A stretch of DNA of 64,000 nt from Chitinivibrionales bacterium. GTDB lineage: Bacteria > Fibrobacterota > Chitinivibrionia > Chitinivibrionales > FEN-1185. A program made the position numbers and the translations under genes. Positions within the stretch are counted from its first letter, which is position 1. Each line of letters starts with the position of its first letter. Of the stretch, positions 1-64,000 are shown piece after piece. The notes under the pieces are model-generated. The model was not told the DNA's origin. It saw nothing but the letters and a program-made list of their open reading frames with translations, and did not search any database. The stretch lies in assembly GCA_035516255.1 (NCBI GenBank), contig DATJAL010000005.1, positions 1 through 64,000 of the forward strand, given 5' to 3'.

Positions 1-105
1 CATACAGAACTGAATCCATTTTCTCTCAAAGATGCAATAGAACGAAAACTCAAAGCCATTTTCAAACAAGTCTTGGTTACCTCATTTGTGAGACGACGAC
101 TTTGA
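1..105 (+). CDS. C-terminal end of an unidentified protein running in from the left edge
   Basis: Frame 1 is open from the first base and stops with TGA at 103-105, giving 34 residues that start HTELNPFSLKDAIERKLK and end in a basic VRRRL tail. The composition (NPF, then a charged amphipathic helix rich in Lys and Arg) looks like real coding sequence and recalls the C-terminal helix of some DDE transposases or integrases, but the piece is too short to assign. That family suggestion is inference only. Confidence 0.4.
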   Translation, partial: HTELNPFSLKDAIERKLKAIFKQVLVTSFVRRRL

Positions 106-185
106 GCCTTCGGTTACCTTTTTAAATGAGCCGATACGTTAATGACAGGGACGGACGTTCCCCGCACCTTTCGGCGGTTCTTTCT

Positions 186-300
186 TACCCGGGCCTTGCC
201 CCGGGCTGCAATATTTTGCCCTTACAATGTTCAAGATCTCCATAGAGCGATTTATTGACAAAAGGTATTTTATGTTTTTCATTCCGTATAATTGACAAGA
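186..300 (+). repeat. Diverged repeat, copy 1 of 2
   Basis: This stretch aligns by eye over about 110 bases with 535-645. Shared blocks include TTGCCCCGGGCT, GCCCTTACA, TATTGACAAAAGG and ATTCCG. The CCCGGGCnnTGCCCCGGG part can form a hairpin. The second copy carries a convincing promoter; here the same TTGACA is followed by a degraded -10 hexamer. The nature of the element is unknown. Confidence 0.6.
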
Positions 301-368
301 TCCGTTTACAGTTTCAAGATTAACAGTTCTTTGAAATTAGGGCATTGGTTACCAGCCGAAGTCGTATA

Positions 369-524
369 ATGAGGTTGCTGAAACTCGCCTCATGGAACTC
401 CACGCTTTGGGACGGTAGTCCGGGGGACGGCGCGCTCTATGATATTTCCGTGGAGGCCTTGTCCGACACCGAGGTAAGGTTGACAGGAAGGAAATCCGGC
501 GAGATCGTGACCATCGTGTGGTAG
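369..524 (+). pseudogene. Remnant of the C-terminus of a secreted protein
   Basis: A 51-codon frame starts at an ATG (369) that has no ribosome binding site and ends at TAG 522-524. Its sequence (LASWNSTLWDGSPGDGALYD, later VRLTGRKSGEIVTIVW) looks like the final beta-strands of an exported protein, not random translation. It sits between the two copies of the diverged repeat. I read it as a leftover gene end; a short functional ORF is possible but has no supporting signals. Confidence 0.35.
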
Positions 525-534
525 GCCGGCGACA

Positions 535-645
535 TTCACCCGGAGCGTTGCCCCGGGCTATCACTATTCCGCCCTTACAGGGCTTAAGATTTATAACAGC
601 AATTATTGACAAAAGGCATTTAGAACTTATGATTCCGCAATCCTC
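535..645 (+). repeat. Diverged repeat, copy 2 of 2, carrying the serpin promoter
   Basis: This is the second copy of the repeat at 186-300, roughly three quarters identical by eye. It contains the GC block TTGCCCCGGGCT, then CGCCCTTACAGGGC, which forms a short hairpin, then the promoter hexamers listed separately. It ends about 80 bases before the serpin start codon. Confidence 0.6.
606..633 (+). promoter_or_regulatory. Sigma-70-type promoter upstream of the serpin gene
   Basis: The -35 hexamer is TTGACA (606-611), a perfect consensus. A 16-base spacer follows, then -10 TATGAT (628-633), five of six consensus bases. Predicted transcription start is near 640, leaving a leader of about 80 bases before the serpin ATG at 724. 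Confidence 0.6.
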
Positions 646-723
646 GATCTGGATTCTACAATTCTTCATTGAACCCTTTCCCCCGTTCCAGCGACTATTA
701 TATTCCCTGGCAAAGGAGCGCCC

Positions 724-2046
724 ATGAAACCGTCAAAATCGCTCATTTATCTGCTCATCGGTCTTTGTCCCGTTCTTTCCCTTTATTGCGGCACCGAGCC
801 CCTTAATCAGGCTCCAAGCGGGCCGGACAACAACGGCGTCGTCACCACCCAAGAAGGCTCGATAACGGTCCAGGCGTGCGGCACCAGGGACACCCTTCCC
901 TCCGCATCCGACCAGGACATTGCCGCGCTCGTAAAAGGTAATACCGATTTCGCGTGCGACATGTACAAGAAGCTTTCGGCCGCGGGCAACACGTTTTTTT
1001 CTCCGTACAGCATTTCAATCGCGCTCGCCATGACCTGGGCTGGTGCGCGCACCGAAACCGAAGCGCAGATGGCATCGGCGCTCCATTTCACGCTCGACCA
1101 GACAAAACTCCACCCTGCTTTTGACGGCCTCGACCTTGCGCTCAAGGCGCGCGCGAATAACGACGGCTTCGATCTGAACATCGTGAACCAGCTCTGGGGC
1201 GAGAAGACCTATTATTTTCTGCCGGATTTTCTCAAGACGCTCAGCGTGAATTACGGCGCGGCATTGCGGTTGCTTGATTTTATCAACAACCCGGAGCCGT
1301 CGCGGGTCACCATCAACGCCTGGGTGAGCGGCCAGACCAACGGCAGGATACAGGACCTCATCCCGAGCGGCGAGATCACGCCTGCCACGACGCTGGTATT
1401 GACAAATGCGATATACTTCAACGCGCAGTGGGCCGACACGTTCCAGAAGGAAATGTCCATGAACCAGACGTTCTACCGGAACAACGATACCGTATCCGCG
1501 CCGTTCATGCACCAGGAGGCCACGTTCAGGTACGCCGCGAGCGCCGACTTTGACGCGCTCGAGCTGCCGTACAAGGGCAACGAGCTTTCCATGCTGTTCA
1601 TTCTCCCGGCAGCGGGAAAAATGGCGTCAGTCGCGTCGTCGCTCACGGCGGATTTCATCGCCGGGCTGTCCGGCTCGCTCGCGGCGCAAAAGGTGATCGT
1701 GGCCATCCCGAAATTCAAATTCGCCACCCCCTCCTTGAGCATCAGGGACATCCTCGTCTCCCTGGGAATGGCCGACGCCTTTTCCCCCGGCGTCGCAGAC
1801 TTTTCAGGCATCGACGGCACGCGGTCGCTGTCCATTTACGACGTGCTGCACAAGGCGTTCGTGGCCGTTGACGAAAGGGGAACCGAGGCGGCCGCCGCGA
1901 CCGCGGTCATCGTCGTTGGGACGTCGATTGAAATGCCGCCGCCGGTGCAGTTCACGGCGAACCGGCCCTTCATCTTCCTCATCCGCGACAACGTCTCCGG
2001 CGCGGTGCTGTTCATGGGCAGGCTTGAAGATCCGGTGATCAATTAA
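724..2046 (+). CDS. Serpin (serine/cysteine protease inhibitor), exported lipoprotein
   Basis: This is a full-length serpin fold of about 440 residues. The N-terminus has a hydrophobic signal ending LSLYC, so it is probably a lipoprotein. The hinge of the reactive-centre loop (GTEAAAATAV, about residues 384-393) has the small-residue pattern of inhibitory serpins, and the conserved C-terminal segment ANRPFIFLI...GAVLFMGRL follows. By position the scissile bond falls around the Thr-Ser or Glu-Met of TSIEM, so the target class is uncertain. In known serpins the protease cleaves the loop and is trapped covalently. The start is supported by AAGGAG 7 bases upstream and a promoter at 606-633. The gene stands alone. 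Serpins are patchy in bacteria; in gut and fibrolytic species they are thought to protect the cell surface or cellulases from proteases (inference here). Confidence 0.9.
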   Translation: MKPSKSLIYLLIGLCPVLSLYCGTEPLNQAPSGPDNNGVVTTQEGSITVQACGTRDTLPSASDQDIAALVKGNTDFACDMYKKLSAAGNTFFSPYSISIALAMTWAGARTETEAQMASALHFTLDQTKLHPAFDGLDLALKARANNDGFDLNIVNQLWGEKTYYFLPDFLKTLSVNYGAALRLLDFINNPEPSRVTINAWVSGQTNGRIQDLIPSGEITPATTLVLTNAIYFNAQWADTFQKEMSMNQTFYRNNDTVSAPFMHQEATFRYAASADFDALELPYKGNELSMLFILPAAGKMASVASSLTADFIAGLSGSLAAQKVIVAIPKFKFATPSLSIRDILVSLGMADAFSPGVADFSGIDGTRSLSIYDVLHKAFVAVDERGTEAAAATAVIVVGTSIEMPPPVQFTANRPFIFLIRDNVSGAVLFMGRLEDPVIN

Positions 2047-2062
2047 GAAATTTAAAATGAAT

Positions 2063-2165
2063 TGGGCGTTCCCCTTCCTCGCACGAAGGTGCGAGGAAGG
2101 GTCGGCTGTCCTTCCTAACGCGCGGCACTCAGCACGTATGCCGCTTTTGTAAATTCCTTATCAAC
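2063..2165 (+). repeat. Structured interspersed repeat, family 1, copy A (short form)
   Basis: It begins TGGGCGTTCC 16 bases after the serpin stop and contains a perfect 12-bp hairpin (2073-2084 with 2089-2100, loop GAAG). It continues GTCGGCTGTCC and reaches CTAACGCG, whose AACGC can pair with the opening GCGTT. The homology with copy B (45344) continues through CCGC, TTTGT, AAT and CCTTATCA. It lacks the second hairpin present in copies B and C. Confidence 0.65.
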
Positions 2166-2219
2166 ATGACGGTGGTCGCCGGTCGGCAGTCAGGAATCAG
2201 CAAAACAAGATACAATCTA

Positions 2220-2849
2220 TTACTTTTCAACTTTCAATGCGCCGTTGATGTTGGTCTCTCCGCTGGTGGGTTCCGTCCACGATGGCTTATAGACCAGATC
2301 GCCGCCCGTAGCGTCCGTCATGAGGACGTCTTTTATGATGTCGATTCCTCTCTTGCTCCCGTAGGTCTGAGCCAGTCCCAGAAAGGGCAGGTACGCCTGA
2401 CGCGGTTCGCTGTCCAAGGTTGGATGCACGGTCTCGAAATACTGTGTGTAATAGTATTGCGTGGTCGTGGTATCGAAATATAAATGCTCGCGGAATACTT
2501 CAATTCCCACCTCCGCATTCGGCTGCTTCGCCAGGATGGTGTCGAGCAGGTCCTTTGCCACGTTAAACCGCGCGCCCGTCGGGTCGTTGCCGTTAGGGCC
2601 TTTCATGCTTCCGGTGTTGTCGATGACAAACAGGATGGAAGGCACGCCCGCCGGCCCTTCGATGCACACGTGCACGAGCGCGTTCAGCTTCGTCACATCG
2701 TCCGGCACGACGATCGTGTCGCCGTTAAACGTTTCCGGACACGCCGAAAACGTCAGTTCGCAGCGCTGCACGGCGAAGAGCGTCGTGAACAGCAGGGGTA
2801 TCATGAGGCAAACACGCCCAAAGGTATTTTTTGTCAAGGAATGATTCAT
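2220..2849 (-). pseudogene. Truncated von Willebrand factor A (VWA) domain protein
   Basis: The start is ATG at 2849 (MNHSLTK), preceded by GGAGG 6-7 bases upstream; an in-frame ATG at 2870 lacks this. A signal-peptide-like stretch is followed by a VWA domain with the first metal-binding (MIDAS) motif DNTGSM and the second (TNINGAL). The reading frame stops four codons later, so the final third of the domain, including the usual LTDG aspartate motif, is missing. A complete VWA domain needs all three loops to bind Mg2+. Copy A of the family-1 repeat begins 55 bases beyond the stop, which suggests a rearrangement there. The encoded piece is probably secreted if it is made at all. Confidence 0.6.
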
Positions 2850-3008
2850 GGACGCCTCCAGACTTTTCATACTGTGTTCTCAACAAATGGGTGGTGGATG
2901 AGACATCGTAATCTTGCAGACCATGCTTTTCCAATAGTTTTCAGCCTTAGTCGTGCTTAGATTATACCGTTTTTAAATACGATCTGTCAACATAATGGGA
3001 AACGAAAA

Positions 3009-3088
3009 TACCGGCGCCAGGAAGGGGGGTCAATCGGGCCGCACCCCGGTCGGGAGCCCTCCCCCATCAATAATTTATTATTTTTATA
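3009..3088 (+). repeat. GC-rich leader repeat, family 2, copy 1
   Basis: It starts TACCGGCGCCA, runs through G-tracts and a CCGGTCGGGAGCCCTCCCCC block that can fold, and ends in AATAATTTATTATTTTTAT. The same start and end flank a longer version at 45648-45803 directly before dinB. Both copies stop within 15 bases of a start codon, and this one ends just before the Shine-Dalgarno CGGGAG of the next gene. Confidence 0.45.
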
Positions 3089-3103
3089 ACCGGGAGTCAT
3101 AAA

Positions 3104-4111
3104 ATGCAACTGATCTACCGACACCTATTTTTCATCGCTTTCTGCGGAATATTCTTCTCATCCTCCGCGCTCGTGCGCATGGAAATCGACACCCTCAATG
3201 TACGCGGCGTGCGGATGGTGGTGCGCGCGTCTTCGTGCCTGCAGGGGCCGCGCGTGTTCTCGCTTGCAAACCTGTTCGACAACGATTCGCTCACGTGCTG
3301 GATCGAGGGGTACGCCGACACCGTTGCCGGCCGTTGGTTCGACATAACGTACCCGGAAAAGAAACGCTTCCGCGGCATGATCATTGGGCCCGGATGCAGG
3401 CAAGACTATATGTGCCTCGCGGACTTCGGCGTTCCCGCGGCCATGCGGGTCAAGCTTGACGAAAAGGAAGCGACCGACCGCATGATCGCCTGGGAATGGG
3501 GAAACGGGTCGCTGGCCTACGCGGACGTCAACCTGCGCAAGGCCGTGCTCTGGTTCGACTCCGATACCGCGTTCACCACGGCGCAGATCCGCGTCAAGTT
3601 CACCGCGGCCATGGGCGGGCGGCGCTACCTTAACGCGGCCGTGTCGGATTTCGAGCCCGTTGACGCATACGACAACCGTTTCGCGCTCCTCGGCGTTCTC
3701 ACCGCCCGCTCCTTCAACCCCAACGACCTTGGCGCGGTGCACTTTTCGGTTTTTCCCGACGAGGCCGAACCGAAATGGGTCGCGCATGTCATCGACAGCG
3801 TCTTAAGCGGCGGCGTTCTCGGCGACCCCCGCGATATCGCATCGACGCTCAACCGCGCCCTCGGTGCCGCCCTGCAGACGACAATGGACCAGGACGGCAT
3901 CCAGAAATACATGGCGGCGCTCAAGGCCATGCTCGTAAACGGGCCGGTCATGCCGCGGTTCGTGTTCGACGGCCCGAGGACCACCTATCTGCTGCCAATA
4001 GGGTCGCTGCGACGCGGCAGCCACCGGATCGACGTGTGGCGCTCCGTCTTCACCGAGCGCACGTCGAAAGGGCTGGAGGTGACGATGGGCTATGTTTCGT
4101 TTGTAAATTAG
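3104..4111 (+). CDS. Secreted protein with an N-terminal discoidin-like (NADase-type glycan-binding) domain
   Basis: The start at ATG 3104 has CGGGAG 7 bases upstream. Residues 1-22 form a signal peptide. Residues about 45-160 show the pattern of discoidin/F5-8-like modules now called NADase-type glycan-binding domains: NLFDNDSLTCWIEG, then WFDITYP, then FRGMIIGPG and RVKL. These modules bind glycans or other surface ligands. The C-terminal 180 residues match nothing I recognise. The gene stands alone with tRNA-Ser downstream. Function in cell-surface or substrate binding is inference. Confidence 0.65.
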   Translation: MQLIYRHLFFIAFCGIFFSSSALVRMEIDTLNVRGVRMVVRASSCLQGPRVFSLANLFDNDSLTCWIEGYADTVAGRWFDITYPEKKRFRGMIIGPGCRQDYMCLADFGVPAAMRVKLDEKEATDRMIAWEWGNGSLAYADVNLRKAVLWFDSDTAFTTAQIRVKFTAAMGGRRYLNAAVSDFEPVDAYDNRFALLGVLTARSFNPNDLGAVHFSVFPDEAEPKWVAHVIDSVLSGGVLGDPRDIASTLNRALGAALQTTMDQDGIQKYMAALKAMLVNGPVMPRFVFDGPRTTYLLPIGSLRRGSHRIDVWRSVFTERTSKGLEVTMGYVSFVN

Positions 4112-4365
4112 CAGGCGTTTTTGCCGTTGCCGTACGGCCCATGAATATCAAGGCGGTGTACCCCGGGCAGGACAGGCCGTTTATAATGGAGCACTTCACG
4201 GGCGATAAATATCCTTCGCGCGGCGCGAATCCGGGAGATTTGAATATGCTTGACAAGATATAATTCCTCGTTCCGCACTTTTCCCGCAGTAAATCTTGGC
4301 GGCCTGATTATTATGCCTGTTCCATTGGCTCCGCCGTCCATCAGGATATATTTTTTCACCTTCGC

Positions 4366-4457
4366 GGAGAGGTGCCTGAGCGGTTGAAAGGGGCGGTCTC
4401 GAAAACCGTTGCGCCCTTTAGTGGGTGCCCAGGGTTCGAATCCCTGCCTCTCCGCCA
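4366..4457 (+). tRNA. tRNA-Ser (anticodon CGA)
   Basis: The 7-bp acceptor stem GGAGAGG (4366-4372) pairs with CCTCTCC (4447-4453), followed by discriminator G and an encoded CCA. The anticodon loop CTCGAAA gives anticodon CGA, which reads UCG. A long variable arm (TTGCGCCCTTTAGTGGGTGC) is typical of class II tRNA-Ser, and GGTTCGAATCC forms the T arm. Total length is 92 nt. Confidence 0.97.
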
Positions 4458-4900
4458 TAGCGCGGAAGGGATTCTTTGCCAAAGAAGGCAAAGGATCCCT
4501 TTTTGTTTGTAAGTTTATAGTGAAATCATTGATTTCCAACCGAGCGGAATGTTTCCCGTCCTTTCCCCTATTTCCCCGTCCACCCCCCTTATTTTACGAT
4601 AGTCTTGGCACGGTTGGTGTATATCTTACATTGTAAACCAAACTTTTTATAGGGAGGATATTATAGCACGGAAGATCAAACTTCACGGAATATGGCATTC
4701 TCCGCATTCCTTTACAAATGAGCTGTTGACTCTCGCCTACCAGGTCGGTAAATTATAAAAGAGTACACGTTCGTCACGAGGAATTATTGGGTGGGCAGAT
4801 CAAATATTATTATACTAATCGCAAAGTGGCATGGAGGTGATTCTCATCAATTTTAAAATAGCGCAGGTAGGAGCCTTTCTTAATTCCCGACTGTCCGGCG
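4458..4900. other. Intergenic region after tRNA-Ser; nothing recognised
   Basis: About 440 bases separate the tRNA and the end of the exporter operon. It is AT-richer than its neighbours, with several T-runs after the tRNA that could terminate its transcript. I see no supported gene, terminator hairpin or repeat. Confidence 0.4.
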
Positions 4901-5746
4901 TCACTGATGTCCGGCGAGCCGAATGGTAAATCCGGCGGTGAACGAGTCAACCTGTTCCTGCGAAGTGGACGCCGACCGGCCGCCTCCGCCGCCATGCATA
5001 CCCCCTCCTCCGCCGTGCATGCCTCCGCCGCCGCGGCCGTGCATACCTCCTCCTCCGCTGCCGCCCATGGCGTGAGAAGAAGTCCCTCCTTCCCCGCCTT
5101 CACGTCCGGAGGTGATGTCTGGAACGTCGGTCGCGCACTTCAAGGATATCAAAGTGTCACTGCCGATGTCCATGGCGTATTTGTTGACGGAATCGGAATT
5201 GAGCGGAACCTTGAGCAGGTATACCAGGCTCTCATAGGTAGGAAACATCTTAACCACTATTCCGAAAGTCAGAGCCACCGAGGTTTTCACAGGAACGCTG
5301 TCGCTTTTTTCGGGGCCCAGGAGTTCCATTTGTTGCAATGACTCATCCGAAATCTGCGGAGCACCCTCGGCTTCCTGCCCGCCGTTGTGGTGCCGCCAGC
5401 CTCCTCCAGGGGCGCCGGCGGTTTGCCCGACCGGAAAGTGGATACCGAACAGCCTCCTCTTTTTTGATTTGCTGGTGAACCATGTGGTGAAACCGTACCT
5501 CAAAATTCGCCTGTTGACGTCCTGTTTCCATGAAGTCAAGCAAAGGTACAGGTATTTGCTGTCGTTTCTCGCCCCCACGCCAAATTGAGGATCATCGGGG
5601 TATTGCACCTGGCCTTTCCAGCGGCTCGTGTCCGCGGCAAGCAAGGAATCCGGAGCCGTCCATTTACTTTGGATAATTTCCTGCGGTTTGCAGCCAAGCA
5701 GAATAGGCAGTAAGATTGCAACTAGAACTGTTAATGACCTTCCCAT
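4901..5746 (-). CDS. Gly/Met/His-rich lipoprotein, last gene of the RND/ABC exporter operon
   Basis: The start is ATG at 5746 (MGRSLTVLVA), preceded by GGAGGAAT 5 bases upstream; an upstream in-frame ATG has no such site. A lipobox LLGC follows the signal. Residues about 25-110 (FGVGARNDSKYLYLCL, RILRYGFTTWF, LFGIHFPVG) look like a DOMON/CBM9-like beta-sandwich seen in other bacterial lipoproteins. The C-terminal third is a low-complexity tract with repeated GGGGMHG units, followed by a Ser/Thr-rich end. Met-His pairs in a Gly-rich context could bind Cu(I) or Ag(I); that is inference. As the last gene of the operon it may be a substrate, a metal buffer or an accessory subunit of the exporter. 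Confidence 0.75.
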   Translation of the reverse strand: MGRSLTVLVAILLPILLGCKPQEIIQSKWTAPDSLLAADTSRWKGQVQYPDDPQFGVGARNDSKYLYLCLTSWKQDVNRRILRYGFTTWFTSKSKKRRLFGIHFPVGQTAGAPGGGWRHHNGGQEAEGAPQISDESLQQMELLGPEKSDSVPVKTSVALTFGIVVKMFPTYESLVYLLKVPLNSDSVNKYAMDIGSDTLISLKCATDVPDITSGREGGEGGTSSHAMGGSGGGGMHGRGGGGMHGGGGGMHGGGGGRSASTSQEQVDSFTAGFTIRLAGHQ

Positions 5747-5786
5747 GCGGTATTCCTCCATAAAGAAAGCGCCAGGGCTATAGGTT

Positions 5787-6053
5787 CTACAATGAAGGTT
5801 TTCCATCTCTCACGCCTCGCCGGCAATACGCCAGAAGCGGTTCCACGTCCCCGTCTCCATCGATGATGCAATGACCGCCCTTCACGACAGGCAATACCCT
5901 GGAAATTCGTGCCATGGCGTCCTGCAGCAAAAGCCTGAGCAGCCGGTCCTCGGAACCCTCATACAAGGTTGCAAGTCTGTTGTAATGCTCGGAAAGCGAC
6001 TGAGGCGTCTTTACAGAGGACAATATCTGCGTGCAAGCATCGTAAACGTTCAT
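5787..6053 (-). CDS. Small conserved-looking protein in the exporter operon
   Basis: I take ATG 6053 (MNVYDACTQIL) with AAGG upstream as the start, giving 88 residues. Longer in-frame starts exist, but their extra residues look non-coding. The protein is helical and hydrophilic, with no signal peptide, and ends in a basic tail with two Cys or His-flanked segments (GGHCIIDGDGDVEPLLAYCRRG). It lies between the ABC-2 permease (108 bases upstream) and the Gly/Met/His lipoprotein. I do not recognise the family. A cytosolic accessory or regulatory role for the exporter is a guess. Confidence 0.5.
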   Translation of the reverse strand: MNVYDACTQILSSVKTPQSLSEHYNRLATLYEGSEDRLLRLLLQDAMARISRVLPVVKGGHCIIDGDGDVEPLLAYCRRGVRDGKPSL

Positions 6054-6161
6054 CTCGACCTTCCGATATAAAAAAGCCCTTGGAAGAAATTCAACTCGTA
6101 TTAGACATCCGCAGAATATTTTTTGTTTCATCGACCGTCGATCCAGAATTTTTTCCTCGCC

Positions 6162-6878
6162 CTAGGCCAAAAACTTTTCCCGCGCCGTGAGATTGCGCAT
6201 GCCCCACAAAATGCCGGCCATCCCGGCCGCCGCCAGAAGTATCCGGTTGGCCCTTACGGTCGCATGCCACGTCATTTCTTTTGCGCCGCTCACCGCGTCA
6301 AAGGGGTTTAGGAAAACGTTCCATTGGTTTGCGGCAAGGGAACCGCCGGCCACCCACAGGAGAAAGCCGGCCAGGATCAGCAGCACCGCGGCGCCGTAGG
6401 CGCTTCGCATCAGCGTGGAGCACGCGAAGGCGGTCCCGCTCCAGAAGACCACGGCGAAAAAAATTTGCATCGACATCCTGACTATGGGGAAGCCGCTGTA
6501 AAAAATCGCGCAAGCGCAGCAGAGGCAGAACAGCACCGCCTCGGCGACCGCGATGCTCAACAGCAGCCTGAACAGCCACACCTTGTAGCGGTAATCCGGA
6601 ATGCCGAAGATCATTTCGAGCATGCGGGCGTCCGAATCGCTCTGGATCCCGAACACGGCCGGGTAGAACACGAGCAGAATTCCCGGAAGAAGCAGGAGAT
6701 CGTACAACGTCGAAGGCGTCAGTTCCTTTCCGGCCGCGCGGTTGATCAGCACGGCCGCGGCGAACAGGCCCATCGCCGCAAAAAGGAAATAAAGGAACCG
6801 CTGCGCGAAAACAATCTTGATATTGTAGCGCACAAGGAGCAGGCCGAGACTCAGCGCCCGTAGAATTCCCGCAATCAT
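6162..6878 (-). CDS. ABC-2-type transporter permease
   Basis: A 238-residue integral membrane protein with about six hydrophobic segments, no ATPase motifs and the topology of ABC-2 permeases: long loops near residues 75-105, including the basic DYRYKVWLFR turn before the third segment. Its start overlaps the end of the RND-ABC fusion gene by 4 bases, so the two are translationally coupled. The natural reading is that it pairs with the ATPase domain at the C-terminus of that fusion. The substrate is unknown. Confidence 0.75.
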   Translation of the reverse strand: MIAGILRALSLGLLLVRYNIKIVFAQRFLYFLFAAMGLFAAAVLINRAAGKELTPSTLYDLLLLPGILLVFYPAVFGIQSDSDARMLEMIFGIPDYRYKVWLFRLLLSIAVAEAVLFCLCCACAIFYSGFPIVRMSMQIFFAVVFWSGTAFACSTLMRSAYGAAVLLILAGFLLWVAGGSLAANQWNVFLNPFDAVSGAKEMTWHATVRANRILLAAAGMAGILWGMRNLTAREKFLA

Positions 6879-9800
6879 GCTTCCTTCTTTCTCTTCTCAC
6901 GCATGAGGCACAAATAAGCGTCTTCGAGCGTCGGAGGCGCCGGCAGGGCCTGCGGATGCGGAATCGCGTCCGCGATGCAGCGCACCTGGATGCGGCCGCG
7001 GTCGCCGATGCGATGGACCACCGCCGCCGAGGCGGCAAACGAGTCGTATTCCCCTGCGTCAATGGTTGCCTGCCAGACGCGGCCGGCGGCCCGGCCGAGC
7101 ATATCGGCGGGAGTGCCCTCGTAGCGCAATTCGCCTGACATGAGCACCGCCAGCCGGTTGCAGGACGAGGAAATGTCCTCGATGACGTGGGTGGAAAAAA
7201 TGACGATTCGATCGCGGCCCAGCTCCGCCAGGAGGTTGCGAAACCGGATGCGCTCGCCGGGATCGAGCCCCGCGGTGGGCTCGTCGACGATCAGGATGCG
7301 CGGCAGATGCAGCAGGATTTGCGCGATGCCGATGCGCTGCCGCATGCCGCCCGAAAACGACCCGATGGTCCCGCGTGCATGCTCGGTCATATGGACCTCC
7401 GAAAGCACCTGGCCGATTCGATCTTTGCGCAGCGTGGGGTCGTGCAGGCCCTTGAGGATGGCCTGGTAATCGAGGAATTCCCATGCTGTCAAGTTCGGGT
7501 AGCTCCCGAATTCCTGCGGCAGGTACCCGATGAGGCCTTGCAGTTCCTCGCGGTGCCGGGCAGTGTCCCTGCCGTTGATGTACACCTTGCCGTAGGTCTG
7601 ATCGTAGACGCCCGCCACGATGCGCATGAGCGTGCTCTTGCCGGCGCCGTTTGGGCCGAGAAGCCCGTACATGCCCGGCTCGATGTGCAGGCTCACGCCC
7701 TTAAGCGCGTGGAAGGTAGGACGGCGCCGTCCGGGCAGGGGCAGGTTCTTTACAAAGGCGCAATAAGCGGCCGCAAGGCCGCCCCAGGGCTTCGGCCATT
7801 GGCCCGCGCGGAAATCCGGGCGGCCATCCAGCCATCTGGCCGTTGCAAGCACGGCAAGGGCCGTGTACCATACAAAACCCGCCGCCGCCACCACGTGGAG
7901 CCTGTTCCACCGGAATTGAAAGAACACCAAATTTGCCCCGGGGATCGACCACCGGATTGCCTCCAGGATCCGCAACTCAGCATCCGCCCCAAATCCCTTC
8001 CATAGCCGCCGGCATAGCCGGAAGACGCCGAATTTCTTGACAAAAAACAACAGGTAACCATAGGCGACCACGGCAAAGACGGCCTGCCACAACTCGCTTT
8101 CGAGATACCAGTAGACAAAATAGACAAGAAACGCGAGCAGAGGCGCCTGCCACAGCAGGCCTCCCCAATCGGCGGCGCCCGGTTCCCGCGAGACCGCGTC
8201 CACAGCGTCGCCCCATTCCCTGGAAAAACGACCCGGCATGCCGTAGAGCTTCTGGACGTTGCGTATCGTGATCGATACCGGTTCCGCGCCTTTTCCGGCG
8301 GGCGCCGCGCGCCGCAGGCTGGAACGGACGAACCACACCGCTGCCGGAATGGCCGCTGCCGCGATAACCAGGTCGCAAAGCCGCCACACCGGGTTGTCGA
8401 CATTCAGGAATATCAGGACTGCCGCAAGCGCAAAACCGGAAAGCTGAACCGCGTTGACCTTCCAGGAAAGGCCGCGCAGATACGCGAGCGAGGATTCCAG
8501 GCCAAGGTAACAAGTCGGGAGAAATACCAGCGTGAAGAGCGCGGCGGAGATTATCCCTCCGATCACCGTGAGGGCGAAGGGGGCGCCGATGGAGCCGAGC
8601 GTCCCGGCATTTCCGAGTGCGAGGGGCAGCATCCCTGCCGCGGTGGTGATTGCGGTGATAATAATGGGGCGTATCCGGTCCTGTCCCGCGGTGATGAGCG
8701 CCCGCGCCGTTGAGAAGCCGCGGCCGCGCAGCACGCGCACGAAATCGATGAGGATTATGCCGTTGCCCACCACGACCCCGAGCAGGATCAGAAAACCCAT
8801 CAGCGAGTTCGCGTTAAGCAGGTTGCGGCCGGTGGCGGACAACAGCCAGAAGGCGCCGATTGCCGCCAGCGGAATCGAGAGCATCATCACGAGTGGCGCG
8901 GTGAGGGATTCGAACACCGCCGCGAGGATCATGAAAATAAGCAGAACCGCGGCCCCGATGAGGTAGACAAAGTCGCTCAACCCGCTTTGCCCGTGAACGG
9001 ATTCCACCGAAAGCCCGTTCGGAAAGGTCATGGCGGCCAGGATATTGTCGACCTCCTGCCGCGAGGCCCGCAAAAGCTCCCGGGACGCGGCAATATCGTC
9101 TGTAAATCGGTAGGTTATCTGGATGCGGTGCTCTTGATTGGCCCTGTTGATGCTCGCGGGACCGCTGGCGCGTATGATTTGGCTCACCTCGTTGAGAAGG
9201 TGGTCCGTTCCGTCGGATGCGGCGATGGGAACGTTGCTCAGTTCGTCGAGGGTCTTGGTGTCGCCGGCCGCGTCCTTGCGGCCCGCTGAGGCGCCCGCCT
9301 GCTGCTGCACCGAGGCGGCCTTCGATGTCACCATGATGTCGTACTGGTCGGCGCCCTGCTTGAAGGTGAGGCCCGAAGCCATCTCCTGTGTGAACCCGGA
9401 AAGTTCGGATGCGACGGACTGCAGCCCGATCCCGTATTGCCGCATGAGCCGGGCATCGAACAGCAGATGGACTTCGCCTTGACGCCCAGGAATATCGAGC
9501 TGGACCGATTGCACGGAGGGGAGGTTTTGCAACTCGTACCTGATGTTGTCGGCGACCGCCTCCATCTGCGAAAAGTCGTCGCCGCGCACCGTGACGGTCT
9601 CGTCCTGGCCGCCGCCCATGAGCAGCTGCATCCTCGCCGCCGAAACGGCCCCGCCGGGCGCGCCTCGGTAACGCGAACTTGATGCAGGCTGGGAAAAGCC
9701 CACGCTTCCGAGCTGGAAATTGTCGAGCCTCTTCTGGATGTCCGACTTGACCTGCGCGAGGCTCCTGCCGGCGACGCCGCCGAAATCATCCCGGAGCTTT

Positions 9801-11617
9801 ATGGTGAGCACGGCCTCGTCCTCGTACACCATGCTCAGGAGATCGCGGGCCTCCGCGATGCCCTGCAGCCGTTTTTCCAACTCGCGCACGGCGAAATCCG
9901 TCTTGTCAAGCGTGGCGCCCGCCGGCATGGTGAGGTACAGGGAAAACTGGTTGGCTTGGGCCTGAGGCGCGGCCTCGCCCCCCTGCAGCAGGCACACGCC
10001 GAGGGAGGCCAAAAACACGGCCGTCGCCCCGCAGACGGTCGGCACCGGATGGCGCAGCGCCCCCTTGAGCAGGACGCGGTAAAAACGGACGGCGGGGGTG
10101 TGAAATCCGACCTTCCTGAAAGTAAAGCCCTGCCGGTGCCGCCGCAGCCCGAGCAGCACCGCCGTCGGCACCAGCAGAAAGGCGGTGAGGAGCGCTATGA
10201 AAAGCGTCGCGATCACCGAAACGCCCACGTGCTTGCCGATGAGCCGGATCGTGAAATCGGACGCGAACAGGAAGGGAACGAAAACGATCGCCGTGGTGAG
10301 CGTCGACGCAAGCACGGGCCGGAAGACCTCGGCCGTGCCCCGGACAACCGCCCGCTCAGCCTCCAGCCCGCGTCCCGCGAGTCGGTAGATGTTTTCCATG
10401 ACCACGACGCTGCTGTCCACCAGCATCCCGACGGCGAGGGCCATGCCCACCAGGGTGAGGCTGTTGAGGGTGATCCCGGTGATATAAAACAAGTTGAAAG
10501 CTCCGAGCACGGACACCGGAATCGCGGCCGCGACGATCAGCGTGAGGCGCAGGTTGCGCAGAAATACCCACAGCACCCACACCGCCAAGAGGCACCCGAT
10601 GACCGCAAGCATCGCGATCTGGTTGAGCCCCTGCTCGATGTCGTCGGCGGTGTTTGCCTGGACAACGATCTGCACGTCCTGCGGCGCCAGGGTCCGGTTG
10701 AGCCTTGCCACGGCCGCCTGCACGGCGTGCGAGAGGTCGATCATGTTCGCCTGCGCGTCGCGCACCAGCTGCACGGTGACCGCATCCTTCCCGTTCACCC
10801 GGCTTAGCGTGGTGGGTTCCTTGACTCCGTAGAAGACCTTGGCGATGTCTTTGAGAAACACCTTTCCGTTCCTGTTGCTCACCATGATGTCTTCGATGTC
10901 CGACAGTTTCCGGAACTCCGCGTCCACGTTGACGAAGAATCGCCTCCCCCCCTCGCGGATCGCGCCCGCGTACTCGCGGGCGTTGTTGTTCCTTGCGAGG
11001 AGGTTCTGGATGCGGCTGGGGGTGATGCCCGCCGCCCGGCAGGCGTCATCGTCCATGACGATCTCAACCGTCTTGCTGCGGCCGCCGAACACCTGGGCGC
11101 TGGCCACGCCGTCCACGTCGGAAAGGGCGGGCGCGATTTGCTGGTCCGCGATGTTGCGCAGGCGGTCGACGCCTCCGCCGCCGCGCACCTGGAGGGTCAT
11201 GAACTGGTTGACGGCCGACTCCGTGTTCACCTTGTCGACCGTGACGGTGAACTGCGGAGGTATCTGCGAATCCGCCTTGACAAGGGCAACCTGCTGCTGC
11301 AGCTTGAGGAAGGCGTACTTGACGTTCACGTCCTTGTCGAAATAGACGTAGATGGTGCCGCGCTTGGGCTCCGAATACGAGAGGATACTCTCCACTCTGT
11401 CAAGAAGCGCCGCCGCGCCTTCCAGCGGGATCACGGCGCTGTTCTCCATGTAGGAAGGGTCCACGTCGATACGGCTGGCGACGCGGATGAGCAGCATGGG
11501 CAGTTCGGTGTCCGGGTAAAGCTCGAGCGGCAGGTTGCGCAGGGAAACGATTCCCATGAGGCAGATGCCCGCGAAGAGCACGCCTATCAGAATCTTGCGG
11601 TTGAAAAGCTTGATCAT
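6875..11617 (-). CDS. RND efflux permease fused to an ABC transporter ATPase domain
   Basis: A single frame of 1580 residues starting at ATG 11617 (MIKLFNRKILIG); an in-frame start at 11698 would overlap the upstream gene. Residues about 1-1035 are a complete HAE-type RND pump: N-terminal TM1, LELYPDTELPML, porter domains, LVDSSVVVMEN in TM4, and GVVVGNGIILIDF in the second half. Then come two TM segments (about 1045-1092), an ABC-like first strand ITIRNVQKLYG (about 1115), an insertion with about three more TM segments (1145-1255), and a full nucleotide-binding domain: Walker A GPNGAGKST (about 1315), signature SFSGGMRQR, Walker B ILIVDEPTAGLDP and H-loop FSTHVIED. RND pumps use the proton gradient and ABC domains use ATP; having both in one chain is very unusual. 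The next gene encodes a matching ABC-2 permease. Confidence 0.9.
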   Translation of the reverse strand: MIKLFNRKILIGVLFAGICLMGIVSLRNLPLELYPDTELPMLLIRVASRIDVDPSYMENSAVIPLEGAAALLDRVESILSYSEPKRGTIYVYFDKDVNVKYAFLKLQQQVALVKADSQIPPQFTVTVDKVNTESAVNQFMTLQVRGGGGVDRLRNIADQQIAPALSDVDGVASAQVFGGRSKTVEIVMDDDACRAAGITPSRIQNLLARNNNAREYAGAIREGGRRFFVNVDAEFRKLSDIEDIMVSNRNGKVFLKDIAKVFYGVKEPTTLSRVNGKDAVTVQLVRDAQANMIDLSHAVQAAVARLNRTLAPQDVQIVVQANTADDIEQGLNQIAMLAVIGCLLAVWVLWVFLRNLRLTLIVAAAIPVSVLGAFNLFYITGITLNSLTLVGMALAVGMLVDSSVVVMENIYRLAGRGLEAERAVVRGTAEVFRPVLASTLTTAIVFVPFLFASDFTIRLIGKHVGVSVIATLFIALLTAFLLVPTAVLLGLRRHRQGFTFRKVGFHTPAVRFYRVLLKGALRHPVPTVCGATAVFLASLGVCLLQGGEAAPQAQANQFSLYLTMPAGATLDKTDFAVRELEKRLQGIAEARDLLSMVYEDEAVLTIKLRDDFGGVAGRSLAQVKSDIQKRLDNFQLGSVGFSQPASSSRYRGAPGGAVSAARMQLLMGGGQDETVTVRGDDFSQMEAVADNIRYELQNLPSVQSVQLDIPGRQGEVHLLFDARLMRQYGIGLQSVASELSGFTQEMASGLTFKQGADQYDIMVTSKAASVQQQAGASAGRKDAAGDTKTLDELSNVPIAASDGTDHLLNEVSQIIRASGPASINRANQEHRIQITYRFTDDIAASRELLRASRQEVDNILAAMTFPNGLSVESVHGQSGLSDFVYLIGAAVLLIFMILAAVFESLTAPLVMMLSIPLAAIGAFWLLSATGRNLLNANSLMGFLILLGVVVGNGIILIDFVRVLRGRGFSTARALITAGQDRIRPIIITAITTAAGMLPLALGNAGTLGSIGAPFALTVIGGIISAALFTLVFLPTCYLGLESSLAYLRGLSWKVNAVQLSGFALAAVLIFLNVDNPVWRLCDLVIAAAAIPAAVWFVRSSLRRAAPAGKGAEPVSITIRNVQKLYGMPGRFSREWGDAVDAVSREPGAADWGGLLWQAPLLAFLVYFVYWYLESELWQAVFAVVAYGYLLFFVKKFGVFRLCRRLWKGFGADAELRILEAIRWSIPGANLVFFQFRWNRLHVVAAAGFVWYTALAVLATARWLDGRPDFRAGQWPKPWGGLAAAYCAFVKNLPLPGRRRPTFHALKGVSLHIEPGMYGLLGPNGAGKSTLMRIVAGVYDQTYGKVYINGRDTARHREELQGLIGYLPQEFGSYPNLTAWEFLDYQAILKGLHDPTLRKDRIGQVLSEVHMTEHARGTIGSFSGGMRQRIGIAQILLHLPRILIVDEPTAGLDPGERIRFRNLLAELGRDRIVIFSTHVIEDISSSCNRLAVLMSGELRYEGTPADMLGRAAGRVWQATIDAGEYDSFAASAAVVHRIGDRGRIQVRCIADAIPHPQALPAPPTLEDAYLCLMREKRKKEA

Positions 11618-11654
11618 GTGAATGCCTGTCTGCAACGCACCCGCCGATGCCGGC

Positions 11655-14600
11655 TCATTTCTTGCGCCGTGTACCCTGTACGATCTCGTCCACGACATCG
11701 TACACGCAGGGAATGACCACCAGCGTGAGGAGCGTTGAGGCGGCCAGGCCGCCCATCACCGCAAGGGCCATGGGCGTGCGCAGCGCGGCCCCTTCCCCGA
11801 ATCCGAACGCGAGGGGAAGGAGCGCAAGGATCGTCGTGAGGCTCGTGATCACGATGGGCCGGAACCGGCGCTCTCCCGCCGCAAGGATCGCCTCGCGGCG
11901 CGAGACGCCCTCAAGCCGCAATTGACGGATGGCATCGAGGAGCACGATGGCGTTGCTCACCACGATGCCCACGAGCATGATCACCCCGATCAGCGCCATA
12001 ATGTTGAACGATTTCCCCAGAATAAAGAACAGGGGCACCACCCCTATTACGGCAAGGGGCACGGTGCAGATGATGACGAAGGGATGGACCAGGGATTCGA
12101 GCTGCGCCGCCAGAACCATGTAGACAAGAAGGATGGCCAATGCAAGCGCGGCAACGAGGCCTTGGAACGATTCGGCGCGCTTCTGTTCGTCTCCCGATAT
12201 TTCCAGCCGGCATCCCGGCGGAAGCTCCATCGCGCCGAGCCTCTGACGAACGCGCTGCATCACGTTGCTGAATGCCGCACCCCCGGCGAGCCCGGCCGTG
12301 ATCCGTGCCAACCGTGTTTGGTCGTGACGCAGGATTTCCTTTGGGGAAAAACCCTGCTTCACCTGCGCCACGTCCTGGAGGGGAACGCTGGAACCGGCCT
12401 CGACAAGCATGAACCTCGAGAGCTGCGGCCTGGTCATGGCCGGAAATTTGACGGTGATGTCCTTGAGCTCGCCGTTGCGGTTCCATTGCCCGGCGTTCCT
12501 GCCAAGCAGTTCGTCGGAAAGCTGGGTCGCGATGTCGGCGGCGCTGGCATTGTAGTCGCCGGCCCGGAGTCTGTCGACGACTATCTCGATGGAGGGGGCT
12601 CCCTGCTCGAAGTTTGAGGACACGTTCGCCAGTCCGGGGACCTTCCGCAGCGCGACGGCGATGGAGTCGGCGGCCTTCTCCAATATGTCAAGATCGTCGC
12701 CCTTCACCTGCACCACCACCGGAGGCTCGCCCCGGCCCAGCACGTTTTGCAGCACGTTCTGCTCCGGCTTGTATTGGATGGTGACCCCGACTCCCGCGAT
12801 GCCGGACTTTGAGAGAAGGGCCGCCGCCCGCGCGGCGTCCATGGTCCGGCGCGGATCGAGCACCACCCGTATTTCGGCGGTGTTCTCGTCCTGCGGCTGA
12901 TTATTGGACGTCGCGATGCTGGTCGTCACCACCGGCCCGCTTTCGCTGTAAACGGTTTGTACGGCGTCGCCGAGCACCGATTTGATGAGGTTTTCGATGC
13001 CGCTTACGGTTTGCGCCGTCCGCTGAAGGCTCGTACCTTCTGGAAGATGCACGGCAACGGTGAACTGGCGGGACCCGACGGCGGGGAAAAATTCGGTGCC
13101 CACGAAGGGTATCATGGCCGCGCTTCCGGCCATGAGCGCGGTCGCGCAGACCAAAACCGTGCGCCGCCGTGAGAGCGCTTTTTCGAGAAGGTCGCGGTAC
13201 CAGGCGAACCGCAGAGACCGGTGCAGCTGCCTTTTTCCGAGAAACCGCGACGCCAGCATCGGAATGAGGCTGAGCGCCACGACGAGGGACGAGAACAGCG
13301 CGAACGTCACCGTCCACGCCTGGTCGCGGAACAGCTCCGCGGAAATCCCGTGCATGTACACGATCGGAAGAAAGACCACCACGGTCGTGATGGTCGAGGC
13401 GAGCACCGCGGTTCCCACCTGGGCCGTTCCCTTGACCGCCGCTTCACGGATGGGAATTCCCGACTCGAAATTCCTGATGATGTTCTCCACCACGACCACG
13501 GCGTCATCCACGAGGCGGCCCGCGGCGAGCGCCAGCCCTCCCAGAGTCATGAGGTTGAGCGTGAGCCCCCGGAAGTACATCAGGTTGAACGTCGCGACGA
13601 TGGAAAAGGGGATCGCAACGCCGATGATGACCGTCGGTCCGAGTTGCCGCAGGAAAAAAAGGAGGACAAGGATCGCAAGAAATATCCCGACGAGGGCCGC
13701 CTGCTTCATTTCGCCTATCGATTCATCGATGAATTTGCCCTGGTTCGCGACAATCGTGAATTCGTACCCGGGCAGCGTTGCGCGCAGATGCTCTATTTCA
13801 TGCACGATTTCATTCACGGCGGTAATGGTGTTGAACCTGCTTTCCTTGTACACCCGGAGCCCGATGCACCGCACGCCGTTGATACGGGCGATGTTCTGCG
13901 GATCCTTGTTGCACAGCGCCACGGTCGCGACATCCTTGAGGCGTATCGGCGTCTTGGCCGCCGCAGAGGTGTCCTGGCCGGTCGACGGAACTGCGTTCTG
14001 GCTGAAGCCGACGACAAGGTCTTCGAAGTCGGCGAGCGAGTTGAACACGCCCGTGCCTTTCACGACGTACTTGAGCCCAAGCTCGGTGATCGATCCGCCC
14101 GACACGTTCCGGTTGAAGTTCTGTATCTGCGTGGCGATCGCGGCCGCCGACAGGCCGTATGCCTGCAAGAGATAATCGTTGGTCTTTATTTCCACCTCGT
14201 CCTGGTCTTGGCCGCAGATCTCGACGTCCGCGATCCCCGGTTGCCGTATTATCTCGGTCCGCACGCAGGTTTCGGCGGTCTTGCGCATCGCGTTCATGTC
14301 GTCGATTTTCCTGTTTGAGAATGCCAGTATCATGACGGGCTCGTCGTTGGGATCGTAATGCGTGACGTCGACGGCGTCCATGTCGGAAGTCTGGGCGAAT
14401 GCCGTGACCGCCTTTTGTAAATCAAGGAGCGCCTCGTTCATGTCGGTGTTCCAGGCATACTCCACAGTGATGTGGCCCATGCCGACGGCGCAGGTTGAAT
14501 ACACGCCGGACGCGCCGCGCTGGCGAACGGCCAGCGCCTCAAGTTTCTGCACGTACTGTTTCTCGATTTCCTCGGGAGGCCGCTCGCCCGCAGTGAGGGC

Positions 14601-14744
14601 GATATACAAGCGGGGATTGTTGAGGGTCGGGAAGAGCTCCATGCCGAGCCGTTTGTACGAAAGCGCGCCCAGCAGGAGCACGGCCAGGGCGGCCATGAGA
14701 ACTGCCACCGGGTTCTTCACCGAAAATGCGACGAGTTTTTGCAT
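11655..14744 (-). CDS. RND efflux permease (HAE/AcrB-type)
   Basis: A 1029-residue inner-membrane proton-driven pump of normal family length. The N-terminal helix is followed by LGMELFPTLNNPRL. The proton-relay Asp pair is present in TM4 (LVDDAVVVVEN), and the second half carries GIVVSNAIVLLDAIRQLR. The periplasmic porter and docking domains are intact. It begins 14 bases after the adaptor gene and ends 37 bases before the RND-ABC fusion, inside one operon. With the neighbouring adaptor and TolC-like channel it should form a tripartite efflux pump. Two different RND chains side by side suggest a heteromeric pump, as in MdtBC, which is inference. Confidence 0.9.
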   Translation of the reverse strand: MQKLVAFSVKNPVAVLMAALAVLLLGALSYKRLGMELFPTLNNPRLYIALTAGERPPEEIEKQYVQKLEALAVRQRGASGVYSTCAVGMGHITVEYAWNTDMNEALLDLQKAVTAFAQTSDMDAVDVTHYDPNDEPVMILAFSNRKIDDMNAMRKTAETCVRTEIIRQPGIADVEICGQDQDEVEIKTNDYLLQAYGLSAAAIATQIQNFNRNVSGGSITELGLKYVVKGTGVFNSLADFEDLVVGFSQNAVPSTGQDTSAAAKTPIRLKDVATVALCNKDPQNIARINGVRCIGLRVYKESRFNTITAVNEIVHEIEHLRATLPGYEFTIVANQGKFIDESIGEMKQAALVGIFLAILVLLFFLRQLGPTVIIGVAIPFSIVATFNLMYFRGLTLNLMTLGGLALAAGRLVDDAVVVVENIIRNFESGIPIREAAVKGTAQVGTAVLASTITTVVVFLPIVYMHGISAELFRDQAWTVTFALFSSLVVALSLIPMLASRFLGKRQLHRSLRFAWYRDLLEKALSRRRTVLVCATALMAGSAAMIPFVGTEFFPAVGSRQFTVAVHLPEGTSLQRTAQTVSGIENLIKSVLGDAVQTVYSESGPVVTTSIATSNNQPQDENTAEIRVVLDPRRTMDAARAAALLSKSGIAGVGVTIQYKPEQNVLQNVLGRGEPPVVVQVKGDDLDILEKAADSIAVALRKVPGLANVSSNFEQGAPSIEIVVDRLRAGDYNASAADIATQLSDELLGRNAGQWNRNGELKDITVKFPAMTRPQLSRFMLVEAGSSVPLQDVAQVKQGFSPKEILRHDQTRLARITAGLAGGAAFSNVMQRVRQRLGAMELPPGCRLEISGDEQKRAESFQGLVAALALAILLVYMVLAAQLESLVHPFVIICTVPLAVIGVVPLFFILGKSFNIMALIGVIMLVGIVVSNAIVLLDAIRQLRLEGVSRREAILAAGERRFRPIVITSLTTILALLPLAFGFGEGAALRTPMALAVMGGLAASTLLTLVVIPCVYDVVDEIVQGTRRKK

Positions 14745-14758
14745 GGCGGTTTGCCGGG

Positions 14759-15814
14759 TTACTCCAGAACCTTCACCCGGCTGCCGTCCTGAAGGGTCTC
14801 GAAGCCCTTAACGACCAATCGATCCCCCACCGAGACTCCCTGGAGTATCTCGATCCGGTTGTCGCTTTCTATGCCGGTCTTGATCGCGCGAAGCTGGGCC
14901 CGGCCCCGGTCCACCACAAAGACGCTGTGGCCCTTGAGGTCGGAAAGCACCACGGTCTTGGGAACAACAACCGTGCTGTCTTTGTGCGCGACCACGATGT
15001 CGGCCTTGACGAACATCCCGGGAAGGAATTTCTTCCCCGAGTTGTTGATGATGCATACGGCCTCGAACGTGCGCGATGTCGGGTCTATAGCGGGAGAAAT
15101 CTGCGAAACAGTACCCATGACAGTGTCATTTTGCACTGTGTAGTTGGTGACCAGCACGGTCTGGCCGAGGCGAAGGTCGGCCATGTCCTGCGCGGGCAGT
15201 TTGCACTGAAGGTAGAGACGGGAATATTCCATGGCCGACAGCATCACCGATCCGCTGGGCACCCTGGTGTTCTGCGTGTAATACGGAAGCGCGGTGAGCA
15301 CACCCGCAAACGGGGTCTTGATGAACAGTTTGGACTCCTTGAACGCTGCGTCCGTATAATTGTATTTGGCGTTGGAGTACGCAAGTTGTGCGTTCTGCAG
15401 ATCGTTGGATGCGGCCCCGCCCTTGTCGTACAGCGACTGTTCCTGCGAAAGCGTGTTCCGCGCTATGTCTTGTGAAAGCTTCTGGGCTTCCACGCGGTTG
15501 GTGCTTTCATAATCCTCGTCGGAAAGCCTGATGATGGTGTCTGTCTCCTCGACCCAGTCGTTGAGGGCGTACGGCTTCTTCGTTCGCGGGTTTACCTGCA
15601 GGCTGTAATACGCCGTCACCTCACTCGATAGCGTGACTTCCTTTTCGGCATTTACGGTCCCGGTCGTCTCCAGGAGCCGCGAAATCGATTGCGGCTTCAC
15701 CTCCTGAGCCGAAACCGGCACGATGACCGTGGTGCCGTCTTGCGATTGCTGGCTCCCGCAGGAGGCCAGAATCATGGCGGCGACGCCGCCGAGGACCATC
15801 TTGACTGTGCGCAT
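14759..15814 (-). CDS. RND efflux periplasmic adaptor (membrane fusion protein), lipoprotein
   Basis: The start is ATG 15814 (MRTVKMVLGG), with AAGGA about 10 bases upstream. The signal ends in a lipobox (LASC), anchoring it to a membrane as AcrA-type adaptors are. The order of parts is typical: beta-barrel and lipoyl segments around VTLSSEVTAYYS, an alpha-helical hairpin (DEDYESTNRVEAQKLSQD to FKESKLF), the second lipoyl half FIKTPFAGVL, a beta-barrel domain, and the membrane-proximal domain near KGHSVFVVDRG. It lies between the TolC-like gene and the RND pump in the expected order. Adaptors of this family bridge the inner-membrane pump and the outer-membrane channel. Confidence 0.9.
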   Translation of the reverse strand: MRTVKMVLGGVAAMILASCGSQQSQDGTTVIVPVSAQEVKPQSISRLLETTGTVNAEKEVTLSSEVTAYYSLQVNPRTKKPYALNDWVEETDTIIRLSDEDYESTNRVEAQKLSQDIARNTLSQEQSLYDKGGAASNDLQNAQLAYSNAKYNYTDAAFKESKLFIKTPFAGVLTALPYYTQNTRVPSGSVMLSAMEYSRLYLQCKLPAQDMADLRLGQTVLVTNYTVQNDTVMGTVSQISPAIDPTSRTFEAVCIINNSGKKFLPGMFVKADIVVAHKDSTVVVPKTVVLSDLKGHSVFVVDRGRAQLRAIKTGIESDNRIEILQGVSVGDRLVVKGFETLQDGSRVKVLE

Positions 15815-15819
15815 GCCGT

Positions 15820-17286
15820 TCAATCCTTGATGGGCGTGATATCGGGAAAAACCGGTTTATCCGCTTCAAAATCCCACAGGCTCAGGACTTTCATGTTGAG
15901 CATCTCGATCTTGAGATTGACTATCGCATTTATCAAGGCGCTCTTGGCCTGGGTGAGTTGGATCTCGTACTGGTTGAGGTCGAGGGCACTCATCGCTCCG
16001 GTCTTGTACTTTTGGACGTTGAGGTCGTAGGTGAACTGCGCGTTGTGCTCCGCTCCGCGCGCGATTTCGATCTGGGAACGGAGGTTGAGTATGGTACGGT
16101 ATTCCTTGCGGATCGACAGAACGACGGTGGTCTTCTCGTTTTCGAGCGTGAGCCGATTCATGCGGACCCCTAGTTCGGAGGCCTTCACGTTTGCACGGTT
16201 GGCCCCGAAGTCCCAGAGCGGAATCTGGAGTGACACCGAAAGCGCCTCGCTCTTGGCCGGGTTCTGAAACAAGGTGTTGAGGTCCCTCGAGTTCCCTGCG
16301 AGGCCGACGGACGCGTTGACCGCACCGCTCGCGAAGCCGCTGCTGCGCGTCTGGAGGAGGTTGAACTCGGCGTTCCGGAGGGTAATGGCGTCCTGGCGCA
16401 GCTCCATTCGCTTTTGCAAACCATTGGCGACCGCCTTTTCCAGATCGATGGGAACGGGGCGGGCCGCGGTATCCACAACGATAACGATCATGGAATCGAT
16501 GCAGATCGCGAGACGCTGCTTGAATGCCTCCGCCGCATTCTCCCAGGTAACCTCGTTGTTCTGCATGCCCGATTGGCTCTGCGCAAGGGTGACCTCCGAT
16601 TGATAGAGATCCGATTGGGCGGAAATCCCGAGCAGGACTTTGTTTTTGGTGATTTCGTAGCTCTGCTGATCGTCGCGCAACTGGTCCTTGGCTATTTCAT
16701 AGTTGACCTGGTCCTCGTACAACCCGTAAAAATCGAATGCAATGTCATGCTCCATCGAAAGGACCTTCATCGCATAGACCAGCTGGCTGTTCTCCAGTGT
16801 CAGCCTCGCCTCGTCCAGCGTCGTCCTGAGTTGATTATAAAGGAGAATAGGCTGTGAATATCCGATGGTAGTACGGTAATCGAATGACTTGTTTTCCCTG
16901 TTGAAAAGGCCCGTGTACAAATCGTTCCAGCCCGCGTCGCCGACCAGCGTGATCGTGCCGCCCGTGAGCCAGACCGGCTGCGACAGGGTGAGATCGGCGT
17001 TGGATTGCAAATTACGGCTTGTGGCCCAGAGGTTGTAGGTATTATTGAGCTGCAGGCTGTTTGAAAAGCCCAGGGGCGTAAGCGACAATGCGACGCTCAG
17101 TTTCTGGCCGGCGGCCGCGGCGCGATACGTCTCCTCGCTCTGTTCCAGCGCGAGCTTGGCCTGCACCACCTCGGGGCTTTGCCTCAGGGCAATGTCCAGC
17201 GCCTTCTGATATGTCAACGTGTCCGCGGCGATCCGCGAACCGGGCAATGCGCACGCGACAAAAACGATAAGCCACACGTTCTTCAT
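15820..17286 (-). CDS. TolC-family outer-membrane efflux channel
   Basis: A 488-residue protein with a signal peptide (MKNVWLIVFVACALPGSRIAA). Two repeated halves of long amphipathic helices follow, each with the OEP pattern YQKALDIALRQSPEV and KAVANGLQKRMELRQ. The C-terminal half contains the helical segment ending LNLKIEMLNMKVLSL. Trimers form an outer-membrane barrel with a periplasmic helical tunnel. Its ATG shares an ATGA overlap with the upstream permease gene, so translation is coupled, and the adaptor start lies 5 bases after its stop. It provides the exit duct for the RND pumps and possibly for the ABC part. Confidence 0.9.
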   Translation of the reverse strand: MKNVWLIVFVACALPGSRIAADTLTYQKALDIALRQSPEVVQAKLALEQSEETYRAAAAGQKLSVALSLTPLGFSNSLQLNNTYNLWATSRNLQSNADLTLSQPVWLTGGTITLVGDAGWNDLYTGLFNRENKSFDYRTTIGYSQPILLYNQLRTTLDEARLTLENSQLVYAMKVLSMEHDIAFDFYGLYEDQVNYEIAKDQLRDDQQSYEITKNKVLLGISAQSDLYQSEVTLAQSQSGMQNNEVTWENAAEAFKQRLAICIDSMIVIVVDTAARPVPIDLEKAVANGLQKRMELRQDAITLRNAEFNLLQTRSSGFASGAVNASVGLAGNSRDLNTLFQNPAKSEALSVSLQIPLWDFGANRANVKASELGVRMNRLTLENEKTTVVLSIRKEYRTILNLRSQIEIARGAEHNAQFTYDLNVQKYKTGAMSALDLNQYEIQLTQAKSALINAIVNLKIEMLNMKVLSLWDFEADKPVFPDITPIKD

Positions 17287-20200
17287 TGTTGTTTTACCCA
17301 TTTGACGGCGTCGCCGACCACAAACGGCATTCCGTCCGCCCTGTCGGTGAGCTCCACGGTGGACGTGCCGGCCGAACAGTGGAACCGTCCCAGCAAGTTC
17401 CATCCGACCTGGATGTCCTGTAAGTCAAGTGGGGCGTCCGAAACGCCGTCGTCGTGGTGAACAACGTAGTGAAAGGTCCCCCGCGTCGCCTCCTGGCCTC
17501 TCCTGCCACCGAAGCCTTGACGGAACCCCGCACCGTTGTAGTAGGCGAAGATTTCATACGTGCCCGGTTGCTTGAGCGCCGCACGCCAGGCTATCCGTTT
17601 TTGTCCGGTTCCACTTTTAATATAATAGGCCGAACGCACATACCTGCCGTAGTAGAGCGGACCGGCAACCTGCGTCCAGTCGGCCGGCGGATCGAAGAAC
17701 CGCATCGCCGCGTAGCGGTCCGGCATGGAAGCTTTGCCGAAAATCCGGTCGAGTGCGCCGGACGCGGGCTTTGTCTCAACGGCGAACCCCGAATCTTGGT
17801 CGTCCACGATCACGGCGCCCTGTTCGGCCTCGTGCACGGCGTCTATCACGCGGTCGCCCTCAAAGGGAACCCCTTCCTTGTCAAAATCGACACGGTCGAA
17901 CCCGTAGGTTATTGTGGCCGGAATATTGCGCGAAATAAATGTTCCTATCGAGAGCATGCGGGGTGGATTGTCCGTCATTATGCCGATCTCCTTGCTCTGC
18001 CGCGGCGCGAAGGCGACGATCCGTTCCTCGGTGCCGCTGATGCCGCGGCCTGCGGCGGCACCGCCGAACCGCCTCCCGCCAAACGATCCCGTTCGTACGG
18101 TCAACCTGATAAGTCCCTCGGCGGATTCCGGATTCCAGACTTCCAGGCTCACCTTGAAACGGTTTGCGCCCTTGTCCCGCACCTCTGCCGCGGCGACATT
18201 TTCCACGACGTATCCCGGAAGCGCGTGCGGCCGGTAGCACGCCTGGGCGGCGGGCATGAGATCGAACCCGAATCGTTGCTTAACATCCGAGATCAAGCCG
18301 CCTAGGTCGATCGCCTTGAAACGGCTTTGTGCGAGCAGGTCGCGCATATAGTCGTCGAACGATTGCGGCGGAATGTTCTTCTGCATGTCGGCGATCAGAT
18401 AGTCGCCGAGCGCCCCGACGACATCGCGCAACAGCGGCCGGTTCCGCTCGTCACGGCATATCTGGCCGAAGCTGCCGTTTTCAAGCAGCAGATTTACTTT
18501 TTCGTCGGTTGACGCGCCGGTAAAGAAGGTGCGCGTCACTGGTCCGAAGCCGCCCGCAGCGCGTTTTCTAAAATAGGATTCAAGAGCCGGACCGAACAGC
18601 GGGCACTGGTCGGCCCGTATGGCGCGGGCATACGAAACGTACTCCGGAAAGACGAAGAGGTTCACCGCCGGAACGCCCACGGCAGGCAGCCAACCAAACG
18701 CCCAGGCCGCCGCACTGTTTCGGTCCTGCGGTCTGAGCATGAGTTGCCTTCCCTCGTTATCGCGAAAGAAGGTCGCGGACACGAAACGCTGGAAAAGGGC
18801 GCTTTGCCGTTCCATCGGCGTCTGCGTTGCCTGCTCGTTCTGCCTGCGGTTCCCGAAATCGGACGGCGTCCTGCTGAAATCGGCGTCGGTGAGCGTGAAC
18901 CCGTTTTCCGGCAGCAGCGCCATTTCGGGCTGGATCGCCTCGTGACCCGAGGTCCACAGCCGCGAAAAATCGGTGAACTGCAGCGGAACCTCCACGGCCG
19001 AAAACCGCCTGTAGGGGTAGTCGGCCTTGAGCCGGCCTTCAAAGTCTGCCCTCAGGACACGGATTTGCGATGCAACGGTATCGGCAGGAAGTTCCTTTAA
19101 AAACGGTTTGTAATATCCATGATTCGCAAGTGTAAAGAGGCGATACTCAACCGAATCGACCCTGACCGCCGACCGCACATACGGTCCGATGATCACCGTG
19201 ACGCCGGGAAGGGGCACTTCGGGCGCGAATGAGTTCCCCGGCAAGGCAGCGCCCTGGCTCAAAACGGTGAGCCCATGTCGGGTCGCCACCGAAACGGTGA
19301 ATTCCGTGAGCCCGGCGTCGCCGCATTCCGGATGCTCGGAGGAAAATCCCGTGCCGGCGCGAGGGTAAAAGCCGGTTTCCGGGGTGAGAAGGACGAAACG
19401 GTTGTTTACAAATGAAAACCGCGGCAGCCTTTGAAGGAAGAAGACGGCCGAACTCCTCTTCACATCGTCTGAAGATACATCGAGATAACAGGCGCGCTCG
19501 TCGATGGTGCCTTCGTAGCTCACGGTCACGGTATCCAGTGAGCCCGGCGCCAGAGGCGCGCCCGGTTCGACCAGAAGCAGATCCAGCGAGCGGCGGAATG
19601 TCGATCCCTTTCCGCCCAGCACTTTCTTCACAACTAGTCCGGGATTGAGCCGCAGCACGTATTGACCGACCGGGGCTGTCCCGCCGTTGCATAAAACGAG
19701 CCGCGCCGTGCCCCGGATCGTCTTGCCGGTGTGGGTAAGCGACAGATCATCGCGCGCTATGGTCACACTGGGAGCGCCGAAATAGCGCTCGTGTTGCGCA
19801 AGGATTTCCATCCTCAATTGCTGCCCTCGAATGTTGCCTGCAACTATCGTAACCGCGGTCGTTCCCGCCGCGCCGATCAGCAGCAGCGAAAGCACGAGCG
19901 CCGCTCGGTGAACCGCCTCCGATTGCGGCAAACGCTCCAACCGCAGGCCAGCAATAAGGACAAAGGAAAGGCCGAGCAGGAAATATGCGCACCTGACCGC
20001 CGCAGCCGCGTTCGGGAACCCGAATCCGGTGAAATCCGAAGCCATCAGCGGCGCCCGCAGCGACGCAAAATCGAAGGTTGAATAGAGCGTATCGGGTAGA
20101 AGGAAAAACGCCATGCCGAGCGAACCGAGGAGCAGCAGAAGCGATACGGGCTGGCTGCGGACGAGGGACGTGACGACAAAGGAGAACCCGATGCAGAACA

Positions 20201-20708
20201 CCAGCGTTGGCAGGCAGATGAGCAACGGATAGAACGCATAGGCCGCGAAATTCACCGGAACGCCCCGGGAGAAGGCATTGAAAAGAAATGCGATTGCGAG
20301 CGCCGCGCAATCCAGACACGCAAAAACAAGAAGGTTGCCGCACACCTTGCCGATTACGTAGCCCACATTGGAAATGGAACGGATGTACACGGCGTCAGTG
20401 GTGTCCAGAGTCCGGTCGCGCTTGACAAAATCGGACGCAAGAATGACCGCCACCGCCGATTGAAGAACGTTCACCAGCAACATGGTAAGGTACGGGATGT
20501 CGGCGGGGATGGCCTTCACCACCCACGCGTTTATCTGTCCCGTTCCGAAGACAAGCGCATTGACAATTGCGACGAGCGCGAGCAGAACGCCCGCGAAAAC
20601 CCGGAAGAACCAGCTGCGCCACAGGGTGAGCCCCTCGTAGCGGGCAACGGCGAGCACTTTAAAAAACGACCCTTTTACGCGATTCGTCCTTCCGCTTTCA
20701 GACATCAT
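17283..20708 (-). CDS. ABC-2 permease fused to an M1-peptidase-like domain and a golvesin-like domain
   Basis: About 1141 residues in three parts. Residues 1-300 hold about seven TM segments of an ABC-2 permease (FARYEGLTLWRSWFFRV-like start, then GYVIGKVCGNLL). Residues about 330-860 resemble the M1 aminopeptidase-like domain of known ABC-2/M1 fusions (GHEAIQPEMALLPENG, then FRDNEGRQ), but I see no HExxH zinc motif, so it is probably not catalytic. Residues about 960-1141 match golvesin/xanthan-lyase CBD-like modules (AVIVDDQDSGF, ADWTQVAG, IAWRAALKQPGTYEIFAYY, WNLLGRFHCSAG, GDAVKWV). The start ATGATG overlaps the end of the upstream ATPase gene by about 11 bases. It should pair with that ATPase. 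The golvesin-like end would be periplasmic or surface-facing; its role is unknown. Confidence 0.8.
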   Translation of the reverse strand: MMSESGRTNRVKGSFFKVLAVARYEGLTLWRSWFFRVFAGVLLALVAIVNALVFGTGQINAWVVKAIPADIPYLTMLLVNVLQSAVAVILASDFVKRDRTLDTTDAVYIRSISNVGYVIGKVCGNLLVFACLDCAALAIAFLFNAFSRGVPVNFAAYAFYPLLICLPTLVFCIGFSFVVTSLVRSQPVSLLLLLGSLGMAFFLLPDTLYSTFDFASLRAPLMASDFTGFGFPNAAAAVRCAYFLLGLSFVLIAGLRLERLPQSEAVHRAALVLSLLLIGAAGTTAVTIVAGNIRGQQLRMEILAQHERYFGAPSVTIARDDLSLTHTGKTIRGTARLVLCNGGTAPVGQYVLRLNPGLVVKKVLGGKGSTFRRSLDLLLVEPGAPLAPGSLDTVTVSYEGTIDERACYLDVSSDDVKRSSAVFFLQRLPRFSFVNNRFVLLTPETGFYPRAGTGFSSEHPECGDAGLTEFTVSVATRHGLTVLSQGAALPGNSFAPEVPLPGVTVIIGPYVRSAVRVDSVEYRLFTLANHGYYKPFLKELPADTVASQIRVLRADFEGRLKADYPYRRFSAVEVPLQFTDFSRLWTSGHEAIQPEMALLPENGFTLTDADFSRTPSDFGNRRQNEQATQTPMERQSALFQRFVSATFFRDNEGRQLMLRPQDRNSAAAWAFGWLPAVGVPAVNLFVFPEYVSYARAIRADQCPLFGPALESYFRKRAAGGFGPVTRTFFTGASTDEKVNLLLENGSFGQICRDERNRPLLRDVVGALGDYLIADMQKNIPPQSFDDYMRDLLAQSRFKAIDLGGLISDVKQRFGFDLMPAAQACYRPHALPGYVVENVAAAEVRDKGANRFKVSLEVWNPESAEGLIRLTVRTGSFGGRRFGGAAAGRGISGTEERIVAFAPRQSKEIGIMTDNPPRMLSIGTFISRNIPATITYGFDRVDFDKEGVPFEGDRVIDAVHEAEQGAVIVDDQDSGFAVETKPASGALDRIFGKASMPDRYAAMRFFDPPADWTQVAGPLYYGRYVRSAYYIKSGTGQKRIAWRAALKQPGTYEIFAYYNGAGFRQGFGGRRGQEATRGTFHYVVHHDDGVSDAPLDLQDIQVGWNLLGRFHCSAGTSTVELTDRADGMPFVVGDAVKWVKQQ

Positions 20709-21579
20709 CGTTTTTTCCCATGAAATATGCATAGGCGTGTTCCAGGTTCGGCTTTACGGGTTCACCGCTCAAATCCTCCCCCTGCCTCGCCACCATTTCA
20801 ACGTGCCAACCGCCAGCGGCCGAAATCGCCGCCACAACCATGTGCCTCTGTTTGACCGATTGAAGCTCGTTCTCCCTCACAAATGTCCTGAATACATGTC
20901 CCTCTGCCTGCCGGATCAATTCATCGGGCGCGCCGCAATAGGCCAATTGACCGCTCGAAAGCAGCGCCACGCTCCGACAGGTGTTCGAGATGTCGCCGAC
21001 GATGTGGGTAGAAAAAATAATTATTAAATCATGAAGGCTCATGGCTCCGATCAGGTTGCGGAAACGGATACGTTCCTCGGGATCAAGCCCGGTGGTCGGT
21101 TCATCGACGATCACCAATTGCGGATTGCCGATAAGCGCCTGGGCTATGCCGAGACGGCGCTTCATTCCGCCGGAAAGTTGGCTGGCCATGCGGTCGCGCG
21201 CGTCAAAAAGCCCGACTTTTGTAAGCATCTCCTCGACCGCGCGTCGGCGTGCCGCTTTGTCATGCATGCCGGCAAGCACCGCCGTATAATCGAGAAATTC
21301 GGCGGCGGAAAGCCGTGAAAAACATTTAAAATCCTGCGGAAGGTAGCCTAGGATAGACCTAATCGCGCCGCGCTCCTTGATTAAATCCATGCCATTCACA
21401 CGCACCCGGCCTCCCGTCGGCTCGAGTAAGGTAACCAGAATGCGCATCAGCGTGCTTTTTCCTGCACCGTTGGGACCGAGCAGGCCGAACATTCCGCTCT
21501 CGATCTCGAGATTGATGTTGGAAAGCGCCTTCCTTCCGTTCGGATAGGTCTTTTCGAGGGCTTCGATTGAAATGTTCAT
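20698..21579 (-). CDS. ABC transporter ATP-binding protein, first gene of the exporter operon
   Basis: A 293-residue cytoplasmic ATPase with Walker A GPNGAGKST (35-43), Q-loop YLPQDF (79-84), signature LSGGM (135-139), Walker B LVIVDE (155-160), D-loop and H-loop His192. The C-terminal 80 residues are a substrate-specific extension like those of lipid, antibiotic or Gld-type exporters. AAAAGG lies about 9 bases before the ATG. It is closely similar in motif spacing to the ATPase domain fused to the second RND pump (both read FLDY, LDP.ERIRFRNL), so the two may have arisen by duplication. It most likely drives the ABC-2/M1/golvesin permease whose gene overlaps its end. Confidence 0.9.
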   Translation of the reverse strand: MNISIEALEKTYPNGRKALSNINLEIESGMFGLLGPNGAGKSTLMRILVTLLEPTGGRVRVNGMDLIKERGAIRSILGYLPQDFKCFSRLSAAEFLDYTAVLAGMHDKAARRRAVEEMLTKVGLFDARDRMASQLSGGMKRRLGIAQALIGNPQLVIVDEPTTGLDPEERIRFRNLIGAMSLHDLIIIFSTHIVGDISNTCRSVALLSSGQLAYCGAPDELIRQAEGHVFRTFVRENELQSVKQRHMVVAAISAAGGWHVEMVARQGEDLSGEPVKPNLEHAYAYFMGKNDDV

Positions 21580-22120
21580 TTATTACCTTTTGGGAAACCG
21601 GATCACGACATCGCTAATTTGTTGGACGTATTCGGAAAACGTTTCGTTACAAGACCTTTACCCTCATTGCAGGACGAGGCGGTTCCTGATTTCAAGTTTT
21701 ATTTCCTCCTTCATAGAGCGAACATTGGCGGCGGCAACGGTGATGGTCTGAACAGAAGTCGATTAGTGAAGTTGGATTTTGAGGAATGGGCACTCAAGCC
21801 GATAATCCTTCAGGAGAGCGGGGACAGCGGTCTCCTCGACAACTGAATAAGGTTCGACGAGACAACCATTCTTAGGACCCCATCAGGATTCCCGGATGCC
21901 GGAAAAACGAATTCCCTGTTAGATGCTGGGGATCCCCGTGCCCTACCGGCCTATAAGGCAAGAACACAGTTTACAACTTCAATTATTTTACTTTTAGAAG
22001 CACCGACCTTAATTTAAACTTTGTGATATAAGCCGCTTGACTTTTCGAAATTATCGCAATTACTGCACTGCCAAACGCAACGTTCATAATTTTGGACGGC
22101 GACTTCCACCGCTATGCACC
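21580..22120. other. Intergenic region upstream of the exporter operon
   Basis: About 540 bases with no gene I can support. It must contain the promoter for the minus-strand operon, but no hexamer pair stands out. On the minus strand, 21664-21763 encodes a 32-residue open stretch (TSVQTITVAAANVRSMKEE, ending RNRLVLQ) that looks like a leftover gene end. The part next to 22121 is AT-rich. Confidence 0.35.
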
Positions 22121-25100
22121 TTATTTTATCAATTGCACAAATTTTGTGAGCGCCCTGCCGCCTGCGGCGACCTTCACCACGTACAATCCGCTGGGGCAAT
22201 TGCCCGCGTTCCAGACGATTCTTCCTCCCTTGCTGTCGGGGAACGCGGCAATTCTGGTTCCGGTGATGGAATAAACCTCCACTTTAATAGGCCCAAAAAA
22301 ATTCCACAGTTGAATAGTCACCAAACGATGGACCGGATTCGAATACACGATAAGTGACGGTTGAGTTTGAGGATGGTACCGCGAGGAATTTTTATTTCCG
22401 GACTGCACAGGTGCCGAGGTGTCCGAATAAAAGTGGCCGACCTCGGCCGCCGTGAGCGCGCGGTTGTAGAACCGCACCTCGTCCAGTATGCCCCGGAAAC
22501 CGTGACCGAAATACGTGACGCGGTCGTTGGGGAAATTCAAATCAATATTCAGGTTGTCGGAGCCGGCCTGATCCCTGACGCCGTTGATGTACAGAACACG
22601 CGCGGAATCACGATAAGTCAGGGCAATATAGCACCACGTCGAGTCGTTGACCGCCGTTCCTGAGGTGAGCGTGCTGCCGCCCCAAGAGCCCATGACATTG
22701 GTCTGGACCTTGCGCGTATTGGTGATACCGATACTGTAGGGACAGGCCCCCCATTGGCTTCCATTGTGCTCGATGAGCGGATCAAATGCGGCGTTGTGCC
22801 CCGTCACCTTAACCCAGAATGCGATGGTAAAGGCGTTGGCCTCATCCATGCCGAAGGAGTAGGCGGCATCCGCCAGAGCCACATAGTCTGCTGCGGACGC
22901 GAACGCGACCCCCTGTCCTATTCTTCCCGGCGTCCAGGTTGCTCCGGTCACCGTGCCGTTATACGAAGTTCCTATGCTGTAACCCGACATCTCCCTTGCC
23001 ACCTTTCCTGCGTCCGCATCGAAAGGCCAGTATCCGGTGAGGCCGAAGGCGGGATCAAAATTAATAAACGTAAACTGTTTCTGGGTGCCCGGCGCCACGG
23101 TATTGTTCGAAAGGTCCTTGACATTCCGGACCGTGAGCGTATAGGTGGTTTCTGCGGCCATGGCCGTCGTGGTCAGCACCACCGACGGTCCGATGACGCT
23201 GCAGGAGGCGGCCAGGACGGAAATCCCCTTGTTGATGGAATAATTCGCGGCCTGCCGGGCCGAAACTGAATCCACCAGTTCGTTGAATATCACCGTAACC
23301 TTGGTGGAATCCCTCTTGGTGACGATACTGCTTATGACCGGCGGTTGGGTATCGGCAGTGATGGTGAACGACGCCTGAACCACCGCGCTCGGGGTATACG
23401 ACCCGAAAAAGGCCCTGGCCTTGAGCGTGCAGCTCGCCCGCAACAGGATTGGACTGCTGTACAAAGCGGAAGAAGAGGAGGGATCGGTCCCGTCCGTGGT
23501 AAACCGGATGACCGGCCGCCATGAAGCGGAATCGGGGGTCAGCGTCACGTCCGCCACGCCGGAAAAGGCGCCGCCTTCGGGACTCATGCTTGGCGCGGCC
23601 ATCGGCACCGTGGCACGGTAGGCATCCCACATATAATTGACAAATGCGCTCTTATATTGGGAAGCCTGATAAGGAACGGCCGCATCATCATTTTGATGCG
23701 CCCCGTCGTTCAAGGGGAAACGGCCGATCCCGTCGGAAGAATCGTGATCGCGGATGCAATCGCCGTGGTTGTTCGGGTCCGGCCCGTAGCTGATTCCGAA
23801 CTCCGCTGAGTCGGGAATGCACTTGTCCGCGGTGCCGTACACCTCCTGGGCCGAGGTGCATCGTCCGGTCCTGGTGCCGCCCTGCCAGGTACCCTCGGCC
23901 GGTGCGCAGGGATCAGGTTGACTTAACACCCCGTGATTCACGTACCGGTCTATGTACTGGAAAAATTCCGGTTTGTTCCACACTGCTTCCAGACCCGGAA
24001 CCAGCATGGCCACCAAAGCCTCGCCTTTGAATTCGTTGCCCTCGCCCATCAACAGGTAACCGTCGCATTGCGCATTGGCTGTCTGAGGGGCATCAATATA
24101 TCCGTACGGGTCCCCCGCACCGCCCTCGTTGGGGGCGGCGGCATGCAGAACGGCATTCCAATAACTTTTCTCTTGATCGACCGCGTATGGATCGCGGCCA
24201 CCCCAGACTCCGATCCTATTTTTCGTCATGACTATATTCTCCTGTTCGTCGCTTCCATGAGCCAGAGAAAACAGGCCCGGGCTGCCGGCAGTGTCGATCA
24301 TGGCCCGATCGTTGAGCATCCGGGCCGCAAATGCCAGCGGCAGCTTATGGCCCGGCTCCACACCGAAACCGGTTCCCGGCCAGGCCGGCTGATTTCTGAT
24401 GAAGTAGAATATATCGATGCCATATTGCACATAGGCGCACAGCAGCGGCATTTTCTGTGCAATGGGATCGTTCATGAGCAGCCGTAGTGCCGCATCGTCA
24501 TTATGGACCGCATTGCACGGCTGATACGCGGCCATATTTTCCGTAGGCCGCGTCTCCGCGCCATGCACGCCGATGCGGTGCATCAGCTGCACACGCTGAA
24601 CCCAGCCGAGGGCGGTGTCCATCGCTGGCATGCCGGACGTCGGCGCCAATGAGGGAAGCGCATTCAGATCCAGATTTTCGGTCGAATAGTACGGTTTGTC
24701 CGTGCCCACGTACGGCGGACGGAAGCATGTGCTGCCCGAGTCCGGCGGCACGGCGCCCACCACGGTCAACACCCCTGCTGTTTTTATGGGATTGGCGATT
24801 GTCATGCGGGAATCTGGCAAAGGTGTGCCGTTTGATATCCAAAGGCTCATGAACTTTCCGGTTGCATCGGTATCGCTGACTGCCTTGACAATGGACTGCC
24901 CGGGGGCAGCAACAAAAGGCAGGGGCGGCACCAAGGTCGAATCAAATTCGTACAGGGTCCCATCGAACCCCTGGTTTTGAGTGGATGGGTTCACCTGCCA
25001 GCCGTTGATCCAGTGGAACACCACGCCTTTTGCCTTGGACGCTGTAAAGTCCCAAAAGTCGCGCAGCCGGTAGTCGGGAGACATGCCAGTGATGGTCACC

Positions 25101-25258
25101 GGTCCCAACACCCACCAGTCGCCGTTGGCGAACTGTCCCACGGTGTATGCCTTGTCAAATGTCCAGGTGATTTCGTACTGGGTGACATGATCGGACACGG
25201 CCGCATGCGTTACTACCGCGCACCACAGCAGCATAACCAGCAACAACGGTTTTTTCAT
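22121..25258 (-). CDS. Large secreted multidomain protein: novel N-terminal module, chitobiase-like, Ig-like, LamG and type IX-like sorting domain
   Basis: 1045 residues with a signal peptide; GGGAG lies just upstream of the ATG. Residues about 20-560 form a module shared with the next gene (EITWTFDKAYTVGQFANGDW, YVQYGIDIF, GHKLPLAFAARMLNDRAM, MWDAYR). About 575-640 resembles the chitobiase/hexosaminidase C-terminal domain (VIRFTTDGTDPSSSSALYSS). About 645-740 is an SbsA-type Ig-like domain (PPVISSIVTK...FNELVDSVSA). About 750-950 is a LamG/concanavalin-like domain (GYWPFDADAG, AFTIAFWVKV, GILDEVRFYNRALT). The last 80 residues look like a type IX sorting/FlgD-like domain (SNPVHRLVTIQL, VEVYSITGTRI, CPSGLYVVKV). 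A polysaccharide-active role is inference from architecture and neighbours. Confidence 0.75.
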   Translation of the reverse strand: MKKPLLLVMLLWCAVVTHAAVSDHVTQYEITWTFDKAYTVGQFANGDWWVLGPVTITGMSPDYRLRDFWDFTASKAKGVVFHWINGWQVNPSTQNQGFDGTLYEFDSTLVPPLPFVAAPGQSIVKAVSDTDATGKFMSLWISNGTPLPDSRMTIANPIKTAGVLTVVGAVPPDSGSTCFRPPYVGTDKPYYSTENLDLNALPSLAPTSGMPAMDTALGWVQRVQLMHRIGVHGAETRPTENMAAYQPCNAVHNDDAALRLLMNDPIAQKMPLLCAYVQYGIDIFYFIRNQPAWPGTGFGVEPGHKLPLAFAARMLNDRAMIDTAGSPGLFSLAHGSDEQENIVMTKNRIGVWGGRDPYAVDQEKSYWNAVLHAAAPNEGGAGDPYGYIDAPQTANAQCDGYLLMGEGNEFKGEALVAMLVPGLEAVWNKPEFFQYIDRYVNHGVLSQPDPCAPAEGTWQGGTRTGRCTSAQEVYGTADKCIPDSAEFGISYGPDPNNHGDCIRDHDSSDGIGRFPLNDGAHQNDDAAVPYQASQYKSAFVNYMWDAYRATVPMAAPSMSPEGGAFSGVADVTLTPDSASWRPVIRFTTDGTDPSSSSALYSSPILLRASCTLKARAFFGSYTPSAVVQASFTITADTQPPVISSIVTKRDSTKVTVIFNELVDSVSARQAANYSINKGISVLAASCSVIGPSVVLTTTAMAAETTYTLTVRNVKDLSNNTVAPGTQKQFTFINFDPAFGLTGYWPFDADAGKVAREMSGYSIGTSYNGTVTGATWTPGRIGQGVAFASAADYVALADAAYSFGMDEANAFTIAFWVKVTGHNAAFDPLIEHNGSQWGACPYSIGITNTRKVQTNVMGSWGGSTLTSGTAVNDSTWCYIALTYRDSARVLYINGVRDQAGSDNLNIDLNFPNDRVTYFGHGFRGILDEVRFYNRALTAAEVGHFYSDTSAPVQSGNKNSSRYHPQTQPSLIVYSNPVHRLVTIQLWNFFGPIKVEVYSITGTRIAAFPDSKGGRIVWNAGNCPSGLYVVKVAAGGRALTKFVQLIK

Positions 25259-25372
25259 GACACTCCCTTTTTATTGCAACGTGATCCGAAGATTCCCGGC
25301 GTCGTTTCAATGGTTTTATTTCGGAAAAAAAATTCACCCCGAACGCTGGAACGCGACAAGAAACCATCTCCC

Positions 25373-27097
25373 TTACGGCAGCAGCGTAAATTTCCGCATG
25401 ATGGATCCGCATCTGACAACATACATGCCCGGCCCGACTTTCTTCCCCTTGCCGTCACAGCCGTCCCATGCAACGCAGTGGCTCCCTGTCGGGACACGTC
25501 CGTTCGTCAGTTCCTTTATCTTCTTTCCGCTAAAATCATAAACGGCCATACATATTGTTTCCGGATGATCCAGCATATAACGGAAATATGCCTTTCCGCA
25601 ATCACTCCTTAGAGGATTGGGAGTAATTTGCAACCGCATGCCGTTTGCGGCTGCCGGAAAAGCGCCATCCGGTTTCTTGACTGATGCGATACTGCCCCGG
25701 TAGGCCGCCCACATGTCATTGACGATTGCGTCCCCGCCGGCATCCTTCTGGTCGTTGTTGTAACTCAATCCCGTCTCCTGCTTGATGATCGCGTTGGCCT
25801 GCGAATCGCTTTCGGTCATCCAGCGGTCGCCATAGGAGAAAAAGGCCGGATGGCTCCAAAGGCCCTCCGCTTTCAAAAGCAGAGCGGCCAGCGCCTCGCC
25901 GATCCAGGCCCCGCTGGTGCAGCAATGACGGTAGTCTTCTCCCAGGTGATAATCCGAATCGCTCGCCGTAACCAGCGTCGGCCACTGCGACGGCTGCAGA
26001 TGTTCGTACGGGCCCCAGCAGGGATCGGAACTCACTGGCACGCCGTTCCACAGTCCCTGGTGCCCAGTATACACCACGTTCGACGGACTGCACCAGCACG
26101 GACCGTACGCCGTCTGCATGTCTTCACCGATTCTCAGATTCGGATAGGTGATGGTCGGCTGGGACATGGCCGTGTCGCCAAGCATGATGCCCGCAAACAC
26201 CATTGCCAGCTTGCGTCCGGAGCCGTGCCCGCCGTGCGCCTGCCAGCCCCTCGAAGCGTTGCAACCGCGCACGATGCCCCACAGGTCGATTCCGTATTGC
26301 ACCAGCCCTATCATCAGGGAATCTTTTTCCGGTTTGGTAAAATCGCAGATCAGAAACAAAGTTCCTATGCCAACCGCGCGGGCAACCTCCCGGCCGTAAT
26401 GTACCTGGTATTCCACGGCCGCGTCAAAACCAAAAAAACACACGTCCATCCACGGGCTCCGGTAAAAATGCCGCGACCATTCCTGGAGTAAGGCAGGGGT
26501 CATGCTTTTCACCCGCGCCAGGTTGGGCAGCAAATTCCAGCGGAGACTGTCGCCGCAGTAAATCTTCTGCGTGCGGTCGCAATACCCCGGCCGAAAAGCG
26601 TCCGTGGGCACCGGCGCCGTAAGGCACGTTAACACGGCGGCAATGCTGTCCGTGCTTTCAGTGCCGGTCCCCGGGGCCAGCCAGGTTTGGATGTTATTAT
26701 TCGTCGTGACGTGCAGGCTGACGGTTGAGATCAGGGCGTCGCCCGGATTCAAGGTTATAGGAGGATATTTCCGAGAGGTTGCGGTATAGTTGCCGCTCCG
26801 GTCGTCAAATGGAGTGCCCTCGTAGGACGGATCAAGATTGACCACGGAACCGTTCCGGGCCGGGCTTACGGTCGGGGCCGGCGCGACGGCGGTGACCGTA
26901 CATGCGCCCACTACATAAAAATCGCCGTTGACAAACGTGCCAACATGAACGGGACGGCTCAATTTCCAGGTTATCTCATTGTGAACGGTGACACTATCCT
27001 GTAAAGGAAGTTCGGACAGCATGGGCGTATACGCCAGGGCGGCAGTACAAACACTCATGCAAAAGAGCAGTGCCGTTCTAAAAGAAAACATGTGCAT
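25373..27097 (-). CDS. Secreted paralogue of the neighbouring novel module, with type IX-like C-terminal domain
   Basis: 574 residues; GGGGG stands 7 bases before ATG 27097. After the signal peptide, most of the protein aligns with the N-terminal module of the 22121-25258 product. Shared landmarks are NEITWKLSRPVHVGTFVNGD, FRPGYCDRTQKIYCGD, LVQYGIDLWGIVRG, HGSGRKLAMVFAGIMLGDTAM and MWAAYRGS. The GRKL...AGIMLGD block with regularly spaced helices suggests an alpha/alpha-toroid fold of the kind used by lyases and glycosidases (inference). It has many Cys residues. The C-terminus is a type IX-like sorting domain (ITPNPLRSDCGKAYFRYMLD, MAVYDFSGKKIKEL, GPGMYVVRCGS). It carries none of the extra domains of its paralogue. 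Confidence 0.7.
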   Translation of the reverse strand: MHMFSFRTALLFCMSVCTAALAYTPMLSELPLQDSVTVHNEITWKLSRPVHVGTFVNGDFYVVGACTVTAVAPAPTVSPARNGSVVNLDPSYEGTPFDDRSGNYTATSRKYPPITLNPGDALISTVSLHVTTNNNIQTWLAPGTGTESTDSIAAVLTCLTAPVPTDAFRPGYCDRTQKIYCGDSLRWNLLPNLARVKSMTPALLQEWSRHFYRSPWMDVCFFGFDAAVEYQVHYGREVARAVGIGTLFLICDFTKPEKDSLMIGLVQYGIDLWGIVRGCNASRGWQAHGGHGSGRKLAMVFAGIMLGDTAMSQPTITYPNLRIGEDMQTAYGPCWCSPSNVVYTGHQGLWNGVPVSSDPCWGPYEHLQPSQWPTLVTASDSDYHLGEDYRHCCTSGAWIGEALAALLLKAEGLWSHPAFFSYGDRWMTESDSQANAIIKQETGLSYNNDQKDAGGDAIVNDMWAAYRGSIASVKKPDGAFPAAANGMRLQITPNPLRSDCGKAYFRYMLDHPETICMAVYDFSGKKIKELTNGRVPTGSHCVAWDGCDGKGKKVGPGMYVVRCGSIMRKFTLLP

Positions 27098-27395
27098 ACA
27101 GTAACCCCCAGAAAGCTACGTAACAATCTTGTCGGCATTCTTGTATCTAAAAAGCGGTATTCGCAGACGATGCATTCTCAAAGCGGATCAGGCAGGTATG
27201 CTACCGCTTTCAAAACCGGAGCTGTCTGCAGTAATAGGATTATAGTTGTAACTGTCAATATATTATACAAAGGCTTGGGGAGGCGATGCAAGTGAATAAA
27301 GGAGCCGGCCTCTTAAAAATAAACCTTAGTATCCGACAATAGCCTGCTCGAGTGAGCCGTGAACAATTACGCCGGACATGCGTAGCTCACCGGCG

Positions 27396-28730
27396 TTAGT
27401 ACGTGTGAACTACGTAATTGTCCAGGTAGAACAGAGCATCCAATTGGTTCGTGCTGCATATCTCCACTCCGTATTGGACCTGATATAATGTGGAGTTGGC
27501 AGGCATATAGCCTTTGCTCAGCGCATGCTTCATGATCGCTAGAATGTCCAGGTTCATGATCGTCGGCATGTCCACAGGGTTCCCGCTCACGGCAGGTTCA
27601 TACATGATATAGCTAAGATCGTTCGTATCAGCATGCGGGATCCATTCTATGCCGTCCAAGATCACATGCTCCTGCGCGGGTTTCATGGTATCCCACTGAT
27701 GCCAGTTGTCAAGCCATATCATTAATTCGGTGGACTGCGGGGGGTTGGCAACGCCGTTGATCCAGATATCAAAGGCGCCGTCGTAGATCTGGTTCGCAGC
27801 ATGCGGGCTTCTCGAGGAGACATCAACCTTGCACATAGCGAGCGACGAGATAATCGGGGGGGTCTGGTATATCTTTTGAGTGCACGGATACGTCTGGACC
27901 TCCCCGCCATGGTTAGGCAGGTTTGCGGTGACGTACCATTGGTGGTAGCTGCACATGTTCATGCATTGCGTCGATCCTCCTCCGTTAAAATATTTTTGGT
28001 TCCACGTGTTGTTAAAGACATAGTAACCGGCATAGGATGAACCCGGAGGATCGGTTGTTCCACTGTAGCCGCAGGTCAGTTGCGGGCAGGTCGACGGCTC
28101 TGCCGTGAGCGTGAGCGCGATTCCTGATCCCGTTGCCGTTGCCTGGTATTTTTCACTCTCGGCATATCCGAGCGCCCAGCACAAAATCGAATCCGGAAAC
28201 GTAAGGGCAGCGTTTTTTGCGAAGCCCTGAAAGCGTGCGCCGCCATTTCCCTGAAGCAGCGGATAGATCCTGCCATTGACAGTTGCCTGTTGCAACAAAT
28301 ATGCCTTACCGTTGACAGCAACCCCATACAGGTAAATGCCTGAATTCACCCTGGCCGGCATGATGGAATGTTTGCCGGCAGCCAACATCTGTTGCATCGA
28401 ACCTATCTGCTTTCCATCAACCGAATAGGTCTTGACCGAAACTTGTGCCGCTTCCTGAAGGCTCAACTGGATTTCACCTCTTGGCAAAAAGGCGACAGGC
28501 GAGGCAAGCGCACTTGCTTGCGATTTCAGGTTTTTTATTACCGTTCCTCCGATAACCCACTCGCCGTCGGCGCTTGTGGTAGTCAAGGTGGTGTGATCGC
28601 CATGAAGCAACCATACCGTCGCTCCGGCTACCGCAGTGCCGCCGGACTTCACGGTACCGCTAAGGTTTACTTGCGCCGTACAAAAAGAAGCCACTAATCC
28701 AACAACCATGGCACCTTTAATGAATCGCAT
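27396..28730 (-). CDS. GH12-like endoglucanase/xyloglucanase with N-terminal carboxypeptidase-regulatory and FlgD-like domains
   Basis: The start is ATG 28730 (MRFIKGAMVVG), with AAGGAGC 7 bases upstream; an upstream in-frame ATG at 28772 has no such site. After the signal comes a carboxypeptidase-regulatory-like domain (NLSGTVKSGGTAVAGATVWL), then a FlgD/type IX-like domain in an unusual N-terminal place (VKTYSVDGKQIG, NSGIYLYGV). Residues about 215-444 look like GH12: YYVFNNTWN, YDGAFDIWING, and STELMIWLD, where the Glu (about 336) matches the catalytic nucleophile. VQYGVEICST provides a candidate acid/base Glu (about 421), followed by the final strand LFYLDNYVVH. GH12 enzymes cleave internal beta-1,4 bonds of glucans or xyloglucan. 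Its neighbours are other secreted carbohydrate enzymes. Confidence 0.7.
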   Translation of the reverse strand: MRFIKGAMVVGLVASFCTAQVNLSGTVKSGGTAVAGATVWLLHGDHTTLTTTSADGEWVIGGTVIKNLKSQASALASPVAFLPRGEIQLSLQEAAQVSVKTYSVDGKQIGSMQQMLAAGKHSIMPARVNSGIYLYGVAVNGKAYLLQQATVNGRIYPLLQGNGGARFQGFAKNAALTFPDSILCWALGYAESEKYQATATGSGIALTLTAEPSTCPQLTCGYSGTTDPPGSSYAGYYVFNNTWNQKYFNGGGSTQCMNMCSYHQWYVTANLPNHGGEVQTYPCTQKIYQTPPIISSLAMCKVDVSSRSPHAANQIYDGAFDIWINGVANPPQSTELMIWLDNWHQWDTMKPAQEHVILDGIEWIPHADTNDLSYIMYEPAVSGNPVDMPTIMNLDILAIMKHALSKGYMPANSTLYQVQYGVEICSTNQLDALFYLDNYVVHTY

Positions 28731-28855
28731 CCCCTTGCTCCTTCCATTACAGACAGGAATTTCCTTTTTCACAAATTTTTAAATCCGGCACGCGCATCAT
28801 TCTGACAATCCGCGCGGGTATTATTCGTGCGGCTGGCGGACAGGATCCGCAGCGT

Positions 28856-29401
28856 CTAAAAATCGACGTGCAACGTCGTCTCGGGACCGCCCACTTTTGT
28901 CGCGCATTCCAACGTGGCGTCGAGCGTCCCGTGAGGATTCTGATAGCTGGTGATGCCGCTGCTTGTCGTCGATACTCCCATGGAGGTGATGGTCAAAGAA
29001 TAGGAACCCTTGGCATTCGCCGCATCGTTGGGGTCATAGGATGCCAACCACTCGTTAGGAGCATTATTATCCGCGACGCCCAGAACGCCCGAGGTGCCTC
29101 CTCCCGACGAGAAAGTTGAGGCCTTAAAGGCGCCGTTCCACTGGATATTTACCGTAATAGCATATTGGCTGCCGTTGCCGCCGCCCATGAATATTGTCCC
29201 GCCGTTGTTCGCGTCATAGGTTGCCATAAAAGGCGCCTCACCGGTAAATGACTCCGCCGCCCCGCCGGTCACGGTAAACCTGGCGGTCGTACTGTTGTTG
29301 TTTGTGGGACCGGGATTCGATGACACGGGATTATTGCACTCGAAGCAACCCGATATGACAGCGGCCAGTAGTGCGTAAAGAATGCTGGTGGTTGATTTCA
29401 A
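28856..29401 (-). CDS. Lipoprotein of unknown function in the glycan-degradation island
   Basis: I choose the TTG at 29401 as start because GGGGAG lies 7 bases upstream and it gives a clean lipoprotein signal (LKSTTSILYALLAAVISGC). An ATG at 29446 is in frame but would add a hydrophilic leader. A Cys-Asn-Pro-rich linker follows, then about 130 residues of predicted beta-structure rich in Gly, Thr and Asn (TGGAAESFTGEAPFMATYD, NPHGTLDATLEC). No catalytic pattern is visible. It may be a surface glycan-binding lipoprotein working with the GH12-like enzyme next door; that is inference from context. Confidence 0.6.
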   Translation of the reverse strand: MKSTTSILYALLAAVISGCFECNNPVSSNPGPTNNNSTTARFTVTGGAAESFTGEAPFMATYDANNGGTIFMGGGNGSQYAITVNIQWNGAFKASTFSSGGGTSGVLGVADNNAPNEWLASYDPNDAANAKGSYSLTITSMGVSTTSSGITSYQNPHGTLDATLECATKVGGPETTLHVDF

Positions 29402-29948
29402 TTTCCGACTCCCCTGTTGCTGATAGACAATTCCTTTTTCCGACATTCCTAAATTCGTAGGTCTTCTTCTTCAATATCCGCTGCCTTATCGTCGGTTCCC
29501 GAGGGCGTCCATTCCCGTTTCCAGCAGGCTGACAAGCTTCATATTTTACAATTATTCTGCTTTTTATGTCAACGAACCTTTTGTCAAACACAACATCACC
29601 CCGTGCGCACACGCGGCTGCGGCCGCGGTACCGCGGGCGAGCGGATAGGTGATGGAGCGTATGGGCGCACGGAACCACATTGTTTATGGGAAGAAAGGTT
29701 GCTGTGGTTTAAAAAGGGTAATTGGCGTATGATGGGATTTGGGGATTTTTGAGACGCAAGGCTACCGCATTTTAAACACGGTCTGGACGGCCGTGCCACA
29801 CGGAGTGAATTTATTAAGGTCACACGGCCGCCCGACCACCTGATAGGCGCGGAATGTATTTACCATAATTTGACAAAAGCGTCCAAGACCATCTATTTTT
29901 CCCGAGGAAGCCGGACGCCTCCGCCATCGCAAGAAGAGGTAGTTGCAC
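29402..29948. other. Intergenic region with GC-rich palindromes between divergent genes
   Basis: About 550 bases. It contains a perfect 14-bp palindrome CCGCGGTACCGCGG (29623-29636) and a second GC-rich stretch around 29785-29850 (CGGTCTGGACGGCCG, ACACGGCCGCCCGACC) that can fold. Translations of this region in any frame look non-coding. It must hold the promoters of the lipoprotein and of the gene at 29949. Confidence 0.4.
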
Positions 29949-31094
29949 ATGAGACACGTCTATTTCAATCTACGCATGATTACAATGCTCATCGTTGCGT
30001 ATGTTGGATCAGTTTGCCCAGCGGTGACGGGAACAGTAATCGATCGGTCTACATCGGCCCTTATACCGGGCGCCACCGTGCACCTGCTCGTAAAGAACTT
30101 GACGCAATTGACAGGTGCCGACGGTTCATTTTCATTTTCTCCAAGCGCAACACTCTCTTTGTCCACCCAGCAGTCGTATCGGCAGGTAACCTGCAACAAC
30201 GGAATAATTTCCCTCTCGCTTGCCTCAACAGGAAAATCGGTGATCATAGACGTGTTTGATGCATCGGGCCACCGTGTTGTGGTACCGTTAAAAAAGGTTC
30301 TGTCATCCGGCGACTATAGGTTCGACGTCTTTTCCGTGATTAAGAATGGCTCTTCAACCAACCTCTATATTGCCCGTGTTTTGCTTGATGGGATTACCTA
30401 TTCATTCAAGGTTTTCGCGCCGTCCGTGGTGCGTCGTGCTCGTAATGTATCGAACAATGGGACGGATTTGGAGATCGCCAAACGCGCCGCGGCCGTTGAC
30501 TCGCTCACGATAGCCAAAACAGGGTATGAGGGAATTTCAATGGGAATTCCTTCTTATGATGTCGCGTTGGGCGATATCGCCATGGCTCCTCTGTCCGGCG
30601 CCCAAATCTGCTTCTGGACGAACGACGGCTCTGAGGGAACGCTTTCGGTCTACCTGGACGGAGTTCTTGCCGGTTCCCTTGGCAGCTATTTCCTTTATCC
30701 TACCAACCCGACGTGGGGTGAAGCCGGGACATTCATCAAGACGACAACGGTCGGAAATCACACGGTTTCCGCAACATCGGCCGGAACCACGTGGCCGGCC
30801 GCAACGATCACTTTGGCTCCGAGCGAGCAACTTACCTACGAGTTTCCCGCAACCCAATGGTGCTTCTGGACAACGACAAACGTCGGGACCATCAGCATCT
30901 CTATTGACAACCTGTATTATGGCGTCCTGACGGGGTATTACAGTTCTCAACCGAGCTGGAACGCTCCGGGAACACTCGTTGTCTCGACGCAACCCGGAAC
31001 CCATAAACTGTATGCAACATCGCCAAACGTGAGTTGGGGCCCAGTGTCGATTTCCCTGGCCTCGGGTCAGCAACAGTTTTATGAGCTGCATTGA
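29949..31094 (+). CDS. Secreted protein with carboxypeptidase-regulatory-like domain and two copies of an 80-residue beta-module
   Basis: The start is ATG 29949, with AGAGG about 10 bases upstream; a TTG at 29943 is also in frame. The signal peptide is followed by a carboxypeptidase-regulatory-like domain (VTGTVIDRSTSALIPGATVHLL) and a FlgD-like stretch (VIIDVFDASGHRVV). The last 170 residues are a tandem pair: ICFWTNDGSEGTLSVYLDGV...GNHTVSATSAGTTWP and WCFWTTTNVGTISISIDN...GTHKLYATSPNVSWG, each about 80 residues. The repeats resemble small binding modules. It is the only plus-strand gene of this island. The domain order mirrors the N-terminus of the GH12-like protein. Function is unknown. 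Confidence 0.7.
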   Translation: MRHVYFNLRMITMLIVAYVGSVCPAVTGTVIDRSTSALIPGATVHLLVKNLTQLTGADGSFSFSPSATLSLSTQQSYRQVTCNNGIISLSLASTGKSVIIDVFDASGHRVVVPLKKVLSSGDYRFDVFSVIKNGSSTNLYIARVLLDGITYSFKVFAPSVVRRARNVSNNGTDLEIAKRAAAVDSLTIAKTGYEGISMGIPSYDVALGDIAMAPLSGAQICFWTNDGSEGTLSVYLDGVLAGSLGSYFLYPTNPTWGEAGTFIKTTTVGNHTVSATSAGTTWPAATITLAPSEQLTYEFPATQWCFWTTTNVGTISISIDNLYYGVLTGYYSSQPSWNAPGTLVVSTQPGTHKLYATSPNVSWGPVSISLASGQQQFYELH

Positions 31095-31176
31095 TTGAAC
31101 AGCACAGCCCCACCACCCGGGAAATCCCGAAGTTGAAATAGATTTTTTGCGTTATTTTGATGATAAGCTTGAGAGC

Positions 31177-33729
31177 CTATTTTATTACGAAGATTCGGTT
31201 GCTTTCCCTATAACTTCCTGCTTGAAAATGGCACAGGTAAAGCCCGGCCGGAAGCTTGCCGCCGCTGACGCTGATGCCGTGCTCCCCCGGTTCCTGGATT
31301 CCGTGCACAAGTGAGGCAACTTTCTCGCCGGAGATTGTATAAACGTCAAGCTGGACACAGCATCGTGACTGGAGGCCGTAGCTCAGCATAACACCGGAAT
31401 GCGGTAAACCGAAGGCGCTGACGTGAATACGCGCTTGTAAAGGAATGGTCCGTCGGTCGTAAGGAAGGACGGCTGCCCCTGTCGAAGGAGCATTTGTCCA
31501 CACGCCGCAGCCGAAGGTGCAAAGATAAAGATATTTGTTCATGGAGTCAACATACACCGAGTTCCCGACGGCGAACGGAAACGGCATCTGGTTCCAGGAG
31601 GACCCTCCGTCCGTACTGCTGAAAAAGGCCTGGTCGTTGGTTGAAAGATATACGTTGGCCGAAAAGGATGGGTCAACCGTGATATCTTCCGGCCATAAAA
31701 CGCCCTGTGGGGTTATGGCGGTCCAGGAAGCGCCTTGATTGGCCGTTTTATAAACTCCGTTGTCTCCCTGCCTTGAGGGTGTTCCGCAAATGTAAACCAT
31801 GGAACTGTTGTTCGGGTCAACGCCGTAGAGCCGTTGCCCGTGAAGACCGCTGCCGTTGTAGACATTTGCCGCAATGTTCTTCCAGACGGCGCCGCCGTTC
31901 GTTGAAACGAAGAGAGCGCCTGCATCGGGTGTCTGCCAGCTTCCGCTTCCCCATGATCCGCCCGAATACGTGAGCCTTTCACACATTCCGACGAAAACAG
32001 TGCCATCTTTATGTGCGACTATTTTGTAATAGTGTTTGTTTGCCCCAACGGCCGGAACGTTGAGATTGGTCCAGGCTCCCCAAGTGCCGTTCGTCCTTAC
32101 CGACTTGTAAACCGCATCGCCGTATTCGGCTATGTACATGGCGTTTCCATCGGGAGAAAGGGCGATGCCGGTGCAAGGATACGGGGTTTGGGTCGAACCG
32201 CCAAAAGCGCTCTCGGTAAGCCCTGTCCAGTTCATTGCCGCCCATGTCTGTCCGTAGTCGATGGAGACCACGGGTCCGCCGCCGAGGTTCGGATCCATCA
32301 TCTGTTTTTCCCACCCGTCGGGGATATCGTGATCGTCGGAGGCTGCGGCGTAAACGGTTCCGGGCACCTTTGGATCAAATGCGATTGCATAAAATGTATT
32401 GGCGAACGGGGAACCGGTCCATGAATCGGTCCAGGTGATTCCGCCGTCAAAGCTGTGCGCGAAACCGATATCGGTGTAACAAATGTAATGCTTCATGGAA
32501 TCGGTCGGGCAGATGTAATAATTCCATGTCGATGTGACGTTGAGCCCGTTGGTCTGCCATTTTTTGTGCTGGCCCCTTGCGCCGCTGTCCTTGTAATTGA
32601 TGTAGCATTCGCTCCATGTTGTTCCGCCGTCCATTGTGCAATACAGTTCCCCGTCTCCTCCGCCGATAACGTAGTTGGAATCAGTCCTGCAGCAGGTGAA
32701 CCCGTACGTCATGGGGGCATTCCATCCATATTCATCGAACGCCTGCCAGCCGAGCGTCACATTATCCCCCGGCGGGTCTGGAGGCGGAGTCTTCTGCCAG
32801 GCCATGGAATTGGCAATGAACACATTTTTCCAGGAGTTTCCGTCGTTTGTCGTTTTGTAAATGTTGAGGTTGATATAGCTGTCGTTGCCAAAGACCGCAG
32901 GTGGAGCGCCCGAAACAATCACATACGCGACGTTTGGACTGTTTTCCGGACATGACATCATATTAAGACATCCAACATCAGTCGCCGCGATGCCGGTGGT
33001 AGGGGCCGGAGACCAAGAATTGCCATTGGTCTTTGACAAGTACACCTTGCCGTCGGTTCCGCTTGCCCAGAGCGTGGTGTTCGACGCTCCGTCGCTGCCG
33101 CCGCAAAAGCTCACGATCCCCAACGGGCCCGGCGGGGTGACTTTCTGCCAGTTTGTCCCGTTGTTTGAGGAACGCCACACGTTGCTTGACGTGGCTGCAT
33201 ACTCGTACTTTGTTCCCGCATTTGAAATAAAAAAACCAACCGCGTCCGCAGCATCGTTGATGTCGGTGCACCGGCCAGCATTCAGGTATACCGCCTTATC
33301 CGTGCCGACGTACATGTTTGTTCCATTAAACGGATCAGGATAGATCCTCAGTATGGTGCCGTCGCCCGCGGCCGCATAGCTGCGTACCGTATTCCAAGTG
33401 GTGCCTTCATCGTTGCTCTGCAATAAAGTGGTACCAGTTGCGTCGTACATCAGATTCTTATCTATAGGATCGAATGCGGGGTAGCACATATTCACGTTGT
33501 GTATCTGACGATAGTCCATGACGGTCCACGTTGCTGCCCCGTCGGTAGTCCGGTAAAACCCGGACATGTCGCAACTCGCAAACATCGTGTTCTTGTCGTT
33601 CGGGTTGATCGTGGGCACGAAGATCGCCCCGCCGCCGCTGAGTCCTGTCTCATGAAATGTCTGGCTGTACAGGGCCTCGGACGAAATGGCCATAACAATG
33701 GCTGAACAGGCGATCAAAATTTTTCTCAT
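31177..33729 (-). CDS. GH74-like xyloglucanase (two-lobed beta-propeller) with type IX-like sorting domain
   Basis: 850 residues with a signal peptide. The N-terminal lobe starts like GH74 (GGGAIFVPTINPNDKNTMFASCDMSGFYRTTDGAATW); Asp54 in CDMSG matches the catalytic base of the RTDxGGAYR motif. A matching segment in the second lobe (YTDIGFAHSFDGG, Asp about 425) is a candidate acid. Many Asp-box turns (SxDxGxxW) are visible: SNDEGTTW, TTNDGNSW, TMDGGTTW, STDGGSSW. The C-terminal 80 residues form a type IX-like domain (VQLDVYTISGEKVASLV, LPAGLYLCHFQAG). GH74 enzymes attack xyloglucan backbones, which fits the GH12-like gene nearby. A sialidase-like BNR protein without this specificity is the main alternative. 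Confidence 0.75.
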   Translation of the reverse strand: MRKILIACSAIVMAISSEALYSQTFHETGLSGGGAIFVPTINPNDKNTMFASCDMSGFYRTTDGAATWTVMDYRQIHNVNMCYPAFDPIDKNLMYDATGTTLLQSNDEGTTWNTVRSYAAAGDGTILRIYPDPFNGTNMYVGTDKAVYLNAGRCTDINDAADAVGFFISNAGTKYEYAATSSNVWRSSNNGTNWQKVTPPGPLGIVSFCGGSDGASNTTLWASGTDGKVYLSKTNGNSWSPAPTTGIAATDVGCLNMMSCPENSPNVAYVIVSGAPPAVFGNDSYINLNIYKTTNDGNSWKNVFIANSMAWQKTPPPDPPGDNVTLGWQAFDEYGWNAPMTYGFTCCRTDSNYVIGGGDGELYCTMDGGTTWSECYINYKDSGARGQHKKWQTNGLNVTSTWNYYICPTDSMKHYICYTDIGFAHSFDGGITWTDSWTGSPFANTFYAIAFDPKVPGTVYAAASDDHDIPDGWEKQMMDPNLGGGPVVSIDYGQTWAAMNWTGLTESAFGGSTQTPYPCTGIALSPDGNAMYIAEYGDAVYKSVRTNGTWGAWTNLNVPAVGANKHYYKIVAHKDGTVFVGMCERLTYSGGSWGSGSWQTPDAGALFVSTNGGAVWKNIAANVYNGSGLHGQRLYGVDPNNSSMVYICGTPSRQGDNGVYKTANQGASWTAITPQGVLWPEDITVDPSFSANVYLSTNDQAFFSSTDGGSSWNQMPFPFAVGNSVYVDSMNKYLYLCTFGCGVWTNAPSTGAAVLPYDRRTIPLQARIHVSAFGLPHSGVMLSYGLQSRCCVQLDVYTISGEKVASLVHGIQEPGEHGISVSGGKLPAGLYLCHFQAGSYRESNRIFVIK

Positions 33730-33985
33730 ATCTGATTGTATTTCTTAAAAGGTTATGGACCAAAATATTTTTATAATGAAGAACTAGTATTGTTATTAAT
33801 ATATCCTTGTTTGTTTAGTGTGTCAATGCGATTTTGGAACATCAAGGGTCGTATCGGCGGGCGGAGGCGCCCTATTCGCCATTACCGTGATGGAAACAGG
33901 ACCGCTTCCAGCATGGTATATTTTGCGGGAAGGTCTTTAACCCCGTGTCGCCCTTGATGGCGGCGTACGATGACGGAGTTTCAGC

Positions 33986-35044
33986 ATGCAAAGAACCGTT
34001 GATGTCGGCCTCATCGGCTACGGCATGGCCGGCCGCGTCTTTCACGCGCCGCTCATTTCCTCCGTTTCCGGGCTTCGGCTTGCCGCGGTGGTGGAGCGCC
34101 GCGCCGATACCGCACGGGAACGGTACCCCCGAATCGCGGTTGTCAAGGATGCTGCTGCGCTGTTCCGCATGGACAACATAGAACTTGCGGTGATCGCCAC
34201 CCCTAACGCGACGCACTTCGGCCTGGCCCGCGAGGCCCTGCTTTCCGGGAAGCATGTGGTCGTCGACAAGCCGTTTACGGTTTTGTCAAGCGAGGCGCGG
34301 CAGCTTATCGACCTGGCGAATGCCAAAGGCAGGATCCTCAGTGTATTCCAGAACAGGAGGTGGGACGGCGATTTCCTCACGGTCGCGGAAATCATCCGAA
34401 CAAAACGGCTGGGGAGTCTTTCGGAATTTGCGTCGAACTTCGACCGTTACAGACCGGGCCTCAGGCCCAACGCGTGGCGCGAGCAGCCCGGTTCGGGTGC
34501 GGGATTGCTGTACGACATCGGCCCGCACCTCATCGACCAGGCGCTCGTGCTCTTCGGCATGCCAACTTCGGTTCGCGCCGATATCAGAATCCAGCGCGTT
34601 CATGGCTTGACCGACGACCAATTCGAGCTATCGCTGAACTATGACGGCCTCACGGCGACGCTCACGGCCGGCATGCTCGCGCGCGAGCCGCGGCCGAGGT
34701 TTCTGCTCCGCGGCACGGCAGGCTTGTTTGTCAAGCACGGCCTCGACCCTCAGGAGGAGGCGCTGAGGCTTGGCGGAACGCAGCGTGATCCGGGCTGGGG
34801 TTCCGAGGAACCGGCGCGATGGGGAATCATCGAAAGGCCAGACGGAACTTCCGGACGGCAGACGGTTGAGACCGTTCCGGGGCGATACCAGGCGTTTTAC
34901 GAGAATGTACGCGATGCAATTGTCAATGGCGCTCCCCTGAGCGTGAAGCCGGAGCAGGCCCTGAACGTCATTCGCATCATCGAGCTTGCAATTGAAAGCA
35001 GCCGCGAGGCGAAAACAGTGGAGATGCGCTCATCGGTTTTTTAG
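33986..35044 (+). CDS. Gfo/Idh/MocA-family NAD(P)-dependent oxidoreductase
   Basis: 352 residues. The N-terminal Rossmann fold has GxGxxG at GYGMAG (11-16), then AVIATPN (69-75). The family's lysine motif reads DKPF (94-97) in place of the usual EKP. The C-terminal alpha/beta domain contains GGxLxDxGxHxxD in the form GAGLLYDIGPHLIDQ, whose Asp and His are the usual active-site residues. It most resembles the YdgJ/IolW-like subgroup acting on inositols or sugars. CGGAG lies about 9 bases before the ATG. It is a single gene facing away from the GH74-like gene, so a role in using released sugars is possible but not shown. Confidence 0.88.
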   Translation: MQRTVDVGLIGYGMAGRVFHAPLISSVSGLRLAAVVERRADTARERYPRIAVVKDAAALFRMDNIELAVIATPNATHFGLAREALLSGKHVVVDKPFTVLSSEARQLIDLANAKGRILSVFQNRRWDGDFLTVAEIIRTKRLGSLSEFASNFDRYRPGLRPNAWREQPGSGAGLLYDIGPHLIDQALVLFGMPTSVRADIRIQRVHGLTDDQFELSLNYDGLTATLTAGMLAREPRPRFLLRGTAGLFVKHGLDPQEEALRLGGTQRDPGWGSEEPARWGIIERPDGTSGRQTVETVPGRYQAFYENVRDAIVNGAPLSVKPEQALNVIRIIELAIESSREAKTVEMRSSVF

Positions 35045-35154
35045 CGAGGTGCCGCAACTTTTGGCGGCTACTCAGGGCATGCAGAGGCTTTAAAAAAAAT
35101 CGGAATGTTAGTTACGCGATAATGAATCATCACTTCTATTGCTGATTTAATGTC

Positions 35155-35292
35155 TTAACAGGCTGCTGAAAAACTCCATGGAGGATGTAAAATTGCTTGA
35201 CTTTATGACATGAACTGGCGATTTTAAGCAAATTTTGTCAGCGCATTTGTCAAGAAAACACCTCAAAGCGAGTTTTTCAACAACCTGCTAAC
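35155..35292. mobile_element. MITE-like element with 22-bp terminal inverted repeats
   Basis: The left end (from 35155) contains AACAGGCTGCTGAAAAACTC and the right end (35270-35292) reads GAGTTTTTCAACAACCTGCTAAC. As inverted repeats they match at 19 of 22 positions. The 138-base element has no coding capacity. The terminal sequence resembles ends of some DDE-transposase insertion sequences, and the size fits a non-autonomous derivative. No clear target duplication is visible. Confidence 0.6.
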
Positions 35293-35317
35293 GCTTCCTC
35301 GAGAAATCTTCATTGCC

Positions 35318-35893
35318 TCAAGAACCACCATACAAGACCTTCAGTTGCTCCACGGTCGGATGACCGGAATAAAATTCACCTTGCGGACCAGTATATCCAG
35401 CCTTGCGCTTTACAAGCTTTACTGAGGTAAATCCACCCTTGGAATTTGGAATACCAATGGTTAGTGTATCGCTAGCAGCTTGGGGAGGATTAACCTCATT
35501 CGGGACCAGCGCAACGGGTGCTGGCGGCTGAAGAACATCTGCAACAGCCGGCGTCTCATCTACGTCAACTGAGGGATAAGTGTCCCAGTAATAATAATAT
35601 GGATAATAATCAGGTCCAGCTATTACAGTTATGTTTGACCGGGAGCCCCCATAATATCTTCTGCCGTAATAGCCGCTGTAACTTGAGCCATGGTAGACAT
35701 GCGATCCGGTAGTACGGGCACTGGAGTACCCTCCGGAATGAACGCTGGAATGCCCTCCGGATGAATGGCTGGATTTAGTAGAACCGGAATTAATGCCTGG
35801 TGAGCGTTCCAAGGCAAACGCTGTTGCCGAAAAAAGAGCAATTATGGCAATAATCGCACAAAAATGTAAAAATCCTGAAGAGGGACCTTTCAT
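35318..35893 (-). CDS. Small secreted Ser/Gly/His/Tyr-rich protein
   Basis: 191 residues starting at ATG 35893, with a signal peptide ending around ATAFA. Then follows a low-complexity region of Ser, Gly, His and Tyr (SSGGHSSVHSGGY, GYYGRRYYGG) and a Tyr-rich YYPYYYYWD patch. The C-terminal 50 residues are better ordered (GGFTSVKLVKRKAGYTGPQG, then EFYSGHPTVEQLKVLYG). I have seen the last motif type in small exported proteins of other bacteria, without known function. It may associate with the cell envelope. The stop is 25 bases from the MITE-like element. Confidence 0.65.
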   Translation of the reverse strand: MKGPSSGFLHFCAIIAIIALFSATAFALERSPGINSGSTKSSHSSGGHSSVHSGGYSSARTTGSHVYHGSSYSGYYGRRYYGGSRSNITVIAGPDYYPYYYYWDTYPSVDVDETPAVADVLQPPAPVALVPNEVNPPQAASDTLTIGIPNSKGGFTSVKLVKRKAGYTGPQGEFYSGHPTVEQLKVLYGGS

Positions 35894-35978
35894 ATTATCA
35901 CTCTCCTCTCTTCCATTTATTTGACTTTAGAAGAGGAGCGAAAGTTACAGCAATCTGAATGGAAACTGCAATAAGACC

Positions 35979-36745
35979 CTACCACTGGAATACCAAGGAT
36001 ACCGCTGTCGGGCCGGAAGTAAAATGGTGAAGCTCTTGATTTATTGTTTCAAAGCCAAAGGCAAGGGAGGTGCTCATCACCAATGAAAAATAACTGCTAA
36101 CGTTAAATCCCAACGTTTGCGGAAATTCAATTTCGTAAAATTTTCCATAGACATTGTTTTGAATTTCCGCTCCCTTGAAATTCTCGTAATAGAACAGCAA
36201 TCCAGTTTTTAGGTAAAAATTATCTGTTATCTGAAAGCCAATGTTGCTCCTTAGATAAGTAGGGTAAGTAGTCAAATGATTGACACCCACCCCGCTTGAA
36301 ATAAAACATTCTAAAGAGCCGTCGATCCATTTGCTGTTTGTTATCTTTTTCTTTGCCAGCAATGCGGCATCTTGGTTAATTCCGAAATTTCTTAAAGGCA
36401 TGAAATTCAGATAGGTATTATTAGGCCTTCGACAGCCAAGTGCAATGAATTGTCGATCGCATTGCTGTCGGACTGATGAAAAGGCAAAAATTGCCATCTG
36501 ATGCCGGTAAAAGGGAAAGAATAGATTTGAATTGAATTTGTTATGCCATAGGAGGGGAAAAGGATATCTTCAAAATTGGAAGTCACCAGATTTGAACTCA
36601 CGCTCCCCGCGGACTGCCATATTTTTTCCGGCACGGTCAGCGGCCTGTCAATTTCACGCACGGGGACCATGGCTTTTGAGGAACAGCATCCCAAACCGAT
36701 CAATCCACATATTCCGACACGAATTACTAAAATGACATTTCTCAT
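35979..36745 (-). pseudogene. Frameshifted beta-barrel-like lipoprotein gene
   Basis: The 5' part (from ATG 36745, with GGAG upstream) encodes a lipoprotein signal (GLIGLGCC) and a segment reaching SFPFTGIRWQFLPFHQS...LHLAVEG, then stops at 36407. The rest of the protein continues in another frame from about 36425 down to 35979: NNTYLNFMPLRNFGI, ECFISSGVGVNHL, ITDNFYLKTGLLFYYENF, MSTSLAFGFETINQ, ending AVSLVFQW. The alternating hydrophobic strands and terminal aromatic residue suggest an outer-membrane barrel. A single one-base shift near 36410-36425 joins the two parts. It may be a real mutation or an assembly error. Confidence 0.6.
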
Positions 36746-36888
36746 GGGAAACTCCTTTTTTTAATGATCAATGGGGATGGGAGGTAGCCCAAGGCATGTA
36801 AAAAAGTGTTTCCACGAGGAAATGCCTGTCGTTCCTATCGCCATACCGTTTTATTAATCAAACCTCGATCTTCATTCTGAACCAGACA

Positions 36889-36923
36889 AATAAAAACCCC
36901 CGCCTTTTTCAGAAGCGAGGGTT
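36889..36923 (-). terminator. Rho-independent terminator (minus strand)
   Basis: Read on the minus strand: AACCCTCGC, an 11-base loop, GCGGGGGTT, then a T-rich run. The stem has 8 pairs and one mismatch. It lies 60 bases after the end of the broken lipocalin-like gene and closes that transcript. Confidence 0.65.
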
Positions 36924-36982
36924 GTAATTAAATCTAAAATTATCACTAAGGAGGCTAACCAAAACACATTCTTACTTGATTT

Positions 36983-37449
36983 TTACTGTCTCTTGCAAGT
37001 ATCTGCGCCATCTTCATAGTTAAAAATTAAACTGTCTGACAGGTATTTTGACACAGAATACCTTCTACCGTAGGGTGAATGTGAACCCGAGTCAGGATAA
37101 ATAACAATTGTGTCATTGGTTATGGACCAAGTGCCGATGAGAGGGGGAATTATTAGCTCTGGTATTGGAATTTTGTATGAAGTGCCGCCAGATATTTCGA
37201 TACTGTCTTGAGTGATCATATAAATCTTGGATGTTACGCCAGTATCGAAACTTATACTTGACCTTGACCAAACATTGTCCCGATTAATTGATGACTTGCC
37301 ACCCACGTACCAATTAAATCACTCTTTTGAAATCCTGTGGTGGTCTTTGTGATTGAAGTCGTTGGATTGGTACAACAGTTAAAAAAAGCCAAAAGACATG
37401 CCAGAGGCCCTATAAAACATTTGGGGATTATATACTTGACTCTTTGCAT
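36983..37449 (-). pseudogene. Frameshifted lipocalin-like lipoprotein gene
   Basis: The 5' part from ATG 37449 (MQRVKYIIPKCF) encodes a signal ending LACLLAFFNCC, then TNPTTSITKTTTGFQKSDLIGTWV, and leaves frame near 37290. The remainder is in a neighbouring frame: VGGKSSINRDNVWSRSSISF, SKIYMITQDSIEI, LIGTWSITNDTIVIYPDSG, YLSDSLIFNYEDG. The IGTW motifs and alternating strands suggest a small lipocalin-like beta-barrel. Its leader strongly resembles that of the upstream lipoprotein gene (37463-38401), so the two may share a duplicated 5' end. One base change near GTGGGTGG would restore the frame. Confidence 0.6.
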
Positions 37450-37462
37450 CATCAGAAATACC

Positions 37463-38401
37463 CTACAATACAGTAAAATGGAGAATGACCAGTGCGCCCC
37501 ACTCATCGCCTCCAACTATCGTATAAATGCCTGGAGTGAAATTATTGAAGGTCGAATTGCATTCAACCGGATTAGCACAGGGAAAAGAATTTATTAAGGT
37601 CAAATTGCCTGTCCAAAATCCTGCAAGTTTAATCCCGTAGTTCAAATCACTCGAAGGTTGAAAATCATAGTTAGTAATAACGGGGTCAGCCGGACAATTG
37701 TATATCCCCGGAGGGAAAAGAATAAGGGGTATTCCGGATGACACACTTTTTGCGTCGTAATATCCCTGCAGGATAGCTATGCCGAAAGGCTCGTTGAAAA
37801 CACATGGCTGGAGGGTAAGGCCTTGAATCGGCCAGGCATTGGCTATATTGGCTTTATTCTCAGTTGCCAACGTGTTTTTTTCGTCTATGGTGATGGAAAT
37901 CGAATCTCCGGAGTGATAGGCCACAGAGCCGATGGTCAGCGTAAGGCTCAATCCGTTTCCTGAGGAAGCAGTGGCGGAGGTTTGATTAAACCTAAATGTG
38001 TCCTGCGCACAATCACAAATTTCCGCACCGCAAGGAGCCAGAATGTTGACTGTATCGACTTGACCGGCTGTTACGGTGATTGTATCAGAAGTAATATAAG
38101 AAATTATGACTGAAAAGCTTTTGCTTGTATCGCTCCCCACAACATATCGAGAAGGTATCTGAACCAAATATTTACCAGGAGGAATATCGTTTAAAGTATA
38201 GTTCCCTTTGGAATCTGTTTTTACGGCATAGGTAGGGGGCACCGTTAAAACACTTACGCCCGCTACCAGGGATTCGCCAGGACAACCGGAAGTGACATGC
38301 CCTACAATACTGGGAGATGTTTTAGTGATTGGAGCTGTTGGATTGGTCTTACAACTTAATAAAGCCAAAAGACATACCAGAAGACATATAAAAAATTTCA
38401 T
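37463..38401 (-). CDS. Lipoprotein with a carboxypeptidase-regulatory-like domain
   Basis: 312 residues; AAGGGGGC lies about 5 bases before ATG 38401. The lipobox is LALLSC. Residues about 30-105 form a carboxypeptidase-regulatory-like beta-sandwich (IVGHVTSGCPGESLVAGVSVLT, DSKGNYTLNDIPPGKYLVQI). The second half (FRFNQTSATASSGNGLSL, PFGIAILQGYYDAKS, NFTPGIYTIVGGDEWGALVI) is a Cys-containing beta-rich domain I do not recognise. The stop is 13 bases before the start of the broken lipocalin-like gene, so both were probably one transcript. A role at the cell surface is likely, the specific function unknown. Confidence 0.65.
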   Translation of the reverse strand: MKFFICLLVCLLALLSCKTNPTAPITKTSPSIVGHVTSGCPGESLVAGVSVLTVPPTYAVKTDSKGNYTLNDIPPGKYLVQIPSRYVVGSDTSKSFSVIISYITSDTITVTAGQVDTVNILAPCGAEICDCAQDTFRFNQTSATASSGNGLSLTLTIGSVAYHSGDSISITIDEKNTLATENKANIANAWPIQGLTLQPCVFNEPFGIAILQGYYDAKSVSSGIPLILFPPGIYNCPADPVITNYDFQPSSDLNYGIKLAGFWTGNLTLINSFPCANPVECNSTFNNFTPGIYTIVGGDEWGALVILHFTVL

Positions 38402-38669
38402 CTTTTGCCCCCTTCCCAGAAGATAGTCGTTCTATGGGGTAATAAGGTTCATAGAAAGGTGTTTCCTTTTTCTAGGACTTCGCTGCCACTTACGAAGCTT
38501 TGCCTTCCTTGATAATATAGAGTTTCATACGGCTTTTGTCAATAGCTATCCATTGACCGTTAGGAATTGCTAAAAACGGGACAGCTCGTTTAAATCCATC
38601 CCGTTAATTTTGCGCGGCCGTCTTCACTTTCAGCCGGCATCTCCCGTTGAGCAACTTTAATTACTACTA

Positions 38670-39268
38670 TTATATTCCGAATCCGACTCCAAAGTATAGC
38701 AAATATCCTTGGGAAACTCGATACAAACCAAATTGACGAAGAATTCGAAAACTAACCTTAAATAAGTCCAGAGAGCCCGTGACTCCGGTTCCAACATATT
38801 GGGAACGATTTCTAAATGAAAACCTTCCTGTCCAGATGCGAGTGCAGCATATTTCCGGACGAATAAAAGGGAGGTTATTTTTTTAATCCTGCCGAAGTTC
38901 GCTCCAAAACCGGCAACGATTCCTGAATATCCGACCTCGGAAAAAACTGCCGGTCCATTTATCGGTTAAAGGGTGCCCTCTTCTTCTGTCGCTGTTAAAT
39001 TAAACACCACTCCAATTTCAAGACTGATTAGTAAAGGATAACTTACCCTGAGATCCAGCATCGGCCAAATTGATTCGATAATTTCATTTCTGTAAAGTGA
39101 GTACCGGTGAATCTTGGCATGTTCTCTCGGGATGTTCGAATGGGCTGGCGCAATTTGAAGTGAGCTATCCGCGTCGGCAGTACCGGAATCGGAACGAATT
39201 CTGTCATTTGCCGTCGACAAAGAGGGTACCGCTATTGCAATTAAGACGATGAATAAAATTCTGAGCAT
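38670..39268 (-). pseudogene. Outer-membrane beta-barrel gene broken by a stop and a frameshift
   Basis: From ATG 39268 (MLRILFIVLIAIAV, signal peptide; AAGGG upstream) the frame runs to an in-frame TAA at 38966 after LTATEEEGTL. The same frame then continues with clear coding sequence (FSEVGYSGIVAGFGANFGRI). After about 38860 the protein is found in another frame: WTGRFSFRNRSQYVGTGVTG, LDLFKVSFRILRQFGLY, ending LLYFGVGFGI at the TAA 38670-38672. The alternating strands and C-terminal hydrophobic run are those of a small outer-membrane barrel. Two independent lesions make a sequencing artefact less likely than real decay. Confidence 0.6.
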
Positions 39269-39424
39269 ATTAAAAGCCCTTGGAGTCTCATCATGAGATC
39301 CACCTAACATAGAAAAAATATTCTTCAACCGCCCAGGATTTTACCGGAATTATCAAAAATTCCTTTCGCTCGGCCCCTTGACCGAAGGGACATCGCGTTA
39401 GCCTTTTTGCATTAATCTTTTCGG

Positions 39425-39462
39425 CAAAAAATAAACCCTGCCGATAAAAACTCATCGACAGG
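39425..39462 (-). terminator. Rho-independent terminator (minus strand)
   Basis: On the minus strand: CCCTGTCGAT (39462-39453), loop, ATCGGCAGGG (39444-39435), then TTTATTTTTT. The 10-pair stem includes one G-T pair. It follows the small secreted protein gene ending at 39507. Confidence 0.8.
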
Positions 39463-39506
39463 GCAATGGGTAAAATGAGTTCCTCATCCTTTTTACAATT
39501 TGGTCC

Positions 39507-39788
39507 TTATTTAGTATCCTTCTCCGCGCGGTATGCAAGAGCGAGTTTTAACTGTTTGATCGCTTCTTCGCTTGCAGCAATTGCCTCGGCCTTGTGGCCG
39601 CCAAAATCGTGGGGAGCTTTCTGCATGTACTCGATCGCGTCCTTAAGTTCATTGATCGCTTTGGCTATTCTGGGATGCAATACCTTTTCGGCCTTGATCT
39701 CTTTTTTTGTCGGCTCTTGTGAAAGCACCGGTTGAGCGGACATTGCAAAAAACACGAGCGCCAGAGCGCAAACACAACTTTTAAACAT
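39507..39788 (-). CDS. Small secreted helical protein (HDFGGH family)
   Basis: 93 residues; CGGAGG lies 5 bases before the ATG. A signal peptide ends near VLSQ. The mature part is two helices with the conserved core HPRIAKAINELKDAIEYM, KAPHDFGGHK and AAIEQL-like AIKQLKLAL. I recognise this pattern from small exported proteins in many environmental bacteria, whose function is not established. The His, Asp and Phe cluster between the helices could bind a ligand or metal. It is a single gene with its own terminator at 39425-39462. Confidence 0.75.
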   Translation of the reverse strand: MFKSCVCALALVFFAMSAQPVLSQEPTKKEIKAEKVLHPRIAKAINELKDAIEYMQKAPHDFGGHKAEAIAASEEAIKQLKLALAYRAEKDTK

Positions 39789-40466
39789 GACAACCTCCGT
39801 TGTTAAGGTTTACTATATACAAACCAGGAATTACGTCGACATTGTTAAAAATAAACTTTACTATTTTCAACGCTTGCAGATTGGTTCCGTCGCCACCTCA
39901 CTTCCTTTCCAGTCCTTCAAAATGCCGCTCACACCACTGGACAAGAGTCATTTTATCATGGAATGAAATGCCGTGTCAATGAGAAAAAATTCTCCTTTTT
40001 AAAGATTGGGTTATCCCCGTACTCGATAGAAGAACGGGGATACCGCAGGCAATGGCACAGCCCGCGCATTGTCACTTCGTTCCATAAGGTAAGGTGGTTG
40101 CGCTGGGCGCTTCTTATTGTTCAGTTTGCCTTTTCCCCGCCACCGGGGGCGGGGTTCTTCAATTCGCACTTCGCTTCCCGGCCTTATTGGAAATATTGCC
40201 GCTTTAAAAAGCTCTTGCCAATTAATGGCCTCCGCAACCTTCCCAGAACGTCCGGAGCCGCTCATTCCTTCTTCCATTAAGGTCATCAATCATCCACTAT
40301 CCTTTTATAAAAACAACTCCATCAAACGGCCTTTGTTATCGCAGGCATCATGCAGTATTTCGGGGTGCGGCAGGAGAAAGGAGACGCCCTGATATTTTAT
40401 TGTAAGGGTAGGTATTATTTTATAATGGGTGGCGCTGAATAAACATAAAACCCGCGGTAGCTGATT
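39789..40466. other. Intergenic region; no supported gene
   Basis: About 680 bases. It contains a GC-rich hairpin (CCCCGCC, loop, GGCGGGG, around 40135-40154). Open frames here give Arg/Pro-rich translations typical of non-coding DNA. The last 60 bases are AT-rich (TATTTTATTG, TATTTTATAATGG) and probably hold the rmuC promoter, though no hexamer pair is convincing. Confidence 0.4.
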
Positions 40467-41792
40467 ATGACGCTCACTTTTCTCATCCTGTCAAACATCC
40501 TGCTTGCCGTCCTTATCCTTCTGGTCGTATTCCTCCGCGGAAAGGGCTCCGATGCCGTTGAAATAAAGGACATCGCCTCGCGCCTTGAATCATCCGTCAA
40601 GGACGAGATATCCCGCAACAGGGAGGAAAATGCCAAAACCGCGGCCCAGAGCAGAAAGGAATCCGCCGATTCCTTCAACAGCTTTCAGGAGGCCATCCTG
40701 AAAAGAATGGCCGAAATTGTTAAATTCCAGGGAGACCAGTCGGAGATAATCCGCAAGCAGGTCACCGAGCTCACGCAGGCCAACGAAACGAGGCTCGAAA
40801 AGCTGCGTGAAACACTCGACAATCAGCTCAAGGTGCTCCGGGAAGACAACACGAAGAAACTCGAGGAAATGAGAAAAACGGTTGACGAAAAGCTACATGA
40901 AACGCTTGAAAAGCGGCTGGGCGAATCGTTTAAAATCGTCTCGGAACGGCTCGAACTGGTGCACAAGGGCCTCGGCGAAATGCAGTCGCTCGCCACCGGC
41001 GTGGGCGACCTCAAGAAAGTGCTCACCAATGTCAAGGTGCGCGGCACCTGGGGCGAGGCGCAGCTGGCCGGCCTTCTGGAACAGTATTTCTCCCCCGAAC
41101 AATACGAAAGAAACGTCGCGGTGCGGAAGAACAGCCTTGACAGGGTGGAATTCGCGATAAAGCTGCCGGGAAAAGACACCGAGAGCGAAAAACCGGTGTA
41201 CCTCGCCATAGACTCCAAATTTCCCCAGGAAGACTACCACCGGCTCATCGAGGCGCAGGAGCAGGCCAACCCGGCGCTCGTGGAGCAGTGTTCAAAGGCG
41301 CTGGAGGCCAGGGTCAAAGCCGACGCCCGCACCATCAGGGACAAATACATCAATCCGCCGGTGACCACCGATTTTGCCATCATGTTTCTTCCCACCGAAA
41401 GCCTGTACGCCGAGGTGTTGCGGCGGCCGGGCGCGGTGGAAGGTATAATACAGGAATTCAAGGTAATTGTGGCCGGACCCACAACCTGTGCGGCGCTGCT
41501 GAGCAGCCTGCAGGTCGGTTTCCGCACTTTGGCCGTGGAAAAGCGGTCGGCCGAAATCTGGAAAATCCTCGGCGCGGTCAAGACGGAATTCGGCAAGTTC
41601 GGCGACCTGCTGGAAAAAACCCACAAGAAAATGCAGGAGACCAGCAACGTCATCGAAGACGCTGCGCGAAAATCGCGGACCATCGAGGGAAAGCTCCGAA
41701 AGGTGCAGGTGCTGCCCGTCGCGGAGGCGCAGGAAATGCTGGAGACGGAAGGCCGGGATGGCGAAGACGACGAGGGCTGTGCCGGCACCTGA
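40467..41792 (+). CDS. rmuC: RmuC-family DNA recombination protein
   Basis: 441 residues of normal family length. An N-terminal membrane segment (LTFLILSNILLAVLILLVVFL) is followed by a long coiled coil (about 30-170; repeated Glu/Lys/Arg heptads). The conserved RmuC core (about 180-410) contains KVRGTWGEAQL, YLAIDSKFPQEDY, TDFAIMFLPTESLYAEV, GPTTCAALLSSLQVGF and a closing helical region. RmuC is thought to be a nuclease-like factor limiting recombination at short inverted repeats. The gene stands alone, with a good terminator 28 bases after its stop. Confidence 0.93.
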   Translation: MTLTFLILSNILLAVLILLVVFLRGKGSDAVEIKDIASRLESSVKDEISRNREENAKTAAQSRKESADSFNSFQEAILKRMAEIVKFQGDQSEIIRKQVTELTQANETRLEKLRETLDNQLKVLREDNTKKLEEMRKTVDEKLHETLEKRLGESFKIVSERLELVHKGLGEMQSLATGVGDLKKVLTNVKVRGTWGEAQLAGLLEQYFSPEQYERNVAVRKNSLDRVEFAIKLPGKDTESEKPVYLAIDSKFPQEDYHRLIEAQEQANPALVEQCSKALEARVKADARTIRDKYINPPVTTDFAIMFLPTESLYAEVLRRPGAVEGIIQEFKVIVAGPTTCAALLSSLQVGFRTLAVEKRSAEIWKILGAVKTEFGKFGDLLEKTHKKMQETSNVIEDAARKSRTIEGKLRKVQVLPVAEAQEMLETEGRDGEDDEGCAGT

Positions 41793-41819
41793 AGATTAAT
41801 AAAATTGGATCCAGACCGC

Positions 41820-41854
41820 AACCCCGACCATATTTTTTCGAGATCGGGGTTTTT
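41820..41854 (+). terminator. Rho-independent terminator after rmuC
   Basis: AACCCCGA (41820-41827), loop, TCGGGG (41844-41849), then TTTTTC. Its AA and TT ends extend the stem. The convergent gene at 41854-42240 ends exactly at its right edge, and the AAAAACCCC on the other strand gives weak termination for that gene too. Confidence 0.8.
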
Positions 41855-42240
41855 CATTTCAACAGGGCCACCTTGCGATGCGGTACGCGCCCGGATATTA
41901 CCGCTTGCCCATCTGCATCGTTTTCTTTCCGTCCCTGACGATCACCGCATGATCCTTTATAGAGCGTGTCGCGCGTGATGAAAAGGGTCTCGGGTATCAT
42001 GTTCGTCGCGCCGAGCCGCACCTCATTGATGATTGCGGTAAAACAAAGGGCCGCATTTTTCATCTCGTTCTTTACTTCCTGGACAAGGCCTGTGTCGTAT
42101 GCCTTTCCCGCATACGCCGGATCCTCCAGCGCGGCGTCAAGATCTAGCGGATTTGCATAGACCGTACACTCGCAAGCCCTTGGCGCGGTTGCGCAGAAAA
42201 GCGCTGCCGTACAGATCATCATCACGGCTTTTACTCCCAT
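41854..42240 (-). CDS. Small secreted Cys-containing protein, possibly TIMP/NTR-like
   Basis: The start is ATG 42240 (MGVKAVMMIC), directly preceded by GGAGGAGTT; further upstream in-frame ATGs lack a site. A signal peptide ends at APRA and the mature protein begins CECTVY. Later segments (LCFTAIINEVRLGATNMIPE, LFITRDTLYKGSCGDRQGRK) are beta-rich with Cys near both ends. An N-terminal CxC followed by a small beta-barrel and a CG motif recalls netrin/TIMP-like OB folds; this is a weak, structural resemblance only. 128 residues. It is probably co-transcribed with nothing: 170 bases separate it from the upstream gene. Confidence 0.55.
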   Translation of the reverse strand: MGVKAVMMICTAALFCATAPRACECTVYANPLDLDAALEDPAYAGKAYDTGLVQEVKNEMKNAALCFTAIINEVRLGATNMIPETLFITRDTLYKGSCGDRQGRKENDADGQAVISGRVPHRKVALLK

Positions 42241-42410
42241 AACTCCTCCTTTGACGGTTGTCCCCCACACCATGAATATATCTGTCTTTTCCGGATTTTT
42301 AAATGGCATCGCGAAAAATAGTTTTCCGATGGAAAACATATAGGATGATTTTTGGGCGGGGGTATTTCTGCGCAAACAATTGAAGTCCCGGCAGCGTAGC
42401 GCTTTCCCTG

Positions 42411-43640
42411 TTACCGCTCGACAACTGCCCGACAGAAAAAGGTCCTTTCACCCTCGACGACTTCCACGACGTACACCCCGGGCGTACGAATGCCCACGGC
42501 CGCATTACTTTTTGTAAAATTCTCGTGCGCGACAATTCTTCCGCTGATGCTGAAGATCGTAACCGAGGTTCGGCCATGCCCTTCAATCCGGATCATGTTT
42601 CCGAAAGCGGCAACCTTCACTCTTTCACCGGTAAAAGGTGTCGTGCCCTGCTGCGCGACGTGCACCGCCTGGAGCGCGCACGCGCCCGTCGAGGTGAAAC
42701 GTTGTCCGGCGGCAACCATTTCGAACGCGGAGACCGGGATGGCGCTCAGATCATCCGCGGCGAGCAGGGTATCCCATTTCGCAACCGACTGGCTGTCGTT
42801 CATGGCCATGAGTGTCACATTGCCGGCGTCGGCAAGAATCATGCCGTATGTCTTGAGGCACTGCGCGAGGACGCGCGCCCCGGGCGACGGCAAGCCGCTT
42901 ATATCATACGACTGCATCAACCGCAGCCGCGCGCCATAGGGTATCGCGCTGTCGCCGCCGCTCGCCGCGCTCGTGGCATTGCTTGCCGGCCGTACGTACG
43001 TGTTATGACGAATCCGGTTGTTGGGCAGCACGAACCGCACCGCGTGGTTGATGGCGCCGGCCGCCACCTCATCGGCGGTAAAGAGCAGCGGTGCGATAGG
43101 CAGCCCCGACACGTCGGCGCTCGTGCACTGCTCCCCGCGGTTAGACGTGTCATACTGTTTGTCAAGGTGCCACACGGCCAGGCACCCGCCGTAAAAGGTG
43201 TCGTTGACGATGTTAGCACCCCACATCTCAAACAGTGTCTTGGTGGGATTCTGCATCACGATGAGGTGGCAGTCGCCGCCGCTCAGACACTGATAACCCG
43301 TCTCGCCCTCAAGCGCACCTCCCGCAGGCACGGGCACGGGTTCATAATCGCATTCGCCGTCATAAAAATTGTCGGTTCTCACAAAGGAGCGCATGGGCGC
43401 GGTGCCGTTGTCGGTGAGGATGTGGAATGAATAATCTATTTGCAAATGACCAAGTCCCCAGCCGCCATGATTTGCCAGCCAGATCATGACGCCGTCCGAA
43501 GCCGAGTCCTTCTGCGCGGTAGAGATGTCAACGTACCAAGGCGCTCCGGGCTGTCGGTAGACCACTTGGGAATAGGAAGGAAATACAATAAAAATTGGAA
43601 GAAAAGAAAAAAGAGTTAGAATGTTCCGGCGATGAGGCAT
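42411..43640 (-). CDS. Secreted protein of unknown family with type IX-like C-terminal domain
   Basis: 409 residues; AAGGAGAG lies 6 bases before the ATG. A signal peptide ends FPSYSQ. The large central region (APWYVDIS, HLQIDYSFHILTDNG, GGCLAVWHLDKQYD, RGEQCTSADVSGLPIAPLLFTADEVAAGAINHAVRF in pieces, RLRLMQSYDISG, KTYGMILADAGNVTLM) matches a conserved exported family I have seen in other Gram-negative bacteria but cannot name. The C-terminal 75 residues are type IX-like (VTIFSISGRIVAHENF, TPGVYVVEVVEG). The ADEVAAGAINHA segment is strikingly regular and may be a core of the fold. No known catalytic pattern is evident. Confidence 0.65.
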   Translation of the reverse strand: MPHRRNILTLFSFLPIFIVFPSYSQVVYRQPGAPWYVDISTAQKDSASDGVMIWLANHGGWGLGHLQIDYSFHILTDNGTAPMRSFVRTDNFYDGECDYEPVPVPAGGALEGETGYQCLSGGDCHLIVMQNPTKTLFEMWGANIVNDTFYGGCLAVWHLDKQYDTSNRGEQCTSADVSGLPIAPLLFTADEVAAGAINHAVRFVLPNNRIRHNTYVRPASNATSAASGGDSAIPYGARLRLMQSYDISGLPSPGARVLAQCLKTYGMILADAGNVTLMAMNDSQSVAKWDTLLAADDLSAIPVSAFEMVAAGQRFTSTGACALQAVHVAQQGTTPFTGERVKVAAFGNMIRIEGHGRTSVTIFSISGRIVAHENFTKSNAAVGIRTPGVYVVEVVEGERTFFCRAVVER

Positions 43641-44010
43641 AAGTGCTCTCCTTTTTGATTGCGATCAATGGGTGAAAGGTTTTTATCCGCGCCATCGTTT
43701 TCGTCGTGATAAATAAATCCCTTAAAATCAATTTTTATTTCATTCGTCATCCGAACGATTTGTCTACCCTATGAATAAAGGATGCAAAACTCGTGCCGAA
43801 GTATATCCATTTTGGCGTTTGGTAAGCCGATTTTTCCCGCGGGTAAATTTGACTGAGAATTGCTGCCGCCTCCTTTTGGTTCTGAATTGGCGCGCTTTTT
43901 TTCGGCCACTACTTGTAACATTTTCTCTCCTCCATGCGTTAATACCATTGGAAGGCAGCAAGAAGCATTGGAATCATCTGAACCTTGAGTTCATAGAAAG
44001 CGAGCGCCCC
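43641..44010. other. Leader region upstream of the AgmX-like gene
   Basis: About 370 bases with no supported gene. The frame of the downstream gene is open from an ATG at 43771, but that extension has no ribosome binding site and an atypical, Trp/Phe/Leu-rich translation, so I treat it as non-coding. It should contain divergent promoters for both neighbours. Confidence 0.4.
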
Positions 44011-45318
44011 ATGAGGTACAAAGTGGTTGTGCAGCAATGCGCCGATCCAGTGGTCGGCGCGAAAATGGCCGCCGAAATCAGCCGGTGGTCGGGCATGAAG
44101 GCGGATGCGATACAGGGCATTCTGGCGCAGAAACCCGTGTGCATTCGAAAACAGGCGGACGACAACGAGGCCCTGCACCTCAAGTCGGCGTTCGAGGCGA
44201 TGGGCGGACGGGTCGCGATAGTCGTACTCAACCAGAACTATGCGGCAGCAGCCGCGGATGATGACGAAGGGGAACCAGCGGACGACAGCCGCTGCATCCC
44301 GGACAGCGAGTACACCAGGATACTTAACAGCCGCAAGGACATTTTCGTCATAGAAAAGGAGGCGGCGCTCCGCAATTATGTCGTTGCCGCCTTGATATTC
44401 GGGGCGTGCTTCGGCTACTGGTTGAGCATACAGAAAATCACACCGCCGGACTTCACCGACTTTTACGAAAAAACAGTGAAGACGGGTTCCACCACGTTCA
44501 CCAAGGTTGACGTGAAGGCCATGCTCGACGAAGAGAAAAAGCGGCGCGAGGGGCTGGCGAAACAGAAGGATCAGGTCCCGGCTGAGAAAAAGACGCTTGT
44601 GCATGCCACGAAAAAATACGGCGACGTTGGAAAGAGCCAGGGAGGCGGCGATCCCCGCGAGCATGTTACCAAGCTAGGCGTATTGGGTCTCATCAGCGGC
44701 AAGATCACCGGCAGGCATGTCGCCAATGCCGACATTTTCGGACGAGGCGGGTTCGCAGAAAACATCGGCGGGATTCTGCTGGGAACAAACGGTCTCAAAC
44801 CGGGCGGCTCATCGGGCAGTGGGAGAAGAGAAGCCGTGGGAATCGGTTTTGGGACGGGTTATGGAAGCGGCTTTGGTGAAGGAGCGGCGCTCACCGATGT
44901 CAACCAAATGATCAACAACATATTCGACAATGAGGGCCAGACCGAGGTTGCGTTCGTGCATAAGCCGAAGGCGACGATTTCGGTCCATGAGCCTGAGTTG
45001 GTGCACTCCGGCCAAATCCAACCGAGCGGCAGGAGCAAGGTAAGCATCATGCGCGTGGTGATGCAGAACATCAACGCGCTGCGCTACGCCTACAACAAGC
45101 GGCTGGGCGAGAAGCCGGGTCTCAAGGGCAAGGTCACATGCAGGTTCGCCATTGACGAATTCGGCAGGGTGATTTTCTGCGAGGTGCTCGAATCGAACCT
45201 GGGCGACCCGATGCTCGAGCACGAGGTAGTTGACAAAATAAAACAGTGGGCCTTTGAGAAAATCGACAAGCCCGGCGACATCGCGGAAGTGATGTATCCG
45301 TTTGTATTTTCCCAGTAA
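44011..45318 (+). CDS. TonB-like protein with AgmX/PglI C-terminal domain and an N-terminal L7/L12-like module
   Basis: I choose ATG 44011 (MRYKVVVQQC) because the folded N-terminal domain begins there. Residues 1-75 (VGAKMAAEISRWSGMKADAI, VCIRKQADDNEALHLKSAFE, GGRVAIVV) have the alternating pattern of the ribosomal L7/L12 C-terminal fold. One TM segment (about 130-150) follows, then a charged linker and Gly-rich stretches (GIGFGTGYGSGFGEGAALTD). Residues about 340-435 match the AgmX/PglI C-terminal domain (NALRYAYNKRLGEKPGLKG, FAIDEFGRVIFCEVLES). Such proteins resemble TonB and act in gliding or energy transduction across the periplasm in other phyla. The gene is monocistronic; a family-1 repeat starts 25 bases after the stop. 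Confidence 0.8.
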   Translation: MRYKVVVQQCADPVVGAKMAAEISRWSGMKADAIQGILAQKPVCIRKQADDNEALHLKSAFEAMGGRVAIVVLNQNYAAAAADDDEGEPADDSRCIPDSEYTRILNSRKDIFVIEKEAALRNYVVAALIFGACFGYWLSIQKITPPDFTDFYEKTVKTGSTTFTKVDVKAMLDEEKKRREGLAKQKDQVPAEKKTLVHATKKYGDVGKSQGGGDPREHVTKLGVLGLISGKITGRHVANADIFGRGGFAENIGGILLGTNGLKPGGSSGSGRREAVGIGFGTGYGSGFGEGAALTDVNQMINNIFDNEGQTEVAFVHKPKATISVHEPELVHSGQIQPSGRSKVSIMRVVMQNINALRYAYNKRLGEKPGLKGKVTCRFAIDEFGRVIFCEVLESNLGDPMLEHEVVDKIKQWAFEKIDKPGDIAEVMYPFVFSQ

Positions 45319-45343
45319 TTAGTAGATAAAAATTAAAAAGAAT

Positions 45344-45541
45344 TGGGCGTTCCCCGGGTAGTGATACATCGTGTCACTACCCGGGTCTGTCTCCCTCCGG
45401 GCTCGGCTGTTCGCCTCGTTGCCGGACCGCCCGATGCCGCTTCGCGGCGGGGTCGGCCGGCAATTCGTTCCTGCTCACCCTCCGATCCACCCAACGCGCG
45501 GTAAACAGTATTTTCCGCATTTGTGAATGCCTTATCATCAA
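45344..45541 (+). repeat. Structured interspersed repeat, family 1, copy B (long form)
   Basis: It begins TGGGCGTTCC. Hairpin 1 is a 12-pair stem (CCGGGTAGTGA with TCACTACCCGG). A conserved block follows (TCCGGGCTCGGCTGTTCG, CCTCGTTGCCGGACCGCCC), then hairpin 2 (GCCGCTTCGCGGC) and GGGGTCGGCCGGC, which pairs back with GCCGG-ACCGCCC. It reaches CCCAACGCGCGG, whose AACGC can pair with the opening GCGTT. The tail to CCTTATCATCAA matches copy A. Confidence 0.7.
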
Positions 45542-45647
45542 CGTAAATCTATTTATATTGGCTATAATACTTGTCTTTCTCCACAGATTAATAGTTCGCG
45601 CTGCTGCTGTATCGCCAGCCACTAACACCCTCCGCGAATAACTGGAG

Positions 45648-45803
45648 TACCGGCGCCAAAGAGGGGGTGCGCCCCCGGATCGTCCCCGCGCCGCACTGTC
45701 TCGATACGCGGGACTAAAGTGCCCGCTACTCGACTACCGTGCGCGGCGCGGGAAAGCCCGGGGGCCAGGGGGAGACTTCCCCCTCCAAATAAATTATTTT
45801 TAT
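45648..45803 (+). repeat. GC-rich leader repeat, family 2, copy 2 (upstream of dinB)
   Basis: It starts TACCGGCGCCAAAGAGGGGG, holds several G/C tracts and the hairpin GGGGGAGACTTCCCCC, and ends CCCTCCAAATAAATTATTTTTAT. Start and end match 3009-3088. It stops 12 bases before the dinB ATG, which has no obvious Shine-Dalgarno sequence. Confidence 0.45.
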
Positions 45804-45814
45804 CACCATTAACA

Positions 45815-46996
45815 ATGACAGCTATCCCCCGCACCATCCTCCACGTCGACATGGACGCCTTCTTCGCGTCCATTGAGCAGCGCGATAACCCGGCACTTCG
45901 CGGCAAGCCCGTGGTCGTCGGCGCCATGCCCGGAACGCGCGGCGTGGTTTCGGCCGCGAGCTACGAGGCGCGGGCGTTCGGCGTGCGGTCGGCAATGCCG
46001 GCCAGCCGCGCGCAGCAATTGTGCCCGCGGGCAGTGTTTGTGCATCCGCATTTCGAGGAATACGTTCACGCGTCGCACATGGTCATGGACATTTTGCGGC
46101 ATTACACGCCGCTCGTTGAGCAGGTGTCAATCGACGAGGCGTATCTTGACATAACGGGCACGCGTAGGCTGTGGGGCGAGCCGGAAGAAATCGCGGCGGA
46201 TATCAAGCGGCGCGTGCTTGCGCAGACGCGGCTTACCATATCGGTGGGCGTGGCGCCCAACAAGTTCCTGGCGAAAATCGCGTCGGACATGAACAAGCCC
46301 GACGGCCTGACCGTCGCGCCGTTCGACGCGACCCAAATTCCATCGTGGCTTGCGCCCATGCCGGTAGGCAGGCTGTTCGGGGTGGGCAAGGTCACTGAAA
46401 AACTGTTTTTCGACATGGGGATAAAGACCATCGGCGCCGCGCAGAAGTTGTCCCTGGATTTTCTCGAGAAAAAATTCGGCAGCAACGGCATGTCGCTGTA
46501 CCGCCTGTGCCGCGGCATCGACGACGGCCCGGTGGAAGTGATCGAGGCGGCCAAGTCCATTTCGCGCGAGCACACGTTCCAGCGCGACACCGAAGATGTG
46601 GAAACAATCAGGGCCAAACTGCTTTCCCTGTCGCGCGATGTCGCGGCCCGCGCGCGCACGGCCGGTTGCGCGGGCGCCACCGTGGCACTCATCTACCGCG
46701 GATCGGATTTCACCAAGCACACGCGGCGCAGGACGCTGTCCGCCCCCACCAGCAACGGCCGCACCATTTTCGAGACCGCGTTCGACCTTTTCCTCAAATC
46801 GCCCATTCGCGGCAAACCGGTCCGCCTCATCGGCGCGGGCCTCACGGGCTTTACCGATGCGGCCCAGACCGACCTGTTCGAGCCGCCCGCGGCATCCGAG
46901 GCCCGCGGCGCCGCGGACAAGGCGGTCGACGCGGTTGTCAAGAAGTTCGGCCCGGATGCGATTTTTCTTGGCGGCGAATCAAGAGATGCTGGGTAA
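45815..46996 (+). CDS. dinB: DNA polymerase IV (Y-family translesion polymerase)
   Basis: I take ATG 45815 (MTAIPRTILHVDMDAFF) as the start; upstream in-frame codons lie in the GC-rich repeat. 393 residues. The catalytic acidic residues are visible: Asp12 in HVDMDAFFASIEQ and Asp107-Glu108 in VSIDEAYLDI. The steric segment VVSAASYEARAFGVRSAMP, the thumb (FGVGKVTEKLF) and the little-finger domain follow. The end lacks an obvious beta-clamp binding motif; it stops at GGESRDAG. Pol IV copies past damaged bases with low fidelity and is often damage-induced, but I see no LexA-type operator. The Fe-S nuclease gene follows 96 bases downstream on the same strand. Confidence 0.95.
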   Translation: MTAIPRTILHVDMDAFFASIEQRDNPALRGKPVVVGAMPGTRGVVSAASYEARAFGVRSAMPASRAQQLCPRAVFVHPHFEEYVHASHMVMDILRHYTPLVEQVSIDEAYLDITGTRRLWGEPEEIAADIKRRVLAQTRLTISVGVAPNKFLAKIASDMNKPDGLTVAPFDATQIPSWLAPMPVGRLFGVGKVTEKLFFDMGIKTIGAAQKLSLDFLEKKFGSNGMSLYRLCRGIDDGPVEVIEAAKSISREHTFQRDTEDVETIRAKLLSLSRDVAARARTAGCAGATVALIYRGSDFTKHTRRRTLSAPTSNGRTIFETAFDLFLKSPIRGKPVRLIGAGLTGFTDAAQTDLFEPPAASEARGAADKAVDAVVKKFGPDAIFLGGESRDAG

Positions 46997-47092
46997 TTTT
47001 TAATAAAAGTCGGGCGTTCCCCCACCATATAAAATCACTTTGACAGCAAATCTTTTCCCCATCAACTATATTTTTCTTTCCATTAATACCAT

Positions 47093-48022
47093 ATGAATCC
47101 CATGGAACTCAAATACCCGAAATACGACTTTTCCCCCGTGCTCGGCTGGTCAATATCCCGGTACGAGGTGTTTGACAAGTGCAAACGGCAGTATTTCTAC
47201 AACTACTATCCCAAGTTCGTACCCGGCGTGCCGTTCTATAAGATGACGAGCCTCAGGGACATGACGTCGGTGCCGCTCGAAGTGGGCAACGTGGTGCACG
47301 ACGTGCTCGAGGCGTTTCTGCGCCGGCTGCAGAAAAGCGACAGCGGCATCGACGAGGAGCGCTTTTTCCTGTTTGCAAAAGAGAAGACCGGCGAATACTT
47401 TACAAAGAAGACGTTTCTCGAGGTCTACTACGGGCAGGCGAAGGAGATCCACCGGCCGGAGGCTGACAAGAAAATCGCCGCCTGCCTCAGGAATTTCATC
47501 GGCAGCCCGGTGTACACCTGGATCTTCATGAAGGCAATCACCAACAAAGACAACTGGATGATCGAGCCGCCGGGCCTGGGCGAAACACGTCTCTCCGGCC
47601 TCAAGGCGTACTGCAAGATGGATTTTCTCTTTCCGGTCGACGAGGAGATCCACATTCTCGACTGGAAAACCGGCGCCAAGGACATGCTCAAGCATTCGCA
47701 GCAGCTCATCGGGTATGCGGCCGCTGCGCATGCCAATTTCAGCATACCGCAGGGCGCCATCTTCCCGAAAATCGTTTACCTGCACCCGTCGTTCGAGGAG
47801 TTCGAAATCACGGTCTCGGAAAATGATTTCCAGTCGTTTTTCGAGCGGATCAAGGCGCAGATCGCCGAGATGCGGTCGTACTGCGCCGACGCGCAGAACA
47901 ACGTGCCCAAGCCCATCGAAGAATTCCCCAAAACGCCGTCGCAGGCCATCTGCAGGTTCTGCAACTTCCAGGAGCTGTGCTTCGGAAAAAAAAACGCACC
48001 CGAAAAACCGGGTGCGTTCTGA
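47093..48022 (+). CDS. PD-(D/E)XK nuclease with a predicted 4Fe-4S cluster (Cas4/AddB-RecB-like)
   Basis: 309 residues. The nuclease core is recognisable: SISRYEVFDKCKRQYFY, then GNVVHDVLE (active-site His69), then KMDFLF (Asp) and HILDWKTG (Asp and Lys), followed by QLIGYAAAA. One Cys near the N-terminus (Cys30) and three near the C-terminus (AICRFCNFQELC) are placed like the four cluster ligands of Cas4, AddB and related exonucleases. It may process DNA ends; nearby dinB fits a repair setting. There is no CRISPR or cas gene in the window. The last codons lie inside a hairpin that terminates the opposite-strand gene. Confidence 0.85.
   Translation: MNPMELKYPKYDFSPVLGWSISRYEVFDKCKRQYFYNYYPKFVPGVPFYKMTSLRDMTSVPLEVGNVVHDVLEAFLRRLQKSDSGIDEERFFLFAKEKTGEYFTKKTFLEVYYGQAKEIHRPEADKKIAACLRNFIGSPVYTWIFMKAITNKDNWMIEPPGLGETRLSGLKAYCKMDFLFPVDEEIHILDWKTGAKDMLKHSQQLIGYAAAAHANFSIPQGAIFPKIVYLHPSFEEFEITVSENDFQSFFERIKAQIAEMRSYCADAQNNVPKPIEEFPKTPSQAICRFCNFQELCFGKKNAPEKPGAF
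47985..48018 (-). terminator. Terminator of the parvulin/TPR gene, inside the nuclease 3' end
   Basis: On the minus strand: AACGCACCCG (48018-48009), loop, CGGGTGCGTT (48002-47993), then TTTTTTT. A perfect 10-pair stem followed by T residues. It lies 28 bases beyond the stop of the 48046-49806 gene and overlaps the last codons (NAPEKPGAF) of the convergent nuclease gene. Confidence 0.9.
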
Positions 48023-48045
48023 AGCAATCCGTTTTGTAAATCGGT

Positions 48046-49806
48046 TTATATCTTCTTGGCCGGGGCCGCGGCTTTCTTAGCGCCGGTGTCGGGCGACATC
48101 AATTCGGGCTCCGGCATGGTCGTGTCCACCTTCCTGCCCTGCCGCTTTGCCTCGGCGCGCAGTTCCTCAACGCTGTTCATGGGCTCGCCCAGGTGCAGGG
48201 TCATGAACTCGGCGTCCTCCGCGAGCGAATCCTGGGGCGTGTTCTTGAGCACCCACTTGTAGTTCGCCTCGGCGAGATCGCTCTTGTTCTGGTATTCGTC
48301 GTAAATGAACCCGATCATGAAGAATGTTTTGCACCGCGTGCTCTTGTCATTCACGAGCACCAGGTAATCGCGGTAATTCTTGATCGCGTCGGTGTATTCG
48401 CCCTTTTCGGTCTGCACCTTGGCAAGCTCCGAATAGGCGCGAATGCCCTCGGGCGTCAGCGGGAACGACGTGACCAGCGAGCGGTAGAGGCCGGAGGCCT
48501 CGGCCGTGTTGCCGGTATCCCTGAGCGAATCGGCCCGCGCCATAATCGTGGCGGGATTGCCCACCTGGTCGTCCTTGTATTCAACAAGATCGAACTTGAC
48601 GTTGTGCGCCTTGCGCATGGCATAAATCATGCTGTCGACTTTGTTGTACACCGCCTTGGTGATGTACCGGGTCACCACCCGGTTGACGCCTGCGGTGTCT
48701 TTCGCCGTCACCGACCCGCGCTCATCCCACATGGCGTACACGCACATCTGCGTATCGATGGATACCGTGGCCTTTGCCTTCGGCGCAAGAACGTTGTTCA
48801 CGTAGTTCGTCGCGACTTCCACCTTCCACGCCCAGTCGAGCACGGACTTCACCTCGTCTTTGTCGGAGAAGCCGCATTTCTTCGCATCCACGGTCCAGAG
48901 CTTCCATCTGAGGAGCCAGCGCGCGAGGTCGGCCCTGCCGGCGGGCGTGTTGTAAATCGCGCGCTGCGATTCGGGCAGCCACGTCATGATCACGTCCATA
49001 TCTTCCTCGGTGATCAGCTTGCCCTTGCCGTACCAGTCCTTGGTCGAGTCCGGGAATTTCTGCTTGTACTGCTCTTCGTAGGACTTTCTCATGAAGAAGT
49101 TGGGGAGCTCGTTTCTCACCATGTAAACCCAACGGTTCTGGACCTCAGGCGTGTCGACCTTCGTGGTGTCGTTGGGCTTTTTCCTGAGCAGAGAATCGGG
49201 CACCGGGTACTTGGCAAGGAACAGCGTTCGCACGATCTGGTCCCTCACCTCGGCAACGGAACGCTGCACCACCGAGTCCCGTTTTGCAACCGGGGCCGCA
49301 GGAGCGGCCGCGGTCTTGGCGGTGTCTTTTGCCTTTGCGGCGTCCTTCGCCTTGGCCGTATCCTTCTTCGGCGCGGGCACATCGATCTTGATCTTCACCT
49401 TGAACGAATCACGATGCGACTTGTAATAAGACTCGATCTCCTTGTCGGTGAACCCGAGGCCGCCGTCGAGCACCTTCTGGAGATACATCTGCGCCGGGAA
49501 ATACCGCTGCTTCCACTGCCACGACAGGTTGCTTTTGAGATTGCCGCTGTACGATTTCGCGGCGGGGTCCGACGACAAAAGTTCCGTTGCGACGGCAAAG
49601 GTGGAAATGGAGCGCTCGCCCGGGAAGTACTCGCCGGAATAAGACGGGTACAAACGGCGCATCTCCCAGAACGCATTGTAGTTTGTCTTGGTGAGGGTCC
49701 AGCCGTCTATGGTGGCGATGATTTCCTTCTTGTCCTGTTTCTGGCAGAACGAGCACAGGCAGACCATCAGCAGGATGGCCCCGAAACGAACGACCTTGAG
49801 GTGCAT
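48046..49806 (-). CDS. Parvulin-like peptidyl-prolyl isomerase lipoprotein with TPR repeats
   Basis: The start is ATG 49806 (MHLKVVRFGAIL), with GGAGAG 7 bases upstream. The lipobox-like end is LCSFC. Residues about 30-150 resemble the SurA/PrsA N-terminal chaperone part (IIATIDGWTLTKTNYNAFWE, GLGFTDKEIESYYKSHRDSF). A Lys/Ala-rich spacer (KDTAKAKDAAKAKDTAKTAAA) interrupts it. The central region is the weakly conserved isomerase portion. About 430-560 hold TPR-like repeats (ADSLRDTGNTAEASGLYRSL, YSELAKVQTEKGEYTDAIKN, YDEYQNKSDLAEANYKWVL). Such proteins help fold outer-membrane and secreted proteins in the periplasm. 586 residues. It follows the STAS gene by 68 bases and has a strong terminator. 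Confidence 0.75.
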   Translation of the reverse strand: MHLKVVRFGAILLMVCLCSFCQKQDKKEIIATIDGWTLTKTNYNAFWEMRRLYPSYSGEYFPGERSISTFAVATELLSSDPAAKSYSGNLKSNLSWQWKQRYFPAQMYLQKVLDGGLGFTDKEIESYYKSHRDSFKVKIKIDVPAPKKDTAKAKDAAKAKDTAKTAAAPAAPVAKRDSVVQRSVAEVRDQIVRTLFLAKYPVPDSLLRKKPNDTTKVDTPEVQNRWVYMVRNELPNFFMRKSYEEQYKQKFPDSTKDWYGKGKLITEEDMDVIMTWLPESQRAIYNTPAGRADLARWLLRWKLWTVDAKKCGFSDKDEVKSVLDWAWKVEVATNYVNNVLAPKAKATVSIDTQMCVYAMWDERGSVTAKDTAGVNRVVTRYITKAVYNKVDSMIYAMRKAHNVKFDLVEYKDDQVGNPATIMARADSLRDTGNTAEASGLYRSLVTSFPLTPEGIRAYSELAKVQTEKGEYTDAIKNYRDYLVLVNDKSTRCKTFFMIGFIYDEYQNKSDLAEANYKWVLKNTPQDSLAEDAEFMTLHLGEPMNSVEELRAEAKRQGRKVDTTMPEPELMSPDTGAKKAAAPAKKI

Positions 49807-49874
49807 GGCGATTCTCTCCGATAATGTAAAGGTGGCAGTTGAGTGTTTCACGAAACTTCCTTCCCCCTGAATGG

Positions 49875-50237
49875 TTATTTGAGCGCGGCCACCGCCTCGT
49901 CGAGCTCGTCGTAGATCTCGAGCAGGGTCGTGGCGCCGATGATTTCGATGATTTCATACACGTTTTCGTTGACGTTGGCGATCTTGAAGCTCCCGGCCTT
50001 CTCCTTTGCCGATTTGCTGAAATGGAGCAGGATGCCGAGGCCGGTGCTGTTGACGTACCGGAGCTTCTTGAAATCGGCGATGATGTTGATGAAGCCGTCG
50101 TTGAAGAGGTTGCAGATCTTTTCGAGCACGGTCTCGACGTTGGTGGCGTCGAGATCGCCGATGAACCTCACGAGTTTCGTGTTGGTATGCCCCTTCACCT
50201 CTTCGTATTCGAGTTCAATCTGAGACTCCATACTCAT
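49875..50237 (-). CDS. STAS-domain anti-anti-sigma factor
   Basis: 120 residues spanning a complete STAS domain. The phosphorylatable serine is Ser64 in LRYVNSTGLGIL. Unphosphorylated STAS proteins of this type bind their kinase and free its partner, and phosphorylation by the kinase switches this off. The start overlaps the end of the upstream STAS-kinase gene by 4 bases, so the two are made together. It is the obvious partner of the two HATPase proteins encoded just upstream. Confidence 0.9.
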   Translation of the reverse strand: MSMESQIELEYEEVKGHTNTKLVRFIGDLDATNVETVLEKICNLFNDGFINIIADFKKLRYVNSTGLGILLHFSKSAKEKAGSFKIANVNENVYEIIEIIGATTLLEIYDELDEAVAALK

Positions 50238-51031
50238 TCCTCTCTTAATTTGGTAACGTGCACCGACGTTCCCTGGCTTGAAAAAGTGATGTCGAGGTCG
50301 TTCGAAAGCATTTTGATGAGCGCCAGCCCGCGCCCGCGCTTTTCGTCAAGATGCGCCTCCGGGGCCTTCTTGGACACGGATTTCGAGAGCTCCTTGAGGC
50401 GCGCGGTCTGGTCGGGATCGCTGGCATTGATCACTTCGAGTTCGATTTTTTTCGGGTCTATGGTGACGGTGATGTCGATATTCTTTTTGTCCCTGAGCGA
50501 GCCATGCTCCACCGCGTTGTTGCATACCTCGTCCACGATGGTCTCGATGCGGAACGAATCGCGCGGCGAATAGCCCTTCTGCCGCGAGATGCGGCTCACC
50601 ATCTGCCGCACGGGCGGAACGAACTGCAGCTCGGACGGAAACGACAGGTTCAATTTTTCGGACTTCCGCTCCACCTCCCAGTGATAGGCGTTGATGGCGG
50701 ACCGCATCTCGTTGTAAAACTTGAAGATTTTGGTCGCGCCCATGGCGCTCAGCTTGGTTTTGACGTCGAGATTGACGCCCGTGAGCACCAAGTCGCCGCC
50801 GCGCTCCACGAGCATCTGCTTGCATCCCATGAGCTGCCCCAGCGCGGCGGAGGAGACCACCGACACGCCCGACATCTCGGCAATCAGGAAATTCTGTTCG
50901 GTTTCGAGCACCGATTCGAATTCCCTGTGGATGTAACCGATGCTGTCGGAATCCAGCGCGCCGTCGATCTTCCACATCGTGAGGTCGGGCCGCAAATCAA
51001 CAGGTTTTTTCTGTATCTTTACCGAAGCCAT
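50234..51031 (-). CDS. STAS domain fused to a HATPase_c anti-sigma-type kinase
   Basis: 265 residues. Residues 1-115 form a STAS domain with the motif VSVVSSAALGQLMG (Ser60/Ser61 at the usual phosphosite). Residues about 125-265 form a GHKL kinase like RsbW/SpoIIAB: an N-box (ETIVDEVCNNAVEHGS) and a G-box (EKRGRGLALIKMLS). Having antagonist and kinase in one chain is uncommon and suggests internal switching. It overlaps the downstream STAS gene by 4 bases and follows a second HATPase gene by 28 bases. Confidence 0.9.
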   Translation of the reverse strand: MASVKIQKKPVDLRPDLTMWKIDGALDSDSIGYIHREFESVLETEQNFLIAEMSGVSVVSSAALGQLMGCKQMLVERGGDLVLTGVNLDVKTKLSAMGATKIFKFYNEMRSAINAYHWEVERKSEKLNLSFPSELQFVPPVRQMVSRISRQKGYSPRDSFRIETIVDEVCNNAVEHGSLRDKKNIDITVTIDPKKIELEVINASDPDQTARLKELSKSVSKKAPEAHLDEKRGRGLALIKMLSNDLDITFSSQGTSVHVTKLREE

Positions 51032-51059
51032 ACGCGATCGCCGTTTCCTTTTTTTCCCC

Positions 51060-51515
51060 TTACAAATCTTCCCGTTTTCTCACCACGCGAACCCTCGTGG
51101 TGTTGCCCACGCCCACCTCCATCTTGACCTCCTCGGACAGCAGGCGCACGATCTCGAGGCCCAGTCCGCGGCCCTCTTTCTCCTCTGTCAATTCATCGGC
51201 GCGCTTGTCGGCCTTTTTCACCGCGGTCTTGAGCCGGTCGAGGTCCTCCTTTTTTCCGCCCTGGTCGTTCACGTGGAACTCGAACCGGTCGGGAAAAATC
51301 GAGCACTCCATTTCTACCGTCGCGTCGATGCTGCGCGAGCCATGGACGATCGCGTTGTGGCATATCTCATCGACGATGACTTCGGAACGGTAGGCGAATT
51401 TGGGGGAGAATTTCGTCACCGCAAGCGTCTCCGCGACAAACTTGCGGACCGGCGCGATATAATCGAGGTCCGACGGAAAAGTGATTTTAAAAATGTATGG
51501 TCTCTTATCGTCCAT
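51060..51515 (-). CDS. HATPase_c anti-sigma factor-type serine kinase (RsbW-like)
   Basis: 151 residues forming a single GHKL ATPase domain. The N-box is EVIVDEICHNAIVHGS (Glu50, Asn54), and the nucleotide-lid G-box is KEGRGLGLEIVRLLS. It begins like the kinase half of the neighbouring fusion (FKITFPSDLDYIAPVRKFV compared with LNLSFPSELQFVPPVRQMV), so the two probably share a recent ancestor. It should phosphorylate a STAS serine. No sigma factor gene is in the window, so the regulated target is unknown. Confidence 0.9.
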   Translation of the reverse strand: MDDKRPYIFKITFPSDLDYIAPVRKFVAETLAVTKFSPKFAYRSEVIVDEICHNAIVHGSRSIDATVEMECSIFPDRFEFHVNDQGGKKEDLDRLKTAVKKADKRADELTEEKEGRGLGLEIVRLLSEEVKMEVGVGNTTRVRVVRKREDL

Positions 51516-51554
51516 GTGGTCGCATCAGTCCTTCCAGCATAACGCCCATTAGGG

Positions 51555-51890
51555 TTATTTGTCCCCGTGCAGAATGAATCCCTCGTCGCCCGTGCCCACC
51601 ACGCCTTTTTTCACCAGCACCTCAACCAGCCGCGAGGTGATGGAGAGCAGGGTCGAAAAGGTCGGTGCTTCGTTTAATCCTTTGATCTTTGAACTGGCCT
51701 GAGCGTCTTTTTCAGAAGCGCCGCGCAGCGAATCGAGCACGCATTCGAGCACAAACATGATTTCGCCATAGGTGAGGTTGCCCTTGCGGTAATTGGAAAA
51801 GTCCTGTATGGCGCCAAGCACAAGATCGTTGAGCTTGTTGAATTCGGACTGATCGTCAAATACGTTTTTATAAGAACCGATTTCGGGCAT
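51555..51890 (-). CDS. Conserved-looking small helical protein in the partner-switching cluster
   Basis: I start it at ATG 51890 (MPEIGSYKN), immediately preceded by GGGAGGAAGTG; an earlier in-frame ATG at 51914 is worse placed. 111 residues, no signal or TM, mostly helical (SEFNKLNDLVLGAIQDFSNY, YGEIMFVLECVLDSLRGASE), with a final short beta-like end (VGTGDEGFILHG). I do not recognise a family. Being the first gene of the STAS/HATPase operon, it may be a sensor or adaptor for it (inference). Confidence 0.6.
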   Translation of the reverse strand: MPEIGSYKNVFDDQSEFNKLNDLVLGAIQDFSNYRKGNLTYGEIMFVLECVLDSLRGASEKDAQASSKIKGLNEAPTFSTLLSITSRLVEVLVKKGVVGTGDEGFILHGDK

Positions 51891-52256
51891 CACTTCCTCC
51901 CGTATTTTTGCCAAAATGTATTGTTTTCAGCGAGGGCACCGTTTAAAAACAACCCATAATATAATAAATAAATGCCCCGCCTGAGAAATAATTGAGACGC
52001 AAACCAGTTTTTCCGGCACCGGCCAAAACCCAGCAGGAACTGCTGTTCCGGAAATCATGGCGGCGAGGCATTAATACGCTTAAGGAAATAAAATATTTCT
52101 CCACGCAACCGCGTGAAAACGTTCCTTTCACGATATCAAATCCTTTCTCGCCCGCTTTCATTGCGGGAGGAAATAATTTTCCATTATTATTTCATATTTT
52201 GCAAAAAACAGTTTTCCATTGTATATTTTTTGATATACGGGGTAAAACAGCCGCTT
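51891..52256. other. Divergent promoter region between the partner-switching operon and the FHA gene
   Basis: About 365 AT-rich bases with divergent genes on both sides. On the plus strand, TTGCAA near 52199 and TATATT near 52221 could serve as hexamers for the FHA gene, and TTATTATATTATGG on the minus strand is a candidate -10 region for the operon. None is strong enough to list as a promoter. No gene is supported. Confidence 0.35.
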
Positions 52257-52970
52257 ATGGTAAAATTTATAGTGTTTTTCGACAATGAACTTGTGAAAAC
52301 CTACGAGCTTGACGATCCGGTCATCACGATAGGCCGCCTGCCCGAGAACACCATCTGCATTTCGAACATGGGGATCTCCCGCCGACATTCAAAGATCGAG
52401 CGGGACTCTAACAATAATTACGTTCTCTCGGACCTCAATTCCCTCAACGGCACATTTGTCAACAACAACAAGGTGAAGAAGATCTCCCTGTCGCACGGCG
52501 ACAAGATTACCATCGGGAAATACACCATCCTTTTCGAGGACGCGGAAAAAAAGGAGCCCGCGGGCAAGGAGACGAAGAGCAAACCCGAACCCGCCGTGGA
52601 GCCCATCAACGAACAGGTCGCCATGCAGGAGCCCGCGCTCCCGCGCGAGCAGACCGCGGTGGAGTCAGGGAAGGACCTCCTCACAGGGGAGGCGGTGCTC
52701 ATTGAGACCAACAAGCATGTGATTTACAAACTGGATAAACCCCTCACCACGCTCGGCGACTCCGAGCACGACGACATCTTCGTGTCCGGGTTCCTTGTCG
52801 ACCAGGGCCACGTGGTGATCGAGCGCGAGGGCGGCGAGCTGTGGATCAGGTCGCAAAAATTTTTAGGGCAGTTCAAGGTGAACGGCAAGAAAACAAAAAA
52901 CCACAAACTGGCCCACAAAGACAGGATCGAAATCGGCTCCAGCACCTTTCGCTTCATGGAAAACGGATAA
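52257..52970 (+). CDS. Protein with two FHA domains
   Basis: I choose ATG 52257 (MVKFIVFFDNEL); upstream in-frame ATGs add a Phe/Tyr-rich leader unlike real sequence. Residues 1-95 form a classic FHA domain: GRLPEN (25-30), SRRHSKI (41-47) and LNGTFVNN (63-70), the residues that grip phosphothreonine. A Pro/Glu/Lys linker follows. The second FHA domain (about 150-237) keeps the fold (TTLGDSEHDDIFVSGFLVDQGHVVI, FKVNGKKT) but lacks the Arg and Ser-x-x-His residues, so it probably does not bind phosphopeptides. FHA proteins read Ser/Thr phosphorylation; its neighbour operon contains serine kinases. Its stop is 2 bases before the phosphoesterase gene. Confidence 0.9.
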   Translation: MVKFIVFFDNELVKTYELDDPVITIGRLPENTICISNMGISRRHSKIERDSNNNYVLSDLNSLNGTFVNNNKVKKISLSHGDKITIGKYTILFEDAEKKEPAGKETKSKPEPAVEPINEQVAMQEPALPREQTAVESGKDLLTGEAVLIETNKHVIYKLDKPLTTLGDSEHDDIFVSGFLVDQGHVVIEREGGELWIRSQKFLGQFKVNGKKTKNHKLAHKDRIEIGSSTFRFMENG

Positions 52971-52972
52971 CC

Positions 52973-53707
52973 ATGAGAATCGCCCTCATCTCCGACATCC
53001 ACGCCAACTTGGAAGCGCTTGAGGCCGTCCTTGTCGACATTAAAACCAGAACAGTCGACGAAACGCTCTGCCTCGGCGACATCGTGGGGTACGGCGCCAA
53101 TCCCAACGAGTGCCTCGAACTCGTGAAAAAATCATGCACCCTCACCCTGCTCGGGAACCACGACGCTGCCGCGGTGGGCCTGCTTTCCACGCAGCATTTC
53201 AACATCCATGCGAAAATCGCCATCGAGTGGACCGTGGAAAATCTCAGCAAGGCGGGCGGCGCCTGGCTCAAGACGCTTCCGCTCAAGGAAAACAAATTCT
53301 CCCACACCCTCGTGCACGCCACCCCCTATGAGCCGAACATGTGGTACTATATCACGTCGCTCGAGGAAGCGGCATTCAATTTCCAGTTTTTCGACACCGC
53401 GTTCTGCTTCGTGGGCCACACGCACATCCCCATCACCATCGTGCTCGAACACGAAAAGGAGGTGTACGTGCACCAGGGCGAAACGCTCGACTGGGGAGCC
53501 CTCGAAAACGTGCGGTTCCTCATCAACGTTGGCAGCGTGGGCCAGCCCCGCGACCGGAATTCCAAATCCTGCTACGGCATCATCGATTCGGACGCCAAGA
53601 CCTTCACCTACCACCGCGTCGCGTACGACGTTCAGAAGGCCCAGGCGAAAATGCGAAAAATAAAAATGCCTGAATTTCTGATTACCCGTCTCGAAGAAGG
53701 CAGATGA
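52973..53707 (+). CDS. Calcineurin-like metallophosphoesterase (YfcE/diadenosine-tetraphosphatase-like)
   Basis: 244 residues, starting 2 bases after the FHA stop, so the pair is an operon. All metal-binding motifs are present: SDIHAN (Asp8, His10), LGDIVGYG (Asp36), GNHD (Asn62, His63), a His in VHATP and GHTH (about 147-150). The C-terminus (INVGSVGQPRD) is typical of the ApaH/YfcE-like group acting on phosphodiesters, nucleotides or phosphoproteins. Whether it removes phosphates read by the FHA protein is an attractive guess, since the two genes are adjacent. Cytosolic. Confidence 0.88.
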   Translation: MRIALISDIHANLEALEAVLVDIKTRTVDETLCLGDIVGYGANPNECLELVKKSCTLTLLGNHDAAAVGLLSTQHFNIHAKIAIEWTVENLSKAGGAWLKTLPLKENKFSHTLVHATPYEPNMWYYITSLEEAAFNFQFFDTAFCFVGHTHIPITIVLEHEKEVYVHQGETLDWGALENVRFLINVGSVGQPRDRNSKSCYGIIDSDAKTFTYHRVAYDVQKAQAKMRKIKMPEFLITRLEEGR

Positions 53708-53734
53708 CCGCCACTCTTTTTCCGGGGGTTTGCC

Positions 53735-55432
53735 ATGAAAAAAAGTTTTCTCTCCGGGTTGTTTTTGATTGGTCCGATGCTCACGCTCCTCTGCGGCCCG
53801 TCCCAGAACCCTTATTCCAATCCCGCCGACGCCATAATCGTGCCGGCCAAGTCGCTGCAGTCGCTCGACGCAAAGGGAGATTCGGTCAAGGCCTTCACGT
53901 CGGTGCAATGCTCCGTTGAAGTCTATCTTCCCAAGCTGATCGACAGTTTTTACGTTCATGTCACCAAAAACGGCGGTGACACCATTATCGCGAAGGGCGC
54001 GATTTCGGGCACCGAGTTCTCTTTTACCTTTTCCGCGGGGAGCGCAGGGACTTATGGGCTCGACGTGATCGTGGTTAAAACCGACGGCGCCCACGATTCC
54101 CTATCCAAGACCGTCACGGTGTTTGTGTACGCGCCGGTCGTGACGCCGGATTCCCTGGTGCGTCACGTCATCCTGCCGGCCGACTCGTTCACCTTCAACT
54201 TTACCGTTGCCGATGCAGACAGCAATGTGTGGAAGGCCTACACGTGGCTTGACACAGCGGAGAACGTGATGCAGGAAACGTCGTTTGCACCCAAGACCCA
54301 TCACGCGGTTTTTTCCCGAACATTAAATGCCAGCGCGCTCCTCGCGGCGCTCAAGGCCCCGGTGGTCTGCAACGCTTTGGCAATCGATGCAGACTCGAAT
54401 GTGAGCAAGGCCGTGGCATGCACCCTAATTGTCACGGACACAACGGCACCGACGATACGGCTGCTTTCACCCGACACCGCGAATCCTGTCACGTCGCTTC
54501 CCGATACCATCAGGGCGCTGGTTTCGGATCTTGCAGGTATCAGTTCGGCCACCTTCAACGGCTCGTCCATGACCTTGGCCCCGACAAAAGACACCGTCAG
54601 TTGTATTGCATCATCTCTTGACACAGGGAGACACACCGATTCTATTATTGCCGTAGATGGATCCGGCAACAAGGGACGGCTGTATTTCCCGCTGACCTAC
54701 CACGGCAAGCAACTGTACCGGCCGGAGATCAAGGAACTCAGCCGGGCGACCACCGAAGGTCATCTCTTCGACAGTCTATGGCTTGACACATGCGTCACAA
54801 CCAAAGACCCGGCCGTGACGGATCAAAGGCAATGGGCCCATGACTCTCTTACGTGGTTTATTACCGACAGCGCTGGCAACCAGCTCGCGGTGTCCGCCTC
54901 GCATAGAATTGCCATTCCGCAATCTGCCGATACAGAATGGGCAGGCTCAATAACGCTGACCTTTAAAGTATGGATCACCAACAATCCCGCGCTTTCGGAT
55001 ACAAAACAGCCAATATTCTTTGTCGCGGAAGTCTGGGACCCGCCGGTGATCACGCTTGCCAACCAGACCGTGTGCGGCTCCAAAGCCCAGTTTGACACCA
55101 TCTACCTTGATACGATAGCAACGGTGCGGGCTCTGGATAATGCGCCGTCTACACTTCAGTGGAGTTTCACGAATGGCAAGCATTTCAGGGTTAATCAGAT
55201 CGATAGAACGATCTGCATTGCCGGTAAATTTTGCCGTCTTGTACCTACCAGATATATAGCCATTGATACCCTGACGCTCGCAGACAGCACATGGACCGGA
55301 ACCGATACGCTCACCTTTACGGTGACGGCACCCGATCATCCCGCGCTGCCGACCTCAAAAGAGATATTATTTACAAGGTTGAAATTTTGCTTCCTCCAGC
55401 CGGTGCTTCCGAAGCAAAGCGCAAGCCGATAA
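53735..55432 (+). CDS. Secreted lipoprotein with repeated Ig-like domains
   Basis: 565 residues; GGGGG lies about 10 bases before the ATG. The signal ends TLLCG, so it is probably a lipoprotein. At least four Ig-like beta-sandwiches follow, marked by repeated Asp/Thr-rich strands: SFTFNFTVADADSNVWKAY, PTIRLLSPDTANPVTSLPD, LSDTKQPIFFVAEVWDPP, ADSTWTGTDTLTFTVTAPD. No enzyme motif is visible. It may display or extend something on the surface. A strong terminator follows the stop. The C-terminus ends in a short, slightly basic tail without a sorting domain, unlike the other secreted proteins here. Confidence 0.7.
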   Translation: MKKSFLSGLFLIGPMLTLLCGPSQNPYSNPADAIIVPAKSLQSLDAKGDSVKAFTSVQCSVEVYLPKLIDSFYVHVTKNGGDTIIAKGAISGTEFSFTFSAGSAGTYGLDVIVVKTDGAHDSLSKTVTVFVYAPVVTPDSLVRHVILPADSFTFNFTVADADSNVWKAYTWLDTAENVMQETSFAPKTHHAVFSRTLNASALLAALKAPVVCNALAIDADSNVSKAVACTLIVTDTTAPTIRLLSPDTANPVTSLPDTIRALVSDLAGISSATFNGSSMTLAPTKDTVSCIASSLDTGRHTDSIIAVDGSGNKGRLYFPLTYHGKQLYRPEIKELSRATTEGHLFDSLWLDTCVTTKDPAVTDQRQWAHDSLTWFITDSAGNQLAVSASHRIAIPQSADTEWAGSITLTFKVWITNNPALSDTKQPIFFVAEVWDPPVITLANQTVCGSKAQFDTIYLDTIATVRALDNAPSTLQWSFTNGKHFRVNQIDRTICIAGKFCRLVPTRYIAIDTLTLADSTWTGTDTLTFTVTAPDHPALPTSKEILFTRLKFCFLQPVLPKQSASR

Positions 55433-55436
55433 ATAG

Positions 55437-55483
55437 AATGCGGTCGGTCTTTCCTTCCCGGAAAAGAACGACCGCATTTTTTG
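55437..55483 (+). terminator. Rho-independent terminator after the Ig-like lipoprotein
   Basis: AATGCGGTCG (55437-55446), loop, CGACCGCATT (55469-55478), then TTTT. A 10-pair perfect stem. The convergent HU-like gene ends 35 bases beyond. Confidence 0.9.
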
Positions 55484-55517
55484 CATCAATCCGGCCCTTC
55501 GGCCGTGCAAAAGACGG

Positions 55518-55838
55518 TTAGGCCGGTGCGCCTGACGTGCTCCTTTTCTGCAGCGCCTCGGATATCGAACCCTTGAACTCGTTGGAATACTTGAACAGCG
55601 GCACCACGCGGCGGAGCAGCGGCACCACCTCGCCCGTTTTCGGGTTGCGCGCGGGCCGCGGCTTGCGGATGCGTGTGTAAAATGTGCCGAACCCGCGTAT
55701 CTCTATGTTCTTGGCCGCCTCGAGGTTTTTTGCGATGGTCTCGAGGAGTTCCTCGACAACGATTTTCGTGTCTGCCTGGGTAAGGCCGGTCGACTTCGAC
55801 ACGTCCACGATAAGGTCGTGTTTTGTGGTATTGGACAT
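55518..55838 (-). CDS. HU/IHF-family DNA-binding protein
   Basis: The start is ATG 55838 (MSNTTKHDLIVDV), with GAGGAGG upstream. 106 residues. The HU fold is clear: helical KHDLIVDVSKSTGLTQAD, dimer helix VEELLETIAKNLEAAKNIEI, then RGFGTFYTRIRKPRPARNPKTGEVV with the Arg/Pro arm that inserts in the DNA minor groove. A 15-residue C-terminal tail (SEALQKRSTSGAPA) extends beyond the usual 90. HU proteins bend and compact DNA. A good promoter lies 30-60 bases upstream. Confidence 0.93.
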   Translation of the reverse strand: MSNTTKHDLIVDVSKSTGLTQADTKIVVEELLETIAKNLEAAKNIEIRGFGTFYTRIRKPRPARNPKTGEVVPLLRRVVPLFKYSNEFKGSISEALQKRSTSGAPA

Positions 55839-55869
55839 GAATGCCTCCTCGAATGAAAACCGTACTCTA

Positions 55870-55898
55870 AATATCAAATGATTGACAAAAAAAGTCAA
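55870..55898 (-). promoter_or_regulatory. Promoter of the HU-like gene (minus strand)
   Basis: On the minus strand: -35 TTGACT (55898-55893), 17-base spacer, -10 GATATT (55875-55870). Five and four consensus bases respectively. Transcription would start about 25 bases before the HU-like ATG at 55838. Confidence 0.55.
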
Positions 55899-55971
55899 GG
55901 ACAAATTAAGCGATGACGGTGCGGTGGAATGGTTGGCTTGACAGATTAATCTCAGCAAAATAAAAAAGTGA

Positions 55972-56100
55972 TGGGCGTTCCGCGGCTTCGCCGCGTCGGT
56001 CCTCCTTCCGGGCTCGGCTATTCGCCTCGTTGCCGGACCGCCCGAAGTCGCCTTCGGCGATGGGGCGGCCGGCAATGCGCTCCAGCGCACCCTACAGTCC
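55972..56100 (+). repeat. Structured interspersed repeat, family 1, copy C
   Basis: It begins ATGGGCGTTCC. Hairpin 1 is CGCGGC-TTC-GCCGCG. The conserved block TTCCGGGCTCGGCTATTCG, CCTCGTTGCCGGACCGCCC differs from copy B at one base. Hairpin 2 is TCGCC-TTC-GGCGA, in a place where copy B has GCCGC-TTC-GCGGC. CCGCCC then pairs with GGGCGG and GCCGG with CCGGC. The right end has GCGCACCCTAC and is less conserved than copies A and B. Confidence 0.7.
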
Positions 56101-56192
56101 GGCCTAAAGTAAACTATTATCCCATACTATAGCCATATCGAATCAATTTTTATTTTCTCCGCGATCTCCGCGCCTCCGCGGTGGTTTTCCTT

Positions 56193-57782
56193 TCAGGGAA
56201 AATGAGGCGTCGTTAAAAGCCGGAATGTATCCAGAGAGCAAAGCATCCTGCGCAATAGCGCGGTATCGGGACGGCCTCGCTTGACGGAAGGAATCGGTTT
56301 CTCAAAGCATTTGCAAAAACGGGTTGCGAAAGCTTTCTCGCCGAATTCGGCAATCACGAGTTTTTTATTGCGAATGGAATATGCCGGTTGTCGTTTCATC
56401 ACCGCGTTCCAGGGATCCACAAGCGATCTTGTCTGGCGAGGAAAGGCGGTTTTCCATTCGTCAATCAATTCAGGACGCCTGCACAAACGTTCCAGGATGG
56501 CACATTGCGTCGCAAGGTCAAGACTTGCGAAATCGATTCCCTGTCCATTGATAAATGCCTTCTTGAATCGGAATAAAAATGATTTGAAATCCGAATGGTC
56601 GCCGCAATTCATCATGCCATCAAAATATTTCCTGATAATCTTATTGACATTGATCCACCCGAGGGGAATGAACAGCCGGTTGTACAGCCAAGGCGCCCGG
56701 ATCTTTTTTTGGACATCGCTTCCGGCCGGCACCCGGCCGATCACCGGCTTTTTATAGAGCCACGGTTCATACAACGCGTAGCCAAATCCCTCAAGCACCG
56801 ATGTGCTGATGCAGGCGTCACTTGCTTTTGTCAAAAGAGAATACGGTGTTTCTTGATGATCCAGGCTGCGTATTGCCCGGCCGGCCTCGAATATCACTGG
56901 GATTTTATATTTTGCGCATAATTTTTTAAGACAGGAAGCAAGCGCCCTGTCGGCAATTGACGTTCCGGACTCACCCAGAAGCAGGCTGGCGGAAAAGAAA
57001 AAACGAGACAGCAGGATTGCCTCGACCAGATTTTTTCTTGAAATGACGCGGGAAGGATAAATCAACAAGGGTGATTCAGGATCAAATGCCGCACGATCCT
57101 TTCGCGCGCAATTAACCAATCCGCTGATAATTTTTTTTCTGGAGCAAACGGATATCCGCCTGACCGCCGCCGGGGCAATGACGGGATTCGGAACAAGCCT
57201 CCCGAGAAACCCTGCTTTTTTAAGGAGGGAATAATACCGTTTGTTAAGCGCAATAAAACATACCCCGCACCGCGCTGGATACAAATCATGCCATATTTTT
57301 ATTCCCATGCGCTCAAGCTTTTCGATTTGAGCCATCAGGTCCATCCGTCCCTCTTCCGCAAAATCATGCGCAACGGAAAAAAAACGGTACTCGCCGCCGG
57401 AAGATGAATGCGCCGCGGCGAGCCGGGCAAAAGCGGAAGAGAGTGCGCAGTTCTTTCCGAGGTTCAGGTTGTGTCCAACAACGCGCACCGGATGAGGAAG
57501 ATTGGTTGACGCGATGATTTTGCCGAGTATGTCAAACAACTTGTCTGATGCTTTACAAAAAGCCCGTCGCGAAGCGAAAGAGCGGTAGCCGCATTCCCTG
57601 GCGTCAATTACTCGTGGACCTTTTGCATCGTCGGACATTTTTTCCTGCGCGCATACAATAATGCTTTTACAAGGCACCCCTTTACATTCGCGAATGAACG
57701 CGTCGCTGTAATGCCCCATCACCGACGCCACGCCGCCCGGCCTGTTGTGGTAATGGATCTGGACCAGCGAGCCCTTCATCAT
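56193..57782 (-). CDS. GT-B-type glycosyltransferase
   Basis: 529 residues, cytosolic. The N-terminus has the GT4-like pattern IHYHNRPGGVASVMGHY. The sugar-nucleotide domain contains LLIYPSRVISRKNLVEAILL, then the acidic active-site segment SVLEGFGYALYEPWLYKKPVIG (E-x7-E type). The C-terminal 150 residues are unfamiliar. It overlaps the end of the recombinase gene by 4 bases (ATGA). No polysaccharide operon surrounds it, so the acceptor is unknown; compatible-solute or surface-glycan synthesis are both possible. High Lys and Arg content and lower GC hint at a different history from its neighbours. Confidence 0.75.
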   Translation of the reverse strand: MMKGSLVQIHYHNRPGGVASVMGHYSDAFIRECKGVPCKSIIVCAQEKMSDDAKGPRVIDARECGYRSFASRRAFCKASDKLFDILGKIIASTNLPHPVRVVGHNLNLGKNCALSSAFARLAAAHSSSGGEYRFFSVAHDFAEEGRMDLMAQIEKLERMGIKIWHDLYPARCGVCFIALNKRYYSLLKKAGFLGRLVPNPVIAPAAVRRISVCSRKKIISGLVNCARKDRAAFDPESPLLIYPSRVISRKNLVEAILLSRFFFSASLLLGESGTSIADRALASCLKKLCAKYKIPVIFEAGRAIRSLDHQETPYSLLTKASDACISTSVLEGFGYALYEPWLYKKPVIGRVPAGSDVQKKIRAPWLYNRLFIPLGWINVNKIIRKYFDGMMNCGDHSDFKSFLFRFKKAFINGQGIDFASLDLATQCAILERLCRRPELIDEWKTAFPRQTRSLVDPWNAVMKRQPAYSIRNKKLVIAEFGEKAFATRFCKCFEKPIPSVKRGRPDTALLRRMLCSLDTFRLLTTPHFP

Positions 57783-58684
57783 GCGCGCCCCGCAAACCTG
57801 GGATGGAAGCTGCGGTGCACCTCCCTGAGGTATTCGCTGTTCACATGCGTGTAGATCTCCGTGGTCACGATGTTGGCGTGGCCGAGCATCTCCTGTACCG
57901 CGCGCAGGTCGGCGCCGCCCTCAAGCAGGTGCGTCGCGAACGAATGCCTGAAGGTATGCGGTGAAACGTGCTTGGCGATCCCTGCCGCCTTCACGCGGTT
58001 CTGTATGATTTTCCAGATTGCCATGCGCGAAAGGCCCGTGCCCCTGATGCTCAGGAACACCGTGCTGTCGGTGTGCGTCTTGGCATAGAGCGGCCGCTCG
58101 GTTTTGCAATAATCGTCGATCCACGAAAGCGCCATGTCGCCGATGGGCACGAGCCGCTCCTTTGACCCCTTGCCGAACACCCGCACCATGCCCTCGGCCG
58201 CCATGATCTGCTCAAGCGTGAACGCGGCGAGCTCGGACACGCGCATGCCCGTTGCGTACAGCGTCTCGAGCAAGGCGCGGTCGCGTATGCCGCCGCGCTT
58301 CTTCGTGTCGATGCCTTCCAGCACGCGGTTTACTTCCTCCACCGTGAGCACCGGGGGAAGGTAACGGCTCGACTTGGGGCTTTCCAAAAGCTCAGTGGGG
58401 TCGGTGTTCAAACGGCCCTCTGCGACGGCCCAGGCGAAATATATTCTCATCGAGGAAAGCGTGCGCTGGATGGAGGTCGCGGCGAAGCCAACGTCATACA
58501 GTTCGCGCACGTACGCGTGGAGCAGGTCGGGTTTGACATCCGCGAGGTTTTCGATTTTCTTATTGGTAAAATAGGCGCGCAGGCGGTCGAGGTCGAATTT
58601 ATAGGAAGCAAGGGTGTTTTCGCTGAGATTTTTTTCGAGCTTCAAATAGGATAAAAAGGAGGTAAGGAACGGGAGGACGTTCAT
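57779..58684 (-). CDS. xerD: Site-specific tyrosine recombinase XerC/XerD
   Basis: 301 residues of normal length. The N-terminal SAM-like domain (FLSYLKLEKNLSENTLASYK) is followed by the catalytic domain with the full active site: Arg in ATGMRVSEL (about 146), Lys in GKGSKER (about 175), HTFRHSFATHLL (His and Arg), LGHANI and Tyr in EIYTHV (about 278). XerCD recombinases resolve chromosome dimers at dif. No phage or integron context is seen, so the housekeeping role is likely; whether it is XerC or XerD cannot be decided from the sequence. It is translationally coupled to the glycosyltransferase. Confidence 0.92.
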   Translation of the reverse strand: MNVLPFLTSFLSYLKLEKNLSENTLASYKFDLDRLRAYFTNKKIENLADVKPDLLHAYVRELYDVGFAATSIQRTLSSMRIYFAWAVAEGRLNTDPTELLESPKSSRYLPPVLTVEEVNRVLEGIDTKKRGGIRDRALLETLYATGMRVSELAAFTLEQIMAAEGMVRVFGKGSKERLVPIGDMALSWIDDYCKTERPLYAKTHTDSTVFLSIRGTGLSRMAIWKIIQNRVKAAGIAKHVSPHTFRHSFATHLLEGGADLRAVQEMLGHANIVTTEIYTHVNSEYLREVHRSFHPRFAGRA

Positions 58685-58722
58685 CGGAAAATCCTGAAAA
58701 TCTTTTTCACCTTTTCAACCTT

Positions 58723-59370
58723 TCAACTATTCAACTCCGTCAAAAACGGATTCATCCTTCTCTCTCTCCCGATCGTTGTCCTTCCCATATGCCCCGGATA
58801 CACCACGGTGTCGTCCGGAAGCGCGAGCAGCTTTTCCTTAATGTTCTTAACCAGCAGCTGTCCGTCGCTGCCGGGAAAATCGTAACGCCCGATGGAGTCC
58901 GCGAAAAGGGAATCACCAGAAAAGCAAGCGGTCTGTTTTCCCTCCCTGAACACCAGCGCCACGCCGCCCGGGCTGTGGCCGGGCATGAAAAGCACCTCAA
59001 ACGCGAACGCGCCTATGGTGACGTTTCCCTCGTTGAGGTCCGACGTCTTCCCTTTATAGGTGTAATTCATGCCGACCATGAAGGAGCCGTTGTATTCGGC
59101 GCTTACCAGAAGAAATTTTTCCTTCGGGTGCACCCATACCGCCGCGTCGGGCGAGTATGCCTGTATTTCAGAAATGCCAAGCAGATGGTCGAAATGGCCA
59201 TGGGTGAGAAGGATCGCCTCAACAGAAAGTTTTTTCGACTTGAGGAACGCGAGAAGCTCCTGGCAGTTGCTTGAAGGGTCGATGACCAGCACCGGCTCCT
59301 GCTTGAGCGACACCACGTAGGTGTTGGTCTCGAGCGGGCCGGTGACGAATTTGGTGATGGTGAGGTTCAT
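58723..59370 (-). CDS. MBL-fold hydrolase (glyoxalase II-like)
   Basis: 215 residues. All metallo-beta-lactamase-fold metal motifs are present: THGHFDH (His57, His59, Asp61, His62), MPGHSPG (His about 132), GDSLF (Asp about 153) and YPGHMG (His). Length and motif spacing fit the YcbL/GloB-like group, which splits thioesters such as S-lactoylglutathione. It lies 38 bases upstream of the recombinase gene on the same strand and may share its transcript. Cytosolic. Confidence 0.92.
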   Translation of the reverse strand: MNLTITKFVTGPLETNTYVVSLKQEPVLVIDPSSNCQELLAFLKSKKLSVEAILLTHGHFDHLLGISEIQAYSPDAAVWVHPKEKFLLVSAEYNGSFMVGMNYTYKGKTSDLNEGNVTIGAFAFEVLFMPGHSPGGVALVFREGKQTACFSGDSLFADSIGRYDFPGSDGQLLVKNIKEKLLALPDDTVVYPGHMGRTTIGRERRMNPFLTELNS

Positions 59371-59436
59371 GGAGGTAAAATAATTGTTGATGGAGGATTC
59401 TTAAACAGAAATGGATGAATGTATTCTAATGCGAGA

Positions 59437-59843
59437 ATGAATAATACAAAGGAAATAAAAGTATTCATCTCCTCGCGTGAGTCCGTCTGCGGCGAATGCG
59501 GCGAGAATTTGGGGACCAAGGCCTGGATCACTCTTGATCAATTTGCCGAAAAGATACGCGAATATTTCCCCGCGTGCCCGAAATCGAGGGAGCATGATAT
59601 AGCCCAGTTCGCCTGCTTGAAATACAGCGGGCGGATCGGCAGGAGCGCGGGCGCAAAAGAGTTTGGTCCCCAGGCCATCAATCTAGCCGTACGCGCTCAC
59701 ATACGCCACACCCTACTAACTACGACGAGCTGCTGATAAAAGGCTACGACCGATCAGACGCCCGTTTTTCCGTTGAATCAAAGGTGTCGCAGATACTTGA
59801 CAATTGGCAGCGCATTCCCGGCAATTCGGAACCTATCGACTGA
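59437..59843 (+). pseudogene. Broken DUF2293-type gene
   Basis: It starts ATG 59437 with a Cys motif (SSRESVCGECGENLG), then ITLDQFAEKIREYFPACPKS, REHDIAQFACLKYSGRIGRS, and the DUF2293-like AVRAHIRHT. At about 59715 the frame shifts: the proper continuation NYDELLIKGYDRSDARFSVE, VSQILDNWQ is in the next frame and ends at TGA 59841. The N-terminal part is also shorter than I expect for this family, suggesting an internal deletion between the Cys motif and the domain. It is probably inactive. Confidence 0.65.
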
Positions 59844-59868
59844 TCAACCCATTACCCCATTACTCGTT

Positions 59869-61347
59869 TCACACCAGTCTTAAAAACCTCGACCCTTCAA
59901 ACCTCATCGTCCTTCCATATAATTCCTTGTTCCTCACCGACACCAGCCACAAAAACCGTTTCGCGCGCGTGACGCCCACGTAAAACAGGCGCTGCTCCTC
60001 GCCCAGTTCCTCCTCCTCGCTTTTATTCCTTTTCACCACAGCAGCCAGCAATTCAAGAAACGAGGGATTGTGCGTTATGCCGCGCGTACCCGGAAAAATC
60101 CCTTCCTCCAAATCGCAGAGGAAAACGGCGTCAAACTCCATGCCTTTTGCGGAATGCACGGTGAGCAGGCGCGGGAGCCGGGAATCAAACACGGATTCCT
60201 TTTTAAGCAGCGCCTCCATACTGTCCCGCGTCTGGTTGAGCCGGAACAATATCGCTATTCCTGAAAAGTCAAGCGCATGATCGGCTTTGAGTTTTCGTAT
60301 TGTATCAGCAAGCCAGATTGACATTTCATCTTCAGTTTCAAATATTTTTTTCACCGGTTTTCTCTGTTCGGAAACGGTTTTGGCGATCAGCCCTGCCCTC
60401 AATACCTTCCCATACTGCCCGGGTTTCTTCCTGAAAATTTTATTCGCCGCCGCAAGAATCGCCGGCGTGCTCCGGTAGTTGGTCTGAAGCTTGACAATTT
60501 CTGAATTCTGAAAATGCTCGGCAAAGTTCAGTATCGTGCGCCGGTCCGCTCCCTGAAATCCGTATATTGCCTGATCGTCGTCACCGACGGCAAAGAACGG
60601 TTTATTCGCCGTTAACAGCCGTTTAAGCAGTTTTATCTGGACCGGATTCGTGTCCTGAAATTCGTCAACAAGAACGGCGAGATATTTCGATTCATAGTGT
60701 TTTGCAATAGTTTCCTCTGTGTCAAACAAACGTAATGCGCCGGCGATAAAATCCGCAAAATCCCAGAGCCCGGCTTGTTTTTTCGCAATCGAGTAGCGTC
60801 CTGTAATCGTTTCGATGCATGCTTCCTGTTCCGCGGAAAGGCCATCTTGCTTCTTGGGAAACGCCAGCCGCTTCAGCACGAGCGCTTCCAGTTCGAGAAC
60901 GTCCATGCCGAGAAGCAGCCGCTCGCTGCGCGTGGAGGCCGCGGCGATCATGCGCGGCCGGATCTGCGCCGGAACGAGCCTCGGCCGGCCGCGGTAGCCG
61001 AGCCTGGTGCAGTTTCTCTTTCCGTCAACCTCCTCAAACAATACGCGCAGGCAGAACGCATGGAACGTGGTGACGAGCGGCGCGCCCCGGCCGGCGCCGC
61101 CGTTTGCAAATGCGGTCAGCCGGCCGGCCATCTCCCGCGCGGCCGCGCGGGTGAAGGTGAGCGCGAGAACGCGCTCGGGAGCGCAGAATTTCTCCGCCAG
61201 ATATGCAATGCGCCTGGTGAGCACCAGGGTCTTGCCGCTTCCCGCGCCGGCAAGCACAAGCAGGGGTCTTTCAAACGCGGCGGTGACGGCGCGGACCTGT
61301 TCGGAATTAAGGCCGTACAATAGTTCCGAATTATTAGGCAAGGGCAT
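59869..61347 (-). CDS. UvrD/Rep-family DNA helicase lacking the 2B subdomain
   Basis: 492 residues, against about 650-730 for UvrD or Rep. Motifs seen: Q-motif LNSEQVRAV, Walker A AGAGSGKT (33-40), Ia ALTFTRAAAREM, II VDEFQDTNPVQ, III DDQAIYGFQGA, IV LQTNYRST, V LTVHSAKGMEFDAVFL, VI FYVGVTRAK. Between IAILFRLNQTRDSMEALL and motif V only about 15 residues remain where UvrD and Rep carry the 2B domain of about 150 residues or more. All catalytic motifs survive, so it may be an active mini-helicase; in Rep, removing 2B activates unwinding. Its stop is 26 bases from the end of the broken DUF2293 gene. Confidence 0.85.
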   Translation of the reverse strand: MPLPNNSELLYGLNSEQVRAVTAAFERPLLVLAGAGSGKTLVLTRRIAYLAEKFCAPERVLALTFTRAAAREMAGRLTAFANGGAGRGAPLVTTFHAFCLRVLFEEVDGKRNCTRLGYRGRPRLVPAQIRPRMIAAASTRSERLLLGMDVLELEALVLKRLAFPKKQDGLSAEQEACIETITGRYSIAKKQAGLWDFADFIAGALRLFDTEETIAKHYESKYLAVLVDEFQDTNPVQIKLLKRLLTANKPFFAVGDDDQAIYGFQGADRRTILNFAEHFQNSEIVKLQTNYRSTPAILAAANKIFRKKPGQYGKVLRAGLIAKTVSEQRKPVKKIFETEDEMSIWLADTIRKLKADHALDFSGIAILFRLNQTRDSMEALLKKESVFDSRLPRLLTVHSAKGMEFDAVFLCDLEEGIFPGTRGITHNPSFLELLAAVVKRNKSEEEELGEEQRLFYVGVTRAKRFLWLVSVRNKELYGRTMRFEGSRFLRLV

Positions 61348-61620
61348 GTAATGAAAATGGATAATGGAGGAAAAGGCAAAAAGAAAAACTCACCAAAGAG
61401 TTGCAGAGTGCACAGAGAAAAAAAGTGAAGGGTTAAGAGTGAATAGTGAAGAGAAAAGAAAGGAATGATTTGTTTTAACTGACCGCTGACCGGTGATAGC
61501 TGGCCGCTGTTTTCCGACCGCTGGCCTGTGCTGCAAGGCGTGTCTCAACTCGTCAACGCGTCTACCCGTCTACGCGTCAATTCCTCACTGCATCAACGCT
61601 CAAACGCTCCAACTTTATTT

Positions 61621-63321
61621 TCAGGGCTGGCCGGTGGGCGGAGAAACACCGAGCTCCCACGAATAGTAGGTGTAGTCCTCGGCGATGCGCTCGTAGTCCT
61701 CCTCGATGACCTTGCGGTCGTTCGACACCGCGATGATGTCCTTTCTGTCAAGAAAGGGCTGGCGGTTGAACGTGAACCGGTTGAGGTACGACCCGTCGAG
61801 CGAGAACACCACCACTTCGGCCCAGTCGAGCAGGTCCACGCGCACGAAGATCTCGAACGTCTCGGTCACGTTGAGGATGCGGGCGCTGAGCACCTCGTCC
61901 CCGCACCCGTAGTAGAACGTGGTGAGCACGCCCTTGCTGTCGCTCTCAAGCGACAGCGAGTAGGGGCACCCGGCCGTGGCGATCCCGCACACCGAATCCC
62001 GCATGTGCTTGATAAATGCCGGCAGCGTCGCCGAGATCTGTGAAAATTTCTTCTTGAGGTCCTTGTTGGGCTCCCGGCAGATTTTCACCGAATATCCCTT
62101 GCCGCCCACCTCGCGCGCCGTTGCCTTGCGCTTGGCGCCCTTGGGGTCGCGGTACAGGAATTCTGGCACCACCTTTTTGGCCCGGTCCTCGGGGCACTCG
62201 ATGACCACGGGCTTGAAGAACAGCCTGCGCTGTGCGGTGATGATGTCGTCGAGCTGGGGCTGGACGATGTGGGGATAATACCGGTAGAACAGGCGCTTTT
62301 TCACGTCGATGGTGCGCTTGTGGTAGTCGATGTCGCCGTAGAAGATGTCTCCGTTTTTGTCAACCGCCGGCGTGAACACGAACTCGCCCGGCCGCTTCAC
62401 CGTGTAGTTGGTGTTGTTCTTCTTGTCGTATTCGAGCACGTCGTCGACGATCACCTGCTTGAGCAGCTCGTTGGAATACAGCAGGTTTCCCGCCTGGTCG
62501 CACAGGTAAAGCCGCTGGAAGCTCTCGGGGTCCTGGCCGCCGAGCACGGTGTGCACGCCGTAGTAGTACCACCGGTTGTCCATGGCGTAGGTGCCCAGCG
62601 GATTGATGAGGTGCTTCTGGACGTCGGTCTTCTGGTCGTGCTGGAGCCCGGTGAAAATGGAGAGGAAGGTGCCGTTGCGCTCAAGGATGATCGGCGAGGT
62701 GAAAGAGTAGAACCGGTCGAGCGTCCACCAACGGTCGCCGCCCGACAGCGAGGTATACCCGACGAGGTTGGGCTGGAGGTACAGCCTGGTGGCCATGTCG
62801 TCGGTGATGCAGTTGTTCGTCAGGTTGAAAAGCTGCGCGTTCTCGATGTCCTTGAACGTGCCGGCCTGGCCCGGATCGATCCCGAACATTCCCTTTTTGT
62901 AAAGTTTCTTCTGGAGGATCTCGAGCCCCTCCTTGCCGTCCTTGCCCGGCGGCGTCCGCCGGTAATACAGCAGCGTCGACTGGTCGAGCGGATACGCGAG
63001 CCGCAGCCGGCGCGGATCGTCCTTGGGAAAACGCTTGTTCTCCTTGAACAGCGAGGCCGAATCAAGGAGCGCGCCGGATTGGCTGAACAGCGCATAGCCG
63101 TTGGCCGAATAAAAGAGGAGCGTCCTGCCCTCCATGATGACCGGACCGGAAAGGATCATCCTCATGTCGTCGCCCGCAACGCACCCGAACAACGAGTTCG
63201 GGTCGAGCGAAAGGTAGATGGTGAAGCAAAGGGTGTCGTTGGCGTGCTGGCCGCGGGCCGGCTGAAACGACAGTGCAATTAAAGCGATAAAAAGAATGCT
63301 TCTCGCTGTGCGTGACTTCAT
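61621..63321 (-). CDS. Large secreted protein of unknown function
   Basis: I take ATG 63321 (MKSRTARSILFIAL), with AAAGGG about 10 bases upstream; an earlier in-frame ATG at 63405 lacks it. The signal peptide ends ARGQ. 566 residues. The mature part reads like a beta-propeller of about six blades (MRMILSGPVIMEGRTLLFYS, LFNLTNNCITDDMATRLYL, FQRLYLCDQAGNLLYSN, FVFTPAVDKNGDIFYGDID, VVVFSLDGSYLNRFTFN), similar in feel to 6-bladed NHL or BF-type sensor proteins, without a name I can assign. It is exported. The next gene on the other side is the divergent HAMP sensor; a link is possible. Confidence 0.65.
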   Translation of the reverse strand: MKSRTARSILFIALIALSFQPARGQHANDTLCFTIYLSLDPNSLFGCVAGDDMRMILSGPVIMEGRTLLFYSANGYALFSQSGALLDSASLFKENKRFPKDDPRRLRLAYPLDQSTLLYYRRTPPGKDGKEGLEILQKKLYKKGMFGIDPGQAGTFKDIENAQLFNLTNNCITDDMATRLYLQPNLVGYTSLSGGDRWWTLDRFYSFTSPIILERNGTFLSIFTGLQHDQKTDVQKHLINPLGTYAMDNRWYYYGVHTVLGGQDPESFQRLYLCDQAGNLLYSNELLKQVIVDDVLEYDKKNNTNYTVKRPGEFVFTPAVDKNGDIFYGDIDYHKRTIDVKKRLFYRYYPHIVQPQLDDIITAQRRLFFKPVVIECPEDRAKKVVPEFLYRDPKGAKRKATAREVGGKGYSVKICREPNKDLKKKFSQISATLPAFIKHMRDSVCGIATAGCPYSLSLESDSKGVLTTFYYGCGDEVLSARILNVTETFEIFVRVDLLDWAEVVVFSLDGSYLNRFTFNRQPFLDRKDIIAVSNDRKVIEEDYERIAEDYTYYSWELGVSPPTGQP

Positions 63322-63568
63322 GGCAAAGTGCCCTTTTTCACCACCGGCAGGGAGGCGACGGCCGCGGCGGACGATGGAAAAAGATGAATTATAATTATAC
63401 TCCAAAAATCATGGCAAGTGCACGATTTTTTTCCGTTTTACGCATTTATGAATTTGTATCTTGCCAAAAAACCGGTTGTAATAATAGAATATAGAGACAT
63501 GAATGTCGGAAGGTGCGGTTTTATAATATTACTTTGATATATTTTCAAACTTCGCATCCGGGGAGCTC

Positions 63569-64000
63569 ATGACCGAACAGTTTCACCGAAAGCCCTTTTC
63601 GAATTTCTTCATCAAGCGGTCGCTGCAGATGAGGCTGATCGTGAAGATCGTGATCGCGGCGCTGCTCGCGACCCTCATCTGCTCGTGCACGCTCCTGCTG
63701 GTGTATTACCTCCGATACAACAGCGTGCTCCTCTACACCATGGACCAGCTCACGAACCTGAACAAGGAAAACATCATCTTCATCATCCTGCCCAGCCTGC
63801 TCATCAGCTCGCTGGTCAACTTCATCCTCGCCGTGTGTCTCGGGCTCTACGCGTCGCGCAAATACGCGGTGCCCATTTACAAACTGGAACAATGGGCGCG
63901 CATGATACGGCAGGGAAAGATCAGCGCTCAGATACGCTTCAGGGAGCGCGAGGAGATGAAGGAGCTGTCGGACGACTGCAACGAGCTCACCAGCGACCTG
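63569..64000 (+). CDS. HAMP-domain membrane sensor (N-terminal part, continues past the right edge)
   Basis: The start is ATG 63569, with GGGGAG 3 bases upstream. The frame is open for 144 codons to the last base. Two TM segments (about 24-48 and 73-97) flank a short loop (YNSVLLYTMDQLTNLNKENI). A HAMP-like linker follows (YAVPIYKLEQWARMIRQGKI, then FREREEMKELSDDCNELT). The output domain lies outside the window. Proteins of this build are methyl-accepting chemotaxis proteins, histidine kinases or cyclic-di-GMP enzymes. Confidence 0.75.
   Translation, partial: MTEQFHRKPFSNFFIKRSLQMRLIVKIVIAALLATLICSCTLLLVYYLRYNSVLLYTMDQLTNLNKENIIFIILPSLLISSLVNFILAVCLGLYASRKYAVPIYKLEQWARMIRQGKISAQIRFREREEMKELSDDCNELTSDL

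Follow-up and report, generated by a model that had tools for sequence, protein, structure and literature searches.

We begin by considering the reading frame at 6875-11617, in which a sequence-only reading had seen an RND pump and an ABC ATPase domain on one polypeptide. Exporters of the RND and ABC types are regarded as mechanistically distinct, each class with an energy source of its own. The question is "does such a hybrid exist as one protein, and what kind of machine would it serve?" The window (the whole stretch of DNA that we analyse) has 64,000 nucleotides and is free of N runs.

The fused gene

The fused gene and the parts recognized in it are as follows.

6875-11617, minus strand: RND2::NBD2 fusion, 1580 aa (open frame, Pfam and orthologues)
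8498-11617, minus strand: RND2 permease part, residues 1-1040 (Pfam ACR_tran, 6-1038)
8327-8458, minus strand: two added TM helices that follow the RND core, residues ~1054-1097 (hydropathy and AF2 helices)
8243-8272, minus strand: predicted first ABC ATPase strand, ITIRNVQKLY, residues ~1116-1125, apparently separated from the remaining domain (AF2 strand and profile of NBD starts)
7718-8242, minus strand: apparent insert of ~180 aa within the ABC ATPase domain, with four TM helices, residues ~1126-1300 (hydropathy, AF2 and NBD-start profile)
6878-7717, minus strand: main part of NBD2 and its C-terminal extension, residues 1301-1580 (Pfam ABC_tran; Foldseek TM_1403, NosF and LptB)
7631-7657, minus strand: Walker A, GPNGAGKST (motif alignment)
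7334-7360, minus strand: ABC signature, SFSGGMRQR (motif alignment)
7274-7294, minus strand: Walker B, LIVDEPT, including the catalytic Glu (motif alignment)
7187-7189, minus strand: H-loop, His1477 (motif alignment)

The translation of 6875-11617 is free of internal stops and gives 1580 codons and a stop. The longest ORF of the same frame opens at an upstream ATG, 11698, and gives 1607 aa; it is from the ATG at 11617, not from 11698, that the homologues align. Pfam matches ACR_tran to residues 6-1038 (2.4e-157) and ABC_tran to residues 1305-1449 (4.9e-30). The ACR_tran match covers profile positions 7-1018 of 1021 with both repeats present, and the RND2 part is a full-length member of the RND superfamily. 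All three segments, RND part, linker and ATPase, keep a third-position GC between 0.74 and 0.89, which fits a single coding sequence. In a genome of the same genus the fusion protein has ~80% identity and an identical gene order; it is interrupted solely by Ns within the RND half, and the apparent split there is an N gap. The fusion is therefore confirmed as a genuine single polypeptide that has, as had been claimed, both a complete RND permease and an ABC ATPase; between the two lies a membrane linker. That two genes were wrongly joined by an artefact of assembly or frame, a concern that the sequence-only reading had itself raised, is virtually out of the question, because the codon-position GC is uniform over the RND/ATPase join and the fusion occurs in dozens of independent assemblies, with many unbroken copies in isolates and one, that of Draconibacterium orientale, on a complete chromosome.

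The linker and the ATPase domain

How are the two parts joined? The sequence-only reading had described one chain, and this stands. The linker is no passive joint: it consists of six TM helices, four of which appear to lie within the ATPase domain. Two TM helices come first, then the ITIRNVQKLY strand, then ~180 residues with the other four helices, and then the remaining ATPase. A profile made from 25 ordinary NBD starts picks out this strand in 56 of 60 homologues, always in one alignment column, with a mean score of 11.3 against 0.9 on shuffled linkers (99th percentile 10.0). Because this profile finds the strand upstream of the four-TM insert, the NBD2 domain appears to be interrupted, between strands one and two, by a membrane insertion of four helices, and an ABC ATPase domain appears able to tolerate such an insertion at this place. 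The AF2 model of linker and ATPase is moderate (pLDDT 77.8, pTM 0.62), and Foldseek matches the modeled ATPase to TM_1403, NosF and LptB. Since the added helices are even in number (2+4), the ATPase would stay cytoplasmic. Fifteen linker columns are invariant among 29 diverse sequences. Searches of Pfam and the PDB with the linker give no significant or member-consistent match, and a comparison does not support its TM helices as a copy of the neighboring permease PERM2.

The full set of ABC motifs that had been claimed is found in NBD2. The key residues of Walker A, Q-loop, signature, Walker B (the Glu), D-loop and H-loop are invariant in 67 of 67 homologues, with S/T after the Walker A lysine as the sole variation at these motifs. 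Judged by them, NBD2 is an ABC ATPase of the ABC_tran family.

The seven-gene operon

The fusion gene does not stand alone. Its stop shares an ATGA with the ATG of the next gene, the overlap of 4 bases noted earlier, and the remaining genes of the operon are as follows.

6162-6878, minus strand: PERM2, 238 aa, six-TM ABC-2-like half-permease (AF2 pLDDT 87.6; Foldseek PmtCD/NosY/ABCG2; no Pfam match)
11655-14744, minus strand: RND1 permease, 1029 aa (Pfam ACR_tran, 2.4e-210)
14759-15823, minus strand: MFP, periplasmic adaptor (HlyD/RND_mfp; domain match)
15820-17403, minus strand: OEP, TolC-type outer membrane channel (domain match)
17283-20732, minus strand: PERM1, 1149 aa, ABC-2 half-permease (~7 TM) with a periplasmic M1-like domain without HEXXH, and Golvesin_C
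20698-21579, minus strand: NBD1, separate ABC ATPase, 43% identical to NBD2

The adaptor, the TolC-type channel and RND1 bear out the RND/TolC setting that had been proposed for the fusion. In all complete loci the gene order is NBD1, PERM1, OEP, MFP, RND1, RND2::NBD2, PERM2; the loci checked are those of the window, Bacteroides faecis, Draconibacterium, Krumholzibacteriota and five further Bacteroidota genomes with the fusion, the last from an even draw of 395 Bacteroidota. PERM2 follows the fusion gene almost directly in other loci as well. RND1 and RND2 stand in tandem in all complete loci and are non-identical, which is the arrangement of an MdtBC-like locus; in mdtBC, too, one RND gene adjoins another that differs from it. 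The flanking genes differ by lineage, so the unit consists of seven genes, and no conserved neighbor beyond the seven offers a clue to the substrate. The conserved set contains no NosD-like gene, as a NosDFY system would. A role as a defense system is rejected, since PADLOC gives generic ABC/AAA matches alone.

Three observations concern the surroundings of the conserved genes. Directly downstream of the operon in the window, and outside the conserved seven, 4901-5806 encodes a lipoprotein-like protein of 301 aa with C-terminal Gly/Met/His-rich repeats (GGGGMHGG), possibly a metal-binding protein. Upstream of the operon, 22121-25258 carries Laminin_G_3, CHB_HEX_C_1 and a Por secretion (type IX) sorting tail, in a Fibrobacterota genome. 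Loci of the Draconibacterium group (L116, at 12252-12641; L027, L030, L035, L039, L042 and L048) have a gene of ~130 aa, GxxExxY-like, between RND1 and the fusion.

We turn our attention to the two permeases. Pfam gives an ABC-2 match in 0 of 49 PERM2 members. Foldseek places the AF2 model near PmtCD, NosY and ABCG2 (probability 0.99-1.00, TM 0.5-0.6), but with a best E-value of 0.018, which does not pass 0.001; with moderate confidence, PERM2 is probably an ABC-2 half-permease. The sequence-only reading had taken it to be the ABC-2 permease that completes an ABC transporter. Its ABC-2-like nature holds up in the predicted structure; that it makes the transporter whole is less certain, because a second NBD and a second half-permease are always in the operon. 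This second half-permease, PERM1, has ~7 TM helices and matches ABC-2 weakly; it also has an M1-like region, and Golvesin_C at its C-terminus. The HEXXH zinc site of M1 aminopeptidases is absent from PERM1, being found in 0 of 13 operon members (the window at 17283-20732, L115, L116, L167-L172 and L210-L212) against 20 of 20 stand-alone ABC-2/M1 permeases.

These stand-alone permeases come from Bacteroidota without the fusion, where the relatives of NBD1 adjoin a different permease of ~1200 residues with ~12-13 TM helices and HEXXH. In the two that were scanned, Pfam matches Peptidase_M1, and the stand-alone NBDs are 39-46% identical to NBD2. It seems that the permease that is one polypeptide in these relatives is two genes in the operon, with a peptidase that is now non-catalytic. 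The comparison of ~12-13 TM helices in a single permease with ~7 + 6 here suggests that PERM1 and PERM2 make up the membrane domain, and NBD1 and NBD2 the motor pair.

Distribution and origin

The next question is "does the fusion exist in other genomes?" A scan of 84,980 species genomes gives 80 loci, nearly all in Bacteroidota and isolates included. The search for the fused architecture that had been proposed yields ~66 full-length fused frames of about 1550-1640 codons; the other loci are mostly truncated at contig ends, and a few have frame breaks. Outside the same-genus match, the loci have 42-48% identity over linker and ATPase. In Bacteroidales, an RND2 orthologue is found in 33 of 247 genomes; those long enough to judge have the fused frame, and the four short frames that were checked all end at a contig end. 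Relatives with separate genes, the finding that would have spoken against a fusion, were looked for, and no intact RND2 orthologue without the ATPase was found among those examined.

By group, the fusion is present in 6/390 genomes of a Bacteroidota draw, 6/100 in the genus Bacteroides, 13/80 in Krumholzibacteriota and 2/168 in Fibrobacterota, both of the last from the genus of the window. Relatives are absent from the plasmids and viral contigs searched. In a tree, NBD2 forms one clade with support 99, which argues for a single origin of the fused ATPase; the Fibrobacterota genus likely gained the operon by horizontal acquisition. One Krumholzibacteriota locus (L213, 8904-13693) has a frame break within the RND half. 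Two frames that overlap result, and the ATPase is still fused to the second of the RND halves. An apparent second fusion in the source genome (G000 contig C45, L009 11886-16529, reported as a frame of 1550) is rejected, because it is really two ORFs, an ordinary RND and, further along in frame with it, an unfused ABC ATPase, with five in-frame stops between them.

No description of an RND-ABC fusion was found in the open-access literature searched, and in NCBIfam only generic RND and ABC models matched, below their cut-offs. The proteins must sit in public databases already, because the genomes are public, and domain-based annotation would probably hide the system as an RND efflux permease of generic name. 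Read as a tripartite RND pump into which an ABC-2 transporter is built, the system is apparently undescribed.

A proposed model of the export machine

Combining the information of the fused gene, the operon and the stand-alone relatives, we propose that the seven genes encode a trans-envelope export machine, with an ABC-2 heterodimer (NBD1/PERM1 with NBD2/PERM2) and an RND1/RND2 pump joined physically in one complex. We put the probability of this reading at roughly 0.4. PERM1 and PERM2 would each supply half of a single ABC-2 membrane domain, energized by the NBD1/NBD2 heterodimer, and the covalent link of NBD2 to RND2 through the six extra TM helices would keep the ABC part close to the pump. 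An amphiphilic substrate of the inner membrane would be flipped or extruded towards the periplasm at the expense of ATP. There the M1/Golvesin domain of PERM1, itself non-catalytic, may take up the substrate, which would then leave by the RND/TolC duct through the adaptor and OEP. Protons, ATP via the tether, or both are candidate drivers of the RND movement. Because two different RND genes adjoin, as in mdtBC, the model has RND1 and RND2 in one trimer. This putative heterotrimer would dock on the adaptor and the TolC channel and would resemble the RND heterotrimer of MdtB and MdtC (PMC8277102).

The model is supported by the constant company and order of the seven genes in three phyla (Bacteroidota, Krumholzibacteriota and Fibrobacterota), by the fusion of all intact RND2 orthologues together with the single origin of NBD2, by catalytic residues that are invariant in NBD2 and motifs that are present in NBD1 (the strict pattern is missed by two Walker A and two Q-loop strings, in 4 of 9 sequences), and by the permease of the relatives, whose TM helices are the expected sum of PERM1 and PERM2. 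The main weakness of the model is the dissimilarity of the two permease profiles: the comparison rejects PERM2 as a homologue of PERM1 (hhalign probability 0.2%), and the halves would be at best very divergent. The Foldseek E-values of PERM2, which fall short of 0.001, also count against the model.

NosFY and PmtCD are homodimeric systems, and NBD2 and PERM2 alone might form a transporter of this kind tethered to the RND pump, as the sequence-only reading had it, with NBD1 and PERM1 as a separate ABC transporter. We consider this rather unlikely. The overlap of PERM2 with the fusion gene in the window, their near contiguity elsewhere, and the resemblance of NBD2 to NosF and of PERM2 to NosY and PmtCD all agree with it, but the seven genes always occur as a set, a single permease with both halves serves the stand-alone relatives, and an NBD2 homodimer needs two RND2 chains per ABC unit. 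A trimer of one RND1 and two RND2, if so composed, would offer two NBD2 domains, and so the homodimer stays alive. Since the far end of the operon holds another NBD and another ABC-2 half-permease, the heterodimer is at least as likely as NBD2/PERM2 alone; NBD1 and PERM1 could equally form a homodimer of their own.

There was also a concern of what drives the RND pump. The sequence-only reading had it that RND pumps run on protons, which is not to be assumed here. At the sites of the AcrB relay, RND2 retains D407 in 66 of 67 members; D408 is N in 66 and S in one, the window protein, and K940 is N in 66 and G in one. RND1 keeps D407 as well and has N for D408 in 64 of 66 sequences (D in the other 2) and N or S for K940. 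R971 and T978 are retained. The D407-D408-K940 proton relay of AcrB-type HAE-1 pumps is not intact in these proteins. The unfused RND at locus L017 bears the same Asn variants, which are therefore a subfamily trait and by themselves no evidence of ATP replacing protons; the loss of the relay is rejected as a mark of ATP drive for being non-specific.

FtsEX and MacB move periplasmic parts using ATP. In a similar manner NBD2 could be no exporter motor at all, with the RND trimer gated or driven by ATP binding and hydrolysis, which the inserted TM helices and PERM2 would transmit to it. The four helices nested in the ATPase domain and adjoining the RND core would suit this role, and the replaced D408 and K940 in both RNDs of most members make an alternative energy input plausible. 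These substitutions, however, are not specific to the fusion, and PERM2 resembles a real ABC-2 permease; we regard such a gating ATPase as unlikely.

TolC-linked RND and ABC systems elsewhere function independently, and with this precedent the fusion might merely co-localize two transporters of the same cargo, each on its own energy source. Nevertheless, the invariant linker columns and the apparently split ATPase domain would be needless in a passive tether, and a split version is absent among the intact orthologues, which makes mere co-localization improbable.

Returning to the single complex with the ABC-2 heterodimer, we offer a further step only tentatively. The machine may be dual-energized, with ATP hydrolysis by the heterodimer and proton- or ATP-driven cycling of the RND part mechanically coupled in one covalent unit; the RND core would receive force or substrate by way of the helices nested in the ATPase, and an envelope amphiphile would be exported in gut, oral and environmental bacteria. 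An export machine of this kind may draw on ATP and the proton gradient together. The covalent hybrid is found in cultivable human commensals (Bacteroides faecis, Parabacteroides) as well as in environmental phyla, and its conservation makes two ideas testable: that ATP hydrolysis drives or gates an RND pump, and that inner-membrane extraction and trans-envelope export are done by one machine. To claim a new energy-coupling mode as a category would require biochemistry.

Comparison with known systems

The system is like MdtABC-TolC, an HAE-1 RND tripartite pump, in its full ACR_tran permeases, its adaptor and TolC-type channel, and its two different adjacent RND genes. It is unlike MdtABC-TolC in that RND2 has an ABC ATPase and six additional TM helices, most members have other residues in place of D408 and K940, and the operon adds two probable ABC-2 permeases and a second ATPase.

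With the NosDFY and PmtCD systems (ABC-2, type V) it would share the fold of NBD2 and its C-terminal extension, near NosF, and the modeled fold of PERM2, nearest PmtCD and NosY. The ATPase here is instead fused to an RND permease and apparently interrupted by four TM helices, NosD is missing, and the setting is that of a TolC tripartite operon.

The stand-alone Bacteroidota pairs of an NBD and an ABC-2/M1 aminopeptidase permease have the ABC-2 and M1-like layout of PERM1, and their NBDs are the relatives of NBD2 described above; the operon differs from them in apparently spreading the permease over two genes and in having lost HEXXH. Finally, ATP-driven work is combined with an RND-superfamily protein (SecDF) in SecA-SecYEG, and with a TolC duct in MacAB-TolC. 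Unlike the system described here, these have separate RND and ATPase proteins, or no RND part.
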